In this document: piece after piece, positions 1-64,000 of the stretch
Position numbering within the stretch: position 1 is the stretch's first letter
Layout: every line of letters begins with the position of its first letter
Source: Cucumis sativus
Taxonomy: Eukaryota; Streptophyta; Magnoliopsida; Cucurbitales; Cucurbitaceae
Length of the DNA: 64,000 nucleotides
Direction: 5' to 3'
Assembly: GCF_000004075.3 (NCBI RefSeq)
Contig: NC_026658.2
Coordinates: forward strand, 9,672,001 to 9,736,000
The notes under the pieces: model-generated
What the model saw: only the letters and a program-made list of their open reading frames with translations
Told to the model about the DNA's origin: nothing
Database searches by the model: none
Position numbers and translations under genes: made by a program

Positions 1-129
1 ACTCATTTCTATTATGTAATTGATTTATAATAAATATTTAAAAGAAAAAATCGTGGGATATTATTTTGGAAAGAAGCGGAAAACCATTTAATGCTTTCAT
101 TCTACGAAAACGGTCATCTACTCCTTCGA

Positions 130-690
130 CGTGGGATACCAAAGCGCGAGTTACAATTTTTACAGAGAACTTTTAGAGAGTTCGGAGGTGAAAAATAAAA
201 TCTTCGACGACCGACAAATACAAAACTTATCAGACAAAATCTGGATAGAAAGTTTGAGGTTAGTATGGTATATATTTAAAATATACGAAACATTATGTAT
301 ATTTTAGATATTCAATTAAATAGGTAATTAAACGAAAAATGTAGTTTTGAGTGTGAATCACTCTATGGTTTATTGAGATTTCGCCAATGAAGAAGAAAAA
401 TTTCAACGACTGACAAATACAAAACTTCTCAAACAAAATCTAGGTAGAAATTTCGTGGTTAGTACTGTATATGTATATTAAGTATATTATAGATATTCAA
501 TTAAGTAAGCAAATAAACGAAAATGTAGTTTTGAGTGTAGGGTTTATTGAGATTTCGACGGCGAATAAGAAAACTTTCGATGACTCTGTAAAGACATAAC
601 TTTTAAACCAAATGCGGGTAGAAATTTTGCCCTATAGTAACTTATTTATGCATATTTAAAAAGAATAATTTATAGAAACGGGGCCACCAC
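130..690. repeat. Imperfect tandem repeat, about 170-200 bp period, roughly 2.5 copies
   Basis: The phrase GACAAATACAAAACTT recurs about 199 bp apart (near 213 and 412), with a degenerate third version near 581. Each unit carries, in the same order, a purine-rich start, a block resembling TAGATATTCAATTAA, an AACGAAAAATGTAGTTTTGAG block and a TTTATTGAGATTTCG block. No coding frame runs through it. It could be a small satellite or the internal repeat of a noncoding mobile element; no family is recognised. Confidence 0.7.
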
Positions 691-699
691 ACAAAATGA

Positions 700-1630
700 C
701 AAAAAAATCCACTCCTTTTACCTAAATAGTTTTGAAAACACCAAATTTTTCCTTTTTTTAAAAAAAACACTCCTTCTTCCAAATAACCTCTATTATATGA
801 ACCCATATAATTTTCCTTCTATCCACCTCCATATGTTAATATATTATTTTCAAATTAACTAATATTGTTTCATTTTTTTTTTCCATTTTTTCACCTCACA
901 TACCTTTTCTTTTTTATAAATAGACGGACCTAAATATGAATGTGTAGATTTTACATCTCTTTATCTACTTCTAATCCAACACTATGAATTAGATGTTTTA
1001 AATAATATAGAATTATATTTTGCTACATATTATTATCATTATTATCATTATAACAAAAGTTTAAGATCAAAATCAATATTTGAGATATAAGATGGAGGGT
1101 CCTCAAATTAGTATAATTTATCTAATTAACGAAACTCAAATCCCAAATCACTTAAAAGGATCAAAATTCATCCTAATTACACTAGGACTTATGTGAATTA
1201 AGTTTCAAAGTCGTTAGATACATTTTTTCCTTTTCTACTTCGTTTTTGTTTTCTACTTCTAAAGTCAATCCGAACAAACTCCAACTTATCAATCCATAAC
1301 CATCCAAATAACACAATAAAAAATAGATGTCACACCATAAAATCCATAACCATCCAAATAACACAATAGATCTTTGTTACTAAACATAACACACTTTAAT
1401 GAAAGTAATGATGAAGAGAAGTAAAAAGGACTAAAGTAACAATTCAACACTTTTTTTTTTCCATTTGTAACCAATATTGTAGTACTTTATCTTTAGCTTT
1501 AAATGGTTCCAAATTGAAACACATCCCAAAAATACAAAAGGAAAAAGTACGAAAAGGGCAAAGTATGATGACTCAAGAATTCATTTGCCACTACAATGCC
1601 ATTGGCCTTTTTATTTTTTGAAGTTTAAAC
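700..1630. other. AT-rich intergenic stretch with a small 50-bp-period duplication
   Basis: No gene is recognised. The 28-bp phrase starting AATCCATAACCATCCAAATA occurs twice, at 1291 and 1341, exactly 50 bp apart and without mismatch over the 28 bp, so this is a recent local duplication. The open frames here are 60 codons or fewer and simply read the duplication. Confidence 0.6.
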
Positions 1631-1631
1631 A

Positions 1632-2020
1632 CACTTGAGGTGGGAAGATTTCAAACTTCTAACCCCTCTTCATTTCAAACTTCTAACCTCTCGAACAAGA
1701 GAGTATATACCCTAACTAGAACTCCATCGGTAGACCTATGTTCAGTTGGCTAACAACCCTACCACCGTATTACACATAACAATTACAAGCCAATTTTAGT
1801 TTTAGAGGAATGTCAAAACAAAGGTTGATGAATCGACGCCTAAGCTAAATGAATGAAAAAATCATTCAAATGCACTATAAGTGTGAAGTGGGAAAATTCA
1901 AACTTCTGATTGCTTGATCGAGAGAATATATACTTTAATCAATGATCAACCAATTGGCCTACGTCTAGGTTGGTTACTAGACTACCATTGTTACACGGTA
2001 CAATTACAAGCCAATTTGTT
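1632..2020. repeat. Two diverged direct copies of a roughly 140-160 bp element
   Basis: Copies at about 1632-1795 and 1879-2015 share the same series of words in order: GTGGGAA(G/A)ATTTCAAACTTCT, AGAGTATATAC or AGAATATATAC, a TTGG-rich middle, and ACAATTACAAGCCAATTT at the end. They look like two neighbouring insertions of one short interspersed element, or a duplicated one, lying just downstream of the ING2-like stop codon. The family is not identified. The copy on the gene side may form part of the 3' untranslated region. Confidence 0.55.
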
Positions 2021-2066
2021 TGGGGATTGAGAGAAAAGTCAAAATGAAAGGAAAAGAAAGCGTATG

Positions 2067-5000
2067 TTATTGACTTGGCGATACGTCTCTGCAGGTTGGA
2101 CAATACCACTTTCCTTTAAATCTTGTTTCTGGTGTCAGTCCAACGCAGGAATAATGAAACCATTCACCTCCTTGACACTGTCAATGGCATAAAAAGCAGC
2201 AGAAAGAAGAAGGCAAAGGGTTGTCATGAAATCCATAACATAGAATGCACTTTCAGTAGTTTAGACAACATTTGGTAACCATTTAGTTTTCGGTTTTTTG
2301 AAGATTGTGCTTTTTTTTTTTTCTTCCCATTTTCTAATCATGATTTTCATATAAGAATTATGTAGACATTTGATTTCTTAGAAAAACAAAACAAGTTTTT
2401 GAGAAGAACTACTTTTAGTTTTGAAATTTTGGGCTTTGGTTTGGAAAACTCCTAAAATGTAGGCAACAAAACATACAAGTAACAATGTTCATAGTCTTAA
2501 TTATCAAAAACAGAAAACAGAAAACAAAAAACCAAATGGTTAGCAAATCCTCAACTAAAAACTAAAACCATTGTCTAATATGGGCTCAGTTGATTTTTTC
2601 TTTTTTTTTTAAATGCTCATGCTGAATTCCAGTATGGACAAGTCCTAACCAACGGGTAAATTTTATATCAATGATAAGGTTAACTATAGAGTACATCCTT
2701 ATTTCTGTTTGTTTACTTTTATATATATATAAAAGATTTTCTAAAGTAACACACCACAAACTAAAGACGAACCTTTCTAACCCACAAGCAACGAATTCAA
2801 GAAATTTTAAGAGCATATGCACAATCATACTGAAAAGGACCAGCTACATTACATACAATTACACATTATACACACACAAAACTATGGGATCAAATACGTG
2901 AAGATATTTTCCGAGTTCAGAGGACACAAGACGGACAATATCCAAAAATTTGTAGAAACTGCACAGCCTCAAAACTTACTCTTACCATACAGGAAAACTT
3001 TGGTACTACGGAGACAACCATGAGGGGACTGGGGAGGGGGAAAGAACAACAGCATTGTAGATAAACAAACAACTAAAATAGCAGAATGTGAAGAATCCAC
3101 AACATAGAAAAGAGGAGGGACTTACATTCTCATTGTCACAAGCAATCATATCTCCAAATGACACCTACAAAAGAGAATAATTGAGGCACCGGTCAATAGG
3201 TTGGTAACAGGAAATCAAGTTAGAGAAATTACGAAAATTTAGACTGTTTTGTAATGCTTCTTAAAGAAAAAAAAGGATGATAAACTTGTCCACACTAAAT
3301 CTAATTATTCTTCCTCCCCACCGACTTCCCTTTTAATTTATAACCGATAGAATTAGTGATCTTGTCCGAAGGAAAGATCTAAACTAATTGTCTTTCCTTT
3401 TTTATCATTAGCTTGTTGTCTATTTAATTTTTTTCCATTGTATCTTTTATGAATAAAAGATAGTGATAAGAAAGTTAGATCTTGGTTTTCTCCCAGTACT
3501 CCGATTTCAATGTAACTCGGTGTCTATTTTCTTTTACCACTTTTAATATGGTATTAGAGCAGAAAAAATATGAAACCCTAGACACCAAACTTGGTGAAAC
3601 CCAAGCTGACCACAAGACAGCTGTCGCTAGCGCCCAAGCACCGCTGTCCAATTCCTCTGTCGTTCACCCGACTTACTTCCACCTGATTTCTCAACTCCAT
3701 GATAAATCAAGATTTGAAGTTGGTAAATCTTCGGCACAATCCAAACCAACTGACTTGCCGATGAATCTAAGAACCCGATAACTTCGCTCACTACTTTATC
3801 CTCAAATTATATTACAAGTTCTCTGGCAACATCGGCAGATGTCTTTCCAAGAGAGAAGCTGAATGCCATAACTACTTTTCCTAGTCTCAATCGGTCAAAA
3901 TGTTTCTTGCAAGACGTCACCAATTCGGTTTTCTGATAGGGGAGACTCTTTGGCCTCCACCTGGTGATGTCCAGGAACGTCTCTGGAGAAAGGAGGACTC
4001 TCTTATTCGGTCAATGTTGATTAATAGTATGGAACCACAAATTAGCAAGTCTTTGCTTTATGCAGCAACTGCAAAGGATCTATGGGTCACTACTCAGAAA
4101 CTCTATTCGAAAGCGTTAAAACCCCTCTCGTTTGTATACATTGAGGAAACACGTCCATGATTGCATGCAAGGAACTTTGGATGTAACATCCTACTTCAAT
4201 AAACTTTCACCACTTTGGCAAGAGATGAGCCTACGCAGAGAGACAGTATGGGATACTCCAAATGATGGCACGCAGTATGTTAGACTTGAAGAAGCTGATC
4301 GGATTTATGACTTTCTTGCAAATCTCAACCCTAAGTTTGACATTGTTTATGGTCATATACTTTGCGAGATACCCCTTTCCTCCTTAATTGAAGTGTGTTA
4401 TGAAGTCCGTCTTGAAGAAGATCGTACGAATGCCATGAGGTTCTTACAAGGTTCTTACAACTGCTACTAACTCCATTGCCTTCGATGTTAGATCCTCTAC
4501 CCATGATAGTGAGAAGAAGAACAGGAAACCGATCCTTATCTGTGAGCATTGTAAGAAACAGTGGTACCTACCTTAACTCACCATGACACCTAAAAATATC
4601 CACAGTACTTTAGAGTCCTATGAGTGGAAAAGAATAAGACTTGGGAGATCTGTACTCTCTCTAAGGGACATAAAACCATGGGATGTAAGTGAGTGTGCAC
4701 ACTTAAATACAAGACAAATGAAACTCTTGACAGACAGAAGGCTAGGTTAGTTGCAAAAGGGTTTGCTCAAACCTATGGTGTCAATTACTCTAAAACTTTT
4801 TCTCCCGTTGCAAAACTAAATAGAGTTCTGTTATCTGTTGTTGTGAATAAATATTGTCCCTTATACCAACTAGATGTTAAGAATGTGTTCTTATATGGAG
4901 ACTTGGAAGAGGAAGTCTATATGAGCCCCCTCCAGGGTTTGAAGCCCAATTTGATCATTGGATTTGCAAACTCTAGAAATTCTTGTATGAGCTAAAACAG

Positions 5001-8000
5001 TCACCGAGAGCATGGTTTCATAGTTTACTACCTTTGTCAAGTCCCAAGGATATAGTTAGTGACACTCAAATGACACTTTGTTTACGAAAGTCTAAATGTC
5101 GGAAAGATTGTCGTGTTGATTGTTTATGTTGATGACATTGTTTTATTTTGGGATGACACCGCTAAGATCATCCAACTGAAGAAGAAGATGGGTGATGAAG
5201 GCTCGGGGAATCTGAAGTATTTCCTTGGATGGAGTGACCGAAACAAGTGTTTTGGGATGTTATCCTACTGATACTCTTATTGAATTCAACTGTAAACTGG
5301 GAATTCAGGTGATAAAGTTCCTGTTGAGAAATAAAAATATTAGTGCCTTGTGGGAAAGTTGAGTTATTTGTCATGCACTAGACCATATATCTCCTATGTT
5401 GTGAGTGCCATTAGCCAATTTATGGAGGCTCCCTATGAAGAACACATGGAGGCAGTTAACAGAACTCCGAGGTACTTAAAGGCAACTCTTGGTAAAGGGT
5501 TGATGTTCAGGACGACTGACAGGAGAGCTATTGAGGCCTATGCTGATTCTAACTAGGCAGGGTCAGTTGTTGACAAAAAATCGACCTCTGACTATTGAAT
5601 CTTTGTCTGAGGCAATCTTGTAACCTAAAGGAGCAAGAAGCAAGGGGTTGTGACTAGAAGCAGTGTTGAAACTGAGTGCAGGGCTACGAGTTTAGGGATA
5701 CATGAGGAAATTTGGCTTTAGAAGGTTTTATCTGACCTTCATCAGAACATGAGATGCTGATGAAGTTATTTTGTAATAATAAGGCAGCTATTAGCATCAT
5801 CAACAATCCAGTTCAACATGATAGAACTAAATATGTTGAGATTGATCAACACTCTATTAAAGAAAAATTGAACAATGGTAGCATATACATTCCCTACATA
5901 CCCTTAGCTAAGTTGTTGATGTTCTTATCAAGGGGATTTTCATATAGAGCTTTGATTCATGTGTTAGCAAGTTGGGTCTCATTGATATCTACGTCTCAAC
6001 TTCAAGGAGAGTGTTAGAATTAGTGGGCTTGGCCCAAGGAAAGATTTACCCTAATTGACTTTCTTGTTTTATCATTAGCTTGTTGTCTTTTTAATTTTCC
6101 CCTTTGTATCTTTTGTGAATAAGAGATAATAATAAGAAAGTTAGATCATGATCTTTCTCTTGGTACTCGGGTTTCCACATAATTCGGTGTCTATTCTCTT
6201 TTACCGCTTTTAATAATAACCCCATGCTGCTAACAATTCATCAAGCCAACTCTATCTCATATACCTACTAACTATTCCATAATCATACCTAGCACTACCC
6301 ACCGTCAAAAGTATCAAATTGTTTAGACTGTAGAGCGAATTTGTTGCTCCATTGTACAAGCTCCATCAAACAAAAGCTGAAGGAGGAAGAAGATGATGAA
6401 TGAAGATGAAAAAAAAACTAATAGTCTTTCTGTTTTCACTTTTTATTATTGATCTTTGAAACTAGTTTTTTCCTTTTGCTTTGACCTTTTTGTTCACGTC
6501 TCTTCACTCCATGATTTCTTGCACCACTCAAGATAAACTAAAGCTAAAATTATCCCTCTCCAGAATTTCAATCTTGAGAGATAGGCTTAGCTTCCAACTT
6601 CCAAAGTGTAATATTTTCTGATACGGATAAACCAGCCTATTTCCTTTGCTTCTCACTGAATTTTCTACTGAAATGTTTTCTAACGTACAGCTATATTTCT
6701 TTATTCAATAAAGATTCAATTTCTATGCTATTAAATATATTAGACCAGAAATAAAATTTTCTTTTTACATAGCATAGTCTGCTTTTATCTATTAAACTGT
6801 CTCTCGTGTGGAGTGGTTCCATGAGATTGAAGCTTTCAGTTTAGTCACTTTTTCTTTCTCATCTCCAAGGTTGTGGTTAGATGAGAGGGTTGAGGATTAA
6901 AGCTTCTAACGAGGGCTACTTTTTTCTCACACATTACGTGAATAAGGTTTTCCCTTCCCTCTTCCTCTAATCATAACCACTTGCCCTGATTTCCCCCCTA
7001 AACAACTCTTATCATCTCACATACCCACTAAGTAACCATGAAAATGATACAACGAATATATCCTTTGAAAGACATGTATGAATCAAACCTGATGGCAAAT
7101 GCAATACGTTGGTTCATTTGGATCAATGGGCTGATCCACATCGAGTGAAGGTGCAAAGTCCTTCTTATGGCTTCCTGGAGGAGGCATGAGCTCAAAATCT
7201 CGATCACGCTCCCTATCCCAATCTCGGTCCCTGTAATCCGGCCTCTTAGATTGAGGTGTTATAAATACTGGTCGACGTCTTTCATTCTTCGAAACTAGTG
7301 GCAATGGTGGAAGAATTGCCGGTTCGTCTGGTGAAATTTTTCCCTCTGAAAAGTAGTAAAAGGTTAAATTATCTATACAGACAAACTGCATGGAAGGAAA
7401 AGCCGAAAAGGTAAGTAATACATATCACTTGTTTGTTTGGTTAAACATAAAAAATGACTTCGAGGTTTATTGATAATTTGCTAACCATCAACTCTTCAGA
7501 TAACAAAGAAATTAACCTTCAAACATTACATAGTAAAATAACTTGCATTTCCCAGAAATAGCCAGGCTTCTAAAGTCTCTGTACCTTGTTTCAGATCTTC
7601 TGCAAAGTTGTTTAGATCCTCATCAAGTCGTTTAATATGGCTATCTATCTGGACAAGTAAGAGCACATGAAGACCTATAAGATAAGTCTAGAAAATTTAT
7701 TCTAAAATACAATGGCATGTAGCTACTTAATGAATAAATTCTTCAGTACAACATTTCAAAGAGCAAACAGCTCTCTGAAATTGTAAGAAATTGATATCAA
7801 TCCCATTTTAAACGAAATCTCCTCTGAAGTATTGCAACCCCCTAGACTCGTTACACAATAGAAAAATAACAATAATCCAAATCAAAATCCATATATTCTA
7901 GCCAGACAATCATGCAATTCAAGATCGCTCATTGTAAAAACAGATGAAAGAAACAATGAGAAACTAATAGAGGAGATAGAAACAAACAGCAATTTGAACC

Positions 8001-8574
8001 AGGCTATCTGAAATCATGGATAATAATTGAGAGATAACGAAAGAAACAAAAAGCATGATACCAGGTCGCCTGCTTGACGTGCCAACAAGACCTTTTCAGT
8101 ACACAAACTCAACGCGTTATCCTGATTAGCCTCAATATCCTTCCGCAGTTTCTCAAAAGCAGACTCCTCATCGTCAGTATTACTATTACCATATCCTTTC
8201 TTCGAACTCTGCGTCGACAATCCCAAGCAATATTTGGTTTGCTGCCGCGTCTGATCAATCATGGCTATAAAAAAAAAAAAAAAAAAGGAAAGGAAAATTG
8301 AGAGCAATAAATCCATCCAAACACAGGATCTGTAAAAGAAAAAGAAGAAAGCAGAAAACGAGGGTTTTATTTACACTGCGATCGATCATCGAGTTCTCTG
8401 ATTGTATTGAGTAGCCTCTGAAGTTCAGCAGGCAATGTGCTGGCGTCTATGAAGATAGAAAGAAAAGAAGAAGGAAATTAGAGAGGGAAAGAAAGGGAGG
8501 GAAAAGAGGAAGAGAAAAGGGAACGTACATTCCAAATAGTCATCGACGTATACTCCTGTACGAGCAATCGCCAT
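2067..8574 (-). CDS. ING2: PHD-finger protein ING2-like (inhibitor of growth family), 7 exons, 263 aa
   Basis: Nuclear chromatin reader; plant ING proteins bind trimethylated H3K4 through a C-terminal PHD finger. Exons on the minus strand: 8574-8529, 8446-8375, 8264-8062, 7648-7585, 7345-7089, 3164-3126, 2177-2067; all introns are GT-AG and phases add up to 792 nt. Start [16 protein letters not shown] matches the family N terminus. Residues 1 to about 105 form the ING N-terminal helical domain ([55 protein letters not shown]). A charged Arg/Asp linker follows. The PHD finger spans about 209-258 with zinc ligands C210, C212, C223, C228, H235, C238, C253 and C256, all present. The PHD finger is split over three exons, and the intron after CICHQ is 3.9 kb because of a Copia insertion. 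Length fits Arabidopsis ING2 better than ING1. The 700 bp to the divergent SDR gene holds both promoters. Confidence 0.93.
2178..3125 (-). other. Last intron of the ING2-like gene
   Basis: A 948-bp GT-AG intron separating the exon encoding [13 protein letters not shown] from the final exon that starts CQGGEWFHY. It is AT-rich with homopolymer tracts. The small open frames around 2586-3023 cross the intron and have no recognisable similarity. Confidence 0.8.
3345..3548 (+). repeat. 5' LTR of the Copia element
   Basis: Its first bases have decayed from the expected TGTTAG to CGATAG, while the 3' copy keeps TGTTAGAATTAG. It ends TTTTAATA directly before the primer-binding site. The preceding ATAAC is the target-site duplication. 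Confidence 0.85.
6012..6215 (+). repeat. 3' LTR of the Copia element
   Basis: Begins TGTTAGAATTAG right after the purine-rich tract AAGGAGAG and ends TTTTAATA followed by the duplicated target ATAAC. Same length as the 5' LTR. Confidence 0.85.
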
Positions 8575-9273
8575 GGTTGAGATAAGAGAGAAGCTGTGTG
8601 ATTTCTAGGGCTTGATTAAGGGAGTTTTTCGTTGAGTTTTTGCCCTTGGCTTCGCGCGCCCACTCTTCTTTGTTTATAAAACTTTTATTTATTTATTTTT
8701 CTTTTTATTGAAGTGGGAAATTTTGAAATAATGGCTTCAATGGTTTGATTGGTTGGTTCTGATTTTGTGAAAACAGATTAGTGAAAAAACGGCGTCGTCT
8801 CGTTATATATGAAAAAAGGAAACGTATGATTTCGATTAGTATTTACTTTTTCATTTTGTTTCTACCCTTTCTATTTGTATTTTGTTCGGTTTTCACTTTT
8901 TTTTTTCAAAATTTTGGTCTAATTTATAAATATTTTTGTCTATTTTATTATATTTGAAAATTTTGTTTAAAATATTACAATTCTATCAAATTAAAATTGT
9001 ACTGATTTATAATTCCAATCTTCAAAAGAAACAATTTAGAGTTAAAGTAAAGAAAAAAACAGTAATTTAAAATTTGGAAGAAAAAATCAATAAAATTATT
9101 GTGAAGGGCGAAGTGATGATTTTACATAAGCAGTGACGCATTATCATCGTCTTCAACTCACTGAAACATCGCTTTCATCCTCCACCTCCATAAAAACGGG
9201 CAATGACGCTCCTCAATCCTCACTCACACTAAACCCACATCAAATCAACCCCCTCAATTTTCTGATTCAACCC
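8575..9273. promoter_or_regulatory. Divergent intergenic promoter region between ING2-like and SDR genes
   Basis: The two start codons point away from each other across 699 bp, so both promoters must lie here. It is AT-rich, with poly-T tracts and, near the SDR side, a C/A-rich stretch (about 9150-9270) typical of a plant 5' untranslated leader. That leader is open in the SDR frame from 9133 but lacks an in-frame ATG before 9274. No sharp TATA box was assigned. Confidence 0.5.
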
Positions 9274-10050
9274 ATGGCCACTGCCCTGCCGCTCGATGGC
9301 CGAACTGCAATCGTCACTGGCGCTTCCCGCGGCATTGGCCGCGCAATAGCCATCCACCTCCACTCCCTCGGCGCAAATCTCGTCCTCAACTATGCTTCCA
9401 ACTCCACACAAGCCGATCTCCTCGCATCGGAACTCAACCAGTCATCGGCGCCACTCCGACGAGCCGTCGCTGTCCAAGCCGACGTGTCCGACCCAGACCA
9501 CGTAAAGCGGCTGTTCGATTCGGCCGAAAAGGAATTTGGATCTGAGATTCACATACTTGTGAACTCCGCTGGGATTCTCGATTCGAAGTACCCGAGTCTG
9601 GTTGAAACCACTGTGGAGGATTGGGATGAGACGTTTCGAGTGAATTGCAGAGGCGCGTTTTTGGTCTGCAAAGAGGCGGAGAATCGGATCAAGCGCGGCG
9701 GCGGAGGGCGTATTGTGTTGATTACGACGTCGATCGTTTTGTCTCTGCCGCCAGGGTACGGTGCTTATGCGGCGTCGAAGGCAGCGGTGGAGGCGATGGC
9801 GAAAATTGCGGCGAAGGAGCTTAAGGGGACGGGAATCACGGTGAACTGCGTGGCACCGGGACCGGTGGCGACGGAGCTTTTTTACGCTGGGAAATCAGAG
9901 GAGACGGTGGCGAGGATGGCGGAGGCTTGCCCGATGGGGCGGCTCGGGCAGCCCGATGATTTGGCTAAAGTGGTGGGGTTCTTAGTTACTGATGCCGGTG
10001 AGTGGGTGAATGGGCAGGTGGTCCGGGTCAACGGGGGACTTGTAATTTGA
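9274..10050 (+). CDS. Short-chain dehydrogenase/reductase (NADPH-dependent aldehyde reductase-like), 258 aa
   Basis: Classical SDR enzyme that reduces or oxidises a small carbonyl/alcohol substrate with NADP(H); close plant relatives are annotated as NADPH-dependent aldehyde reductases. Seen: glycine-rich cofactor motif TGASRGIG (15-22), NSAG (97-100, usually NNAG), catalytic Asn124 in FRVNCRGAF, Ser/Thr pair at 152-153, active-site YAASK (Tyr165, Lys169) and the PG turn at 195-196 (NCVAPGPV). Length is normal for a single-domain SDR and there is no intron. The frame stays open upstream to 9133, but only through non-ATG codons, so MATALPLDG is taken as the start. No membrane segment is present. 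The coding part is clearly richer in G+C than its surroundings. The exact substrate cannot be read from the sequence. Confidence 0.9.
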   Translation: MATALPLDGRTAIVTGASRGIGRAIAIHLHSLGANLVLNYASNSTQADLLASELNQSSAPLRRAVAVQADVSDPDHVKRLFDSAEKEFGSEIHILVNSAGILDSKYPSLVETTVEDWDETFRVNCRGAFLVCKEAENRIKRGGGGRIVLITTSIVLSLPPGYGAYAASKAAVEAMAKIAAKELKGTGITVNCVAPGPVATELFYAGKSEETVARMAEACPMGRLGQPDDLAKVVGFLVTDAGEWVNGQVVRVNGGLVI

Positions 10051-10598
10051 TTTTCTTTTCTTCTTTTTCTACCGCGAGGAGTGCAATTAAAATGACTCAA
10101 CTTTTGAACAATGATTTAATAGAAATATGAATACCGTAATTCTTAATTTCAACATACATTGATAAGATTCAATCGAGGTAGTGAATGTCCTCCCTTTGAT
10201 TTGAGATTCAAACTAAACTTTGGTGTTTTGGTGGTGAAGAGTACAAGGGTAGGCTTTTAAAATGAGATTCTAAAAAATGGTAACGAATCCCACGTGTCAT
10301 TCAAATGCATGATTTAAAAATATATATATGTTTTAGATAAAGAAGAGGCATGTTAGAGTTTATAACAAAATTTGTAATTGGGAGTTTTAAAAATAATAGA
10401 AAAAGAAAGAGGTGTGAAGGAAAATCTAAAACACAAACTATAAGAAGTCGAAAAGGGGGAAAGAAGGATTTAAATCTAAATTTGATTAAGAGAGAAAGAG
10501 GGGTGAGTCAATCCTATTATATTTTCTCTAAAACCCCAAAATCTCAAGAACCCCCCCTTTCTTTTTATCTTCTTCCTCGGTTCGGCCTGTGAAAATAT
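10051..10598. other. Intergenic stretch between the SDR and B3 genes
   Basis: Contains the SDR 3' untranslated region and the B3 gene promoter and leader. It is AT-rich with purine-rich runs near 10380-10510 and a C/T-rich leader just before 10599. No convincing additional gene; the 80-codon frame at 10350 does not start with ATG and resembles nothing known. Confidence 0.5.
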
Positions 10599-11423
10599 AT
10601 GGATTCCCGCCCTTCAACTTCCACCGCCGACCCCCCAAAAGAACAAGAAACCACACTCTCTACAAATGAAGAAATCAGCGATCAAAACCCGAGCGACCAG
10701 GACGATCACCTTCCACTAATAAAGAGAAAGAGAACCAGAATGAAACAACTCGCAAGGCGACACAAACTCTTTAGAGAAAAAAGACTAAAACGCCAACTCA
10801 TCCACCCAGTCGACGATCCAATTCCCAAGTCCAAAGAAGAACCACGAGGCAAGGACTTCGTATTCGACTCAGAAACCGAAAGCGAGAGCGATACAGATCC
10901 AAATCAAGAAACCCTAATATTTAGGGTTTTGGCAGAAATGGTCGAATCAGAAAAAGATTCCCTCGAAATCATACCTGACGAATACAAGAATCTGATGATT
11001 TTCATGGGAGGATCGTGGAATTTTTGCCCTAGTTTGGTGATGGAGAAACGACTGAAGAAAGGGGATGTGGAGGAACGAAGAAATCGGCTGTTGATTCCAC
11101 AAAGGAAGACGAGAACGAATTTTCTGGATGTTGAAGAAGAAGAGCAGTTGAACAGAGATGTTTGGTGGATGGTGGAGATTATTGAGCCTGATTGTACGGT
11201 GAGTTTGATTACGCTGAGTAAATGGGAAACGTGGAAGGGAGTGGCGTATGTTTTGATAACGGAGTGGAATGGATTGGTGGAGAGGAATGATTTGAAGGAA
11301 GGTGATTTGATGCAGCTATGGAGTTTTCGTGCCGGCGGCGACCGTGGACGGCTCTGTTTTATGCTTCTGGAGGTGGAAGAAATCCGAGAAGACGGTGGTG
11401 AAATTGCTGCCGCTGAATCTTAG
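10599..11423 (+). CDS. B3 domain-containing protein (At2g31720/DUF313-like group), 274 aa
   Basis: Probable nuclear plant-specific B3 DNA-binding protein. Residues 41-66 are strongly basic (KRKRTRMKQLARRH, KRLKRQ) and fit a nuclear localisation signal. Residues 86-104 are acidic and Ser/Glu-rich. The B3-like domain covers about 145-260: a first part VMEKRLKKGDVEERRNRL, a spacer, then YVLITEWNGLVERNDLKEG and LMQLWSFR, ending in LCFMLLEVE. This layout (divergent domain with a long insert, LKEGD turn and W-F pair) is that of the small REM-related group once called DUF313. Single exon with an ATG start. Target DNA and role are unknown. The downstream neighbourhood is repeats. Confidence 0.82.
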   Translation: MDSRPSTSTADPPKEQETTLSTNEEISDQNPSDQDDHLPLIKRKRTRMKQLARRHKLFREKRLKRQLIHPVDDPIPKSKEEPRGKDFVFDSETESESDTDPNQETLIFRVLAEMVESEKDSLEIIPDEYKNLMIFMGGSWNFCPSLVMEKRLKKGDVEERRNRLLIPQRKTRTNFLDVEEEEQLNRDVWWMVEIIEPDCTVSLITLSKWETWKGVAYVLITEWNGLVERNDLKEGDLMQLWSFRAGGDRGRLCFMLLEVEEIREDGGEIAAAES

Positions 11424-12200
11424 TGGTTAGGAGATTTTTTTTTCCCCTTTTGGAGGGGTATTTTGGTAATTTTTTCTAGTTCTTTTTTAAAGACTATTGG
11501 TGTTTGTTTTCATTGAAACTAATTGTATATAATAAGTACATTTTCATACGTTTCTTCTGAGCTAAAATGGATGAAATCGGGCATACCTGATGTTTACTAA
11601 TATTCATAATCAAAATCTGTGATTACAATTAATTTTCATTAAGAACCTAATGACTGATAGCAATTATATGTAGCGAACGATGATATGCTATTGAAATGAA
11701 ACAATGTAAGAATATTTTGAACACATAATAAATGTTTCAAGGGAATTTCTAATTAAACACTCAAAAGTAATCGTTATAGAATTTAGATTTTGGATTGAAA
11801 CTAAAAAGAACATGATAAATTTACTTCCTCTTCATCCTAATAGTTGAAGATTCTTTTTTTTTTTTTTTTCCCTTTAGATAGTATGATAAATTTGAAGTAT
11901 TTAGAGTCAAAATATTCATGTGTTGCTTTAATGAAAAAAAAGCAAAGAATAATATACATAATACATCAATTCGTTTGTTTTTAACGCAAAATGTCTTTAG
12001 AGATAAAATTGACAAAACGGTCATAATTCAACTAGATTAGGAAGAATGTGTTTGTGATGAAAAGCTTTTCTAATTTCAGTAATCGAGGGATTCACCAAAA
12101 TGTATTGTGGTCATTTCTCATTTTTAGAGGAAATATTTGCATTTGTTCTAATGAAAAAAACCCAAAAACTTTTTGAAAATGTTTGATTTGAACTTAAAAT
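11424..12200. other. AT-rich intergenic stretch
   Basis: Holds the B3 gene 3' untranslated region and then homopolymer-rich, AT-rich DNA with no recognisable gene or structured repeat. Confidence 0.5.
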
Positions 12201-12515
12201 GCTCTTAGAAACGTAAAATTACTATGAGTAATTGTTAGTGAAATATTTTTTACCGTTACATGTGTTACAAACATTTCAACTATTACCATATCGTTTCGAC
12301 CGTTTCAATTATTACGATTGTTAATTAGCGTGTTGACTGTTACACCACTTATCATGTTGAATCGTTAGATTTTGCTTCAATATATATATGACACACCTCC
12401 TTCTCATTTTTCTATATAAAAAATGATCAACAAATTTCTCTCCTCTCACTTTCTACCTTGTGTTATCTCCCTCCCTTGCATTTTTTGTTCTACTTTTGTC
12501 TTCGAGCAACTAAGT
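12200..12515 (+). repeat. Possible 5' LTR of the following Copia remnant
   Basis: A TATA-like TCTATATAAAAAA at about 12410 is followed by a C/T-rich leader and, near 12524, TTGGTAGAGGTTG, which could be a decayed primer-binding site. No matching second LTR or target duplication is visible, so the assignment rests only on position upstream of gag-like sequence. Confidence 0.3.
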
Positions 12516-12779
12516 ATCTAATGAGTGTTGGTAGAGGTTGTTTTATCATGGGGACGATGAGACACTTCACATATGTTTGCACATCCGAGTAGAGCTGCGA
12601 AACCTCATAAAGAGAGCGAGATTCATGACTCAACCATTTTGTTAATGCACTTCTGTTTGTAGGTTTTCCTACTACGATGTTTACCCCATAAAAGTGCAAC
12701 AACAACTTTAAGACATTTCTTGTGCTGCCATGACCAATACAATTCAAGGTCATGATGACCTCAAATCTCAACTGACAAT

Positions 12780-14372
12780 TTCGCTTTGGAGGAGCTGATT
12801 TCAAGCAATGGAAACAAAAGATGTTCTTCTTCCAAATATTGAAGAAAGTTATCGTCACTTGCACTATTGTACAACTAACAATTTCAACCAAAAATTCATT
12901 TGAGGAGCAAATCTGAAGCCGTGACGCATGGATAGATTCATATTTCATATGTAAGAATTTAATTTTGAATGGACTTGCTGATGAATTTTATGACTACTAC
13001 AGTACCATGTCAACCGCAAAAGAAGTTTGAGATGCATTGCAAAAGAAGTATGACACCAAAGAGGCCAGATCTAAAAAGTATATGCAGTAAGTCGATATTT
13101 GTGGTACCAATTGACTGACGATATACATGTGGAGGGCTAATCACATGAGTTTCAAAAAATTTCTCATGAAATAATTACTGAAAGTATGCCCCCTTAATGA
13201 GCAGTTCTAAATTGTTGTTATTATTGACAAGTTACCTTCACTGTGGAAGGATTTTAAGAATACTCTAAGGCACAAGTCGAACAAGTTCTCACTGAAGAGT
13301 ATGATCACCAGACTAATGATTGAGGATGAGACCCATAAGCATGACCAAAAGGAGGAGGTGAACGTTGTTCCCATGAGGAAGCCCACTTTTGAAACCATAC
13401 CTGAAAACGAAAGGGAACCAAATGAAGGTTCAGAACCAAAGTCCTAACAACCAGAAGAATTCTTAGAAACTCCAGTCCAAAGTACGATACATATTGTGAA
13501 CTATAATTGTAATAAACCTTGACACTTAGCTAGAAACTGTAGAAACAAAAATCGTTATGTTGTGCAAGCGAACCTGGTAGAAGAGGATTTAATAGCTATG
13601 ATCACAAAGACAAATGTGAGTGGGGGGTTTGAAGGTTGGTGACAACTATACATTGGTGTGTCATGCCATATCTGTTATGACCTTAGATTGTTTAAGAAAT
13701 ATAACAAAACTAAGGACAAGAACATTCTTTTGGGGGATCGCCATACAACCAAAGTAGTGACATTGGAGAACTGGAGCTGAAGTTCACATTTGGCCAAACT
13801 CTCATCCTAAAGGAAGTCCTGCACACTCCTAAAATTTGGAAGAACCTAGTCTTGGACTATCTTCTCAACAAAGCACGCTTCACTCGAACAATAGGATCAT
13901 ACTTATTTACCTTAACTAAAAACAATGTATTTATGGAGAAGGGATATGCAACTGATAACATATTTAAATTAAACTTAGAAATGAAGAACTTGTCTAATGC
14001 TTACATGTTGTCTTCTTTTAATATTTGACATGCTAGGTTTTGTCATGTAAATGAAAGATTAATTAGCAATATGAGTAGGTTAAACATGATTCCTAACTTA
14101 TCTTTGCATGAATTTGAAAAATGTGAATGTTGTAGTCAAACTAAGATAACTAAGACTTTGCATAAATATGTAACTAGGCTAATTGAGCCTCTAGAATTGA
14201 TTCATTCTAATTTATGTGGCTTTGATGACACGCTGACTAGGAATAGTAAGAGTTATTTTATAACCTTTATAAATGATTTTTCTGATTTTACTTTTATTTA
14301 CTTGCTTAAAAATAAAAGTGATGCTTTTGACATGTATAAGGTGTTTGTAACTGAAGTAAAATTAATTATGTT
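12780..14372 (+). mobile_element. Decayed Ty1/Copia retrotransposon fragment (gag, zinc knuckle, GAG-pre-integrase, integrase start)
   Basis: Conceptual reading on the plus strand, interrupted by stops and shifts, gives gag words (KNLILNGLADEFYDYY, EVWDALQKKYDT with stop for W, IIDKLP.LWKDFKNTLRHKS, a broken CNK..HLARNC zinc knuckle). A protease-proximal part with LKEVLHTPKIWKNLV follows, then the GAG-pre-integrase region (FCHVNERLISNMSRLNM) and the start of integrase (EPLELIHSNLCGF, FITFINDFSDFTFIYLLKNK). It stops abruptly near 14372. Reverse transcriptase and RNase H are absent. It is a different lineage from the element in the ING2 intron. The antisense 152-codon frame at 12490-12948 is a shadow. 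Confidence 0.82.
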
Positions 14373-15030
14373 AATTTTCACAAATATAACAAAACACTAA
14401 AATATTTACTGTCCATGTTACAAAATAAAAAATTCCATGAAGTCGGTTATTTTTTAAAAATATTTCAAGTTTGCATTCCTTTCTATCTTCCTTCTTCTGC
14501 CATCTTTCTTCTTTTTTTCTTCAAATTGTTATTTGGTTTTTCAAGATTGGCAAAAAAAATCGTCGGGATATTGGGTAGCCAAATCTAAACGTTCGTGTAC
14601 CAAAAATAGCCAAATCTAAACGACTGTGCACAAAGAATCTTAAAAAGATCGTTCCAAATCTAAATGATCGCGTACCAAATTTAAATGATCATGTACAATT
14701 GTTTGTTTTTAAAAAAATCGTTTAGATTTGACTACTTAAATTTAAACGATAAAATCTAAACAATCGTGTACCAAAGAATAGGAAAATCTAAAGATCGTGT
14801 ACCAAAGAATCATAAAAAGAACCGTTTAGATTTGAGTAGCCAAATCATGTAGCAAAGAATAGTCAGATCTAAAAGATTGTTTACTAAATATATTACGCGC
14901 ACTAGGTGTCAAATAATCACGGAGACAATTTTTGTATTTTTCATTATGGTCGCTTTTTCCGTTTTCGAAATTGTTTTATATAGTTTAAATCTTTTGTCGC
15001 TTTGTTATATTTTCTTAAAAATTTTCAATA
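14373..15030. repeat. Noncoding repeat block with many direct and inverted copies of an AAATCTAAACGATCGT-like word
   Basis: It begins ACAAATATAACAAAACAC near 14381, right where the Copia remnant ends, and closes near 15020 with the rough complement (TTTGTTATATTTTCTTAAAAATTTT). Inside, words such as AAATCTAAACGATCG, TCGTTTAGATTTG and CGTGTACCAAAGAAT recur in both orientations between 14560 and 14880. Similar word sets and a similar right flank recur at 40320-40530 and 57780-58520. This fits a non-autonomous DNA transposon, possibly Mutator-like from its AT-rich inverted ends, but target duplications were not established. Confidence 0.5.
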
Positions 15031-16317
15031 AATTAAATCATATTTAATTAATATTTCATTTAAATCATATTTAATTAATATTTCAATTAAATCATATTTA
15101 AATGAACATCTTTAACATAATCTATAGTTTTAATTTAATTAAATGGAATTCTTAATTAATTCAACAATTAATTAATTTCTAAAGTAAATATCTTACATTT
15201 AATTTAATTCATATATTAATTTAATTCATATATAAATTTCTCTCGTAACCTATAATTTCTATGTATATCATACATTAAAACTTAATATATAGTATTAATA
15301 GGAATTAAGTCACATTAAATTAATATTTGTAAAACACCGTAGAAATTGTTGTCGACACCTTCACTACCTTCACCGACTACCATGACTCAATTGTTCTCTA
15401 TTGTGTGTCAGAAATCACCCTCCAATATGTGAAATCATACGTCACAAAAAATGCATCCACGGTAAGAGCGAACCTCAAGTAAATGTCTCATTGCAAGTGA
15501 GAAGAAATCTTGAGAAATATTTTGTCTCCCACACGTTTATGCTATAACCTTAATTAATTGATGTAAATGAATTATATATAAAGTATGAAATAAGCATGTA
15601 CAAATTCTCGAATTCATCTACTTTATATATATGAACTTTGAACCAATTAGAAAATGTATGTTGTTGCCTTTGAAAAACGTATGAAACGCTTTCACCCGGA
15701 TAACATATCAACTTCAAGTGTTTGCCAAAATACATAATTGTAAGATTGTGTGACAACAATAACAAAAACTTAAGATATCAAATGAATAATGAATTGAATT
15801 AAAGTGAGAAATGCGTACTTACAATGTAAAATTGGATGTTCACAATTATGATATTCAATTCATGCTCTATTCCTTCCCCTCAAATTAGTGGGAAGGTAAC
15901 TTTTCTATAACATTATTCTTTTTATTACTAGTAAATCTTCTATATTTTTTATATAGTAATTCTCCTTCCATTCTTCTATATTTGAAATACTTGCTATTTA
16001 GTAATTTAAAATTAATTTAATCTCAATTTCTGAATTTTGTTTTAGTAGAAAACTTATTTTTACGTCCAATAAAATTTAATGTTAAATACTAAGAAACCCA
16101 CCAAATCAAGATAGAATTAGCAACAAATTAAACTAAACCAAAACCAAAACCAAATTAGAAAATTTAAATGAAAAAGAAATCAATTAACGTTGCATTACAC
16201 AATTCCCCAAAACTCTTAATACACACAATATTTCAATTAGGGATGCCAAGAACACATCCCCCACCATTTCATCAAATAAAAAATCCCATTAAGAAGAAAA
16301 TTCCTAATTTGTTTCTT
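15031..16317. other. AT-rich intergenic stretch downstream of KNOLLE
   Basis: Very AT-rich with short tandem reuse of AAATCATATTTAATTAATATTTCA near 15030-15110. Around 15340-15540 there is a less biased patch without a recognisable frame. The segment next to 16318 is the 3' untranslated region of the minus-strand syntaxin gene. Confidence 0.5.
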
Positions 16318-17427
16318 TCAAGAACTTCCAAAACTAACAGCAATTGGAATAACAACAACCAAAATAATCACAAGCAAAAGCAAAATCCCAAAACACAAAC
16401 ATTTTCTACTATTCCTTTGCAAATCCTTTGCTGTTTTCAAATCCTTGGTCCCATCTATAACATATTGCGAAGCATTCATAACGTGATGTTCAATATCATC
16501 CATTTTCTCCCCTTGTGCTTCAACCATGACTGCCATATCCAAAAACACTTGGTGTAGCTCTAACAAGCTCTTCTCTATCTCCTTCGCGGCCCCATGTCGG
16601 TCCTGTATCTCCACCACCGTCTCTGCCACCTTCCCTCGCCCATGCTCCTCTATTGCCCTTGCTAAAAACTCCTCCCCCCCATTCGATATTATCTTCTCTA
16701 TTACCTCCTCCTCCGGATGCTCCCCCGTCACCGTGAAGTATCGGCGCCCAACCGTTTCTTTGTACTCCGTCATCATCCTCTGCCTCAAGCTTTGAAACTC
16801 CATCATTAATTCCTTTAGCTTCTTCCGTAGCCCGTTGGTCACTGCAATTCTTGTCCTGCCAAAATAGTACTTCAATTTACCGTCACCCATTTTTTTAAAA
16901 TTTTGTGAAATAACACATAATTGCGACACTTAGAGTGAATTTGTGCCAAATAGTTGAATTTATCTGCTGTGAAAACGGATAATCAGGGAATCAATTTAAA
17001 TTTAACATTTACGATATTTAGAGGATGAAACTTACCTGTAAATGGCAGTGCCTTCTTTGCTGCCGGAGAGACGTTTCTTGGCAGCGTTGGCACGATCCAT
17101 TTCCTCAAGCTGAGATCGGATCGATCTTGCCTTTTTGAGGACAGTGACAATGTCAACATTGATCGCATTACGAAGCAATTTGAGGGTTTCAGGTTTGTGA
17201 GCAGATTTGGTCTCTTCATTAGCTTGTTGGAGTTTAACTAAAATCTCTCTAATCGAACCCATCTCCGTTTTCACCTTCTCTGCCTCTTCCAGAAACAGAC
17301 CCATGTCACCGTTGTCGCCGGTAACAGATGATGCCTTTTCTAGACCGGCTTCAAGGTCGAGATCCTTCATGGCTGCCTTCTTCAGATCCACATAGCTTGT
17401 GAACGATTTGGTCATTAAGTCGTTCAT
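16318..17427 (-). CDS. KN: Syntaxin KNOLLE / SYP111 (Qa-SNARE), 2 exons, 309 aa
   Basis: Cytokinesis-specific plasma-membrane Qa-SNARE that drives fusion of vesicles at the growing cell plate. Exons 17427-17036 and 16855-16318 with a GT-AG intron; phases join AG|G to give Arg131. N terminus MNDLMTKSFTSYVDLKKAAM is the SYP111 signature. Residues 30-150 form the Habc bundle. The linker carries YRTRIAVTNGLRKKLKELM and RRYFTVTGEHPEEE. The SNARE helix is about 216-276 with the zero-layer Gln245 in MVEAQGEKMDDIE. A single C-terminal membrane anchor spans 283-306. Length matches Arabidopsis KNOLLE (310 aa), and similarity across the whole protein favours SYP111 over SYP112 or SYP121/122. AACGG motifs about 210-260 bp upstream of the start agree with M-phase control. 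Confidence 0.94.
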
Positions 17428-17630
17428 TTTTTTATTTTTTTTATAGAAATTGGAAAGAAATTTGAAGAAAAAATGGAAAGTTTGAGATTTTCTGAGTTCG
17501 AGAGAGAAAAAGGAAGTTTTGTTGTGAGTGATTTTCTGAGGGGATGTAGTGAGATATGGGAAAGATGGAAGCTTAGTTTAAAAGTAGTTGCGGAAAGGAA
17601 AATAAAGAGTAGTCGTTGTATTTGAATTTG

Positions 17631-17688
17631 TAACGGCTACATTTTGAAAGAGCCGTTTTTTTTAAATATTATTGAAAGAGCCGTTGGG
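17631..17688 (-). promoter_or_regulatory. Cluster of three MSA-type (AACGG) elements upstream of KNOLLE
   Basis: Reading towards the gene (minus strand), CCCAACGGCT at 17688-17679 fits the mitosis-specific activator consensus YCYAACGGYY exactly, and AACGGCTC at 17657-17650 supplies a second core. A third core, TAACGGCTAC, lies in the opposite orientation at 17631-17640. All fall in a 58-bp window 205-260 bp before the start codon. Such elements bind three-repeat MYB factors and give G2/M expression in plants, including KNOLLE homologues. Function here is inferred. Confidence 0.7.
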
Positions 17689-17799
17689 TTGGAGGGTTGT
17701 TAGAGAGTAATGATTCGTTGGTTAAGTTTGGGCCCTAAGCCCGAAACTATCTTGGGCTGGATTTAATTCATATTCATTTTCTTTTAATTTTAATTTCAA

Positions 17800-19460
17800 A
17801 GATTTAAAAAAAAACATTCTAATATTTCAATTATTATTTTAATTAAGATTTCGTATTTTTGAGACCCTTTTAACCTCCACGTCAATATTAAATATAATTA
17901 ATTTTTAAAAATATATAATAAATAGGAGAATCTATCTAAATCGAAAAAAAATGAAAAATATTTACATCCAATAACAAAACAGTAGAGGCAATATATTAAT
18001 TCTATGTTATTCCAAAAACACCCTAGCATACTTACTCGAATATCTCATTCATTTTTTTCGATGACTTCTTCTTCTTACTTTTTCTTTCATATTATTTTTA
18101 GTCTGATTTTCTTCGTTTGTTTTGATTTTCTTCGTTTGTTTTTTCTCCTTGACTTCTCAAATTTGTGGCAATATCTCTCCATATCCTTCACCAGCGGCAA
18201 GTAATCAATCACTAGCGGCAAGTATTTTCACAACGACAACTTCCTATTCTGATATTCTTTTTTTTTTTCTCTCTTCCTTCATCTTATTCTTCTATTCTTC
18301 TATCTTCATCTTGTTCGTGTTTTCACATCCATCACTAGCATATCCACACAATTTCCTTTTGGGACATTCCTTTTTTCTTTTCCTTCTTTTTCTTCTCGTT
18401 CTTCTTTCTTTGATACTACTTTTTTTCAATGTTTTAGGTTTTAATTAATTGATGTTCTATTTTTATGTGTGCTTTTGGTGAACTAATTTAAATTTTGTGA
18501 ATTTTTTTCCTCAAATTGTTTATGTTTTAAGAATGTTCATTTTTATTTGTCCAAAATTCATACATATAATTAGTTCATCATTGGCTTTAATTTCTTTGTG
18601 TACTAATTTACATGTAATTTGAATTCTTTTTTTTTTTTTAATGTGAAGATGTAAGATTTAGGATTTATCTTTCAGTTATACTTTGTGTGAAAATATAGTT
18701 ATCAAAATTAGTTTGCAATAGAGCTCTATCATTGATGAACAACAATAAAAGAAAAGCTAGTTTGTCAATGAAAATAAATTTAACTTCTTGAGGTGAAAAT
18801 ATATTACACAAGCAACATGAAGAATCAAGAAGTTTCTTGGTAAGAGTTCTTTTATTTTCTTTTTCATTATTTTTATATAGATATATCAAATTGTTGGAAG
18901 AAAAAATGGTAGTGCTAAAATTCTTTTCTATTTTCATTTATTAAGTTTATCCTATCAACGATGTTGAACACAATGTAATGGCTAGTGATAAACAATTTAT
19001 AGTGAAGTTGAACTTGGGATCTTGTAGCTGTTGAGTATGGGATTTCCATGCGATTCTTTGTTCTCATGGTCTTGTTGTTCTTTGGATGCTTAACATGGTT
19101 GTCAACATACTTAGGTTGTGTGCGACAAGATGTAGTATTCGTCATGGCAAAAGTCATAATTCTACGACTTGCAAACTTTATCAAATTTATGAGTGATGTA
19201 ATAATTATAGTTGCATTTTTATGTTGTATCACCAATTAATGAATTTATATTGGAAATTATGAGTATTATTTTTACAAATTCTTTATATCAATAAAACTTG
19301 TCAATGTTTTTGTTTGTATTCATCTTTGAATTGAAACATGTGGTTTATAAACTTATACAATTATACACATTGACACCTTTATATTAGTGTCTACCAAAGT
19401 TGTCACGTTGAAACTTCATGTATGTTTTTTTCAAATTAAATCCTATGGAATTGAATCGAT
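17800..19460. other. AT-rich noncoding stretch with long C/T-rich runs
   Basis: No gene recognised. The segment 18050-18440 is strongly pyrimidine-biased on the plus strand (TTTTTCTTC-type runs), which explains the open frames rich in Phe, Leu and Ser. The frames at 18004, 18122, 18665 and 18915 have no recognisable domain. Confidence 0.5.
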
Positions 19461-19464
19461 ACAC

Positions 19465-19860
19465 ATTGATATCAGCTTCTATCATTGATAAAAATGGATA
19501 CCTTTCTATCAGTGTCTATCACCGATAGAAGCTGATAATTTTCTATCAATGATAGAACTAAGAGAAACCAATAGAAAGAAACTCCTTGTATCAATTAAAT
19601 GCTATCAAGTATTCTATTTTTAATTAGTCGTGCATAAATGGTAGCTTCTAATCATTTCACTTGACCTCTCTCTAATTTTCAAGTTAAGTCAACCTCCGTC
19701 TCTCTTTTCAAGTCAAGCTTTATTATGTGTGATATATAAATTTTGATACAAATAGATATAAGTTTGTATCACTGATAGAAAGATACCAGTTTCTATCATT
19801 GATAGAACTGATCAAAAGATATCAATTTCTATCGCTGATAGAAAGATATCATTTTGTGTG
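19465..19860. repeat. Clusters of interleaved TCTATCA / TGATAGA palindromic repeats
   Basis: Two clusters, about 19465-19560 and 19745-19855, are built from repeated TTCTATCATTGATAGAA-like words, each nearly self-complementary, with GATAC/GATATC spacers. At least eight half-sites can be read. The arrangement could extrude multiple hairpins. It is probably the internal repeat of a noncoding mobile element; no protein is associated. Confidence 0.6.
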
Positions 19861-19869
19861 CCGAGTATG

Positions 19870-21085
19870 CAAAAAAAAAAAAAAAATGATTAGTTTTTGG
19901 GATTTAGGTTTTCAGGGGCTTTTTTGGTATTTCACTGTCTGTTTTGGGCTTGGATTAAAAATTTGCTATGAGCTTTAAATATTTTATCTAATTATTCTAT
20001 TTTTAAAATTCCCGTATGAATGATCCACAATTATATTTACATTATTATTAGAATATCATTTGTTGTAAAGTTATTTTTAAAATGCTAATAATATATTTAA
20101 TAATTTCTACAAATTAAGTTTATTCAATTTCATCCTCAATTCAATATCAATTTTTCACAAACTTACTTTCCGGTGTCGTCCATCGTTACAATTTTCTTCG
20201 ACTAGTTTTTCCGTTTGGTATTCTGATTTTGTTCTTCACCTTTCCATCTCCTTCAAGTATATCCGATAAGTCCAAAAAAATTTTCGTTCATATTTCTTTT
20301 TCCTTTCTATTTATGTAAATTTTGTCACATATATTTCATGTTTAACTTCCCGTGAAGTGTTCATAAACTAAAAGTCAAGTGAGTTCAATATTCCCATCAT
20401 CTTCTTCATTTTTTTGTTTCTTAAATGTTCCGTCAACAATATATACTATTATATATCACTATATAATCTAATTCTCTTATATGATATATTAAATATATAT
20501 ATCGACATATTTTGTAATAATACATAAGTTGTGACACATATCGTTATATTATTGATTGTTAGTGCATATTCGTTTCATTAAACTTATTTCTTTTATTATT
20601 TTTGTTTCTTAATTGTGTTATCAACAATATATTATGATGGTTTTTTCAATGATTGTGACAACTACATTAGTTATAGTGTTTCTGAAATATTAGTGAATGA
20701 ACGTATGTCTTTTCAAGACTTCTATAGTAGTCTTCTATCCAAGTTTGGTAGTTATATTGATATCAATAATATTGATATATACTTCTATTCCGTCTAGTGC
20801 ATATTTATTTCATCATTATTATATACCACTGTATATTTAAAACAATTTTGTGTTGTGACCTATATATACACGTGAATATTTAGAATATTATGTAAGTAGT
20901 AACACATATAATTCTATTATTTCTTGTTAGGTAAGACTAAAATGGTTGAATATTATGATGGTCATCTCCTTCAACTAATTGTTTCATATTATTAATTTTC
21001 TTTCTTAAATTATGTAATACATGATACAATATATAATAAACTTATTTTTCAAATTTCTGGACTCTGAACCATTTATTTCTTTTAG
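19870..21085. other. AT-rich intergenic stretch
   Basis: Homopolymer-rich, with many ATATAT runs. No gene, RNA or clear repeat boundary recognised. Confidence 0.4.
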
Positions 21086-21335
21086 GATAAATGGTGCATC
21101 TTGTGAATGTACAACATAAAAAATATCATATAGTTTACAATATATATCAATATCATTAAGCATTAAGCATCACACATAAATATAGTTCAACAACAGACAC
21201 ATAATATTTCATATATGTTACAATATATATTAAATATCATTAAAAATTAAGCATCACACACAAATTAATATATCTTTAAGAAGCAAACACATAATATATT
21301 ATATATTTTATTGTATATATAAAAAATCATTAGCA
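21085..21335. repeat. Degenerate tandem repeat, about 80-85 bp period, about 3 copies
   Basis: The words TTAAGCATCACACA, ACACATAATAT and TTACAATATATATTAAATATCATTA recur in this order starting near 21160 and 21245. A partial copy lies just before (near 21120). Confidence 0.6.
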
Positions 21336-21719
21336 ATAACTTTTCCTAATTGTATTGATATAAATTTGTACTTTCACATAATGTAAAAATTGTTACAAAA
21401 TTAAAATACAATGTGAAATATGCACACATACATTGTTATCTAATATTATGTTAAATATACATGGGTATATAATGATTTATTTAAATCGAAAACAATTTCA
21501 GTCACGGTAATATTTTACAAATTAACTTCCATTATATGAAAATCAATGTAAATTTGATGAAATATAATAAGTATATATCATAAATTATTAAATTACGTGG
21601 AATATATGAAAAACAATGCAAAACAAAAGAAATAATGGACAAAGAGAGAGATTGAAAAGTGAGAGAGAGATCGGGAGGGAAGGATTTTAAAATAAAATCA
21701 CCATAACATTTGACTCTAT

Positions 21720-24480
21720 CCATGTGTTGTGAGCATAGAGTTGCTCCTCGGTTGGATGAGTCTTAGGAACTTTTGGCTCCTCAGCATGCAGTGTCAACCT
21801 TCTCCAGAGTTAAGAAAAATAACATCTTCTACTTCCAACTTTTGAAGTGGACTCCCTCCAAACGGAATGGTTGAGTCAAATCCAAGGTTAGTATGTTAGC
21901 TTAAAATGGACCAACCGTACGTGGTAGCAGAAACAAACGTCTCAAACTTATTGAAGTTGCTTTGCTGGAATACTTTGTTAGAACGATAAAAGCTATAAAA
22001 TAGAAACTCGTTAACTATTGGACTAACTCGTTGAGCTCGCTTTCTTTAAGACATTTCACAACTTTGCTCTAGGTGCTAGGAGTTGTTACAGCCTCACTGT
22101 TCCCAAGGATAAAACTATGAGGTCCTAATCCAAAAAAATGAGTCTGGTTAAAGAAGAGCCTAGTTGGAAAATTATTTCAGATAAGTGTAAGTATGGGACA
22201 TCTTGTGAGAAAGGATGCGAGAGAAGAAAAGGCGACGCGAGGAGAAGTGCTGAAATCTAAATTCCATCGAGTTATGGTATGCCATATGATAAGAATAGCT
22301 GGTGAGGAAGAACCATGTGTTGGATGCCAAGAGCTAGGCATTTAGTGTAGTAATACGAGAATAATTACCTAAGTCTAAGGGAGTGTGGCAGAGAAGTAGG
22401 TGTCCTGTTGAAATGGGTAGACGACCCTCTGAGGGAAGTAAATGTTTGTTGCTTTCCGATAAGATAGGAAGAGTTAGACGATTAAAGAGTTTGGATTTCC
22501 AAGGAGATAAGGTTGACGTCTCAAGGGAACATCCAATCGCCATTGATATTTAGCCTACGTGTCAAGTTTGGGTTCACTACATAGTGGAGAAAATCGATAA
22601 GGTGACACGTGTAAATCATGGAAGTGACTCTTGGATGCGAAAGGCCACTATAAATAGGGCCAAGGTCGATGGAAAAATGAATTTTTCGAAGATGTTAGAT
22701 TTTTTGATAAAATAACAAGGGCTATCTGAATGTTGAATGATCGGTTGAGTGAACAGTTAGAGGAGAACAAAAAGTTAAAAGCAGAGAAGGAAGGAGTTGA
22801 GACTAAGTATTTTGTGAGAAATCCTTATAAATGTATAAATGTTGTGAATGACAAAACAGATTTCAAAAGTAATTTCTAAACTTTATTTATGATTAATTGT
22901 TTTCTATGCTCGATTATGAGTTTATGGATAAATGTTTGTGAATGAATCTTCCTAAAGTGAAGCGAGTATTTCTGTACGATTGAATGGTTGTTCATAACGA
23001 AAGCGTTTGTAATTATGATCTTTGTTTTGGAAAGAAAGTTTTTATAAAGGTTGTGTTACTAGTATTCTCTCATAACTCCACGTTTATGCTTATTGCATGG
23101 CTTTGTTATTTATGTGATAATCTATGTTAGGAGTAAGTTGTGAGCTAATACTCCCTTGCTAATTGTGTGGTTTGTGCGTTGTGATGTGGTATGATCTATC
23201 ACAAAATGTTGGTGAAAATCCTAGGTAAGCGTGAAGCTGGTTGAATGTGAATCCTAGGTTTTGGTGAGGAGAGAATCCTAGGTCGGGGCAAGCTGTGATG
23301 AAATCTTGACTCTGGACACTAGTTGAATGTGAATTCTAGGTTTGAGGAAAGATTGAATGTGACGAGATGCTAGTGGAAATCCTAGGTAACTCATGTGACA
23401 TTGGTTGAATTTAAATCCCAAGTCCAGGCGAAGGGAGAATCCCACGTCCCAGTGGTGAGTTTGAAATGCATGATGACTTAAATACATGGAACCTATTGTG
23501 CTTATAGTGATGGTTTGATTGTGATTTGACGTGATGAGAATTATATGTTTGTGATCTAACCTTTGACTTATGTTTTAAGTTTTCTCTCTCCAAGTTGTCC
23601 GACGTTGAAACCAAGTAAAGGATGGTTCTTAGGCGTGAAAGCCAAGTTAAGGAGGAAAGGAAGAGTTGTTATGTAAGCTTATGCAACATAAGAGTCGTGT
23701 CATTATACCTTGTGTTCAAGGAGCCGGTTGGTAAGCGCATCGCTCCTTGACATAGATGACCCAACTCGAAAGGAAGGCAAGTGCATCACCTAGGCTGGTA
23801 TGGCCAAGCCTAGGGAGCCAGAGAGTCAAAGAGCTAAGTTAAGGAAAGGTAGCCATAAAACGCTGTCCATGAAGTTGGGTTATTGGGCGACCGAGGCGAA
23901 GGACGAATTAAGGTCTTTACACCTCTAAATACCCTTCCACAAGAAGCAACGTTTGATCTTGGCGTGAAAAGGCAATACCTTGGTGGAAGAAGAAGAACGT
24001 GTAGATTAGACTTGGTTTTATTTCTGTGCAAGAAAGAAAAGGAATGTAATTGTAATTTGAGACTCGGAGTAAATTGTTAAGTTGAAGAAGAGAGGAAGTT
24101 TATTTTTATTCCACTGTACATTTATCTTTAGTGCTTACCACCTAGAAACTAAAGTTGTTTAGAGCCAAGTGTTAAGCACTAGGTGAAGGAGCTAAGTTTA
24201 AGAGTTGTTTACCGCTGCAAAGAGTTGTGAAAGACTCTAAGGTTCAAGTAAAGAGCTTTTCAAAGAGACAAGTAAAAGGAGTTGTTCCGCTTACCAGGTG
24301 TTTGTGCGTCATCTTGAGAAGAGATACACACGCCCTCATCTAGTCGCATGCATCTAGTCGCATGGAGTGCTAGTTGGGGTAGGGCGAGACAAAAACAACC
24401 TTCTTCATTGATGAAAACATAACTAGGAAACACCAGAATACCAACACTCAAGATAAGCACTCGCTATGCTTGGGAACTAA
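21720..24480 (+). repeat. LTR-like noncoding block with TATA box and internal minisatellite
   Basis: Distinctly less AT-rich than its flanks and free of long frames. A good TATA box, ACTATAAATAGGGCC, lies at about 22650-22664, preceded by GC-richer U3-like DNA and followed by transcript-leader-like sequence. Nearby, 23215-23465 reuses AATCCTAGGT and GGTTGAATGTGAAT several times. A 14-bp direct repeat CATCTAGTCGCATG occurs twice in tandem near 24337-24364. This is how a long plant LTR (often Ty3-type) reads, but terminal TG..CA ends and target duplications were not pinned down. Confidence 0.5.
23215..23465 (+). repeat. Minisatellite-like repeats of GAATCCTAGGT
   Basis: At least six versions of (G)AATCC(T/C)A(G/C)GT occur in 250 bp, mostly linked to GGTTGAATGTGAAT or GAGGAGAGAATCC words. 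Units vary from about 35 to 60 bp, so it is an irregular array inside the LTR-like block. Confidence 0.6.
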
Positions 24481-24489
24481 AAAACAATA

Positions 24490-26330
24490 GAGAAATAAAT
24501 TTTAAAAATCTTTTTTGTGTAGAAAAAAGGGAAAATGAGAGTGAGATGAGAGGAAGAGAAGTTGTTTTGTAGTGAAAAAAGAAAGGAGGAGTGAGGTTCT
24601 TATAGTAGAAAGATGTGTGGGTAAAAATTTAATAAAAAATCCAATGAATTGTCATAATTATTTCAATGTTCAAAGAGCCAAAATAGGAGGAGAAGTTCTC
24701 GTTCATCACTTTGAATGAAGACCTAACCCATACCCTTTTTTTTCGCCAAAATATATTTTAATTTTTTTCACCAACACAAACCAATATTGGTGCTCTACCA
24801 TTAATGCTCTTTGTTAATTAATCTGGCTAGAACAGAGAAAGAAAAAAATGAAGGATAGAGATAGAGAAATTGGTGAAAAGATATTACTATAGCTATTTAT
24901 GCAATGACGACCGACAACGTGTAGTGAGATTGTGGCAGTCGACAAAGAAAAAAAGGTCAATAAGGCGAAACATTGGACAGTAACAGATGATGAAAAGTGA
25001 TGAGAGAAAGAAAGAAAACGAAGAGTAGAAAACTAATGGGGATATCTCACTTGCAGCGATTTACATAATGACAATTGGAAATCAAATGTGCAATGAAGTT
25101 GTAGTGGCTTGTCGAGGAAGGATTCGGGGGGAGGCAAAGTGTTGGACGACGACAACGAATGGTACAAATATTTGAAAGGTGTGATCATAAATAGAAAGAT
25201 CGATAAAATAGTACAATAATTTAGTTTTTTTTCATTTTTTTTAAAAACTATTTAAAATCCTACTTTTGTTTTCGGTATTTGTCTAAAAACATTTTAAAAA
25301 AAAGTTTGAAAACCAAAAACAAGTAATTTTGATTTATTTGTACTTACGTTTGGCTAAAGACTCTACGTTTGTACTTCAAAAGAAATAATCAAATAATTTT
25401 ATTTTCCATTTCCCCCTAAATCCTCCTATATCCCAATTTGATGGTTTTAGTTTGAACAAATCTCATAAAGTTTATGATCACATCAAATATTTAATAATGA
25501 ACTTCCAAATTTTAGTAAAAATATGTTTTTAAAATATAGAGTGAAAACGTCAATAAGATTAAATTTGAATAACAAAGTTATATATATATATATCTATGAA
25601 TAAAATGAAAGATGTAGATAATTGTAAAGATATTTGTTTTATTATTCTAAAAGAAAAATCCAAAAAGATATTTTAGTTTTTTAAAAGGCTAAAGCTATTT
25701 GTGCACGTGACCCTATTTCATATAAAAAAAGAAATATACTATATAGATATTTCATATATTTTTCTAGAAGAAATATTTATAGGTCATAATAAGTGTTGCA
25801 CAAAAAATAAAAAAGTGTATATAAACTTAAACAAACCTCAAAATACAATCTAATCCAAAAAAGATATTCTCAAATATAATAAAATAAACTAAAATATTGC
25901 AAAAACATGTTGTTTATTTTACAATAAATAATTGTTATTTATATCATAATAGTTTATATTTGAGTATATGTATAATTATATATCTTTTATAGATGAATTA
26001 TGATATTTTTTTAAATTCATAAATAAAATACTTTCTAAAAAAATTATATTTTAATGTAAAAAGAAAAGATACTAAAGAGGTAAAAAGAAAATAAAAGAAG
26101 AAAACAAACAATTATTTTATAAAAAAAAATAGAAAAAGACAATTTAAGATTGGAAAGTTAATCGAAACGATCGAAAGCATTATTCAAATCATCCACACAG
26201 TGAAATATTTCCTTATAAAATCGGGAGTTAGGTGGATGGCTCATCATCCATGAATATGATGAATTCTCAACAATACCTGTGATTCTCATCGTTCCCCATT
26301 TTTTTCTCACAATTTTCTCTTCTTATTCAA
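24490..26330. other. AT-rich intergenic stretch upstream of the SIP1 aquaporin gene
   Basis: Contains purine-rich DNA at 24530-25200 and then extremely AT-rich sequence with a (TA)n run near 25580. The last 200 bp before 26451 must contain the SIP1 promoter and C/T-rich leader. No further gene recognised. Confidence 0.5.
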
Positions 26331-26450
26331 CTTCCATTGATTTCGATTCCGATTCCTTTCTTCTTAATCGAACTAACCCAGATTCTGTACTTCACTGTTG
26401 ACCTATTCCCCGCTCATTTCCCTTCTGCCGGCCAATTGCTTCTCCTAACC

Positions 26451-29400
26451 ATGATTGATTCTATCAAGGCTGCGATCGGCGATGCCGTTCTCACTTCCAT
26501 GTGGATTTTCTGTGCTTCATCTCTTGGGGTTCTCACTTCCGTTCTCTACTCAGCCGCCGGTGTTTATGGAATCCCACTTCACCCACTTCTTATCACTACT
26601 ACTCTTGTTTTCATTCTTGTTTTTGTTTTTAATATAATTGGTGCTCTTTTGGGTGGAGCTAGCTTTAATCCTACTGCCACTGCTGCTTTTTATGCTGCTG
26701 GTGTTGGTCCAACCTCTCTCTTCGCCATGGCTATCCGTTTCCCTGCTCAGGTTAGCCTTTTTTTTTGTTTTTGGGCTTTGGTTTTAGTTTTGGTTTTTTT
26801 TCCATCTCTCTGCTTAACTGACTGTGAAATTTTGTGGGTTGTTTCGATTGGTTTGAATTTTGACCTGTATTATCTATAATCTGTGGGTAGGATACTTGAT
26901 GTAATGTGGGTTTTGTTTGTGTGTTGGGTGTCTTCAGTTTTCTTTTCATGTTGCCTCTTGAGAGGTGGATTGGTTTTCCATGTTCGGGTTTGGATTGAGA
27001 AAGCTGAGTTGAGTGTTGTCTTTTGAGTAATGATTGAGGTAGAAAGATTGTTGTATGACTAAAACGGAGTTGATGGTGTATGATGATTAAGAAAGAAGGA
27101 AAAAGGAGAATTTTTTTTATGGATATTGAACTAGGGCTAAGGTAAATAATTTTGTATGCTTAATAAAATGCGTTGCTTTTTTGCTCTGGGGGAGGAAGCC
27201 TTCCAAACTTTCAATATATATGAATTTTCAATTAAAGAAATTCAGGCCAAATGAGAGGAACTACTTGTTGACCGATCCATTATGCCTACATGGAATTTAA
27301 TATTCTAAAAATTTCTTTAACACTCAAATGTTGTGGGGTTGTACCGTGGGGTCTTAAGGTGGTCTAAACACTCACTGTCGCAGATATTAAAAAAATTACT
27401 GACTGTTATTATCCTTTTTTTTTCTAAGTTCTATCAAGGATTTAGGAAATCAATGTAATGAAATATTGTTGGTTGAGGACTTTTGCATATCCATTTTCCT
27501 TCAGCTCGAATTAAATGTTTTCTTTTTTAAGAATGGTATTATATGCTGAATTCATTGTTGGTAGGCGGCTGGTGCGGTTGCTGGTGCCCTGGCAATCAAG
27601 GAGGTGATGCCTATACAATACAAGCACATGCTTGGTGGACCTTCTTTGAAAGTTGACATTCATTCTGGAGCTACAGCTGAAGGAGTTTTGACCTTTATAA
27701 TCAGTTTTGCTGTTCTTCTAATTGTACTCAGGGGTCCCTCCAGCCCTGTTATCAAAACATGGTTGCTGGCAATGGCTACCGTAGCGTTAATCGTTGCTGG
27801 TTCTAGTTACACAGGACCTTCCATGAATCCTGCAAATGTGAGTTCACCTCTTCTAGTAATCTTTTATACTCTACTTGTTCTGATTGATTATTATTATTGA
27901 TAACTTGTTCTGGTTTAAATCCTTCGTGGATGTATTTTGTGTGCTATTGATGCGACAGCCTATTTGTAGCTGCTTGCTTTGCTTAGACTACTAACTACTA
28001 TTAACATTTGAAGATCTTCATGTTTTTCTGTTTTATATAAACACTTGCTCTATTGTTGCTTTGCATTTTTCTTTTGGCACTGAAATTGCATAACTCTGGT
28101 GTGTTTGTGTTCCAAAAGACCAAAATACATTTTTGAACAAACATCATTTAGGGCAAAAAGTTAAAATGTAATATAGCAAGTTATTATAGTTTAGCAAGTG
28201 GTTTGCTAAAGCATTAATTGTGATTAGTATGCTTCACATCTACTCCTATGTTTGCTTGCCGTTTTTATTTCGAAACATGATAATGGATCAATTAACAATA
28301 TTTTGTGGGTGCGTTGAGCTTATATTGCTCCTTACTTCCATGATCTATCTCTATTTTATCTCATGCATAATTGCAGGAACACTTTTTACTAATTTGAATC
28401 ATGTTAGTTATTTTTGTGACTTATTTTACGTGGTTAAAAGTGTTCTAATTTGAATTAATTATTAATTTTTGCTAAATTAAGAACTTTTCCTTTTCCTTAG
28501 GTTTATCTTGAAAAACCATAATTTTCCATATCAATTCCAAGCATCTTCACCAATGCTTAACTGTATTTTCCCACAACATTTCAACTTTCCTCTGTTTATT
28601 TCACATGTCTTCTGCCGAGCTGGCAAATTCTAGGATAATGTAAAACTCTGAAGGATAGCATTATAACATATTGAACTAATGGGGCAAAAGGAAAAAAAGT
28701 AGGAGAGTCTTGATCTTCCCATCTTTTTATCTAAGCCAACGCCAGTTTGGATTTGAAAGTATGTTTGGCTACCTAGTTTGCAATATATCTGCCAGGTTTA
28801 CAACTCACTTAGACTTCACACAAAACTCAGTATACCTTTTTGGTTATCTTTTCACCCAAGATTAGTAACTGAACTTTATTTGTTACGAGAATCTCATAGC
28901 TGACGAAGATTTAAATTAGGAAAGAACTGAATAATTCCAGATGAACAAATGTTCCTTCTGTTCTTTCCATTGAATTTTGATGGAGTGACATGCCTCACCG
29001 CCACACGCCCATCATGGCTGTAACTTTGAAACCTAAACATCATGAAGTGTTTTTTGCCTAATTGGTTTTTAGCTACAATACTTAGCTCTAATCTGTAGAC
29101 ACAGAATTCTCTCAATCATATTTGTGGATAAATACTTCCACTAGTTTTTCTCTAGACACGTACTTTCTCTAACCTTATCTCCATCCACACATGCTTTTCT
29201 CCTCCATCTCTTTGAAACATGTACTACTTTTGTTAGTCCTATACGCCTACTCTACTGATCACTTTGTAGTCTTTACATACACGATCTCCTTAGTGTATGT
29301 CTTTTTTCTAACCATTCTGTCTTCGCAAGAGCTAACTTTTCCAAACAAAGATACTCCCAACAATTTCTCTGCATTCACTTGCTTTATAATTAACAAAATT

Positions 29401-30043
29401 CCCTTTTTAATAAATTATGAATTCTAAACGGCTTTTTGAAGTAGAAAAAAACATTAAAATCTTTTTGGAATAAAAAACCCTATTACATAAAATTTATTAA
29501 AAAGGATGAAAGCATGGTGAAGATGATATCAACTCATCCCGAGGACCAAATCACCTTGATCAAATATTTAATATCTACGCAAATATTGTAGAGAGAGACT
29601 CTTGTCTTACAAGATTAGTAGAGGTTGATGGTTTGAACTATACAATATGAATTAGCTTTGTCTCATTTGCAACAACTTCTGTTGCATGCATGCGTATTCG
29701 ACTGACCCGTTTGTCTCCTTTGGTTCATCCCTTGGATATATAATGTTTGGTTGGTTCATGAACTGGGAAAAGCTGTGTTATGATTTTATGAACCCAAACC
29801 ATATAAATGAAGGAGAAAACGATAGTTGTTATTTTCAATTTGACAAGAAAGCTGATCTCTTTTTTTTTTTGTTTTGAAATGCAGGCATTTGGATGGGCAT
29901 ATATAAACAACAGGCACGATACATGGGAGCAGTTGTACGTGTACTGGATCTCCCCCTTTGTAGGAGCCATTTTGGCTGCTTGGCTTTTCAGAATGATCTT
30001 CCCACCACCACCCCCAGCCCCGGCCAAGCAGAAGAAAGCTTAA
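26451..30043 (+). CDS. SIP1: Small basic intrinsic protein SIP1-type aquaporin, 3 exons, 243 aa
   Basis: Membrane channel of the major intrinsic protein family; plant SIP1 proteins sit in the ER and pass water. Exons 26451-26750, 27565-27837, 29885-30043, with GT-AG introns all in phase 0; the second intron is 2.05 kb. Six hydrophobic segments are visible. The first pore loop has NPT (73-75, FNPTATAAF) in place of NPA, which is the known SIP1 variant; the second has NPA (188-190, GPSMNPAN). The C terminus is short and basic with a proline run (PPPPPPPAPAKQKKA), the feature that gives the family its name. The frame is open upstream to 26337 only through non-ATG codons, so MIDSIKAAIGDAV is the start. 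Arabidopsis SIP1;1 is 240 aa. Whether this is SIP1;1 or SIP1;2 is not resolved. Confidence 0.93.
27838..29884 (+). other. Second intron of the SIP1 gene
   Basis: A 2.05-kb GT-AG intron between the NPA exon and the AFGWAYINN exon. AT-rich; the short frames inside (28220, 29191, 29686) are chance frames that cross into splice signals. Confidence 0.8.
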
Positions 30044-30096
30044 AACCGATAGTTAAAATGGTGGTGCCACCGTGTTTCTTTAGATAAGCTTTGATC

Positions 30097-30102
30097 AATA
30101 AA
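30097..30102 (+). terminator. Probable polyadenylation signal of the SIP1 gene
   Basis: AATAAA lies 54 bp after the stop codon, in TGATCAATAAAATGTAGC. Position fits a short plant 3' untranslated region; the cleavage site is not known. Confidence 0.5.
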
Positions 30103-30109
30103 ATGTAGC

Positions 30110-30640
30110 AAAGTAAGAGCTTCTAGTTGTGTTATTAAGGTAATTGTAAGTGTTTTGAAGTTTATATTTTGAAGCTGCCTCTGGATCAATAATCCTTCAA
30201 TTAGATTCACCTTTAAATTAAAATTTCTTTAGGCAGTTATTGGTTGATTCTTATAATTATTTTCTTCAGGCTTGTTTGGATTATAACTTTTTCAAGTGCT
30301 TAAAAACCTTTGGACATTAGGTTTCTGCTAATAGCAACTATTTTTCTTTTGGTCAAATGCTTATTAAGGAATCCTCCATTATTCAAGCTAATTGGATTAG
30401 AAAACGATGGTAATTTACTGAAATTGTAAACCGTTTATTTATTTATTTTATATAACAACATTAATAACAATGATAATAATAATAATTTTTAAATATTTTA
30501 TGACTCGAACAACAAAAGGTGTTTTCTTTCCGACTATATTGATTATTTATCTGACAAGACTCAAACGAAATATGACTTACTCTTCTAAAATTTGAATTTT
30601 ATATCATTTTACTTTGTCGTGATAATGTGAATTGGGATAC
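30110..30640. other. AT-rich intergenic stretch after SIP1
   Basis: No gene or distinct repeat recognised; (AAT)n-like runs occur near 30460-30490. Confidence 0.4.
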
Positions 30641-30689
30641 TTGCAAAATGGCAAATATAAGTTATAATAACTAAGTCCATAGCACACTT

Positions 30690-31140
30690 GTTATTGATAC
30701 ACTTAATATTACTTAATATACCTGATCCTCGTTGATACATTTGATATTTCTTGATAACATTTGGATTTTGATACACTTAATGAACTGTGGTACATTTTGA
30801 TATACTCAATACTCTTTGCACTTGATTATTCTTGATGGTTTTGATACACTTAAATGTTTTATGGATGAGTTTAATACATTTTTAATAAACATGTTATGCT
30901 TCGTTGGTACACGCACAAATTTGATATATTTGATACACTTATATGTTTCATGCACTTGATGTCCTGCAAATACACTTGGTTGATTCAATACACTTAATTT
31001 GCTCAAAGTCCTACTTATACACTTGTAAACTTTGATTGATATACTTGATAATGGTTCATTTTACTAATATGTTGGTATATTTTAATAATATTTTGTTGTA
31101 CTTACTAAGTTATATCGTTCATATACTTAATAATAGTACA
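30690..31140. repeat. Irregular array of TTGATACACTTAAT-like words
   Basis: The words TTGATACACTTAA, TTGATATATT, TTGGTACACG and close variants recur more than ten times over about 450 bp, at irregular spacing of 20-45 bp, all on the plus strand. It behaves as a decayed minisatellite. No coding frame follows the period. Confidence 0.65.
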
Positions 31141-32100
31141 ATAAACTGCATAAAATTTGAAAAAATAAAAATCACGTAGTAGTAAGTATATCAACCAACT
31201 AATACATCAAATATAAGTACATCACAAAACTAATAAGTAAAATCATAACAAAATCAACGTACAAAAATAAAACAAAATAATTTGAAATCAAATTTAACTC
31301 AAAATACACCTCTAGAAAAAAAAAAAGAAACGAAGTTAAATTACTTTGATAAACAATTATTATATTTCATATTAGATATAATATGTTATTGATATCCTAA
31401 AATCAAGATTAAGATAAGAAGAATAAATTGTTTTTCTCGTGTAAGAAAGAATGATTAAGGTCTTATAACAAATGTAAGATGAATAATATTTAAAAGAAAT
31501 AAAAATTCTAAAATAGTGTGGTATGTTTGCTATAACATATTCTCAAGAGGCTACTCAAGTGAATTATAGAATGAAGACTTGTTGATATTTTTTTTCTTTT
31601 TTTCGTGCGATCTTTTCCAAATTATGTTCCGTTAAGTGTATCAAACTATCGAGTAAATAATCATAAGAAGAAAATAAATAATAAAAAATAGTGAAACTTA
31701 GTAATTAACACTCTTTGTATAACTTAATATGCTTGGTTGGGCAATCCAAATGTCGATTATGGTTGGTTTAGTAAAGGTTGAAGTGAGGATTTGGTGGTTA
31801 GTTAAGTTTTATTGTTTAAGGTATTTTTAAAATTTGATTTGTATTCTTTTGAAACGGACATGACTTATCTCTGTTTGATCTCCCATCGACCACCTTGGGT
31901 TTGATTTTTTTGGTGGAGGATGGTTGAGTTATTTATTTAATTTTTGTTTTGAAGTAGGGTGAGTTTCAATTTTGACTTGTAAAAAGATTAATATAACCAA
32001 AAAAAAAAAAAAGGTTGGAAAGAGAACCGTCAAGTGGAAGCATTTGATCGGAAGCGTAGAAGTACGAAAGATTTCATTGTATCACTATTTACGTTTCATT
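31140..32100. other. AT-rich stretch and probable apyrase promoter
   Basis: Very AT-rich to about 31960, then a transition into the C/T-rich leader of the apyrase gene at about 32090-32330. No extra gene recognised. Confidence 0.45.
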
Positions 32101-32562
32101 TCTTCTTCTTCTTTTGTGTTGCCACTCTCTCTCAAACCTCAATTCACAACTGTTTATACTTCTAAATCCAAAATCTCCATTCTCAAACCCTTCCTTCCTC
32201 CTTCCAAACCCATTTCCATTTTCCCCTTCTTCAATTCAAATTCCACTTCCATTTCCACTTCCAACCAACCCCATTTCATCGTTTTCACTGACGGATTCCA
32301 CCCAGATCCGTCCTTCATGCTGTTTCCACACCGTTATTAGTCATTTCATTCCATAAATTTCCCGTCTTTCTTCCCAATAGAAGAGCTGGATCCGACTCCC
32401 GAACCACCGCAGTCCTCCTTGAAGGCTCCCCCTGCCTCCAATTCCACCGGAAACGGTCAGATCCGTTACCGATCTCCGTCTTCCGCTGAGCTTCTTGAAG
32501 GCCAATACGCTTCTCTTCCACTTCAAGATCAACAGAAGCTACTTCAGTTGGAATTTGACAAG

Positions 32563-35500
32563 ATGCATAAGCGTTCTGGGAAGCCACAGTCCGAATCTTT
32601 TTCGAATAAGATCTATAGATTTAGAGGGGTGTTATTGCTTATCTCTCTTTCTCTTTTCTTAATCGCTTTTGTTCTTTATCTCATGCCGGCCCGTGAGGAT
32701 TACTCTTTCAACCACCGCAAAGTTTCCCCTGATCATAAGTCGTCTTCCTCTTCCAAGACCTCTTTTGCTGTTATTTTCGATGCTGGTAGCTCTGGGAGTC
32801 GTGTCCATGTCTTTTGCTTTGATCATAATCTCGATCTCCTCCCCGTTGGCAAGGATATCGAACTTTTCTTACAAGTACTAATCTTTGTCTCCTTTTCTAT
32901 CTACATTTTCGCTGATTGTTCTTTTTAGTTCTATTTCTTTCTACATGGGTTGTGCTGATTTTTTGTTTGTGTTTGTTTACTTCTTCTTCTTTAGCTTAAA
33001 CCAGGACTGAGTGCATATGCTGACAGCCCCAAGGATGCGGCAGCCTCTCTAATTTCCCTTTTGGACAAAGCTCAAGATGTGGTTCCAAAAGGGCTGCGCC
33101 CAATGACTCCTGTTAGAGTTGGGGTTCGTTGATCTTCCTTGAAATTTTCGAACTCTGTTGTTTTGGAGATGCTATGTCAATGTCACTTATTGAAATTGGT
33201 TTTGCATTTCAATGCAGGCAACTGCTGGCTTGAGGGCCTTGAAAGGTGATGCATCTGATAGAATTTTGCAGGCGGTAATGTTCTTTTCTTGTTCTTTGGA
33301 AGCAATTTTATGTTCTCTTATCTCTTGCTAATAGATGCAAGGTTGTATGTTCTTTAAGGTTAGGGATCTCCTGAGAGACAAAAGCGAACTCAGGTTGGAA
33401 GGAGATGCTGTGTCTGTCATTGATGGAACTCAAGAAGGTTCTTATCTTTGGGTATGTTTATTATTTGCTGTCATGCACTTTGAACTTTGTATTTAAGTCT
33501 GGGCTTCAGCTGCAAAATGCATGTTATTCGTTGTACAATAGTGTAATGATGTGATGTTCTTGCTAATTGTGCTCTTTCCCCCTCTAAGTGAAAGAATATA
33601 AGGCCTTTCAGATAAACTATCATGCTTGCCACTCAAATATATTGCTTACTCTTCAGCCTTCTATAAGAAAAACCCCATTTTTGTACGATGGTCCGAAGTT
33701 CGGTTTTCTGTTTAAAATCCTACAAATATTCAAAGCTTAGGATCTGCTGTTCTCTCTAGCCCGCACCTTACTTTTTCTTAGTCGAGGATGGAGTTCACAT
33801 GTTTGTAGTAGTTCGGATTTAGCCTAGGTGCTGGAATAGCATTATGGGTGAGCTTGGATAACAGAATGGGGTCATGGAACTTGGCAATACAATGGAATAT
33901 GAAGAGGTTGTCAATGTGTTAAACATCATGAAGGAGTTGAGCACAATTTGAGACAGAAATTTGTTCAGTTGGAGATTGTTAATGCATGCCTGTATTTCTA
34001 ATCAGAATAGTTGTTGAGATTTTGAATGATGTTCTCATCCATCTATTAACATATTAGAAGCTTGTTTATCTTTTTCCAGGTGACGTTAAACTATCTGCTT
34101 GGGAACTTGGGTAAGAAGTATTCAGATACAGTCGGAGTTGTAGATCTTGGAGGAGGATCTGTTCAAATGGCATATGCTATCTCAGAAAATGATGCTGCTC
34201 GATTATCAGAGGCAGAGGGTGCATACGTAAAAAAGATGTATCTGAAGGGAGCAACTTATTATCTCTATGTTCACAGGTATCCATTCTACTTCCTCATCTT
34301 ATTTGATTTTACCGGTTAGCAAATTTTAGGCACGGGTATACAACTTGTTGAATCTCACTCAAGGCTAAGGCTCTGGCAAATGCTTCTAATTTTCCTGTCC
34401 TATTTTTGAAGTCCTTTTGTATCAATAATACTCTGTATTTTGTCTTGGATGTCCCATGGCTGGTGATGCTTTAGACTTTATTTTGATTGTTGTTTAGACT
34501 TGGCCTTATTTGGCTGTTGGTTTTCTGAATTACAGTTATTTGCATTATGGGTTACTAGCTGCCCGAGCGGAGGTTTTGAGTGTTTCTGAAGATTCTAGCA
34601 ATGATTGCATCCTATCTGGCTACGAAGGTTTGTTTTTCTTTTCTTCTTTTCCACGTGATAAATGTTTTTTGCAATCACCATTTTTCTAAAAAGAAAAAAT
34701 CGTGAGGGAAAGTATTATGGTTGTCTATTAAATCATCTCTCTTATAATTGACAAAATAACACATTTTTTTTTTCATAGAGTTATCAGGGAAAGACTGAAA
34801 GTTTGTTTTTCGTATTGAAGAAACATAATAAAAATAATTGATAAAACAATACATCTTTGAATCTGAAAAACGTGAGGAAGCCAATTGTTTGAAATTTGTT
34901 CTTTCTTTGCATCTGACTGTTGGAGAAATTCTCTGATAAGATAAAAAAGAATCCATAAGAAATAGAAAAGGTAAAACAGTACGAACCTCCAAGCATTTGA
35001 GGTTCTTAAAAACCTCCTGTATTGAGTATTCTCTGTCAAGCTTAAATCAACTAAACCAATTCCAGCCTTTGTCCTTTCTCGCTCACTCTATTTGTAACAA
35101 ATTATTACCTTTCTCGACCTTTTGGCTAAGATCAAGTGTGGATCAAAATTACTTTTGTCATAATCAAATTCACTCTTAAATATGCTTTAATTGCTCAAAA
35201 TTTATTTAATGTTTAGTTTTCATGTTTATTTATTAACACGAACACATACTTAGTTTTGGAGAATTCAAGAGCTTTTTATATCTCTCAACACCTATAAGAC
35301 TTATATCCAAAAACGAACCCTCCATCTATCATAATTGAAGTCCCAGCTCGTTATATGGGGTTTCACATCTTTACATTTTGGGCTAAATGCAAAGCCTTTT
35401 CTTACACACTCTCTTTTGCCTACACGCTTGTACGATTTGAGGTTGATGGAAATTTCCAATGTGGTTCTTATTGTTATAGGTTATTATCTTCATTTGAATA

Positions 35501-36307
35501 ATTTTGATCTTCTTTACTATTTTTCTGGATATCAAAATGGAGGTTTGGACTAAGTATTCTCAATGCCTTCGTTCTCTAGGAGAATACCATTATGGGGGAA
35601 AGGACTACAAAGCATCGGCATCTTCATCAGGGTCTAACTTGAATGGATGCAGGAGCACGGTTTTGAAGGCTCTCAAGGTTAACGAATCCACTTGTACTCA
35701 CATGAAGTGCACTTTTGGCGGTGTTTGGAATGGCGGAGGAGGAGATGGCCAGAAGAATCTCTTCGTTGCTTCATTTTTCTTTGACAGGGCAGCTGAGGTA
35801 AGATCCGATCATCAATGATGTTTGACTTGCAGTGAGGGTGTTTGGATATTCTTGTACTTTGTTTTTGGACGAAACACTGATGAACCAGGTAAATGTGTAG
35901 GCTGGTTTTGCTGATCCCAATGAGCCGGTTGCTATAGTTCGCCCGGCAGACTTCAACGATGCAGCAAAGCAGGCATGCCAAATTAAAGTTGAGGATGCCA
36001 GTACATATCCCCATGTCGAGAAGGATAACCTGCCGTATTTGTGTATGGATCTTGTGTATCAGTACACACTACTCGTAGATGGATTTGGTAGGTTGCATTG
36101 GCATATATGTTAATTTAATACATATAGCAAACAAATGATCGATATAACTAACGCTGGTGTACCTGTGTTTGTTTAATTTGGTTGGGTGTAGGGTTGGATC
36201 CATGGCAAGAGATCACATTGGTGAAGAAGGTTAAATATCAGAACTCCTTGGTTGAAGCAGCATGGCCTCTAGGTAGCGCCATCGAAGCTGTCTCGTCGTT
36301 AGTGTAA
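32563..36307 (+). CDS. APY1: Apyrase (GDA1/CD39 nucleoside triphosphate diphosphohydrolase), 9 exons, 466 aa
   Basis: Hydrolyses NTPs and NDPs to NMP; plant APY1/2-type enzymes work in the Golgi and possibly outside the cell. Exons: 32563-32874, 32995-33123, 33218-33274, 33359-33451, 34080-34276, 34536-34627, 35580-35797, 35901-36087, 36192-36307; all GT-AG, total 1401 nt. A type II membrane anchor lies at 22-42. Apyrase conserved regions are in order: ACR1 [13 protein letters not shown] (72-84), ACR2 GATAGLRAL (147-155), ACR3 around [13 protein letters not shown] (193-205) and ACR4 [13 protein letters not shown] (217-229). The C-terminal half has the cysteine-rich [11 protein letters not shown] region. 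Length is close to Arabidopsis APY1 (471 aa). The frame is open upstream to 32419 but the codon there is TTG, so the first [12 protein letters not shown], is taken. Assignment to APY1 versus APY2 is not possible from sequence alone. Confidence 0.93.
34628..35579 (+). other. Sixth intron of the apyrase gene
   Basis: A 952-bp intron, long for this gene apart from the 628-bp fourth intron. It carries the U2 fragment and AT-rich DNA. The minus-strand frames 34675-35039 have no recognisable similarity. Confidence 0.8.
35106..35139 (+). pseudogene. 5' fragment of U2 snRNA inside an apyrase intron
   Basis: TACCTTTCTCGACCTTTTGG followed by CTAAGATCAAGTGT matches the first ~35 nt of U2 spliceosomal RNA with one mismatch (GACC for GGCC). 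The match stops before the branch-point recognition stretch GTAGTA, replaced by GGATCAAAATT. No plant snRNA upstream element or TATA arrangement is seen, so this is a truncated retro-copy, not a gene. It sits in the intron 34628-35579, in the same direction as the host gene. Confidence 0.85.
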
Positions 36308-37286
36308 AACGTTGTTTGGTGGATCCATCCATTGGAAACTAGAGTGGAGCTCTTGTTTGTTAGTGAGGCGTTGATTTGTCGATGGGAGGAGGTAATAGGG
36401 AAAGTTTCATTTAGATTGGATTTAAGAATTTGAATTTTGGTTGGGTTGTTGGGAATAATTGGAATGTAACGATGGAATCACAATTTTTGTGTAATAACTC
36501 ACGTACTATGCCAATTTTATACAAGTTGATAGAGAGCCATTCTTTTACCAAAAGTTCCAATCTCCACCTCGATCGTGTCCAACAATTTTGGGTTGGAAGG
36601 CTGAAATCACAAGACAATAATATGGGGGAAATTGACGTTTTTGACTCACAAAACTTATTCTCAATTCAAAACTAACCTCATCTTTATATTTATAAATCAC
36701 ATGCCTTTGAAAAATGTAATGGAAATCATGTTTACGAAGGTTTCAATAGAACATACAAAAATTCTTTTGAAAATATTTTAAAGGACCACTGAACTTTCTT
36801 TTGCAGATTTGTTTGTCTGTTGTGGAGCCAACACTTTGTGAGAGTCAATCCCACTCACCCGTTTCTACAATTTGACCTAGTTGGTCAACTCCACGGACTT
36901 AGTGATGTCTTTTCTAAACAACAAAGATGTAGCCACATGGAAAATAATGTTGTTACCTATGTTGGTGTACTGTATGTGTATATTTAATTCCTCATGATGT
37001 GTCATTGATTCAAGATCATTGCATGCAAAATGCTTCTCATGAATCTCTTCATTACGTGAGTGGACATGATCATTGTATGCAAAATGCTTCCATTGTCCTC
37101 ATCACATACTTCTAAGCCCTTGCGGTACAAGTTTTCCTATTGGTTGCACAAGTAGAAGCGAAACAATAGATTTTCCTAGATGATCCATGATTGAACACAG
37201 AGAATTGCTATGAAAGCTTAGTTCTAGAGTCTACCTCTCAATTAGGCGATATAAAAGAGTAAACTATACATAATGTAAGTATAAGC
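36308..37286. other. Apyrase 3' region and intergenic DNA
   Basis: The first ~200 bp should be the apyrase 3' untranslated region. Two similar words, GATCATTGCATGCAAAATGC and TGATCATTGTATGCAAAATG, about 55 bp apart near 37015 and 37070, mark a small tandem duplication. No gene recognised. Confidence 0.5.
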
Positions 37287-37290
37287 TACG

Positions 37291-38128
37291 TGTCACGTGG
37301 TTATTTTAATCACAAAACCAACGTGCGGCACAAAGGTGTTGGGGTTGCACCAATGTAAGCCTAAGAGTAATTGGACTTGTTGGAACAAACTAAGGAAGAA
37401 GGAAATCCGTAGGTAAGAATGAGGCAAAGAGTTGTAGACAAGGTGTTTGATAAAATGCTTAAGAGAGCTTTGTTGATGAATTCCCAAGGATTCTGTGTTG
37501 TTTGTACAAATGGACCCCTTTGGGGTATTTATAGAAGTATACAACCTATTTACAAGCCCTAAACCGCCTTACAAGGTCGGCAAAAGCAATCTGGAACATT
37601 CCCGAGCGCTCATGACACTGTCCAGAAGCTTCTGGAGGCGTCTGGGGCCGTCTGGCGCGCGCGCGTCTGCGTGCGTCTGGCACGCGCGCGCCTTCGCGCG
37701 TGTTCGCGAGCCTTCCCGGCCGCTCGCGATTCTTCTGGAACCTTCGAGAGGTTCCCGGATGCTTCTCCGCGCGCTCCGTGCGCTCCGTGTCCGCTTCCCG
37801 CGCGCGCTAGTGTAGCGCGCACGTCCGACTGGCCTTGCGCGCGTGTCCATGCCGCGCGCGCCCATCTGCCGCGCGCGCCCATCTGCCGTGCGCGCCCATC
37901 TGCCGTGCGCGTCCGCTTGTCTGCCTGCCGCCCTTGCACGCGCGCGCCCATGTCATGACAGGGCCGCGCGCCCCAGTCTACTGTACATTGGCGTGTCATA
38001 GGCTTGGCGTGAACCTGTTCCTCTTCCTTGGGTCTTTGGACTGCTTGGGACTTGGTTGGCTCCTCTTGGGCAATGCTAAGGAGCCTTAATTTGCGAAAAA
38101 TTTGTTGGGTCATTTTTGGGGCGTGACA
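37291..38128 (-). mobile_element. Solo LTR (838 bp) with an exceptionally GC-rich U3
   Basis: Ends are TGTCACG at 37291 and CGTGACA at 38128, a 7-bp terminal inverted repeat of TG..CA type, flanked by TACG on both sides (37287-37290 and 38129-38132). The minus strand begins TGTCACGCCCC, as many plant LTRs do. Read on that strand, a TATA box CTATAAATACC lies near 37535, about 590 bp in, giving a long U3 and short R-U5. The U3 core at 37610-37960 is packed with GCGCGC runs and includes a 17-bp tandem repeat (37851-37918). No gag-pol is next to it. The long frames on both strands across it are composition artefacts. Confidence 0.75.
37851..37918 (+). repeat. 17-bp tandem repeat, 4 units, GC-rich
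   Basis: Units at 37851, 37868, 37885 and 37902 follow GCCGCGCGCGCCCATCT; the third has a T in place of a C and the fourth has diverged at its end. It lies inside the U3 of the solo LTR. Confidence 0.85.
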
Positions 38129-38132
38129 TACG

Positions 38133-39430
38133 TCTACCTATGCATGTGCATTAGAGAACTATGTAAAGGTGATTTAATGAAGGTGGTTGAGATGGTATAA
38201 GCGTGAACTAACTTGTATCAAAGAAGAGGTGAAAGAATGTCTAATACTACTTGACGATTAAGCTACATGAAAGCCTTGATGCTATATAACTTGATTAACT
38301 AGTTTATGATTAAAGTGAGCTCCTCTTAGAGTTTTTAAACGCCACACTTGGTGACCTTTCGGAATTCAAATGACTAAGTCTAGCTAAACAAGGTATATCT
38401 AAAACTGTTAACTTATAAGACTTATAGAACTTCACGTTTAAGGGCAACAGCCTTATCCACACTTGTTGATCTTCTTTTGGGATACAAATGGTGGAAATTA
38501 TCTCGCCAAGGTAGAGTTTGTCTCCAAACTCTTCCTTGCACGCGTTAGTCATATCCTTGCTACTTGTCCTCTCAGGTAGTTTGTGATATACATTGGTCAA
38601 GAAATGAAAATAACTCAACTAACACGATAAGAATTATAAGCAAAGTTTCTTATCAAGAACATATCACAAACCTAAATTGCAAATAACACAAGGACAGATA
38701 AACAATAAAGACATGGATGGATTGAAAAGGTATAAGTATACATTATATTAAAGAATGTAAACCTTCGGTCACTGTACAATATGAACATACAAAATAAAGA
38801 AATACAAAAATGAAAAGACATTACAAGTTAGGGGGAGATGGGAGATGTGATCCTCTTCACTAAGACTACAAACTTTCACGTTACAATCTGACCTGAGAAG
38901 ATGAAAAGAAACTTTATAGACGGTGGAAAGGCTACTCCTTCCCATAAAATCTCGAGGATTCTACCCACCTCTTTAGGTGGGCAGGTGATCCACTAAGAGC
39001 TCCCTTAAGCGACTCATTCAAGTCTTTATGGCCCCATACAAGCATGCTTTTTAGTAAGGATAGAGTTTCCTTTTTATAGGCAAATTTAGGCGGAAAATCT
39101 AATCTTCTGAACATGTAAGGGCAGAACGCTGCCTTTGTCGTCAAGTCACATCAACTTTGTCTCCATCTACCACTTTTGTCTTTTAGTGAATCCCTTCTTG
39201 CTTAGCCTTCGCGCGAGTTCTTTTATGATTCACCAACTTCTTCTTTTGTTAATAATTTTGCATTTAGACACTAAAAACGAGGTAAAACAAGCATAATGCT
39301 TATGTAAGTGTATTTCTAAATATTTGTGCATTTACAATATAAGCTACATGTTTTGATACACATATCATGTATTTTGGTCCCATTATTCTACCTAAAAGTC
39401 CATAATAACTTGTATTTCTACAAGTTATCA
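38133..39430 (-). repeat. LTR-like block on the minus strand (left edge undefined)
   Basis: The right edge at 39430, read on the minus strand, is TGATAACTTGTAGAAATACA, followed by AGTTATTATGG. TAACTTGTAGAAATACAAGTTA is an inverted repeat often seen at the start of plant Ty3-type LTRs. A TATA box CTATAAAAAGG on the same strand lies near 39080. Downstream of it is R-U5-like, less AT-rich DNA to about 38880. No second LTR, target duplication or open polyprotein frame was found, so it is a solo or truncated LTR. Confidence 0.5.
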
Positions 39431-40310
39431 ACCACTCACAAATAAGTTAGTTTCTTTTGCCTACTCCTTAGCCCTAAACCTTCTTGCACTACTTGTCGAA
39501 TTAAAGCTTTTGAAATTCTCTGGAAATCGTAGGATTTCTCTTAATTCTTTCTTAGATGATCATAAAGTAAAAGCAGCTTCAAAATGGTCGAAGTTGATCT
39601 TCTATTTGTAAGCCTTTTCAGTGGCATTTTCATACAGAAATGATGACTTCAGTTCGATGGTGAGAGTCAACCATTGCCAAAATGCCTTCGCCAAAAGTAT
39701 TTCGGAATTAGTATTACTTTCAAATTCATTCAAAGTTAAAAATGCAAAAATTGAACTCCATTCTTACAAACATTTTCTCAAAGTATAGGTCTTACCATTT
39801 TTACCCGGTAAGCTGAAGCATAACAGAAAAATTAAATATGAACATTTAACATCTGAACTAATAGGAACTAAAATGCAGATTGTCAAAGTTCCACCTTGTC
39901 ATTACATAGAATAATATCCCACAATAGTTCCAAGCATCTGCGGAACACTAAATAAAAGAAGGGAAGGAATAAGTTAATATAAGAAGGGAACGTGAATAGC
40001 TGGGATAAATGAGACAAAAATTATCGTGATTAATTTCAAATTAAAAAATAAAGTTAGAAGGTAAATTACAATAAATAAAAGTTAATTTCAATAAATATAA
40101 GAAAGCGCCAAAAAGTTCATAATAGTTTCATATTTTAGGTTTACCGAACTATTTTCACTTTTTTTTTTCTTCTTTACAATCTATTCATCACCTCTTCATA
40201 TTATTAATTTTGTTATATTATTTCTTCTATATTATGGCTATTTATGTAAGTATTTACCAATTTCTTCATTTTCTCTTTCAAAATTTCTTTATTCTTCTTC
40301 CTTATTTCTT
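39431..40310. other. Intergenic stretch
   Basis: No gene recognised. The composition shifts from mixed to AT-rich after about 40000. Confidence 0.4.
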
Positions 40311-40319
40311 TTTTTTTTT

Positions 40320-40530
40320 TTTTGTACAAGACCTAAATGATATTGGTATAGGATCAACGATCATGTACCAATATTTAAACGGTCAATAATTTTCTATCCG
40401 AGATAGACCACTATCACTAATAGATCATTTTGATTTGGTATAAAATTGTTTAGACTTGTTATGAAATCATTTAGATTAGGTAGAAGAGTATAAGATTGTT
40501 TAGGTTTGATAGAAGAGTATAAGATGGCTG
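40320..40530. repeat. Member of the dispersed GATCATTTAGATT-type repeat family
   Basis: Contains GATCATGTACCAATATTTAAACGG, TCATTTAGATTAGG, and TTGTTTAGGTTTGATAGAAGAGTATAAGA together with a near copy ending in TTAGGTAGAAGAGTATAAGA. The words match those at 14560-14880 and 57950-58390, including the C/T-rich DNA on its left. It lies about 350 bp upstream of the RTL2 start. Confidence 0.5.
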
Positions 40531-40883
40531 GTGAGAGATGGTATTGTGTAGGTGTGTGACTAATTAATCACTAACTTTTGTTGTATGTGTAAAAGAAAAA
40601 GCACATAAATAAACTATAAAAGAAAAAGATATATGGTATAGATTAATAAAAGATTTAAAAATGGTAGGAAAGAAAGGGACGGGATGGGCTTCAACGGGGT
40701 TCCCAAATATGGTCTACACTTTCCTTTTCTCCCAATTTCCCTCTACGTAAACCCTAGAAAAACCCTTTTTCTTTCCCTTCACTCCTCCATTCTTCTCACT
40801 CTCACCTTCCTCAACCATTCCTAAATCCATCCATCTCCTCTCATTATTGCTTCCACACCTTGTTTGATTTTCTACTTTCTTCT

Positions 40884-42787
40884 ATGGAATCCTCCGTCAT
40901 TGCCCTTGAGCGCATTCTTTCCTATAACTTTAACAACAAGAGTCTCTTAGAAGAAGCCCTCACTCACCCCTCTTACTCTGCCTCTGCCTCCTATGAGCGT
41001 CTTGAGTTTGTCGGCGATTCAGCTATTGGCCTTGCTATTACTAATTACTTTTTTCTCGCTTCTCCTCACCTCCATCAAGGCCATCTCTCTTTACTTAGAG
41101 CTGCTAATGTTAGCACTGAGAAGCTTGCTCGTGTTGCAGTCACCCATGGATTGTATAACTATGTTAGGCGCGATTCACCTGCTATGGATGTTAAGGTCTT
41201 CAAATTAACCTTCACTTCTCCTTTGTTCCTAAAAATCTTCTTTTTTTTTTCTTTTTTTTTTTGCCCTGTTTTAACTTCATGTCTGTATTTTTTTTATTGT
41301 TCAGGTTAAAGAGTTTGTTGATTCTGTTGCCCTAGAAGGTAGCTCCGTTCATTATGGTAGGTTGATGAAGGCTCCTAAAGTTCTTGCTGACATTGTGGAA
41401 TCAGTGGCTGGTGCTGTCTATGTAGATGTTAATTTTGATCTTCAAAAACTATGGGTGGTAAGTTCTTAGTTACATTTGAAGTATGACTATTGTTACTTTA
41501 TTAGCTGGGCACCAATTAGTTTTCTTTTCGTCTTCAATCTTTTGTAGATTATTAGGGGTTTGCTAGAGCCTATCTATACTCTTGAAGAGTTACAAGTAGA
41601 GCCCCAACCTGTAACTGTACTCTTTCAAGTTTGCCAAAGAAATGGAAAGCAGGTTGATATTAAGCATTGGAAAAACGGATCCAATAGCATCGCGAGTGTC
41701 TATGTTGATGGTAAATTTGTTGCTTCCGGCTCTTCAATGCAAAAAGAAATCGCAAGGCTCAATGCTGCCAGAGAAGCTCTCATCAAATTGTCGGATTCTA
41801 TGGATACCAGAATTAAAACATTTGTAACTATTGATGGTATCGATGAATCGTTTGAGATTGAAGGGGCAAAGCAGAAGCTACATGATGTTTGTTCCAAGAG
41901 AAAGTGGCAGAAACCAAATTACAGGTATATATTTTTATTGTATGATATTTGAGATGTTGCATACTTGCATTGTTTTGGACTCTGAATTAGGAGGTAGTTT
42001 TTATGTTGTAGTTGTCTCTTTTTCATTTAAAAGCATGCACCTTCACTTATATATTTGCTTTCTAACCAAGTAGGATGCTGAATTTTTCAGTAATTTATAA
42101 TGAAATGCATTTTTTTTCTCTAAAGTCTGCCTGCTTCAATTGTAACCTTGTATCTTCATCGAACTATTTTCATTCTTTCTGTTCATTGTAAAAGTTGCAG
42201 CATTTTTTAAATTTAAGATTCATTTCACTGATCAATGCTCACTTATTTTAGAGAAATTAGTTTCAGCAACGACAGTGACCTTCTCAATTAATTTTAATGT
42301 TATTATATCTGTACACTTATTTGTTTAAAACTTATTTTCTTTTGAATCTCCACCCTCTGTGCATACCTTATCAACTAAAGGCCTGTTTCCCTTCCTTTTC
42401 CATCTTACACATTGATTTTTTATGTGAATAGAACTCTTCGATATCTGTGGGGATTATCTCGAGTCGTTTTGTGCGGGTCATAAACAAAAGATAAAACTCA
42501 GAGAGATCATTTACATACCATGAAGTTATTTGACTATCTTTTTCCCTTCTCCTTGTCCTCCTTTTTCAAACGTGTTCTAGTGCTAAATACTTTATGAATT
42601 TCTTACTTGCAGTGTGGAGAAAGATCTAGGACCTTCACATGAAAGGATATTTGTTTGCTCGGTTAAAATTGCCACTTGTTATGGTACGTTCTATATTGTG
42701 GGAGATGAGAAATCAAGAGTAAAAGATGCAGAGAACTCGGCAGCCTCATTGATGATTCGTGCTTTACAGGAAAGAAAGCATCTCTAA
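40884..42787 (+). CDS. RTL2: RNase III-like protein RTL2 (RNase III domain plus two dsRNA-binding domains), 4 exons, 338 aa
   Basis: Double-stranded RNA endonuclease of the plant RNase THREE-LIKE group; Arabidopsis RTL2 trims structured and siRNA-precursor RNAs and rRNA 3' ETS. Exons 40884-41195, 41305-41457, 41548-41924, 42613-42787; GT-AG, total 1017 nt. The RNase III domain covers about 5-150 with signature ERLEFVGDSAIG (38-49); the four metal-binding acids are present: E41, D45, D133 and E136 (LADIVESVAGAVYVD). The first dsRBD is at about 174-235, ending in KEIARLNAAREAL. The second is at about 255-335, split by the last intron and ending in KDAENSAASLMIRAL. The frame opens at 40860, but the first ATG is 40884. 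It is the intact member of a tandem pair; the partner at 46303 has a frameshift. Slightly shorter than Arabidopsis RTL2 (386 aa). Confidence 0.92.
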
Positions 42788-43740
42788 TGCATATATATTT
42801 ATTCAATTTGGGTTGAATCTAACATAAGTACAGTGAGTTTATGCTTCCTGATGCCCTCATTTTCCTTAGATATCATGGAGGTAGGTATGTTGTAAATCAT
42901 GATTCTACTTGCCTTTCCTAGTGAAGTTATGGTATCTAAATGATAATTTTTTGCTATGTAAAGTTCAAACCAACCGGTTTAGGTTGTCAAGATCTGTAAA
43001 TATTATCTATCTGTTTTTATATTTAGTGCATGTTTGTGTGATTCTACCTAATAGAATAACACTTAAAATACCCCAACAATGGCTAAACAAAGACAGTACT
43101 ATGATGATCCTTAATTTATATATAAGCCAAAAAATGATTACAACAGTCACAATATAACAATAATAAAGAAAACATATCAGAACACATACCAGCCTTCTAA
43201 TATCAAGCTTGGAGACCCTTTTCGGCTACAGCAACCTTTACACCACAAAGAAGAAAAGAAATAACCTAGCTACCCTATCCCTAACTATATATATTTATAG
43301 CCCCTCCTATCTTTCATCCCAGTTGGATCGTGCATGTGTGAATAATTGGGGACCTTACAATTTGTTGGAAACAATTTTAGAATTTAGGGGCATTGTGGAT
43401 GGTTGTAATTTATAGTCTCAAATTGAAAAGTTTACTATAGTTTTATATCTTGTATGCATTGGTCTTCCATGGTTTATCCCAATGGTTTATCCAACTTTAG
43501 TGTTAACAGTTTGGAACTTTTGATTTTTAACCAACTTTAAGTATTTTGAAACCAATCATATATGTAAAATGGTAGACCTCTTCTTTGTCTTTTAACACTA
43601 TCATAGAAACAAGTATATTTCAATTATTTTCCCTTGCAAACTAGGGGACATATTATTGAATTTACAGAGCTGTTTCATGATAGACTTTTTATTTTAGTTT
43701 GAACTACAAAATGGTTCATGCACGATAATATTATGTATAA
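42788..43740. other. Stretch between RTL2 copy 1 and the GT61 pseudogene
   Basis: The first ~250 bp (with GGAGGTAGGTATGTTGTAAA) match the region after the second RTL2 copy (from about 48677). From about 43070 to 43420 there is DNA absent from the second unit, with a minus-strand TATA-like GGGGCTATAAATATATATAG near 43300, so an LTR-like insertion is likely. Its ends are not defined. Confidence 0.5.
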
Positions 43741-43744
43741 TTTT

Positions 43745-44800
43745 GTGTTTCAAATCACCAACTTTTTGTTTTTTTCTTCAATCGATTTCTTTACTTAAAT
43801 TATAGTATTTTGAAATCCAGTCAAATTTATCTTCAAATTTTGTCCATCTATATAAATAGTTCACTATCAAAGTAACCTTAGGCAAATATGGACTCAGAGT
43901 CTCTAATAATCGTATCATTTGTTTTCATATTTTTACCACAAAATAACTCTCCTTTGTCTCAATCTTACACACCAAATATTTAAGGTTTATTTCAGCCGCT
44001 AGCTTTGCAAAGAAAAAGGTAGAAGGCCAATCAAGCTCCAACGACACCAAGAACACCTTGTTCAATACCTAGCCCCATATGCCCCAACAATTGCACTACA
44101 CAGTTAACAATTGACAAAATCTTGATTCAAGTTTGACATTCTTTGTGGTGTTGTCCTCATCACTTGGAATCCAATCTCATCATCTCAACCATTTTCTCTT
44201 CGTTCATAAACCTCATTATGTCTGATGAGATATCAACATTACCATTGGTTTTTTCCACACTTACTTCACTTACATTTTTCATTTTCAAATTATAGGTTTG
44301 TCTTAGGAAACTCAGAAAATCCGACATCGAATAACCTCCGGAAATACCATTGTTATTTAATGATAAATTGTTGTGGAATTTAAGTCCTACAACAACACCT
44401 CTATTGAAGTAATAAACAACTCCATCTTCAATTGAATTTATGGCATTGTAACAAGATAAAGCTAGAGTAGTATTTTCAAACCCATTACTTTTGGTGGTTG
44501 GTAATGAGAAACCAAACCCGAGTTCCAAAAGGGTAAGAAGTGATGAACAAAGGATGGTGGTCTCGTCGAACTCGTGGAATACGTTGCTGGTGAAGCAGCA
44601 GGTGGAGAAGATGAGGATAGAAACATAATGGACGAATTGACAAAAGGGGTAAAAGGGCTTTAATTTGTTTGGTTGGAAGATTAATTGGAGTGAAGTAAGA
44701 TCTCTCGAGCTAATTTTGTCCTCTTGTCTTGCAAATGGATGAATTAAGATTGGCGAAAATTTGTTTGTTGAGAATCATTGTTGGTTTAGATGTAAAAATT
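43745..44800 (-). pseudogene. GT61 glycosyltransferase pseudogene (copy in duplicated unit 1)
   Basis: Read on the minus strand it follows the intact GT61 at 49034-50217 nearly end to end, with frameshifts and stops. The longest surviving piece (44528-44160) carries GYSMSDFLSFLRQTYNLK and FMNEEKMVEMM. Upstream, the words equivalent to ILIHPYARQEDKI and the phenylalanine-rich middle are present but shifted. The HGAGLTN region is degenerate and shortened, and the C-terminal SIFAQGYFASRAIYI part is only faintly recognisable. It cannot make a working enzyme. It is tail-to-tail with RTL2 copy 1, as in the second unit. Confidence 0.85.
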
Positions 44801-45049
44801 GAAGTTGACGTTCTAAAATAGTACACTTACATTTCTTTCTTTCTTTTAGTATAATAAAGAGTAGGAAGAGTTAAACCTACAACTTCATAAAAACGATTAT
44901 ATGTAAATTATCGTTGAACTATTTTTTAATTTGAAAATAGACTTAATCATTTTGATAAATTTGAGATGTATTATTGAATTTACACCACCTTTTTTTTGTC
45001 TGTAGTAATTGTTTTATGTAACAGGTTAGGATTCATGGAAAGAAAAAAG

Positions 45050-45665
45050 TAACTTTGCATATTCTATATGAGTTTTGTGCTTCAATTTACTGTCTCCCTC
45101 TTTTCTTCAAACAACTATTTTACTTAAATCATAGTATCTTGAAAGTCAGTCAAAGAAAAATGAAGAAGGGCAATCAAGCTCGAACGACGCCACATGTACA
45201 TACATCGTGCCGTTCATCAAAATCACCTTGTTTGTTAGCCGGTTCTCATGTGCTCCAATGATTACACAACACAAGTTAACAACCAATGAAAACTTGTCCA
45301 AATTCAACATCCTTTGAGGCATTGTTGCGTCACTTCAAACCCAATTTAATTTTCTTGATCATCTCGATCATTTCTCCTTCATCCATAGTCTTCTCGATAC
45401 CAACAATACCGTTGGTTTTTTTTTCCCACTCATTTCACTCACATTTTTCGCTTTTAAACTATAGGTTTATCTTAAAGAACTCCAAAAATCTGACACTGAA
45501 TATCCTCCCACAACATTAGTATTGTTCAACCACAAAATGTCGTGGAATTTAAGTTCTATTATAGTTTCATTGAAGCAATGAACTACTCCATTTTCAGTTG
45601 GATTTATGACCTTGTAACGAGATAAACTGGAGATGAGATTTCAGTTGTATTTCAATCAAACCCAA
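45050..45665 (-). pseudogene. Second GT61 pseudogene fragment
   Basis: A further degraded minus-strand copy of the middle part of the GT61 gene. Equivalents of the SVVNLCSVIIGAHGAGLTN, MMKEVGFEV and SDFRSFLRQTYNL regions can be followed against 49400-49760, with several indels and stops. No RTL2 copy accompanies it, so it is either the remainder of a third unit or an extra copy of GT61 alone. Confidence 0.8.
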
Positions 45666-45892
45666 GTTATTCCATTAAAGTGAGTAGGGTTATTCCATTT
45701 CTTAAGAAGCAAGCTAAACTTTAAAGGGGAATGTGCAATGTAAACCGTAGCTTTTTCTCTAACCTTTTTAGATCCCTTTCTTCTATGAGAAGACAAAGAC
45801 TCTTACTCAATAACAAATATGTTACCACCCACACCATACATGTATACACGCATACACATATAAATATATACATGCAAAACGTAAATAAATAA

Positions 45893-45975
45893 AAAAAATG
45901 AGCTTAGCTCAACTGACACCTAAGCTCTTATGGACAAGAGGTTCTGAGTTCAAATTCCCAGCCTAGTATTTATTA
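45893..45975 (+). repeat. tRNA-derived SINE-like element
   Basis: After an A-rich run, AGCTTAGCTCAACTGAC (45901-45917) resembles a pol III A box and GAGTTCAAATTCC (45947-45959) a B box, spaced about 35 bp apart as in tRNA-derived promoters. No cloverleaf with paired acceptor ends is formed, so it is not a tRNA gene. Similar motif pairs occur near 55400 and, inverted, near 58600. Confidence 0.45.
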
Positions 45976-46302
45976 CAATACTTTTGCAAACAAAAATATG
46001 TCAAGATTTAGAATTTCAGAAGTTTATAACAGTAACAATAATAAGTTTATAACATCATCAAATGTATTGATGTGGACCTCTTTTTTTTTTTGTTAGGATG
46101 CATTTTACCCAAATATACACAGAAATTCACCCCTTCCCTTCCACTCACTCAGCTCCCACCTGCGCCTCCTTCTCTATTCTTCAAACGATTCACAGTCCAA
46201 CCACCGTCGCCGGCGTTTAAGGTCTGACCTAGAGAATCCTCCATGATAGCATTCTTTTTTCTTTTCCTTTCTTTTCTTTATTTTTTTTTATTGAGGAACT
46301 CC

Positions 46303-48676
46303 ATGACACCAATTGAGCGCATACTATCTTATAAGTTTAAGAACAAGAAGCTGTTGGAAGAAGCCCTCACCCACTCCTCCTACCTCAACTCTCCCTCCTA
46401 TGACCGCCTCGAGTTCATCGGAGATTCAGCTATTGGCCTCGCTATTTCCACTTACTTTTTTCCCCTTTATCCGGACCTCAATCAAGGCCAACTCACTTTA
46501 CTTAGTGCTGCTAACGTTAGCACCGAGAAGCTTGCTCGTGTTGCAGTCCTCCATAGATTGTATAGTTATGTTAGACGCAACGCAGACGATCTTGATGATA
46601 ATGTTAGAGAGTTTGCCGATGCCGTCGCTCTAGAAGACAACTCAATTCCCTATGGTGGTTGGTGAAGGCTCCTAAAGTTCTTGCTGACATTGTGGAATCT
46701 GTGGCTGGTGCTATCTATGTAGATGTTGAGTTTGATCTTCAAAAACTATGGGCGGTGAGTTCTTAGTTACATTTGAAGTATGTTTAATATTATTACTTTT
46801 ACTAGCTACACACCAATTAGTTCTCTTTTTTTCTTTTTTTTTCAATATTTTGTAGATTATTAAGGATTTTTTAAAGCCTATCTATACTCCTGAAGACTTA
46901 AAGGCAGATCCCCAACCTGTAACTCTGCTCTTTGAAGATTGCCAGAAAAAAGGGAAGCAGGTTCATATTGAGAATCAGGAAAAGGGTTCCACGTACGTCG
47001 CGAAAGTCTATGTTGACTGTAGGCCTGTTGCTTCTGGCTTTTCGAAGCAAAAACCAATCGCAAGGCTTAATGCTGCCCGAGAAGCTCTTATCATACTGTC
47101 GGATTCTACGGATACCAAAATTAAAAGGGTTGTAACTATTGATGGTATTGATGGTTCGTTTGAAATTGAAGGGGCAAAGCAGAAGCTACATGATTTTTGT
47201 TGCAGGAAAAAGTGGCAGAGTCCAAGTTACAGGTAAATACTATATGATATTTGAGACGTTGCATACTTGCATTGTTTGGACTCTGAATTAGGAGGTAGTT
47301 TAGATGTTGTAGTTGTGGATTTTTCATTTACAAGTATGAACACTCTAACTTATATATCTGCTTTCTAACCAAGTGGGAAATTGAGTTCTTCAATAATTAT
47401 GATGAAATGCACCTTTTTAGGCTTGCCTGCTTCAATTGTAGTCTTGTAATCTTATATCTTCACCAAACTACTTTCGTTCTTTCTGTTCATGGACATGTTA
47501 TTTTTTTCTCTCAAATTTTAAGATTCATTTTAGTTGTCAATACTCACCTGTTCTCTTTTTTGTTTTTTACAAGGCATGATGTTAGTTTCAGCAATGACAT
47601 TGAACTATTCAGCTAAATTTGATGTTAATATATTTGTTAAATGGTAAAAAGAGAACACTAGGTTTACGTGAAAAACCTTAAAACAGGAAGAAAGAACCAC
47701 GATAGAGAGTAACTTTTTATTATTTTCACACACATTGAAAGTTACAAGGGAAGATAACTTTAAAAGTTTTAGCAAGCATTAATACAAAAAAAGGAAATAA
47801 ACTTAGGGTAAACTACAATATTAAAATACTCTCAACGCAATAAACTATCAACAAAGCCTCTTGTTTCCAACAATATCTATACACTGATTTGTTAAAACTT
47901 GTGTTCTTTTGAATCTCCATCCTCTGTGCAATATACTTTTACCTTGTATGAGTAAAACTACACAAACTTGGTTTGCTTCCTTTTACTTTTCCTTCTTAGA
48001 TGTTGATTTTTTATGTGAATGAACTCTTGGATACCTGTTTGCATTATATCGAGTATTGTTTTAAAAGGTCTTCCTGGACACACGCCTAGGCTCAAGGATC
48101 AGGTCTGGCACATTTCTTTTCCAAGGTGACGCTCACAAAATAAGACGTACACCTTTTGTGAAGCCTCAAGGCTCCTTGGAAAGTAGTAATAATTAGAGTG
48201 TTTTCTTCTTTTTTAACTAAAAAATATATATTTAGTAAGGCTAAATGCAAATTTTATTTTGTTTGGAAGGTTTTTTTCTTTCATATTTTTGGTTCAACTC
48301 TGCTCTCTCCTGAATGTAATACTTTCATGTATATATTGTATGCTTAAAAAAATCCTCTTTTTTTTTCTTGAGTTTAAGCTCTAGAAGAATATTGCGCTTT
48401 TATTGCAAGTCATTTTTTGGGTCAGAAACAAAAGTTCAACGCAGATCATCTCCTTTTTCCAACGTGTTCAACCACTAAACACCTCATTGATTTCTTACTT
48501 GCAGTAAAGAAGTTCTTGGACACCCACATGGAAGAAGATTTGTTTGCTGTGTTAAAATTTCCACTTTTAATGATACGCACTCTATAATCGGAGATGAGAA
48601 GTCAAGAGTAAAAGAGGCAGAGAACTCTGCAGCCTCTTTGATGATTCGTGATTTACAGAAAAGAAAGTATCTCTAA
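46303..48676 (+). pseudogene. RTL2-like duplicate with one-base frameshift and one intron missing
   Basis: Paralogue of the RTL2 gene at 40884. Exons 46303-46754, 46856-47232 and 48505-48676 correspond to exons 1+2, 3 and 4 of the intact copy; the first intron is absent with no codons lost. The signature DRLEFIGDSAIG is kept. After EDNSIPYGG a single missing base relative to the intact copy (GGTAGGTTGATGAAG becomes GGTGGTTGGTGAAG) brings in a TGA at 46663-46665, before the second pair of catalytic acids. Beyond it the frame (KVLADIVESVAGAIYVD, then both dsRBDs, stop at 48676) is open again. So this is a very young pseudogene, an assembly error, or a gene making only a truncated protein. An alternative ATG at 46243 adds a hydrophobic 20-residue extension. 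Confidence 0.85.
47635..47872 (-). mobile_element. Solo LTR (238 bp) in the last intron of the RTL2 duplicate
   Basis: The plus strand starts TGTTAAATGG and ends TTTCCAACA; flanks are ATATT (47630-47634) and ATATC (47873-47877), a 5-bp duplication with one change. On the minus strand it starts TGTTGGAAACAAGAGGC, a common Copia LTR opening. The paralogous intron in RTL2 copy 1 (near 42300-42325) runs straight through the site with a single ATATC and no insertion, so the boundaries and its later age are supported by an empty site. Confidence 0.8.
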
Positions 48677-49033
48677 TTTCTATATTATTCAATTGGGCAG
48701 AATCTAGCATAACTGTATAGTAAGTTTATGCTTTCTGATGCCCTCATTTTCCTTGAATATCTTGGAGGTGGGTATGTTGTAAACCATGATTCTACTTGCA
48801 TTTCTGAGTACAAGTTATTGTATCAAAATAAGTATTGGTTGCAATGTAAAATTCAAGGCAACCAGTTTAGGCTGTCATGATGTGTAAATGTAATCTATAT
48901 TGTTTGAAAATAGACAAATTTTGGGATGTTATGATCGAATTGTACAATTGTTCCATAGTAGAATTGTACAATGTAAAATTGTTGATGCACAAAAGGTGAC
49001 TTTACTTATTCTAGACGAGTTTCGTGTTTCAGT

Positions 49034-50477
49034 TCACCAACTTCCTCTTTTTTCTTCGATCAATTTCTTTACTTGAATCATAGTATCCCGAAACCTAGTC
49101 AAATTTATCTTCAAATTCTGTTCATCTATATAAATAGCTCTGCTAGCAAAGTAACCTTGGGCAAATATGGACTCAGGGTCTCTAATAACCGGATGATTTT
49201 CTCCATATTTATCCCATAAAGAACTCTCCTTTGCCTCAATCTTATACTCTAAATATTGAAGCTCCATCTCAGCCGCTGGCTTCCCAAAGAAATACGTAGA
49301 AGGCCAATCAAGCCCGAATGGCACCACTTGCACCACTACCGCGCCGTTTGCCAAGAACACCTCATTCGTTAGCCCGGCCCCATGTGCCCCAATGATCACA
49401 CTACACAAGTTAACCACCGACGAAAACTTGTCCAAATTCGACATTCTTTGTGGCGTTGTTGTCATCACTTCAAACCCAACTTCCTTCATCATCTCAACCA
49501 TTTCTCCTTCGTTCATAAACCTCCTTGAGGTTTGACGAGATATCAACATCACCATTGGTTTTTTCCCGCTCAATTCACTCACATTATTCACTTTTAAGTT
49601 ATAGGTTTGTCTCAGGAAACTCCGAAAATCCGACATGGAATAACCCCCGGGAATATCAGTGTTGTTCAAGGATAAAATGTTGTGAAATTTCAATCCTATG
49701 ACACCTCCATTGAAACAATGGACAGATCCATCTTCGGCTAGATTTATGACATTGAAACGAGATAAACCAGAGAGAATTCGGTTGTATTTTTGAACCCACC
49801 AAGTTTTGTGATCGGTAATGAGAAACCGAACCCGAGTTTGAAAGTGGTAAGAAGTGATGAACAAAGGGATGATGGTCTCGTCGAACTCGTGGAAGAGATT
49901 GCCGGTGAAGCCACCGGTGGAGAAGATGAGGACAGGAACATTATGGATGAATTGACAAAGAGGTAAAAGGGTTTTGTTTGGTTGGAATATGATTTTGAGT
50001 GGAGTAACATCTCTTAAGGTGATTTTGTCCTCCTGTCTTGCATATGGATGAATTAAGATTGGAGAAAAGTTATTTTGTTGAGAATCATTGTTGGTTGAGA
50101 TGTAGAATTCAAGGTTGGTATTGTTGATTCTTGTTGGGTTGTTTGTCAAACATACTTTGGAATGTAAATCTGTATGACAAGCAAATCCTGTTCTTTCTAG
50201 TTGGGTATGATCCTCACCTGTATGTAAACCACCGAATAATATTTAACTTCACTCAAACTGTTTTCTGTTTTTGAAAATTAGTATAAACCTTAACACGTTG
50301 CAACTTTGATAGTTTTTTATAATCTTTGTCCCAAACTCCCTGTTGATGCAATTTTCAATAGCAATAGTTCGTAAATTAACTCTTTTTTGTATAGAAACAA
50401 TTAAAATGATTTTTCATACTTCAAACAAAAACCATACCTCTCACAAGTCTTCCCATTAGAAGTTCATGAGGCTCCAT
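49034..50477 (-). CDS. Glycosyltransferase family 61 protein, at least 2 exons (N terminus uncertain), 407 aa as modelled
   Basis: Type II Golgi glycosyltransferase family that adds pentose or GlcNAc branches to xylan or glycoproteins; the donor specificity cannot be told here. Modelled exons 50477-50438 and 50217-49034 (GT-AG, phase 1), 1224 nt. The short exon gives MEPHELLMGRLVRG and joins to EDHTQLERTGFACHTD..VCLTNNP, the usual GT61 stem-to-catalytic transition. The catalytic part has FHEFDETIIPLF, GYSMSDFRSFLRQTYNL, MVMLISRQTSRRFMN, the family hallmark IIGAHGAGLTNEVFL, and a C-terminal WPSTYFFG...YLEYKIEA. No membrane anchor is encoded in the modelled part, so a first exon is probably missing; an ATG at 50897 (minus) opens about 40 hydrophobic-rich codons but its splice could not be matched. 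The frame previously opening at 50149 begins with TTG and is internal. Confidence 0.85.
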
Positions 50478-50899
50478 CTCTTCTATGCTCTCATCAACAA
50501 TCTCTTGATTTGTTATTGTTGCTCAAACCATCTCTCCAACTTCCCATAGTCTGCCATCTCACTGTATTTACAAACCAAAACATTAAACATAAAATAATCC
50601 TAAATCACACCAATATAATCACAACCTAAACTACAAAACCTAACTTCTCTCCATTTGAATGCTTGAAAATTTAACACGTTAGTAGATAGTTCAAACATTA
50701 TACCATGATCAACTAGATCACCAAACGAACAATAATAATTAATATAAACGGAAGCATAAAAAGGGAGGAAATTAAACATAAAGGACGTACGTACATGAAT
50801 GAAATGGTAGAAGATCAAATGGGGCAAAGAGTGCAGAAAAAAGCAAAGCAAAGTAAATGTTTACTTGATGGATGGAACAAAAGAATGCATTCTCCATAA

Positions 50900-52190
50900 A
50901 AAATTACTTGACTGCGTTTCATACTACAAATTTTGTGCAGTTCATCTAAGTGTTAAATCACAAGTTGTCACATGATAATTATTTGCAAAATTAAACAAAC
51001 ATTGGAGCATCTTAATTTTAGTGATATGGTAGGACAAAATAAAAATCAATAAAAGATTTTGATTTGTTGATTGTATAATCAAGACTAGTAGTTAATAAGT
51101 TGGGTGAGCTAAAATTAACCTTACAAGTTTAGTGGTCCATTTTTATAAATAAACTTTTCTTTTTTTACTTGATAGAAAAAATAAGTATTTCTTTTAAATG
51201 TCATTTTTATTTAAACTCTTTTGATTAAAATTGTTTAAAATAAATTTAAAAAGGCTGATAAAAGTTGTTTTAAGTTGGTGAGAAATGACTTATTTTCAAA
51301 ATCTAACTCCTAAAATATTAAACCTAATGACATACTTACAAACTAAAATTGTAATTCTTCAAACAACATTCAAACGTTCTTTAGTTTTTGTGTGGCATGG
51401 TTTGAAAAGTACATTAAAATCTTAAATACGTAAGAATAAAACTATGTTTCAAGTAGGGTTATGAAAATCAAATTTAAATATTTTCATGATATGAAAAACA
51501 CTCACATATGTTCTAATAGATTAAGATGTATGTGAAGATAATTTTGCTACAAACTCGATCTATGTGAAGTGATATAAAAAAATTTGCTCAACTTTTGACT
51601 TTATTCTATATCTTTTCGTGAATGAAATTGAGATTAAAGTAACTTTATTATGTTTTGCATGTTACTTATTCTCCAAAATCTAAAATAGTGATGTTAGTAG
51701 AAACAATATTTGAAGGCAAACCAATACCAACCTAACATAGCTTTACCAAATATGAATTATTAACTAATAGATTACTATATACTGTTGATCTAAAAAGATT
51801 AAAAAAAAGACAAAAAAGAAAAAAGAAATAAGAAAAAAATGAAAAGTTCACTGCTTTTTCAATTTTACAAAAGTAAGCTTTTTTTTTTTTTTCTCTTTCA
51901 TAGATTTTCTTTTTCTTTGGTCACAATCTTAGTCAACTTTTTCGACTTCATATATTGACCGTTGAAGAAGAAAATTGTATCGGATGACAAAAACATTTAA
52001 AAAATATTTAATTACATATTTTAAAAAATATAATAAATAATTAATGATATTAGAGAAAGTATATTTGAACTTAACAAAAAAAACTATTGCATTTTAACAT
52101 TACTAAATGTTGTTACCATTTTCTTTTACAAAGGCTGGAATTCTAGAAGATTCGGAGAAAATGATACGCGGTTCCTCCTCATTGGTTATT
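50900..52190. other. AT-rich intergenic stretch between GT61 and the lectin gene
   Basis: No gene recognised. Homopolymer A and T runs dominate 51750-52110. The lectin promoter and its short leader occupy the right end. Confidence 0.45.
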
Positions 52191-52261
52191 CTGTCATTTA
52201 TATTCACCGGCAGTCGGTGACGTGCCTCTCCTCACCTGAAGAACTCCCAACAGATCGGAAA

Positions 52262-55200
52262 ATGGCCTTCCCCTTTCACCACCACCACCGCCGTGACGAC
52301 GATGAAGACGGCGAACCTCCTTATCCTCCACCGGGACACAGGCCGCCACACTCCGATCCACCGCCTCCACTGGTTCCCCACATCCACCACCACACTCACT
52401 ACGGCCAGACTCCTCCGCCGCCTCCACCGTCTTACGTTGACTACCAGTCCAATTTCTCTCCGGAACCGCCCGTTCCCAACTACGGATACTCCTCTGGACC
52501 CCCGCCTCCGGTCGTGCACCACCACTCTCACAATCCACACTCTCCCACTGTTATTCACCAACACTCTCATCAGTCCGATTCTCCCTTCTCCAACAGACCA
52601 ACAGTCAAGGTCTACGCCAAAGCAAACCCTAATTTCTCTCTTGCAATCCGCGACGGCAAAGTCGTACTCGTTCCTTCCGATCCAGACGATCCCGCTCAAG
52701 TATGATCGATTCGTTCCTCGATCGCTTTCAGTTTTCGCCTTAATTTGTAATTAGAGTATTTGATTTTTTTAATTTCTTCCTTACAATTCGATAATTTAAT
52801 GGTGTTGGTGAATCGTGAACGTTTCAGCACTGGTTCAAAGATGAGAAATACAGTACAAGGATTAAGGATGAGGAAGGATGTCCCTGCTTTGCTCTGGTTA
52901 ATAAGGCCACCGGTCAGGCGATGAAACATTCCATCGGAGCTTCTCATCCGGTAAGATTTTCCCCTGATTTTATTGCCACTTTTTGTTGGAGTTCATCTGG
53001 AATTGGAGTTTCATTCATATGATAGAATGAATGATTTTGATGAATTGAAAATGCCTTTTAGAATTTGACCAACAACCCATTTAATCCTTATTAGTTTGTG
53101 ATGTTGGAGAATTAAAAATGTAATATACTATTTTCAATTTTTTTTAAAAAAAATTCTCATACGAATAAAACATTAGTTTAAAATTTATATGACAAATCAA
53201 TCATACTATCAATTTATAAAAAGAAAAGTTAAGAAAAAAAAAATGATAAGTGTTTCAGACACGCTTTTCTAAAGATGCATAGTGATTCTAAAACCGGATC
53301 GGATTCTACAACTCATCACGTTTATTTATTAATTAATTTAGGGTTCAATTTGTTTTTCTTTTTTTATTCTAAGAAAACAATTAGTATTCTATTAACGTTC
53401 TTGATTAAAATGACTTTAGTTGGTGGAAATGGAAGATATAAATGTGTAGGTGGGTCATGTATGAGTTTGTCCGTTGTAACTATTTCTTCTCTTTAAAAAG
53501 TTCTGATTAAAATGAAACATTTTTCATTTTGTTATTATTTCTTGTTGCTATTTGTGGGGTTCGGTGGGATTTTTAGGACTTCTTTTACTGTACGTAATCA
53601 TTTGAAAAGAAAATGATATTATTTTTTATAAATTGTGTTTAACACACATGCTTTATGAACTTCCTTGGTCTCTCATTTTCATTTAAAAATTTGTAACTCT
53701 AATCCTTACCTTGTAAAATCTCATCATATTAATGCCAATTTTTATAATTCGACAGGTTACTATATTTTGTACAATTGAGAGTAAACCGAGTCATGATAAA
53801 GTTTTATAGACTAAATTGTTGCTAAGTTGAAAGTATAGAGATTGAATTGTTTGGTTCAACAACTGAAAGTTACTTATATTTAGTCTTTTTTTATTTGAGT
53901 TTGAATGCTAGTTTTATAATCTATTATTTGATTTTGTTTTGGTTGGGTTATGATGTTCAAGTTGCCTGGATCTGGGCATTCTCTCTCACCAAGTTCTAGG
54001 GTTGCATCTTGTTATACGGTTCCTTAAATTCTGGTTCAAGAAAGGTCACAATGGGGAGTAATAGAACCTGAAGACGCAATCATGCCGAGTTTTGTCTTGG
54101 TTGATTATGATTGGTGTCCTTTTCGGTATTCATACTGTTTTTATTCTTTCATTTTTGGTTAAACATGTCCGATTGAAACAGAACTGTGGAACTTTGTTTG
54201 ATGTTGGTTTTGTCCTGGAGAAGGACATTAAATATTCACGTTGTGAAAATGATATATCAATTTCAAACTGACTGAGTTTAAAATTAAAACCGGCTGAGGT
54301 CAAAAATAAAAATGCAGGTTCAGTTGACACGTTACGAACCAAATGTTGTGGACGAGTCTGTACTGTGGACACAGAGCAAGGAATTTGGGGAAGGATACAG
54401 AGCCATAAGAATGGTGAATAACGTTCACTTGAATGTTGATGCCTTTCATGGAGACAGATATTCTGGTGGAATTCATGACGGCACCCATATTGTTCTGTGG
54501 AAATGGAAGGAAGGAGAAAACCAACTATGGAAGATCGTACCCTACTGTAAGTGCTTTCAATTTAATACTATGGTTAGACATCATTCTCTTCTGTTCATCT
54601 TGCTGTTACTGACTCTTGATTTCTGGATCTCATGCCAAATCAATGGGTTCTATTGCTCAGTTTTATATTTTTGAATTCTAAATTTTTGAATTCCCCCACC
54701 CTGATCCTTTAATACCCTGTTAAACAAAGATTTCATGTTGAAAAATGATAGATCAAAGGATTGGGGCAAGAGGTGAGGTTTTTTAGTTTAGAGAGTTGCT
54801 GACATAAATGAGCTATTTAGACGCAAGTCCAACGAGTAAGGTGTTAAGGAGTTGATAAGTTATGGAAGTGATGTTTTTTAGTCGTGGGATTCATGAACTC
54901 TTTGGACAGAGTAAGGTTTTGTTTTTGACCTATTTGTCTTTTCAAATAATTTTTAAAGCTACAACATCGAAAAATAAGATGAAAGAATATACATACATAC
55001 AAAAAAAAAAACCTCCATAAAAAGGGGAGCTCCCTTTCCAAGAAGGAGCTTCAACCATGCAACAAATATGTATTGGTAATTATTAAAGTCCATCGAAATT
55101 AAAGTCCAAAGAGAAACATGAAAACAAACGAGGGACTGAACATACAAAAGGTCCCTATCCACGCCCCTAAAGATTCTCTTATTTCATGCCTTCCCAATAC

Positions 55201-55522
55201 ACCATAGAAAACAACATTTCCTCCCAAAATGTAGAATTAAGCAGAAATTCCTTGATAATAATAACATGGACATATTTGTGTCGAGCATCATCAAACCAGG
55301 AAGAAATGATCCCAAACTCCAAACTCACAACCCTAAAAATATGGTCAGGTTTTATAATATTTAGACCTTTATCCGGATATTAATATGGTTCAATTTAACA
55401 TACGCTCTTAGTCAACTAGGAAGTCGGCAGTTCAAATCTTTTAGATTAGATGTTAAAATTTTAGAACCCAGGTTAAAAATTAACAACTTCTTCTTCTTAT
55501 TTTTAATTGGGTACAAACAGGA
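52262..55522 (+). CDS. EULS3: EULS3-type Euonymus lectin (ricin B-like lectin EULS3), 4 exons, 263 aa
   Basis: Nucleocytoplasmic carbohydrate-binding lectin linked in other plants to ABA, drought and guard-cell responses. Exons 52262-52699, 52828-52950, 54318-54546, then 55521 onward; GT-AG. Residues 1 to about 112 are a His/Pro-rich disordered arm (HHHHRRDDDEDGEPPYPPP, IHHHTHYGQTPPPPPP, HQHSHQSDSPF). The EUL domain fills 113-263: VKVYAKANPNFSLAIRDGKV, HWFKDEKYSTRIKDEEGCPC, ALVNKATGQAMKHSIGASHP, VQLTRYEPNVVDESVLWTQS, LNVDAFHGD, GTHIVLWKWKEGENQLWKIVPY. The third exon ends TAC T and the next acceptor (ACAAACAG at 55520) supplies GA, so the stop TGA is probably split by a 974-bp intron. If that intron is not used, the frame reads on as CKCFQFN.. 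to 54674. The start is the first ATG; the upstream frame from 52217 is not ATG-led. Strong single-domain family match. Confidence 0.88.
52951..54317 (+). other. Second intron of the EULS3 gene
   Basis: A 1.37-kb GT-AG intron between the CCG codon of ASHP and GTT CAG of VQLTRYEP. AT-rich, no embedded gene recognised. Confidence 0.8.
55400..55445 (+). repeat. tRNA-derived SINE-like motif pair
   Basis: CTTAGTCAACTAGG (about 55407-55420) and GCAGTTCAAATCT (about 55428-55440) resemble A and B boxes, but with a short spacing and no tRNA fold. It lies in the last intron of the lectin gene. Confidence 0.3.
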
Positions 55523-55899
55523 GGATGTGATGAAATGAAGGGGATGCTATTGTATGCAATGGAGTGTTGTAATAATGTGATGTTGAGAATAAATTAAAGG
55601 TATTCTCTTGGATTTGAGAAGAAACCATGTTTGTTGTTCATGACAAATTGGAAGTGTGGAGGCATCAATCAAAAATATACTTTTTGCTTTTGCTTTTGCT
55701 TTAGATTTAGCTTTAGCAATTAGCATTATTGGATTTGGATGGCTTTTACTTTTCACTCACAATATCCTCAACTATGTTTATTCCACATTCTCTTCATTTC
55801 AACCAAACTTACTGTGAAATTATGTATCTTCTTCTGTTCCATTTGATGATAATGATAGTAATTATATTATGTCCATATCCTATTTGTGTACTTTGATCT

Positions 55900-57760
55900 T
55901 TTTTAGATTTTAATTTTATTGGCAACTGCTTACATCGGTTGATAATTTGTGTTTTCTTAAGAGTATAAAATTAAACTGTAGAGTGAAAATCTGAAATTTG
56001 ACTTTTCAATTGAAGATTTAACGTTTTTAATTAATTGCCATGGTCTTTCTTTCTTAGAAGTTACACCTTGGTCATTTCAAAAGTTTGAGCCATTAGATGT
56101 TTGAAAATGAACTAAGTTTTGCTTTAGATTCTGTGATTATTACTTTATCTTACATTAGTTAATTCATTTAACTTTGTCAAAATATTAAACTACATTTGAG
56201 GCATTAGATAGATATTAATTTAATTTTGATGGTTAATTTATGAGAATGTACTCTAAATTTTAGATATGATATAGAGATGGAAGTGTTAAAAAAGAACCTC
56301 AAGTCCTATATATAACATAATTTACTCAGTCACCCCTTAGTTTTGCTTATTATTATGATAATTACCAACTTCTTTTTATCATAGGTTTTTACACTTTTGA
56401 GTAATATGGTATTTAATTTTGGTTCGTGTCTTGATATTCTTACAATTATTTGAGTTTTGACAGTGAAATCATTATTTTCCTTCTACTTTTGAAATATTGG
56501 CAAAACATAATAAAATAATCAATTAAAATTTCCTTATATATCTCTTGAAAAGTTTATGCAGGCATAACAAGTTAATGGTTGTATAATACAACAAAACTTT
56601 AAAATGCCTTTTTGTATTATATTCATGTGTATATATGTATGTACGTATGTAGGTATGTATATATTTTTTTTGAATGTTTTGTCTTCAAATATGTAAAATG
56701 AGTTAACATATTTATATATGTTAATGTAACAAAACATCTTCAATAGATATTGGTAGCTTGTTTCTCGTGCAGGGGCGTATTTAGGATTTTACGTAGGGAC
56801 CTCGATTCATATAATATAACTTTAGATGTGTTGATAAGATGTTTAAGTAAGCTAATATTGTCATAATTAGCTAGTATATGGGTAATGGTTGATCTAGAAT
56901 TTCATTTTAGGGGCACAACGTTTTTATAAGTGTAAAATTTTAGTGTTTGTGTAATATGTAGTTTTCCAATATTAGATTTGTTCATCTAATAGTTTATAGT
57001 ATAGGTGTTCTTAGAAAAAGAGATATTAGTAAAGTAAATAACAAACCAAAATATTTATATTTGAAAATGAAATTTGTATGTTTTAATTTTTTAAAAATAA
57101 AAATTGATATTAAGTTCCTAATAACTTGGGCATTTTTAAAGTAGCAAATTTGAATCTATTTACAAATTACTTGAAAATTCATGGTTCATTTAAGATTTTT
57201 TTCTATATTTCATAAATAATTTCATTTTTTTTATAGTTGAAATCTTTGACAAATTTTAGAAAAGTAATATATTTTGTTATATTTTGTAAATAGTTTAAAT
57301 ATTTTGTTATTTTTGAAATTGTCTAAAAAAATATATATATACTCCGTTTAAAATTAAATAGAAAAACATAGAAATATACTTTTTAAAATTAAAAAAGAAA
57401 ACAGAAAACAAAATTGTCAATTATTTTTTGTTTTTAAATTTTGGTTGTTACTTTAAAATAGTGGGTAAAAAGTAGATAACAATAAAAACCTTCACATGTA
57501 GAAGTATTGTTTATAGTCTTGATTTTAAAAAAAATTAAAACCAAAAACATAATAATTATGAAATAAAGTCTAAATAGTTACAAAATCGAGCTTAAGATTT
57601 TAAAAATATTTATATATAAATGTGTATGTAAATATAAAAGTAAAATTAAGCCTTTGTAATGTATTAAAATATATATATATAAAAAGTTAATTTACATTGG
57701 TGTAACAATCCGTGTAGAAAATAAAAGCTCACAAACTCATCATTTATTTTATAAATTTTA
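55900..57760. other. AT-rich intergenic stretch
   Basis: No gene recognised. Contains (GTATGT)n/(TATATA)n runs near 56630-56660 and long stretches of A/T-only words after 57050. Confidence 0.4.
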
Positions 57761-57779
57761 GATTTGTTCTTAAATATTG

Positions 57780-58520
57780 TTGACAATTTCAAGTTCTTTT
57801 CCTTCTTCTTCTTTGCCACTTTTTTATCTTTTCTTTGAGATTTTTTTTAAACCATTTATTTTTTAGTTTAAATCTTCTATTTTATCTTCAACATTTTTTG
57901 AAGTTATTTTACAATTGTTTCAATATTATTCTTCATATTCGAGAATATTAAAATCGTTTAAATACTGTTTTAAATAATCAACATGATCGTTACTATGGTT
58001 AACGCGATCATTTAAATTTGGATATTTTTTTCATCATTTAAAGAGAGCTACACGATCGTGTATCATGATTTAAACGATCGTTTACTATAATTAACACAAT
58101 CATTTATCATGGTCAACACGTTCGTTTATCATGGTCAACATAATTGTTAGATTTGAAGTTTTTAACTATCGTTTACATTAGATTTGCAAGATCACTTAGA
58201 TTTGAAGTTTTTAATGATCATTTAGATTAGATTACAGGATCACATTGTTTACTATAGTCAACACAATCGTTTTTCATGATCAACATAATTGTTTACCATG
58301 GTTAATACGATAGTTTAAATTTAAAGTTTTTTCTCATCGTTAAAAAAGATTGTATATCATTCGTTTAGACTATAGTACTCGATCGTTTAGAAAAAAATTA
58401 CTTGGATGCAGTTGATTAATCACGTATTGGTTAGGATATTTTTTATATTTTTCATTGTAGATTTATAGACTTATTCTATTTTCAAAATTGTTGTAAATAT
58501 TTAATCGTTCGTTATACTTT
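57780..58520. repeat. Member of the dispersed AACGATCGTTTA-type repeat family
   Basis: From 57950 to 58390, words such as GATCGTTTA, AACGATCGTTTACTATAATT, ATCATGGTCAACACG and TCGTTTAAATTT recur more than ten times in both orientations. The left flank is C/T-rich (57790-57850) and the right flank (TATTTTTCATTGT, then TTTTCAAAATTGTTGTAAAT, TCGTTATACTTTTTAAAAA) matches the right flank of the block at 14373-15030. A non-autonomous DNA transposon is the likely explanation. Confidence 0.5.
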
Positions 58521-58589
58521 TTAAAAAACCTCTGAAAGAAAGTTAAGAGCAATAAAACTTGATTAATTTAAAAGGGAGAAACAATTGGT

Positions 58590-58625
58590 CAAGTAAAAGA
58601 TTCAAACCTCGGAAGCAAGTCATTT
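58590..58625 (-). repeat. tRNA-derived SINE-like B-box motif (inverted)
   Basis: On the minus strand GAGGTTTGAATC (58610-58599) is a near-perfect pol III B box, preceded by GTCCAAATGACTTGCTTCC. A full tRNA fold is not present. Confidence 0.3.
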
Positions 58626-58639
58626 GGACCATCACCTCG

Positions 58640-58950
58640 ACAAACGAAACCAAGCGCGAAAGTTTATAATTGCGACTTCTTTGTAGTCATTCCCTCCATT
58701 CTGTTGACTGAGAACTAAGCCGTAAGGAAATGTCCGTCGCACGCCGCTAGTCGCATTTTTACTTCATCCGAAGCTGAGCGCCTTTGCACTGCTTGTTCCT
58801 TCATGCATCGCACACCCAACCGCTCTAGTCTCCTTCATCACCATTCGTTCACCGGTTCTGCCAAAACTTCTAGCCACTGTCAGTCTCCAGAATTTAGTGA
58901 CTTTGTGATTGTTGGGGTTTTGTTGTACTTTTTCTTAATTACCTCTTGAA
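58640..58950 (+). other. GC-richer island of unknown nature in AT-rich DNA
   Basis: This ~300-bp patch is clearly richer in C and G than its surroundings. It holds a 48-codon ATG frame starting at 58804 (MHRTPNRSSLLHHH.. ending in a hydrophobic VIVGVLLYFFLITS). Nothing in it is recognised. It could be a transcribed noncoding exon, a short secreted or membrane peptide gene, or debris of a mobile element. Confidence 0.3.
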
Positions 58951-59299
58951 GTTAAAATAATATTAATTTTTAGATCTTTTGGAAGAGACCAAAGAGGATA
59001 GAAGACGAAAAGGGAGAATACAAGGTATGTGGTTGATGTTTGATATCGAATACATTGTATTTGGATGTAATTAGACTGTATCTTGTATGAAGACTTTGAA
59101 GGTTTTGATGAGGACGAAACTTGAAGCTCCAATCTTTTCTGCAATTGATCGAAGACTTTGAAGATTTGGTGGAATCTAGGAAAGTGGAAGATAGTGAAGT
59201 TAGATTCTTTTCGGATTTGAATACCTAAACGTGCACAATTTCAACAAGCTGGATGTGTTATTTAATTACAGGGTATTTGGATTTTAAGTGAACAATTGT

Positions 59300-62200
59300 A
59301 TTTATGACTGTTTTTGAATTGGCTAGGAGCATCTGAGATATTTTTCCATTTACTTATTTTTTAGATTTTTCAATTTTACTATTCTAACAATTTAAAAATA
59401 AAATTGCTACTTTCCCAAAGTAAAACTCATAATTTGCTATTCTTCTAGACAACCCTTATTAGTTGCAAATTTAACAATTAAATTCAAATGAATTAAGTAT
59501 ATAGCACAATTTAAAAAAATTTACAAATATAGTAAAATTTGTCAAATTCTATAAATGATATACGATATGGAGTCTATATTTTACCGTCTATATTTAGCAT
59601 TATTTAAAAATGTTGTCTAAAATAGTCATCCACTTTAATATTTGAGTTTATATTTAGTCGGGCCTAAAATAAGCCGAAAGAAACATATATTAGTTGAGTT
59701 AATGGGCCAAGTTTATGGACCTATTTGAAGCCTAAGCCCAAAAAAAGAGTTATTTGACTTATAGGGTAAGCTAAGTGTATGGATAATTAAAGCTTAGAGG
59801 CTCTCACATCCACCACAACTCTACACTTCCTCCTCATCCTGGGACATAGTTAGAGTTAAAGAGTTTATAAACCATTCTACAAACCTTCAACATACAACCA
59901 ACATCAAAAAAGCTAATAAAAACTAATACAATAAATAAATATAATTATTGAACAATCAACCTTTCTACTTACCTTAATTTAATTAGTCTTTATTATCCAA
60001 TTAGATGTGTACTTTTGGGGTATTGTTGACTAATTAATCAACCATCTAAGTAAACTCAAGTAAATTGCATTCTTTTAATACCCTCTTATTATTCACAATA
60101 TTAAATCCACAGTAAAATATTATTGCTTTATCTTCTCAGTAATTAAATAACAATCACTTAATTAATCAATAAACTTTATATCTACCAATTTAAACTCCCA
60201 TCTCTCATTCCTTTATATCAAACAAACGACCTTTAGTGAATGTGTTGGGAATGAGAGACTTTGGTAGAATGGGACAAAGAAACTTCTATATTTACTTGGG
60301 TCCTAAGTAAGGGAACATTTATGACACATCCCAATATTTTGATTTTTTAGTCACGTCTACGCACATCTTTTATTATTAATCGAATTTGGTATAATTAATA
60401 TAATATAGAGCATAAAGTTTTGAACGTACTAGTTGGGATGATTTTAAGAGGAGAGTAGAATTCGAGTTAAAAAGAAATTGTTTATAGATTAAAAAGTGCC
60501 ATAATTAATCAAGTTATATTTGATTTAATAACCATTATACTATTTTTAGGTGCAATATGAGATTTTGAAGTGAACACATAAACTTGAATGAGTTTTTTTA
60601 ATTTTTATTTTCAATGTTATTTTTGCTTTTTGTGATGGAATTTATATTCCACCTTGACCCTGACCTTGACCATGACCTTCACATGGAGTTGGTCTCCATT
60701 TGTTTTTTCATTATGTTTATTCTTTATGCGTTTTCTCCAATTTCTATTAAATTTTAAGAAATTTCATATTTTTTAAAAATATTTAATTTTTTTAATAATA
60801 CAAAAATAAGTTAATTTATTTACAAATATACTAAAATGTGCTAAATGTTGTTTTGTTTTGTGATGAACGATTTTAAAAAATGGTTAGTGATAGTCTAATT
60901 AAGCCGCAATCCAAGTTTCATTAACTAATTATAAAAAATTTATAATTATTTCTAAATTTTGGACCTCCATATTTTATTTAACATCAATGTTTTGAATATC
61001 TAAATTATGTGTAAAATGTAGTATGAAAGAAGAATCTTTACAACGTCTTTACATTTTTTAATAATGTCTATTTTGTTCACGTTCGTTACATTTATTTAAG
61101 TTGAAGTGGTTACATCGACGATATGAATTTATCTTTTCATGTATTAGTGTGGTATAAACCGTAAACATCGTTTTTAACCTAAAACATGCTTGTTAATTAA
61201 TTTTGACTTTTTTTTTTATATTGATTAGTACAAATCTTAAGTTAATTCATATTAATAGTTTATATTCAATATTTAGATTTTCAATCTTGTTTTACTAGTT
61301 TATATTTTTAGAGGATTTTTTTTGTGAAAATCGTTCAAATTTGGTCAACATACATGCAACGATTATTAATAAAAAATTAAAATTGGATGCGAAAATTTGA
61401 ACTTCTAACCTATTAATCGAACATATATACTTTATATGTTAGTTGAATTATATTTAAATTGACTTTAAAATATTAGAATATGAAATTGATAGTATAACTC
61501 AAATTAGTTTAATTGGTTTTATTTAGATTATTGTTTCATTTAATTTACCAAACATATTAGGTATTTTACCTAAATTTCTTTTTAAGCATCATTTTAGTCT
61601 CTAGTATATACTTATTTTCTACCTGAGATTAAATTGAATGAAGGTATGGAATCAATGACAAATGATTTTTCTAAAAAAATTAGTTATTTTTTGTCCTAAT
61701 TTAAAAGATAAAACGTCAAGATTTTCAAGTCTCGATGCATATCACTAAAAATGTCATTTTCATTCGACAACGAACTTGGATGACATAATTTTTTTTAGTT
61801 GAGTTTTTGTCTAAGAATTTGGGTCATATATTATTGGTGGATGAATCCTTTTTCAAACTAACTTTATCTTAGCAAATATATATATATATATATGCATGAC
61901 CCAATCAAAAGCAATGATATTATAATATTTTGTACAACTTGTAATTTCATATTGATGTAGATACCAAAAAATGCACATCAAGTTGGAGTTAAATCTAAAT
62001 CATTATTTGCAAACACAACATGGCTTTTAAAGGTAAATAAATTAATATGAATGTAATATAATGTTGTTTATTGGTTGGAAATGTGTTAAAAGTTATAGTT
62101 CTAAATTAACCTTTTATGATAGTGTCTAAATAATTTATTAAAGTATTTATTTTTAATTTAAGTATTTTGAAATGTAAAATATATATTTAATTGAAATATT

Positions 62201-64000
62201 TTCTTAAGGAAACTAGACCAAGAATAATTCCTTCAAACCCGACAAATCCCTACAAAATTAAACGAAATTTTTGTTAGGATGAGATGTATGAACATTGGGA
62301 GGGAAAAAACTACCCCATCGACAACATATTTAAATAGAAGTTTTTGCTCCTCCTACTCAATATTGCAATAGCACAAAATTAAAACTCGTTTGAATATATT
62401 ATATGACATAATTGATCAACACTATTTCTACCGTGTGTCACCATATTTTCAGACTTATCCTCAAATCAATTGTTTTCATTTCATCCTTTTAATCCAATTC
62501 TTCAACTTAAGATTAGGATGATAATTAAAGCTATTTGAATTCTAATAACCCATGATTTTGGATATAATGATTTAATAGGTAATCATGAATGGAATGATGT
62601 GATCATCATAGGTCATATGTTATTTTATTTTTTTCCCATTTTTTTCTTGAAGAAAAAGTGGGGCATTTGCTTTGAAGTTTCATTGGAGTGTACAAAAAGG
62701 TTGAAGAGAATAGATAGATTTAATACGAAAGAGAAAGGTAGAGGTTAATATATGTGAAGTGCATTATTCTTTTCCTTTTAATTATTTAATAATTAAGAGT
62801 GTCCCATACATACCATTCAATTATAGGTTGAAAGCATACTATAAAACTATATAATATATTCAACTATTCTCTAAAATAAGTTTTTTTCTTTTTCTTTCAG
62901 TATTACAAAGAATAAATGAAGGTTGAAATGCAATTTAATACATGCATTTGATACACTTTCAATAAATTAAATCTTAAAAATTCATTCTCCACAATTAGTT
63001 TATTGTTAATTATTGAATTATTTATAAACACACCTCACTTCTACTCCTTCCTTGAGTTGTTATCAGTATAATTTTTCTTATAATTGAGAATCCATTTGAG
63101 TGATTAAATGATGAAAAATAATTAATAAAGCGAAAAAATAACAATAAATTTAATGGTTTGGTAGTACGTAAATTGAGAATAAAAGAGATGAGTTAAAATA
63201 GTAAAAGTGGTATTGGGAGAAAAAGGTATGTTTTTGAAGGGAAATGAAAATGAAGAAGAGGGAAATAGAAGATTCGAATGAGGAGTTGTTTTTTTCAACG
63301 GAAAAATTCGGTTGGCAATGCGAAGTGCGCGTGTCAGTGTCCCCACGCGTTTTCTTTCCCTTTCTTTTTATTTATTCTTTTCACTCTTTTTAATTTTCTT
63401 TAATCAAAACTTTTCACACCCTTTCTATCTATCTTCCCTCCAAAATACACTTTTCGCACTTTCCTTTCTTCTTCTTCTTTTTTTTTTTAACCTACATTAT
63501 TCCCCCCATTTACCGGATTAAATAATTTAAATATTTAAATATTTTTCTGATTTCTTTTCAAATAATAAAAATATTTACCAAATATAACACACTTTCTCAA
63601 ATTTTGTTATAATATCCTAAATATTTTTAGTAATTTATGGACATTATTTATATAGAATTTCAATATTTGTGTAGTACGTGTCTCCTTCTCAATGCAACTC
63701 GTTAATTTTGGTTAAATATATATTTTCTAAGTTACCTAGCTTGTTGCTTGAGATGTTTTCATGGTTTTTCGAGATTATGTTGAAAGAGGATCTTGGTTTT
63801 AGTTTCACGTAATATGTATTTTCATATCCATATTATGTCGGGATGCTTCATTTTTTTTGGATTCTGTCAATTTGTTTTGAGGATATTTTTCGTTGTTCCG
63901 GTGTGCTATTTAATTTTATGAATTAAGCATGTGTTGCTAAGGTTGTCACACATGTTGTTTTGCTTATTCCTTCGTTAAAAGTTCAAGCGAGTATTTTGTT
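59300..64000. other. AT-rich gene-free stretch
   Basis: No gene recognised over 4.7 kb. Noted: ACAAATATAGTAAAATTTGTCAAA near 59523, an inverted-repeat-like end typical of Mutator-type noncoding elements; (TA)n at 61875-61895; two adjacent CCTTGACC-type words near 60650-60680; a C/T-rich patch at 63340-63480 with the palindrome-like GTGCGCGTGTC to its left. The short frames 63122-63521 read these runs. Confidence 0.4.

Follow-up and report, generated by a model that had tools for sequence, protein, structure and literature searches.

When a gene pair occurs twice within a few kilobases and a different member has decayed in each unit, have the two units divided the functions between them, or does the duplicate that matters lie elsewhere in the genome? 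This question is raised by a locus on cucumber (Cucumis sativus) C4, analysed here in a window of 64,000 nucleotides, in which an RNase III-like gene, RTL2, on the forward strand is followed tail-to-tail by a GT61 glycosyltransferase gene on the reverse strand. A sequence-only reading had described this pair as present twice, with homology running through the introns, and both statements are borne out when the window is searched against itself with blastn. Unit 1 (40906-44797) and unit 2 (46313-50107) are collinear at 73–83% identity, introns included, through five matches, all direct and collinear at an offset of 5.3-5.9 kb (40906-41171/46313-46578, 82.7%; 41305-42312/46603-47637, 78.7%; 42305-42464/47873-48054, 73.4%; 42558-43010/48450-48898, 81.4%; 43741-44797/49020-50107, 79.3%). 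These matches cover introns 2 and 3 as well as the RTL2 3' flank, and an intron-3 stretch scores 189 unit against unit, whereas 300 shuffles average 22 and reach 33 at most. The collinearity had been expected to be uninterrupted, but it breaks at intron 1, absent from unit 2, at repeats in intron 3 of unit 2, and at a stretch present only in unit 1 (43011-43740), for which the 121 bp at the equivalent place in unit 2 give no alignment (78/300 shuffles scored as high). Homology begins near the RTL2 start codon and ends inside GT61 exon 2, with no unit-unit similarity found upstream of the RTL2 start region (31/300 shuffles scored as high) or beyond 44797/50107 (233/300). One simple partial tandem duplication fits these edges but not the 1.5-kb spacer and the relic it holds (GT61c, below), and was rejected as a full account.

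Both units lie within a 10.9-kb segmentally duplicated block (39955..50853, forward strand), whose second copy is inverted on C3 (G000:C3:4126889-4137873); the sequence-only reading, made from the window, did not include this copy. In an alignment of 11,012 columns the two blocks are separated by 131 substitutions and by 27 indel events. Leaving aside the repeat-bearing left end (39955-40559), where 32 of 589 positions differ between C4 and C3, divergence is 0.96% (99/10,283 aligned positions). No clear target-site duplication was found at the block ends, a 5-bp TAAAT at 39949-39953 and 50854-50858 on C4 being of a kind that AT-rich DNA yields easily, and transposition of the block was set aside as an origin. 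On C3 a 67% tandem repeat runs across the left block edge, with its outer unit absent on C4; there is a weak hint in the sequence that C3 may have been the donor.

Dispersed repeats occur at several points in the block. Two lie in intron 3 of RTL2b, at 47638..47872 (matches outside the blocks 78-84% identical, with 40 of the 83 first-look candidates scored) and at 48055..48449 (65-90% outside the blocks, many of the matches partial; 40 of 46 scored). The unit-1-only intergenic stretch contains another at about 43050-43330 (40 of 103 first-look candidates scored), which takes up part of that stretch. A further repeat, at 40110..40500 upstream of RTL2a and near the left block end, recurs beyond the blocks in long matches of 72-79% identity, located on C1-C7 and on small contigs, 40 of the 325 first-look candidates having been scored.

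Reading the frames in the window agrees with what had been reported from it: RTL2a and GT61b are open, RTL2b is frameshifted and GT61a is lost. RTL2a (40884..42787, forward strand; exons 40884-41195, 41305-41457, 41548-41924 and 42613-42787) encodes 338 aa. RTL2b (46303..48676, forward strand; exons 46303-46754, 46856-47232 and 48505-48676) carries on C4 a 1-bp deletion at 46655..46660 that leads to a stop after 120 codons, whereas on C3 it is open and encodes 333 aa. RTL2a on C3 is itself broken by a 1-bp deletion in exon 1, with a stop after 113 codons. All three remaining block copies keep the base at each frameshift site. Each frameshift is a single-base change seen in one assembly, in which complementary copies are broken at unlinked loci. 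Across the two blocks we count one open RTL2a (C4), one open RTL2b (C3) and two open GT61b. With an open RTL2b and a broken RTL2a on C3, the reciprocal loss of RTL2 seems to be between chromosomes, not between the units in the window.

The RTL2a(C4) and RTL2b(C3) proteins are identical at 231 of 333 aligned residues and share a Pfam domain layout, with one RNase III stretch (PF00636, 73.6 and 76 bits, respectively) and two dsRNA-binding stretches (PF00035) each. No Dicer helicase or PAZ domain was matched in either protein by Pfam at E 0.001, only the RNase III and dsRNA-binding families, and by analogy dsRNA cleavage is the most likely activity. RTL2a intron 1 (41196..41304, forward strand) has been lost precisely from RTL2b; the intron is present in an RTL2 fragment on C5, and a partial paralog on C7 has a predicted intron that agrees with it in position and phase. 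When the genome was searched at the DNA level, the C5 fragment was the only close RTL2 found outside the two blocks. This fragment is nearer to RTL2a (454/496 columns) than to RTL2b (414/496), and is dead DNA with further indels of its own.

The GT61 copies have fared differently. GT61a (43741..44797, reverse strand) has neither exon 1 nor the beginning of exon 2, and against GT61b it shows 13 frameshifting indels together with 6 stops (11 and 6, respectively, in its C3 copy). Since homology between the units ends inside GT61 exon 2, GT61a was probably truncated from birth and then decayed. GT61b (49034..50477, reverse strand; predicted exons 50438-50477 and 49034-50217) is open in both blocks, with a frame of 407 codons plus stop (407 aa) and zero indels between the blocks in its 1224 bases of coding sequence. 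Its likeness to GT61 glycosyltransferases lies in the Glyco_transf_61 domain, which scores above the Pfam cut-off (PF04577, 43.8 bits against 27). It differs in being 36% identical, as protein, to the next GT61 match in the genome, close GT61 copies having been found by DNA searches only in the two blocks, and in its predicted N terminus, where no membrane anchor was seen. Plant GT61 proteins usually have an N-terminal membrane anchor; no anchor exon was identified upstream of GT61b, where short hydrophobic open frames begin at, for example, 50796 and 50897. The blastn comparison of the window with itself also revealed a third, internally deleted copy, the GT61c relic (45044..45652, reverse strand), missed by the sequence-only reading. 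Over 623 common columns GT61c is identical to GT61b at 451 and to GT61a at 431, while GT61a and GT61b agree at 513.

How long were both RTL2 copies maintained? The dN/dS between RTL2a(C4) and RTL2b(C3) is 0.51 (bootstrap 0.36-0.70). Neutral simulations of the RTL2b frame (2000 runs), in which indels were ignored, left it stop-free in 0.75% of runs when 0.175 substitutions per site were applied, and in 0.75%, 3.2% and 17% at 0.15, 0.10 and 0.05, respectively. GT61a provides an internal control: it belongs to the same units and has similar divergence (79-83%), yet gathered the indels and stops counted above while RTL2b stayed open, suggesting RTL2b was under constraint until the block was copied. 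Compared with the partial C7 paralog, residue changes unique to RTL2a (7) and to RTL2b (11) are similar in number. After the block copy, the polarised coding changes are 5 replacement to 1 silent in the open RTL2 copies and 6 to 1 in the broken ones, with three further RTL2b replacements unpolarised and outside these counts. Stronger constraint on the open than on the broken copies after the block copy was looked for in these changes and not found, and changes in open and broken copies alike look neutral.

We consider the most probable history to be an old tandem pair, long constraint on RTL2a and RTL2b, a block copy, and then loss of RTL2b on C4 and of RTL2a on C3. The convergent pair now in tandem would have arisen by copying a segment that began near the RTL2 start codon and ended inside GT61 exon 2, making GT61a without its first exon and promoter, hence its decay. 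RTL2a and RTL2b would then have been long constrained as proteins, because neither lineage gathered stops or frameshifts and dN/dS is 0.51, with RTL2b losing intron 1 in the meantime. Copying of the 10.9-kb block, whose versions on the two chromosomes now differ by about 1%, gave two RTL2a and two RTL2b. The redundancy may have relaxed constraint, so that ordinary degeneration would have broken RTL2b on C4 and RTL2a on C3, leaving one open copy of each on different chromosomes beside the two open GT61b. Several observations count against this history. One simple tandem duplication leaves the 1.5-kb spacer and its GT61c relic unaccounted for; at the site of the C3 RTL2a deletion the C5 fragment, too, lacks one base, and two independent deletions are our own reading; after the block copy the open RTL2 copies look no more constrained than the broken ones; and both frameshifts are single-base changes in one assembly. 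There is a smaller chance that a functional tandem RTL2 pair, copied in full to another chromosome, was resolved recently enough (~1%) for the blocks and frameshifts to be still polymorphic in the species.

Were one or both 1-bp frameshifts residual assembly errors, there would be no reciprocal loss to explain. Short reads map to either of two blocks that are 99% alike, and polishing can leave single-base deletions behind in long-read contigs; of the 27 indel events that separate the blocks, 12 involve one base, two of these being at the frameshifts. Neither frameshift, however, falls within a homopolymer run, the GT61b coding sequence is free of indels between the blocks, and the match between the C5 fragment and the C3 RTL2a deletion would be unexpected for random error, so that we regard this as rather unlikely. 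The same C5 fragment, one base short in the very alignment column of the C3 deletion, could instead mean that the RTL2a frameshift predates the block copy and that a 1-bp insertion later restored the frame on C4, in which case RTL2b on C3 would be the only unbroken lineage and the reciprocity accidental. The coding changes specific to C4 RTL2a, 4 replacement and 0 silent, would fit. This is nevertheless improbable: it calls for an exact +1 insertion within the short branch leading to C4, RTL2a on C4 is elsewhere free of stops and frameshifts, and in a dead fragment with indels of its own, whose local letters differ from those of C3, an independent deletion is easy. Nor is the C3 block likely to be a false duplication, from a haplotype or a misplaced contig. 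High identity and a single assembly are what such an artefact would give, but the flanks are unrelated on both sides, the copy is inverted, the stretches read (100 kb of C3, 104 kb of C4) contain no N letters, and the 131 substitutions are joined by private indels of 13-30 bp; we give it very little credence.

Unless the C3 block is such an artefact, it rules out reciprocal decay within the window as the full account. Taken alone, the window does suggest it, with RTL2a and GT61b open and RTL2b and GT61a not, and each unit had been read as indispensable for one gene, so that neither could be deleted without loss of function. Genome-wide that claim fails, GT61b being open on C3 too; the need for unit 1 stands insofar as it holds the sole open RTL2a found, but not for RTL2 as a whole, given the open RTL2b on C3. 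Nor are the two losses alike, as GT61a, probably lacking its 5' end since birth, is truncated and broken in both blocks and the RTL2b frameshift is confined to C4; we find reciprocity between the units very improbable. Selection might alternatively have favoured a partition of RTL2a to one chromosome and RTL2b to another, for example through dosage or separate regulation, and the genome did yield a single open copy of each paralog. Chance hits on two of four copies, however, produce the swapped pattern in two of six ways and it is therefore no evidence of selection, while the post-copy changes are neutral-looking in open and broken copies; a selected partition is accordingly hard to credit.

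Reciprocal loss of duplicates is an already known kind of event. Two sources (PMC8042742, PMC5555463) describe duplicated-gene incompatibilities through reciprocal loss of unlinked duplicates for Arabidopsis HPA and TIM22, and reciprocal loss of the unlinked rice duplicates DGS1/DGS2 (RPC4). As in cucumber, a duplicate lies on another chromosome and different copies are broken; there, however, the broken copies differ among genotypes or species and hybrids suffer, whereas in cucumber both are in one genome, each inside a tandem pair. Arabidopsis RTL2, according to passages of PMC4687873, has one RNase III and two dsRNA-binding domains and cleaves dsRNA and the rRNA 3' spacer. RTL2a(C4) and RTL2b(C3) share its layout, on which the likeness is set; the cucumber genes differ in forming a diverged tandem pair found on two chromosomes, each of which has one broken member, and in the absence of intron 1 from RTL2b. 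We found no paper on this cucumber locus, and PMC4687873 names only a cucumber RTL1, in a figure legend.

If the history we favour is right, a single window gave the wrong scale of reciprocity, the true scale being between chromosomes, and an inter-chromosomal duplication of a gene pair has been caught while its redundancy resolves, with the older, dead GT61a alongside as a yardstick of neutral decay. Because the products of RNase III-like genes act on dsRNA, crosses could be affected if copies are lost or segregate. Should the blocks be polymorphic, crosses of lines with different block sets would segregate plants without RTL2a, RTL2b or both, a duplicate-gene incompatibility acting on dsRNA processing.

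Self-comparison of the window returned five collinear matches (40906–44797 against 46313–50107, 73–83% identity), bearing out the sequence-only reading that a pair of genes, RTL2 (RNase III-like) and GT61 (glycosyltransferase family PF04577), is duplicated through its introns. Together with alignment, it traces similarity between unit 1 (RTL2a on the + strand, GT61a on the −) and unit 2 (RTL2b and GT61b, likewise convergent) across introns 2 and 3, the RTL2 3′ flank and GT61. Three of the interruptions of collinearity are dispersed repeats or contain one: 47638–47872 and 48055–48449, both in RTL2b intron 3, and about 43050–43330, inside the unit-1 stretch 43011–43740 that has no alignment to unit 2. 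A third GT61 copy, the relic GT61c (45044–45652), had been overlooked in that reading. The edges were assessed with 300 shuffles, in blocks of two bases, of one sequence of each pair. The units scored 23 before the RTL2 start region (shuffle mean 19, with 31/300 shuffles reaching that score) and 21 beyond 44797/50107 (mean 22.6, 233/300); an intron-3 control scored 189 (mean 22). One limit of the copied segment is therefore close to the RTL2 start codon, the other within GT61 exon 2. If such a segment between convergent genes is duplicated in tandem, one of the resulting GT61 copies lacks its 5′ end, and this would be GT61a; this model leaves the 1.5 kb inter-unit spacer, including GT61c, unaccounted for.

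Across the genome (226.6 Mb, 88 contigs), RTL2 exon 3 DNA has five matches: two in the window, which spans 9672001–9736000 of contig C4, two at about equal spacing on C3, and one in a fragment on C5. The C3 pair sits in an inverted copy (C3:4126889–4137873) of a block, 39955–50853, that holds both units. Aligned over 11,012 columns, the two blocks show 27 indel events and 131 substitutions; on neither side are their flanks related. Divergence reaches 5.4% (32/589) at the left end (39955–40559), where a dispersed repeat lies, versus 0.96% (99/10,283) elsewhere, an excess perhaps due to methylation-driven mutation or to conversion by other repeat copies. The direction of copying is hinted at, at most. 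With plant substitution rates of 6.5e-9 to 1.5e-8 per site per year, the block copy would date very roughly to 0.3–0.75 million years and the unit duplication, at about 21% divergence, to 8–19 million years, both as orders of magnitude. Right of the block, at 52037–54671, a lectin-like stretch comes after a proline-rich N terminus, perhaps marking a gene of the Euonymus-lectin type. Elsewhere in the window are a 61% GC island whose two strands carry overlapping open frames (37480–38137; the rest is 33% GC) and a 200 bp direct repeat (3348–3548 and 6015–6215, 83.7% identity).

Two DNA searches of the genome (5/5 candidates scored in each) found close RTL2 only in the C5 fragment and the two blocks, and another (4/4 scored) found close GT61 only in the blocks. 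By protein, C7 carries the closest further RNase III gene (50% across residues 4–106; 34/34 candidates scored, 29 matches), with weaker matches on C1, C3 and C6; the next GT61 match is 36% identical (13/13 scored). The C5 fragment (L016, C5:11006216–11006819) is a 600-bp RTL2 piece that includes introns 1 and 2, matches unit 1 at 86.7% identity and is set in unrelated sequence; it looks like a capture of genomic DNA. RTL2a intron 1 (41196–41304) is missing from RTL2b exactly at the exon junction; it is present in the C5 fragment, and sequence-based prediction places an intron at the same position and phase in the C7 paralog. RTL2b has lost intron 1 precisely, retaining introns 2 and 3.

The blocks carry swapped RTL2 frameshifts. 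On C4, RTL2a is open (338 aa) and RTL2b has a 1-bp deletion, with a stop after 120 codons; on C3, RTL2b is open (333 aa) and exon 1 of RTL2a has lost a single base, with a stop after 113 codons. Both blocks have an open GT61b and broken copies of GT61a and GT61c. Because the base is kept in the other three block copies at each deletion site, both deletions would postdate the block copy. Against this dating for RTL2a, the C5 fragment, which is nearer RTL2a (454/496 columns) than RTL2b (414/496), likewise lacks a base at the column of the C3 deletion, so that an old, shared deletion with the frame regained on C4 is possible. However, the letters next to the gap differ between the two, and the C5 fragment is dead DNA; we therefore read its gap as an independent deletion. 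Both frameshifts are one-base differences in a single assembly whose two blocks are nearly identical, and so call for caution; neither falls in a homopolymer. Two random hits among four RTL2 copies would give the swapped pattern with a chance of 2/6.

Between blocks, RTL2a shows 6 replacement and 1 silent coding changes and RTL2b 8 and 1. Polarised by the paralog, broken copies have 6 replacement and 1 silent and open copies 5 and 1, with 3 RTL2b replacements unpolarised. Coding evolution since the block copy thus looks neutral, and "open" denotes an intact frame of putative present function. Each of the two open proteins has a match to RNase III (PF00636) and two stretches matching the dsRNA-binding family PF00035, the layout given for RTL2 in PMC4687873. 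An in-frame T-rich stretch 5′ of the RTL2b start (46228–46302), in frame on C3 too, could extend the protein by a hydrophobic N terminus if translation began at an ATG further upstream.

Before the block copy the picture is one of probable constraint. C4 RTL2a and C3 RTL2b share 231/333 aligned residues, with dS 0.35, dN 0.18 and dN/dS 0.51 (bootstrap 0.36–0.70). Under simulated neutral substitution, indels being ignored, the RTL2b frame stayed stop-free in 0.75% of 2000 runs at 0.175 per site (0.75% at 0.15, 3.2% at 0.10, 17% at 0.05). GT61a, which shares these units and has diverged to a similar degree, carries 13 frameshifting indels and 6 stops on C4 and 11 and 6 on C3. Compared with the partial C7 protein, 7 residue changes are private to RTL2a and 11 to RTL2b. 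On this evidence, RTL2b was most likely constrained up to the block copy.
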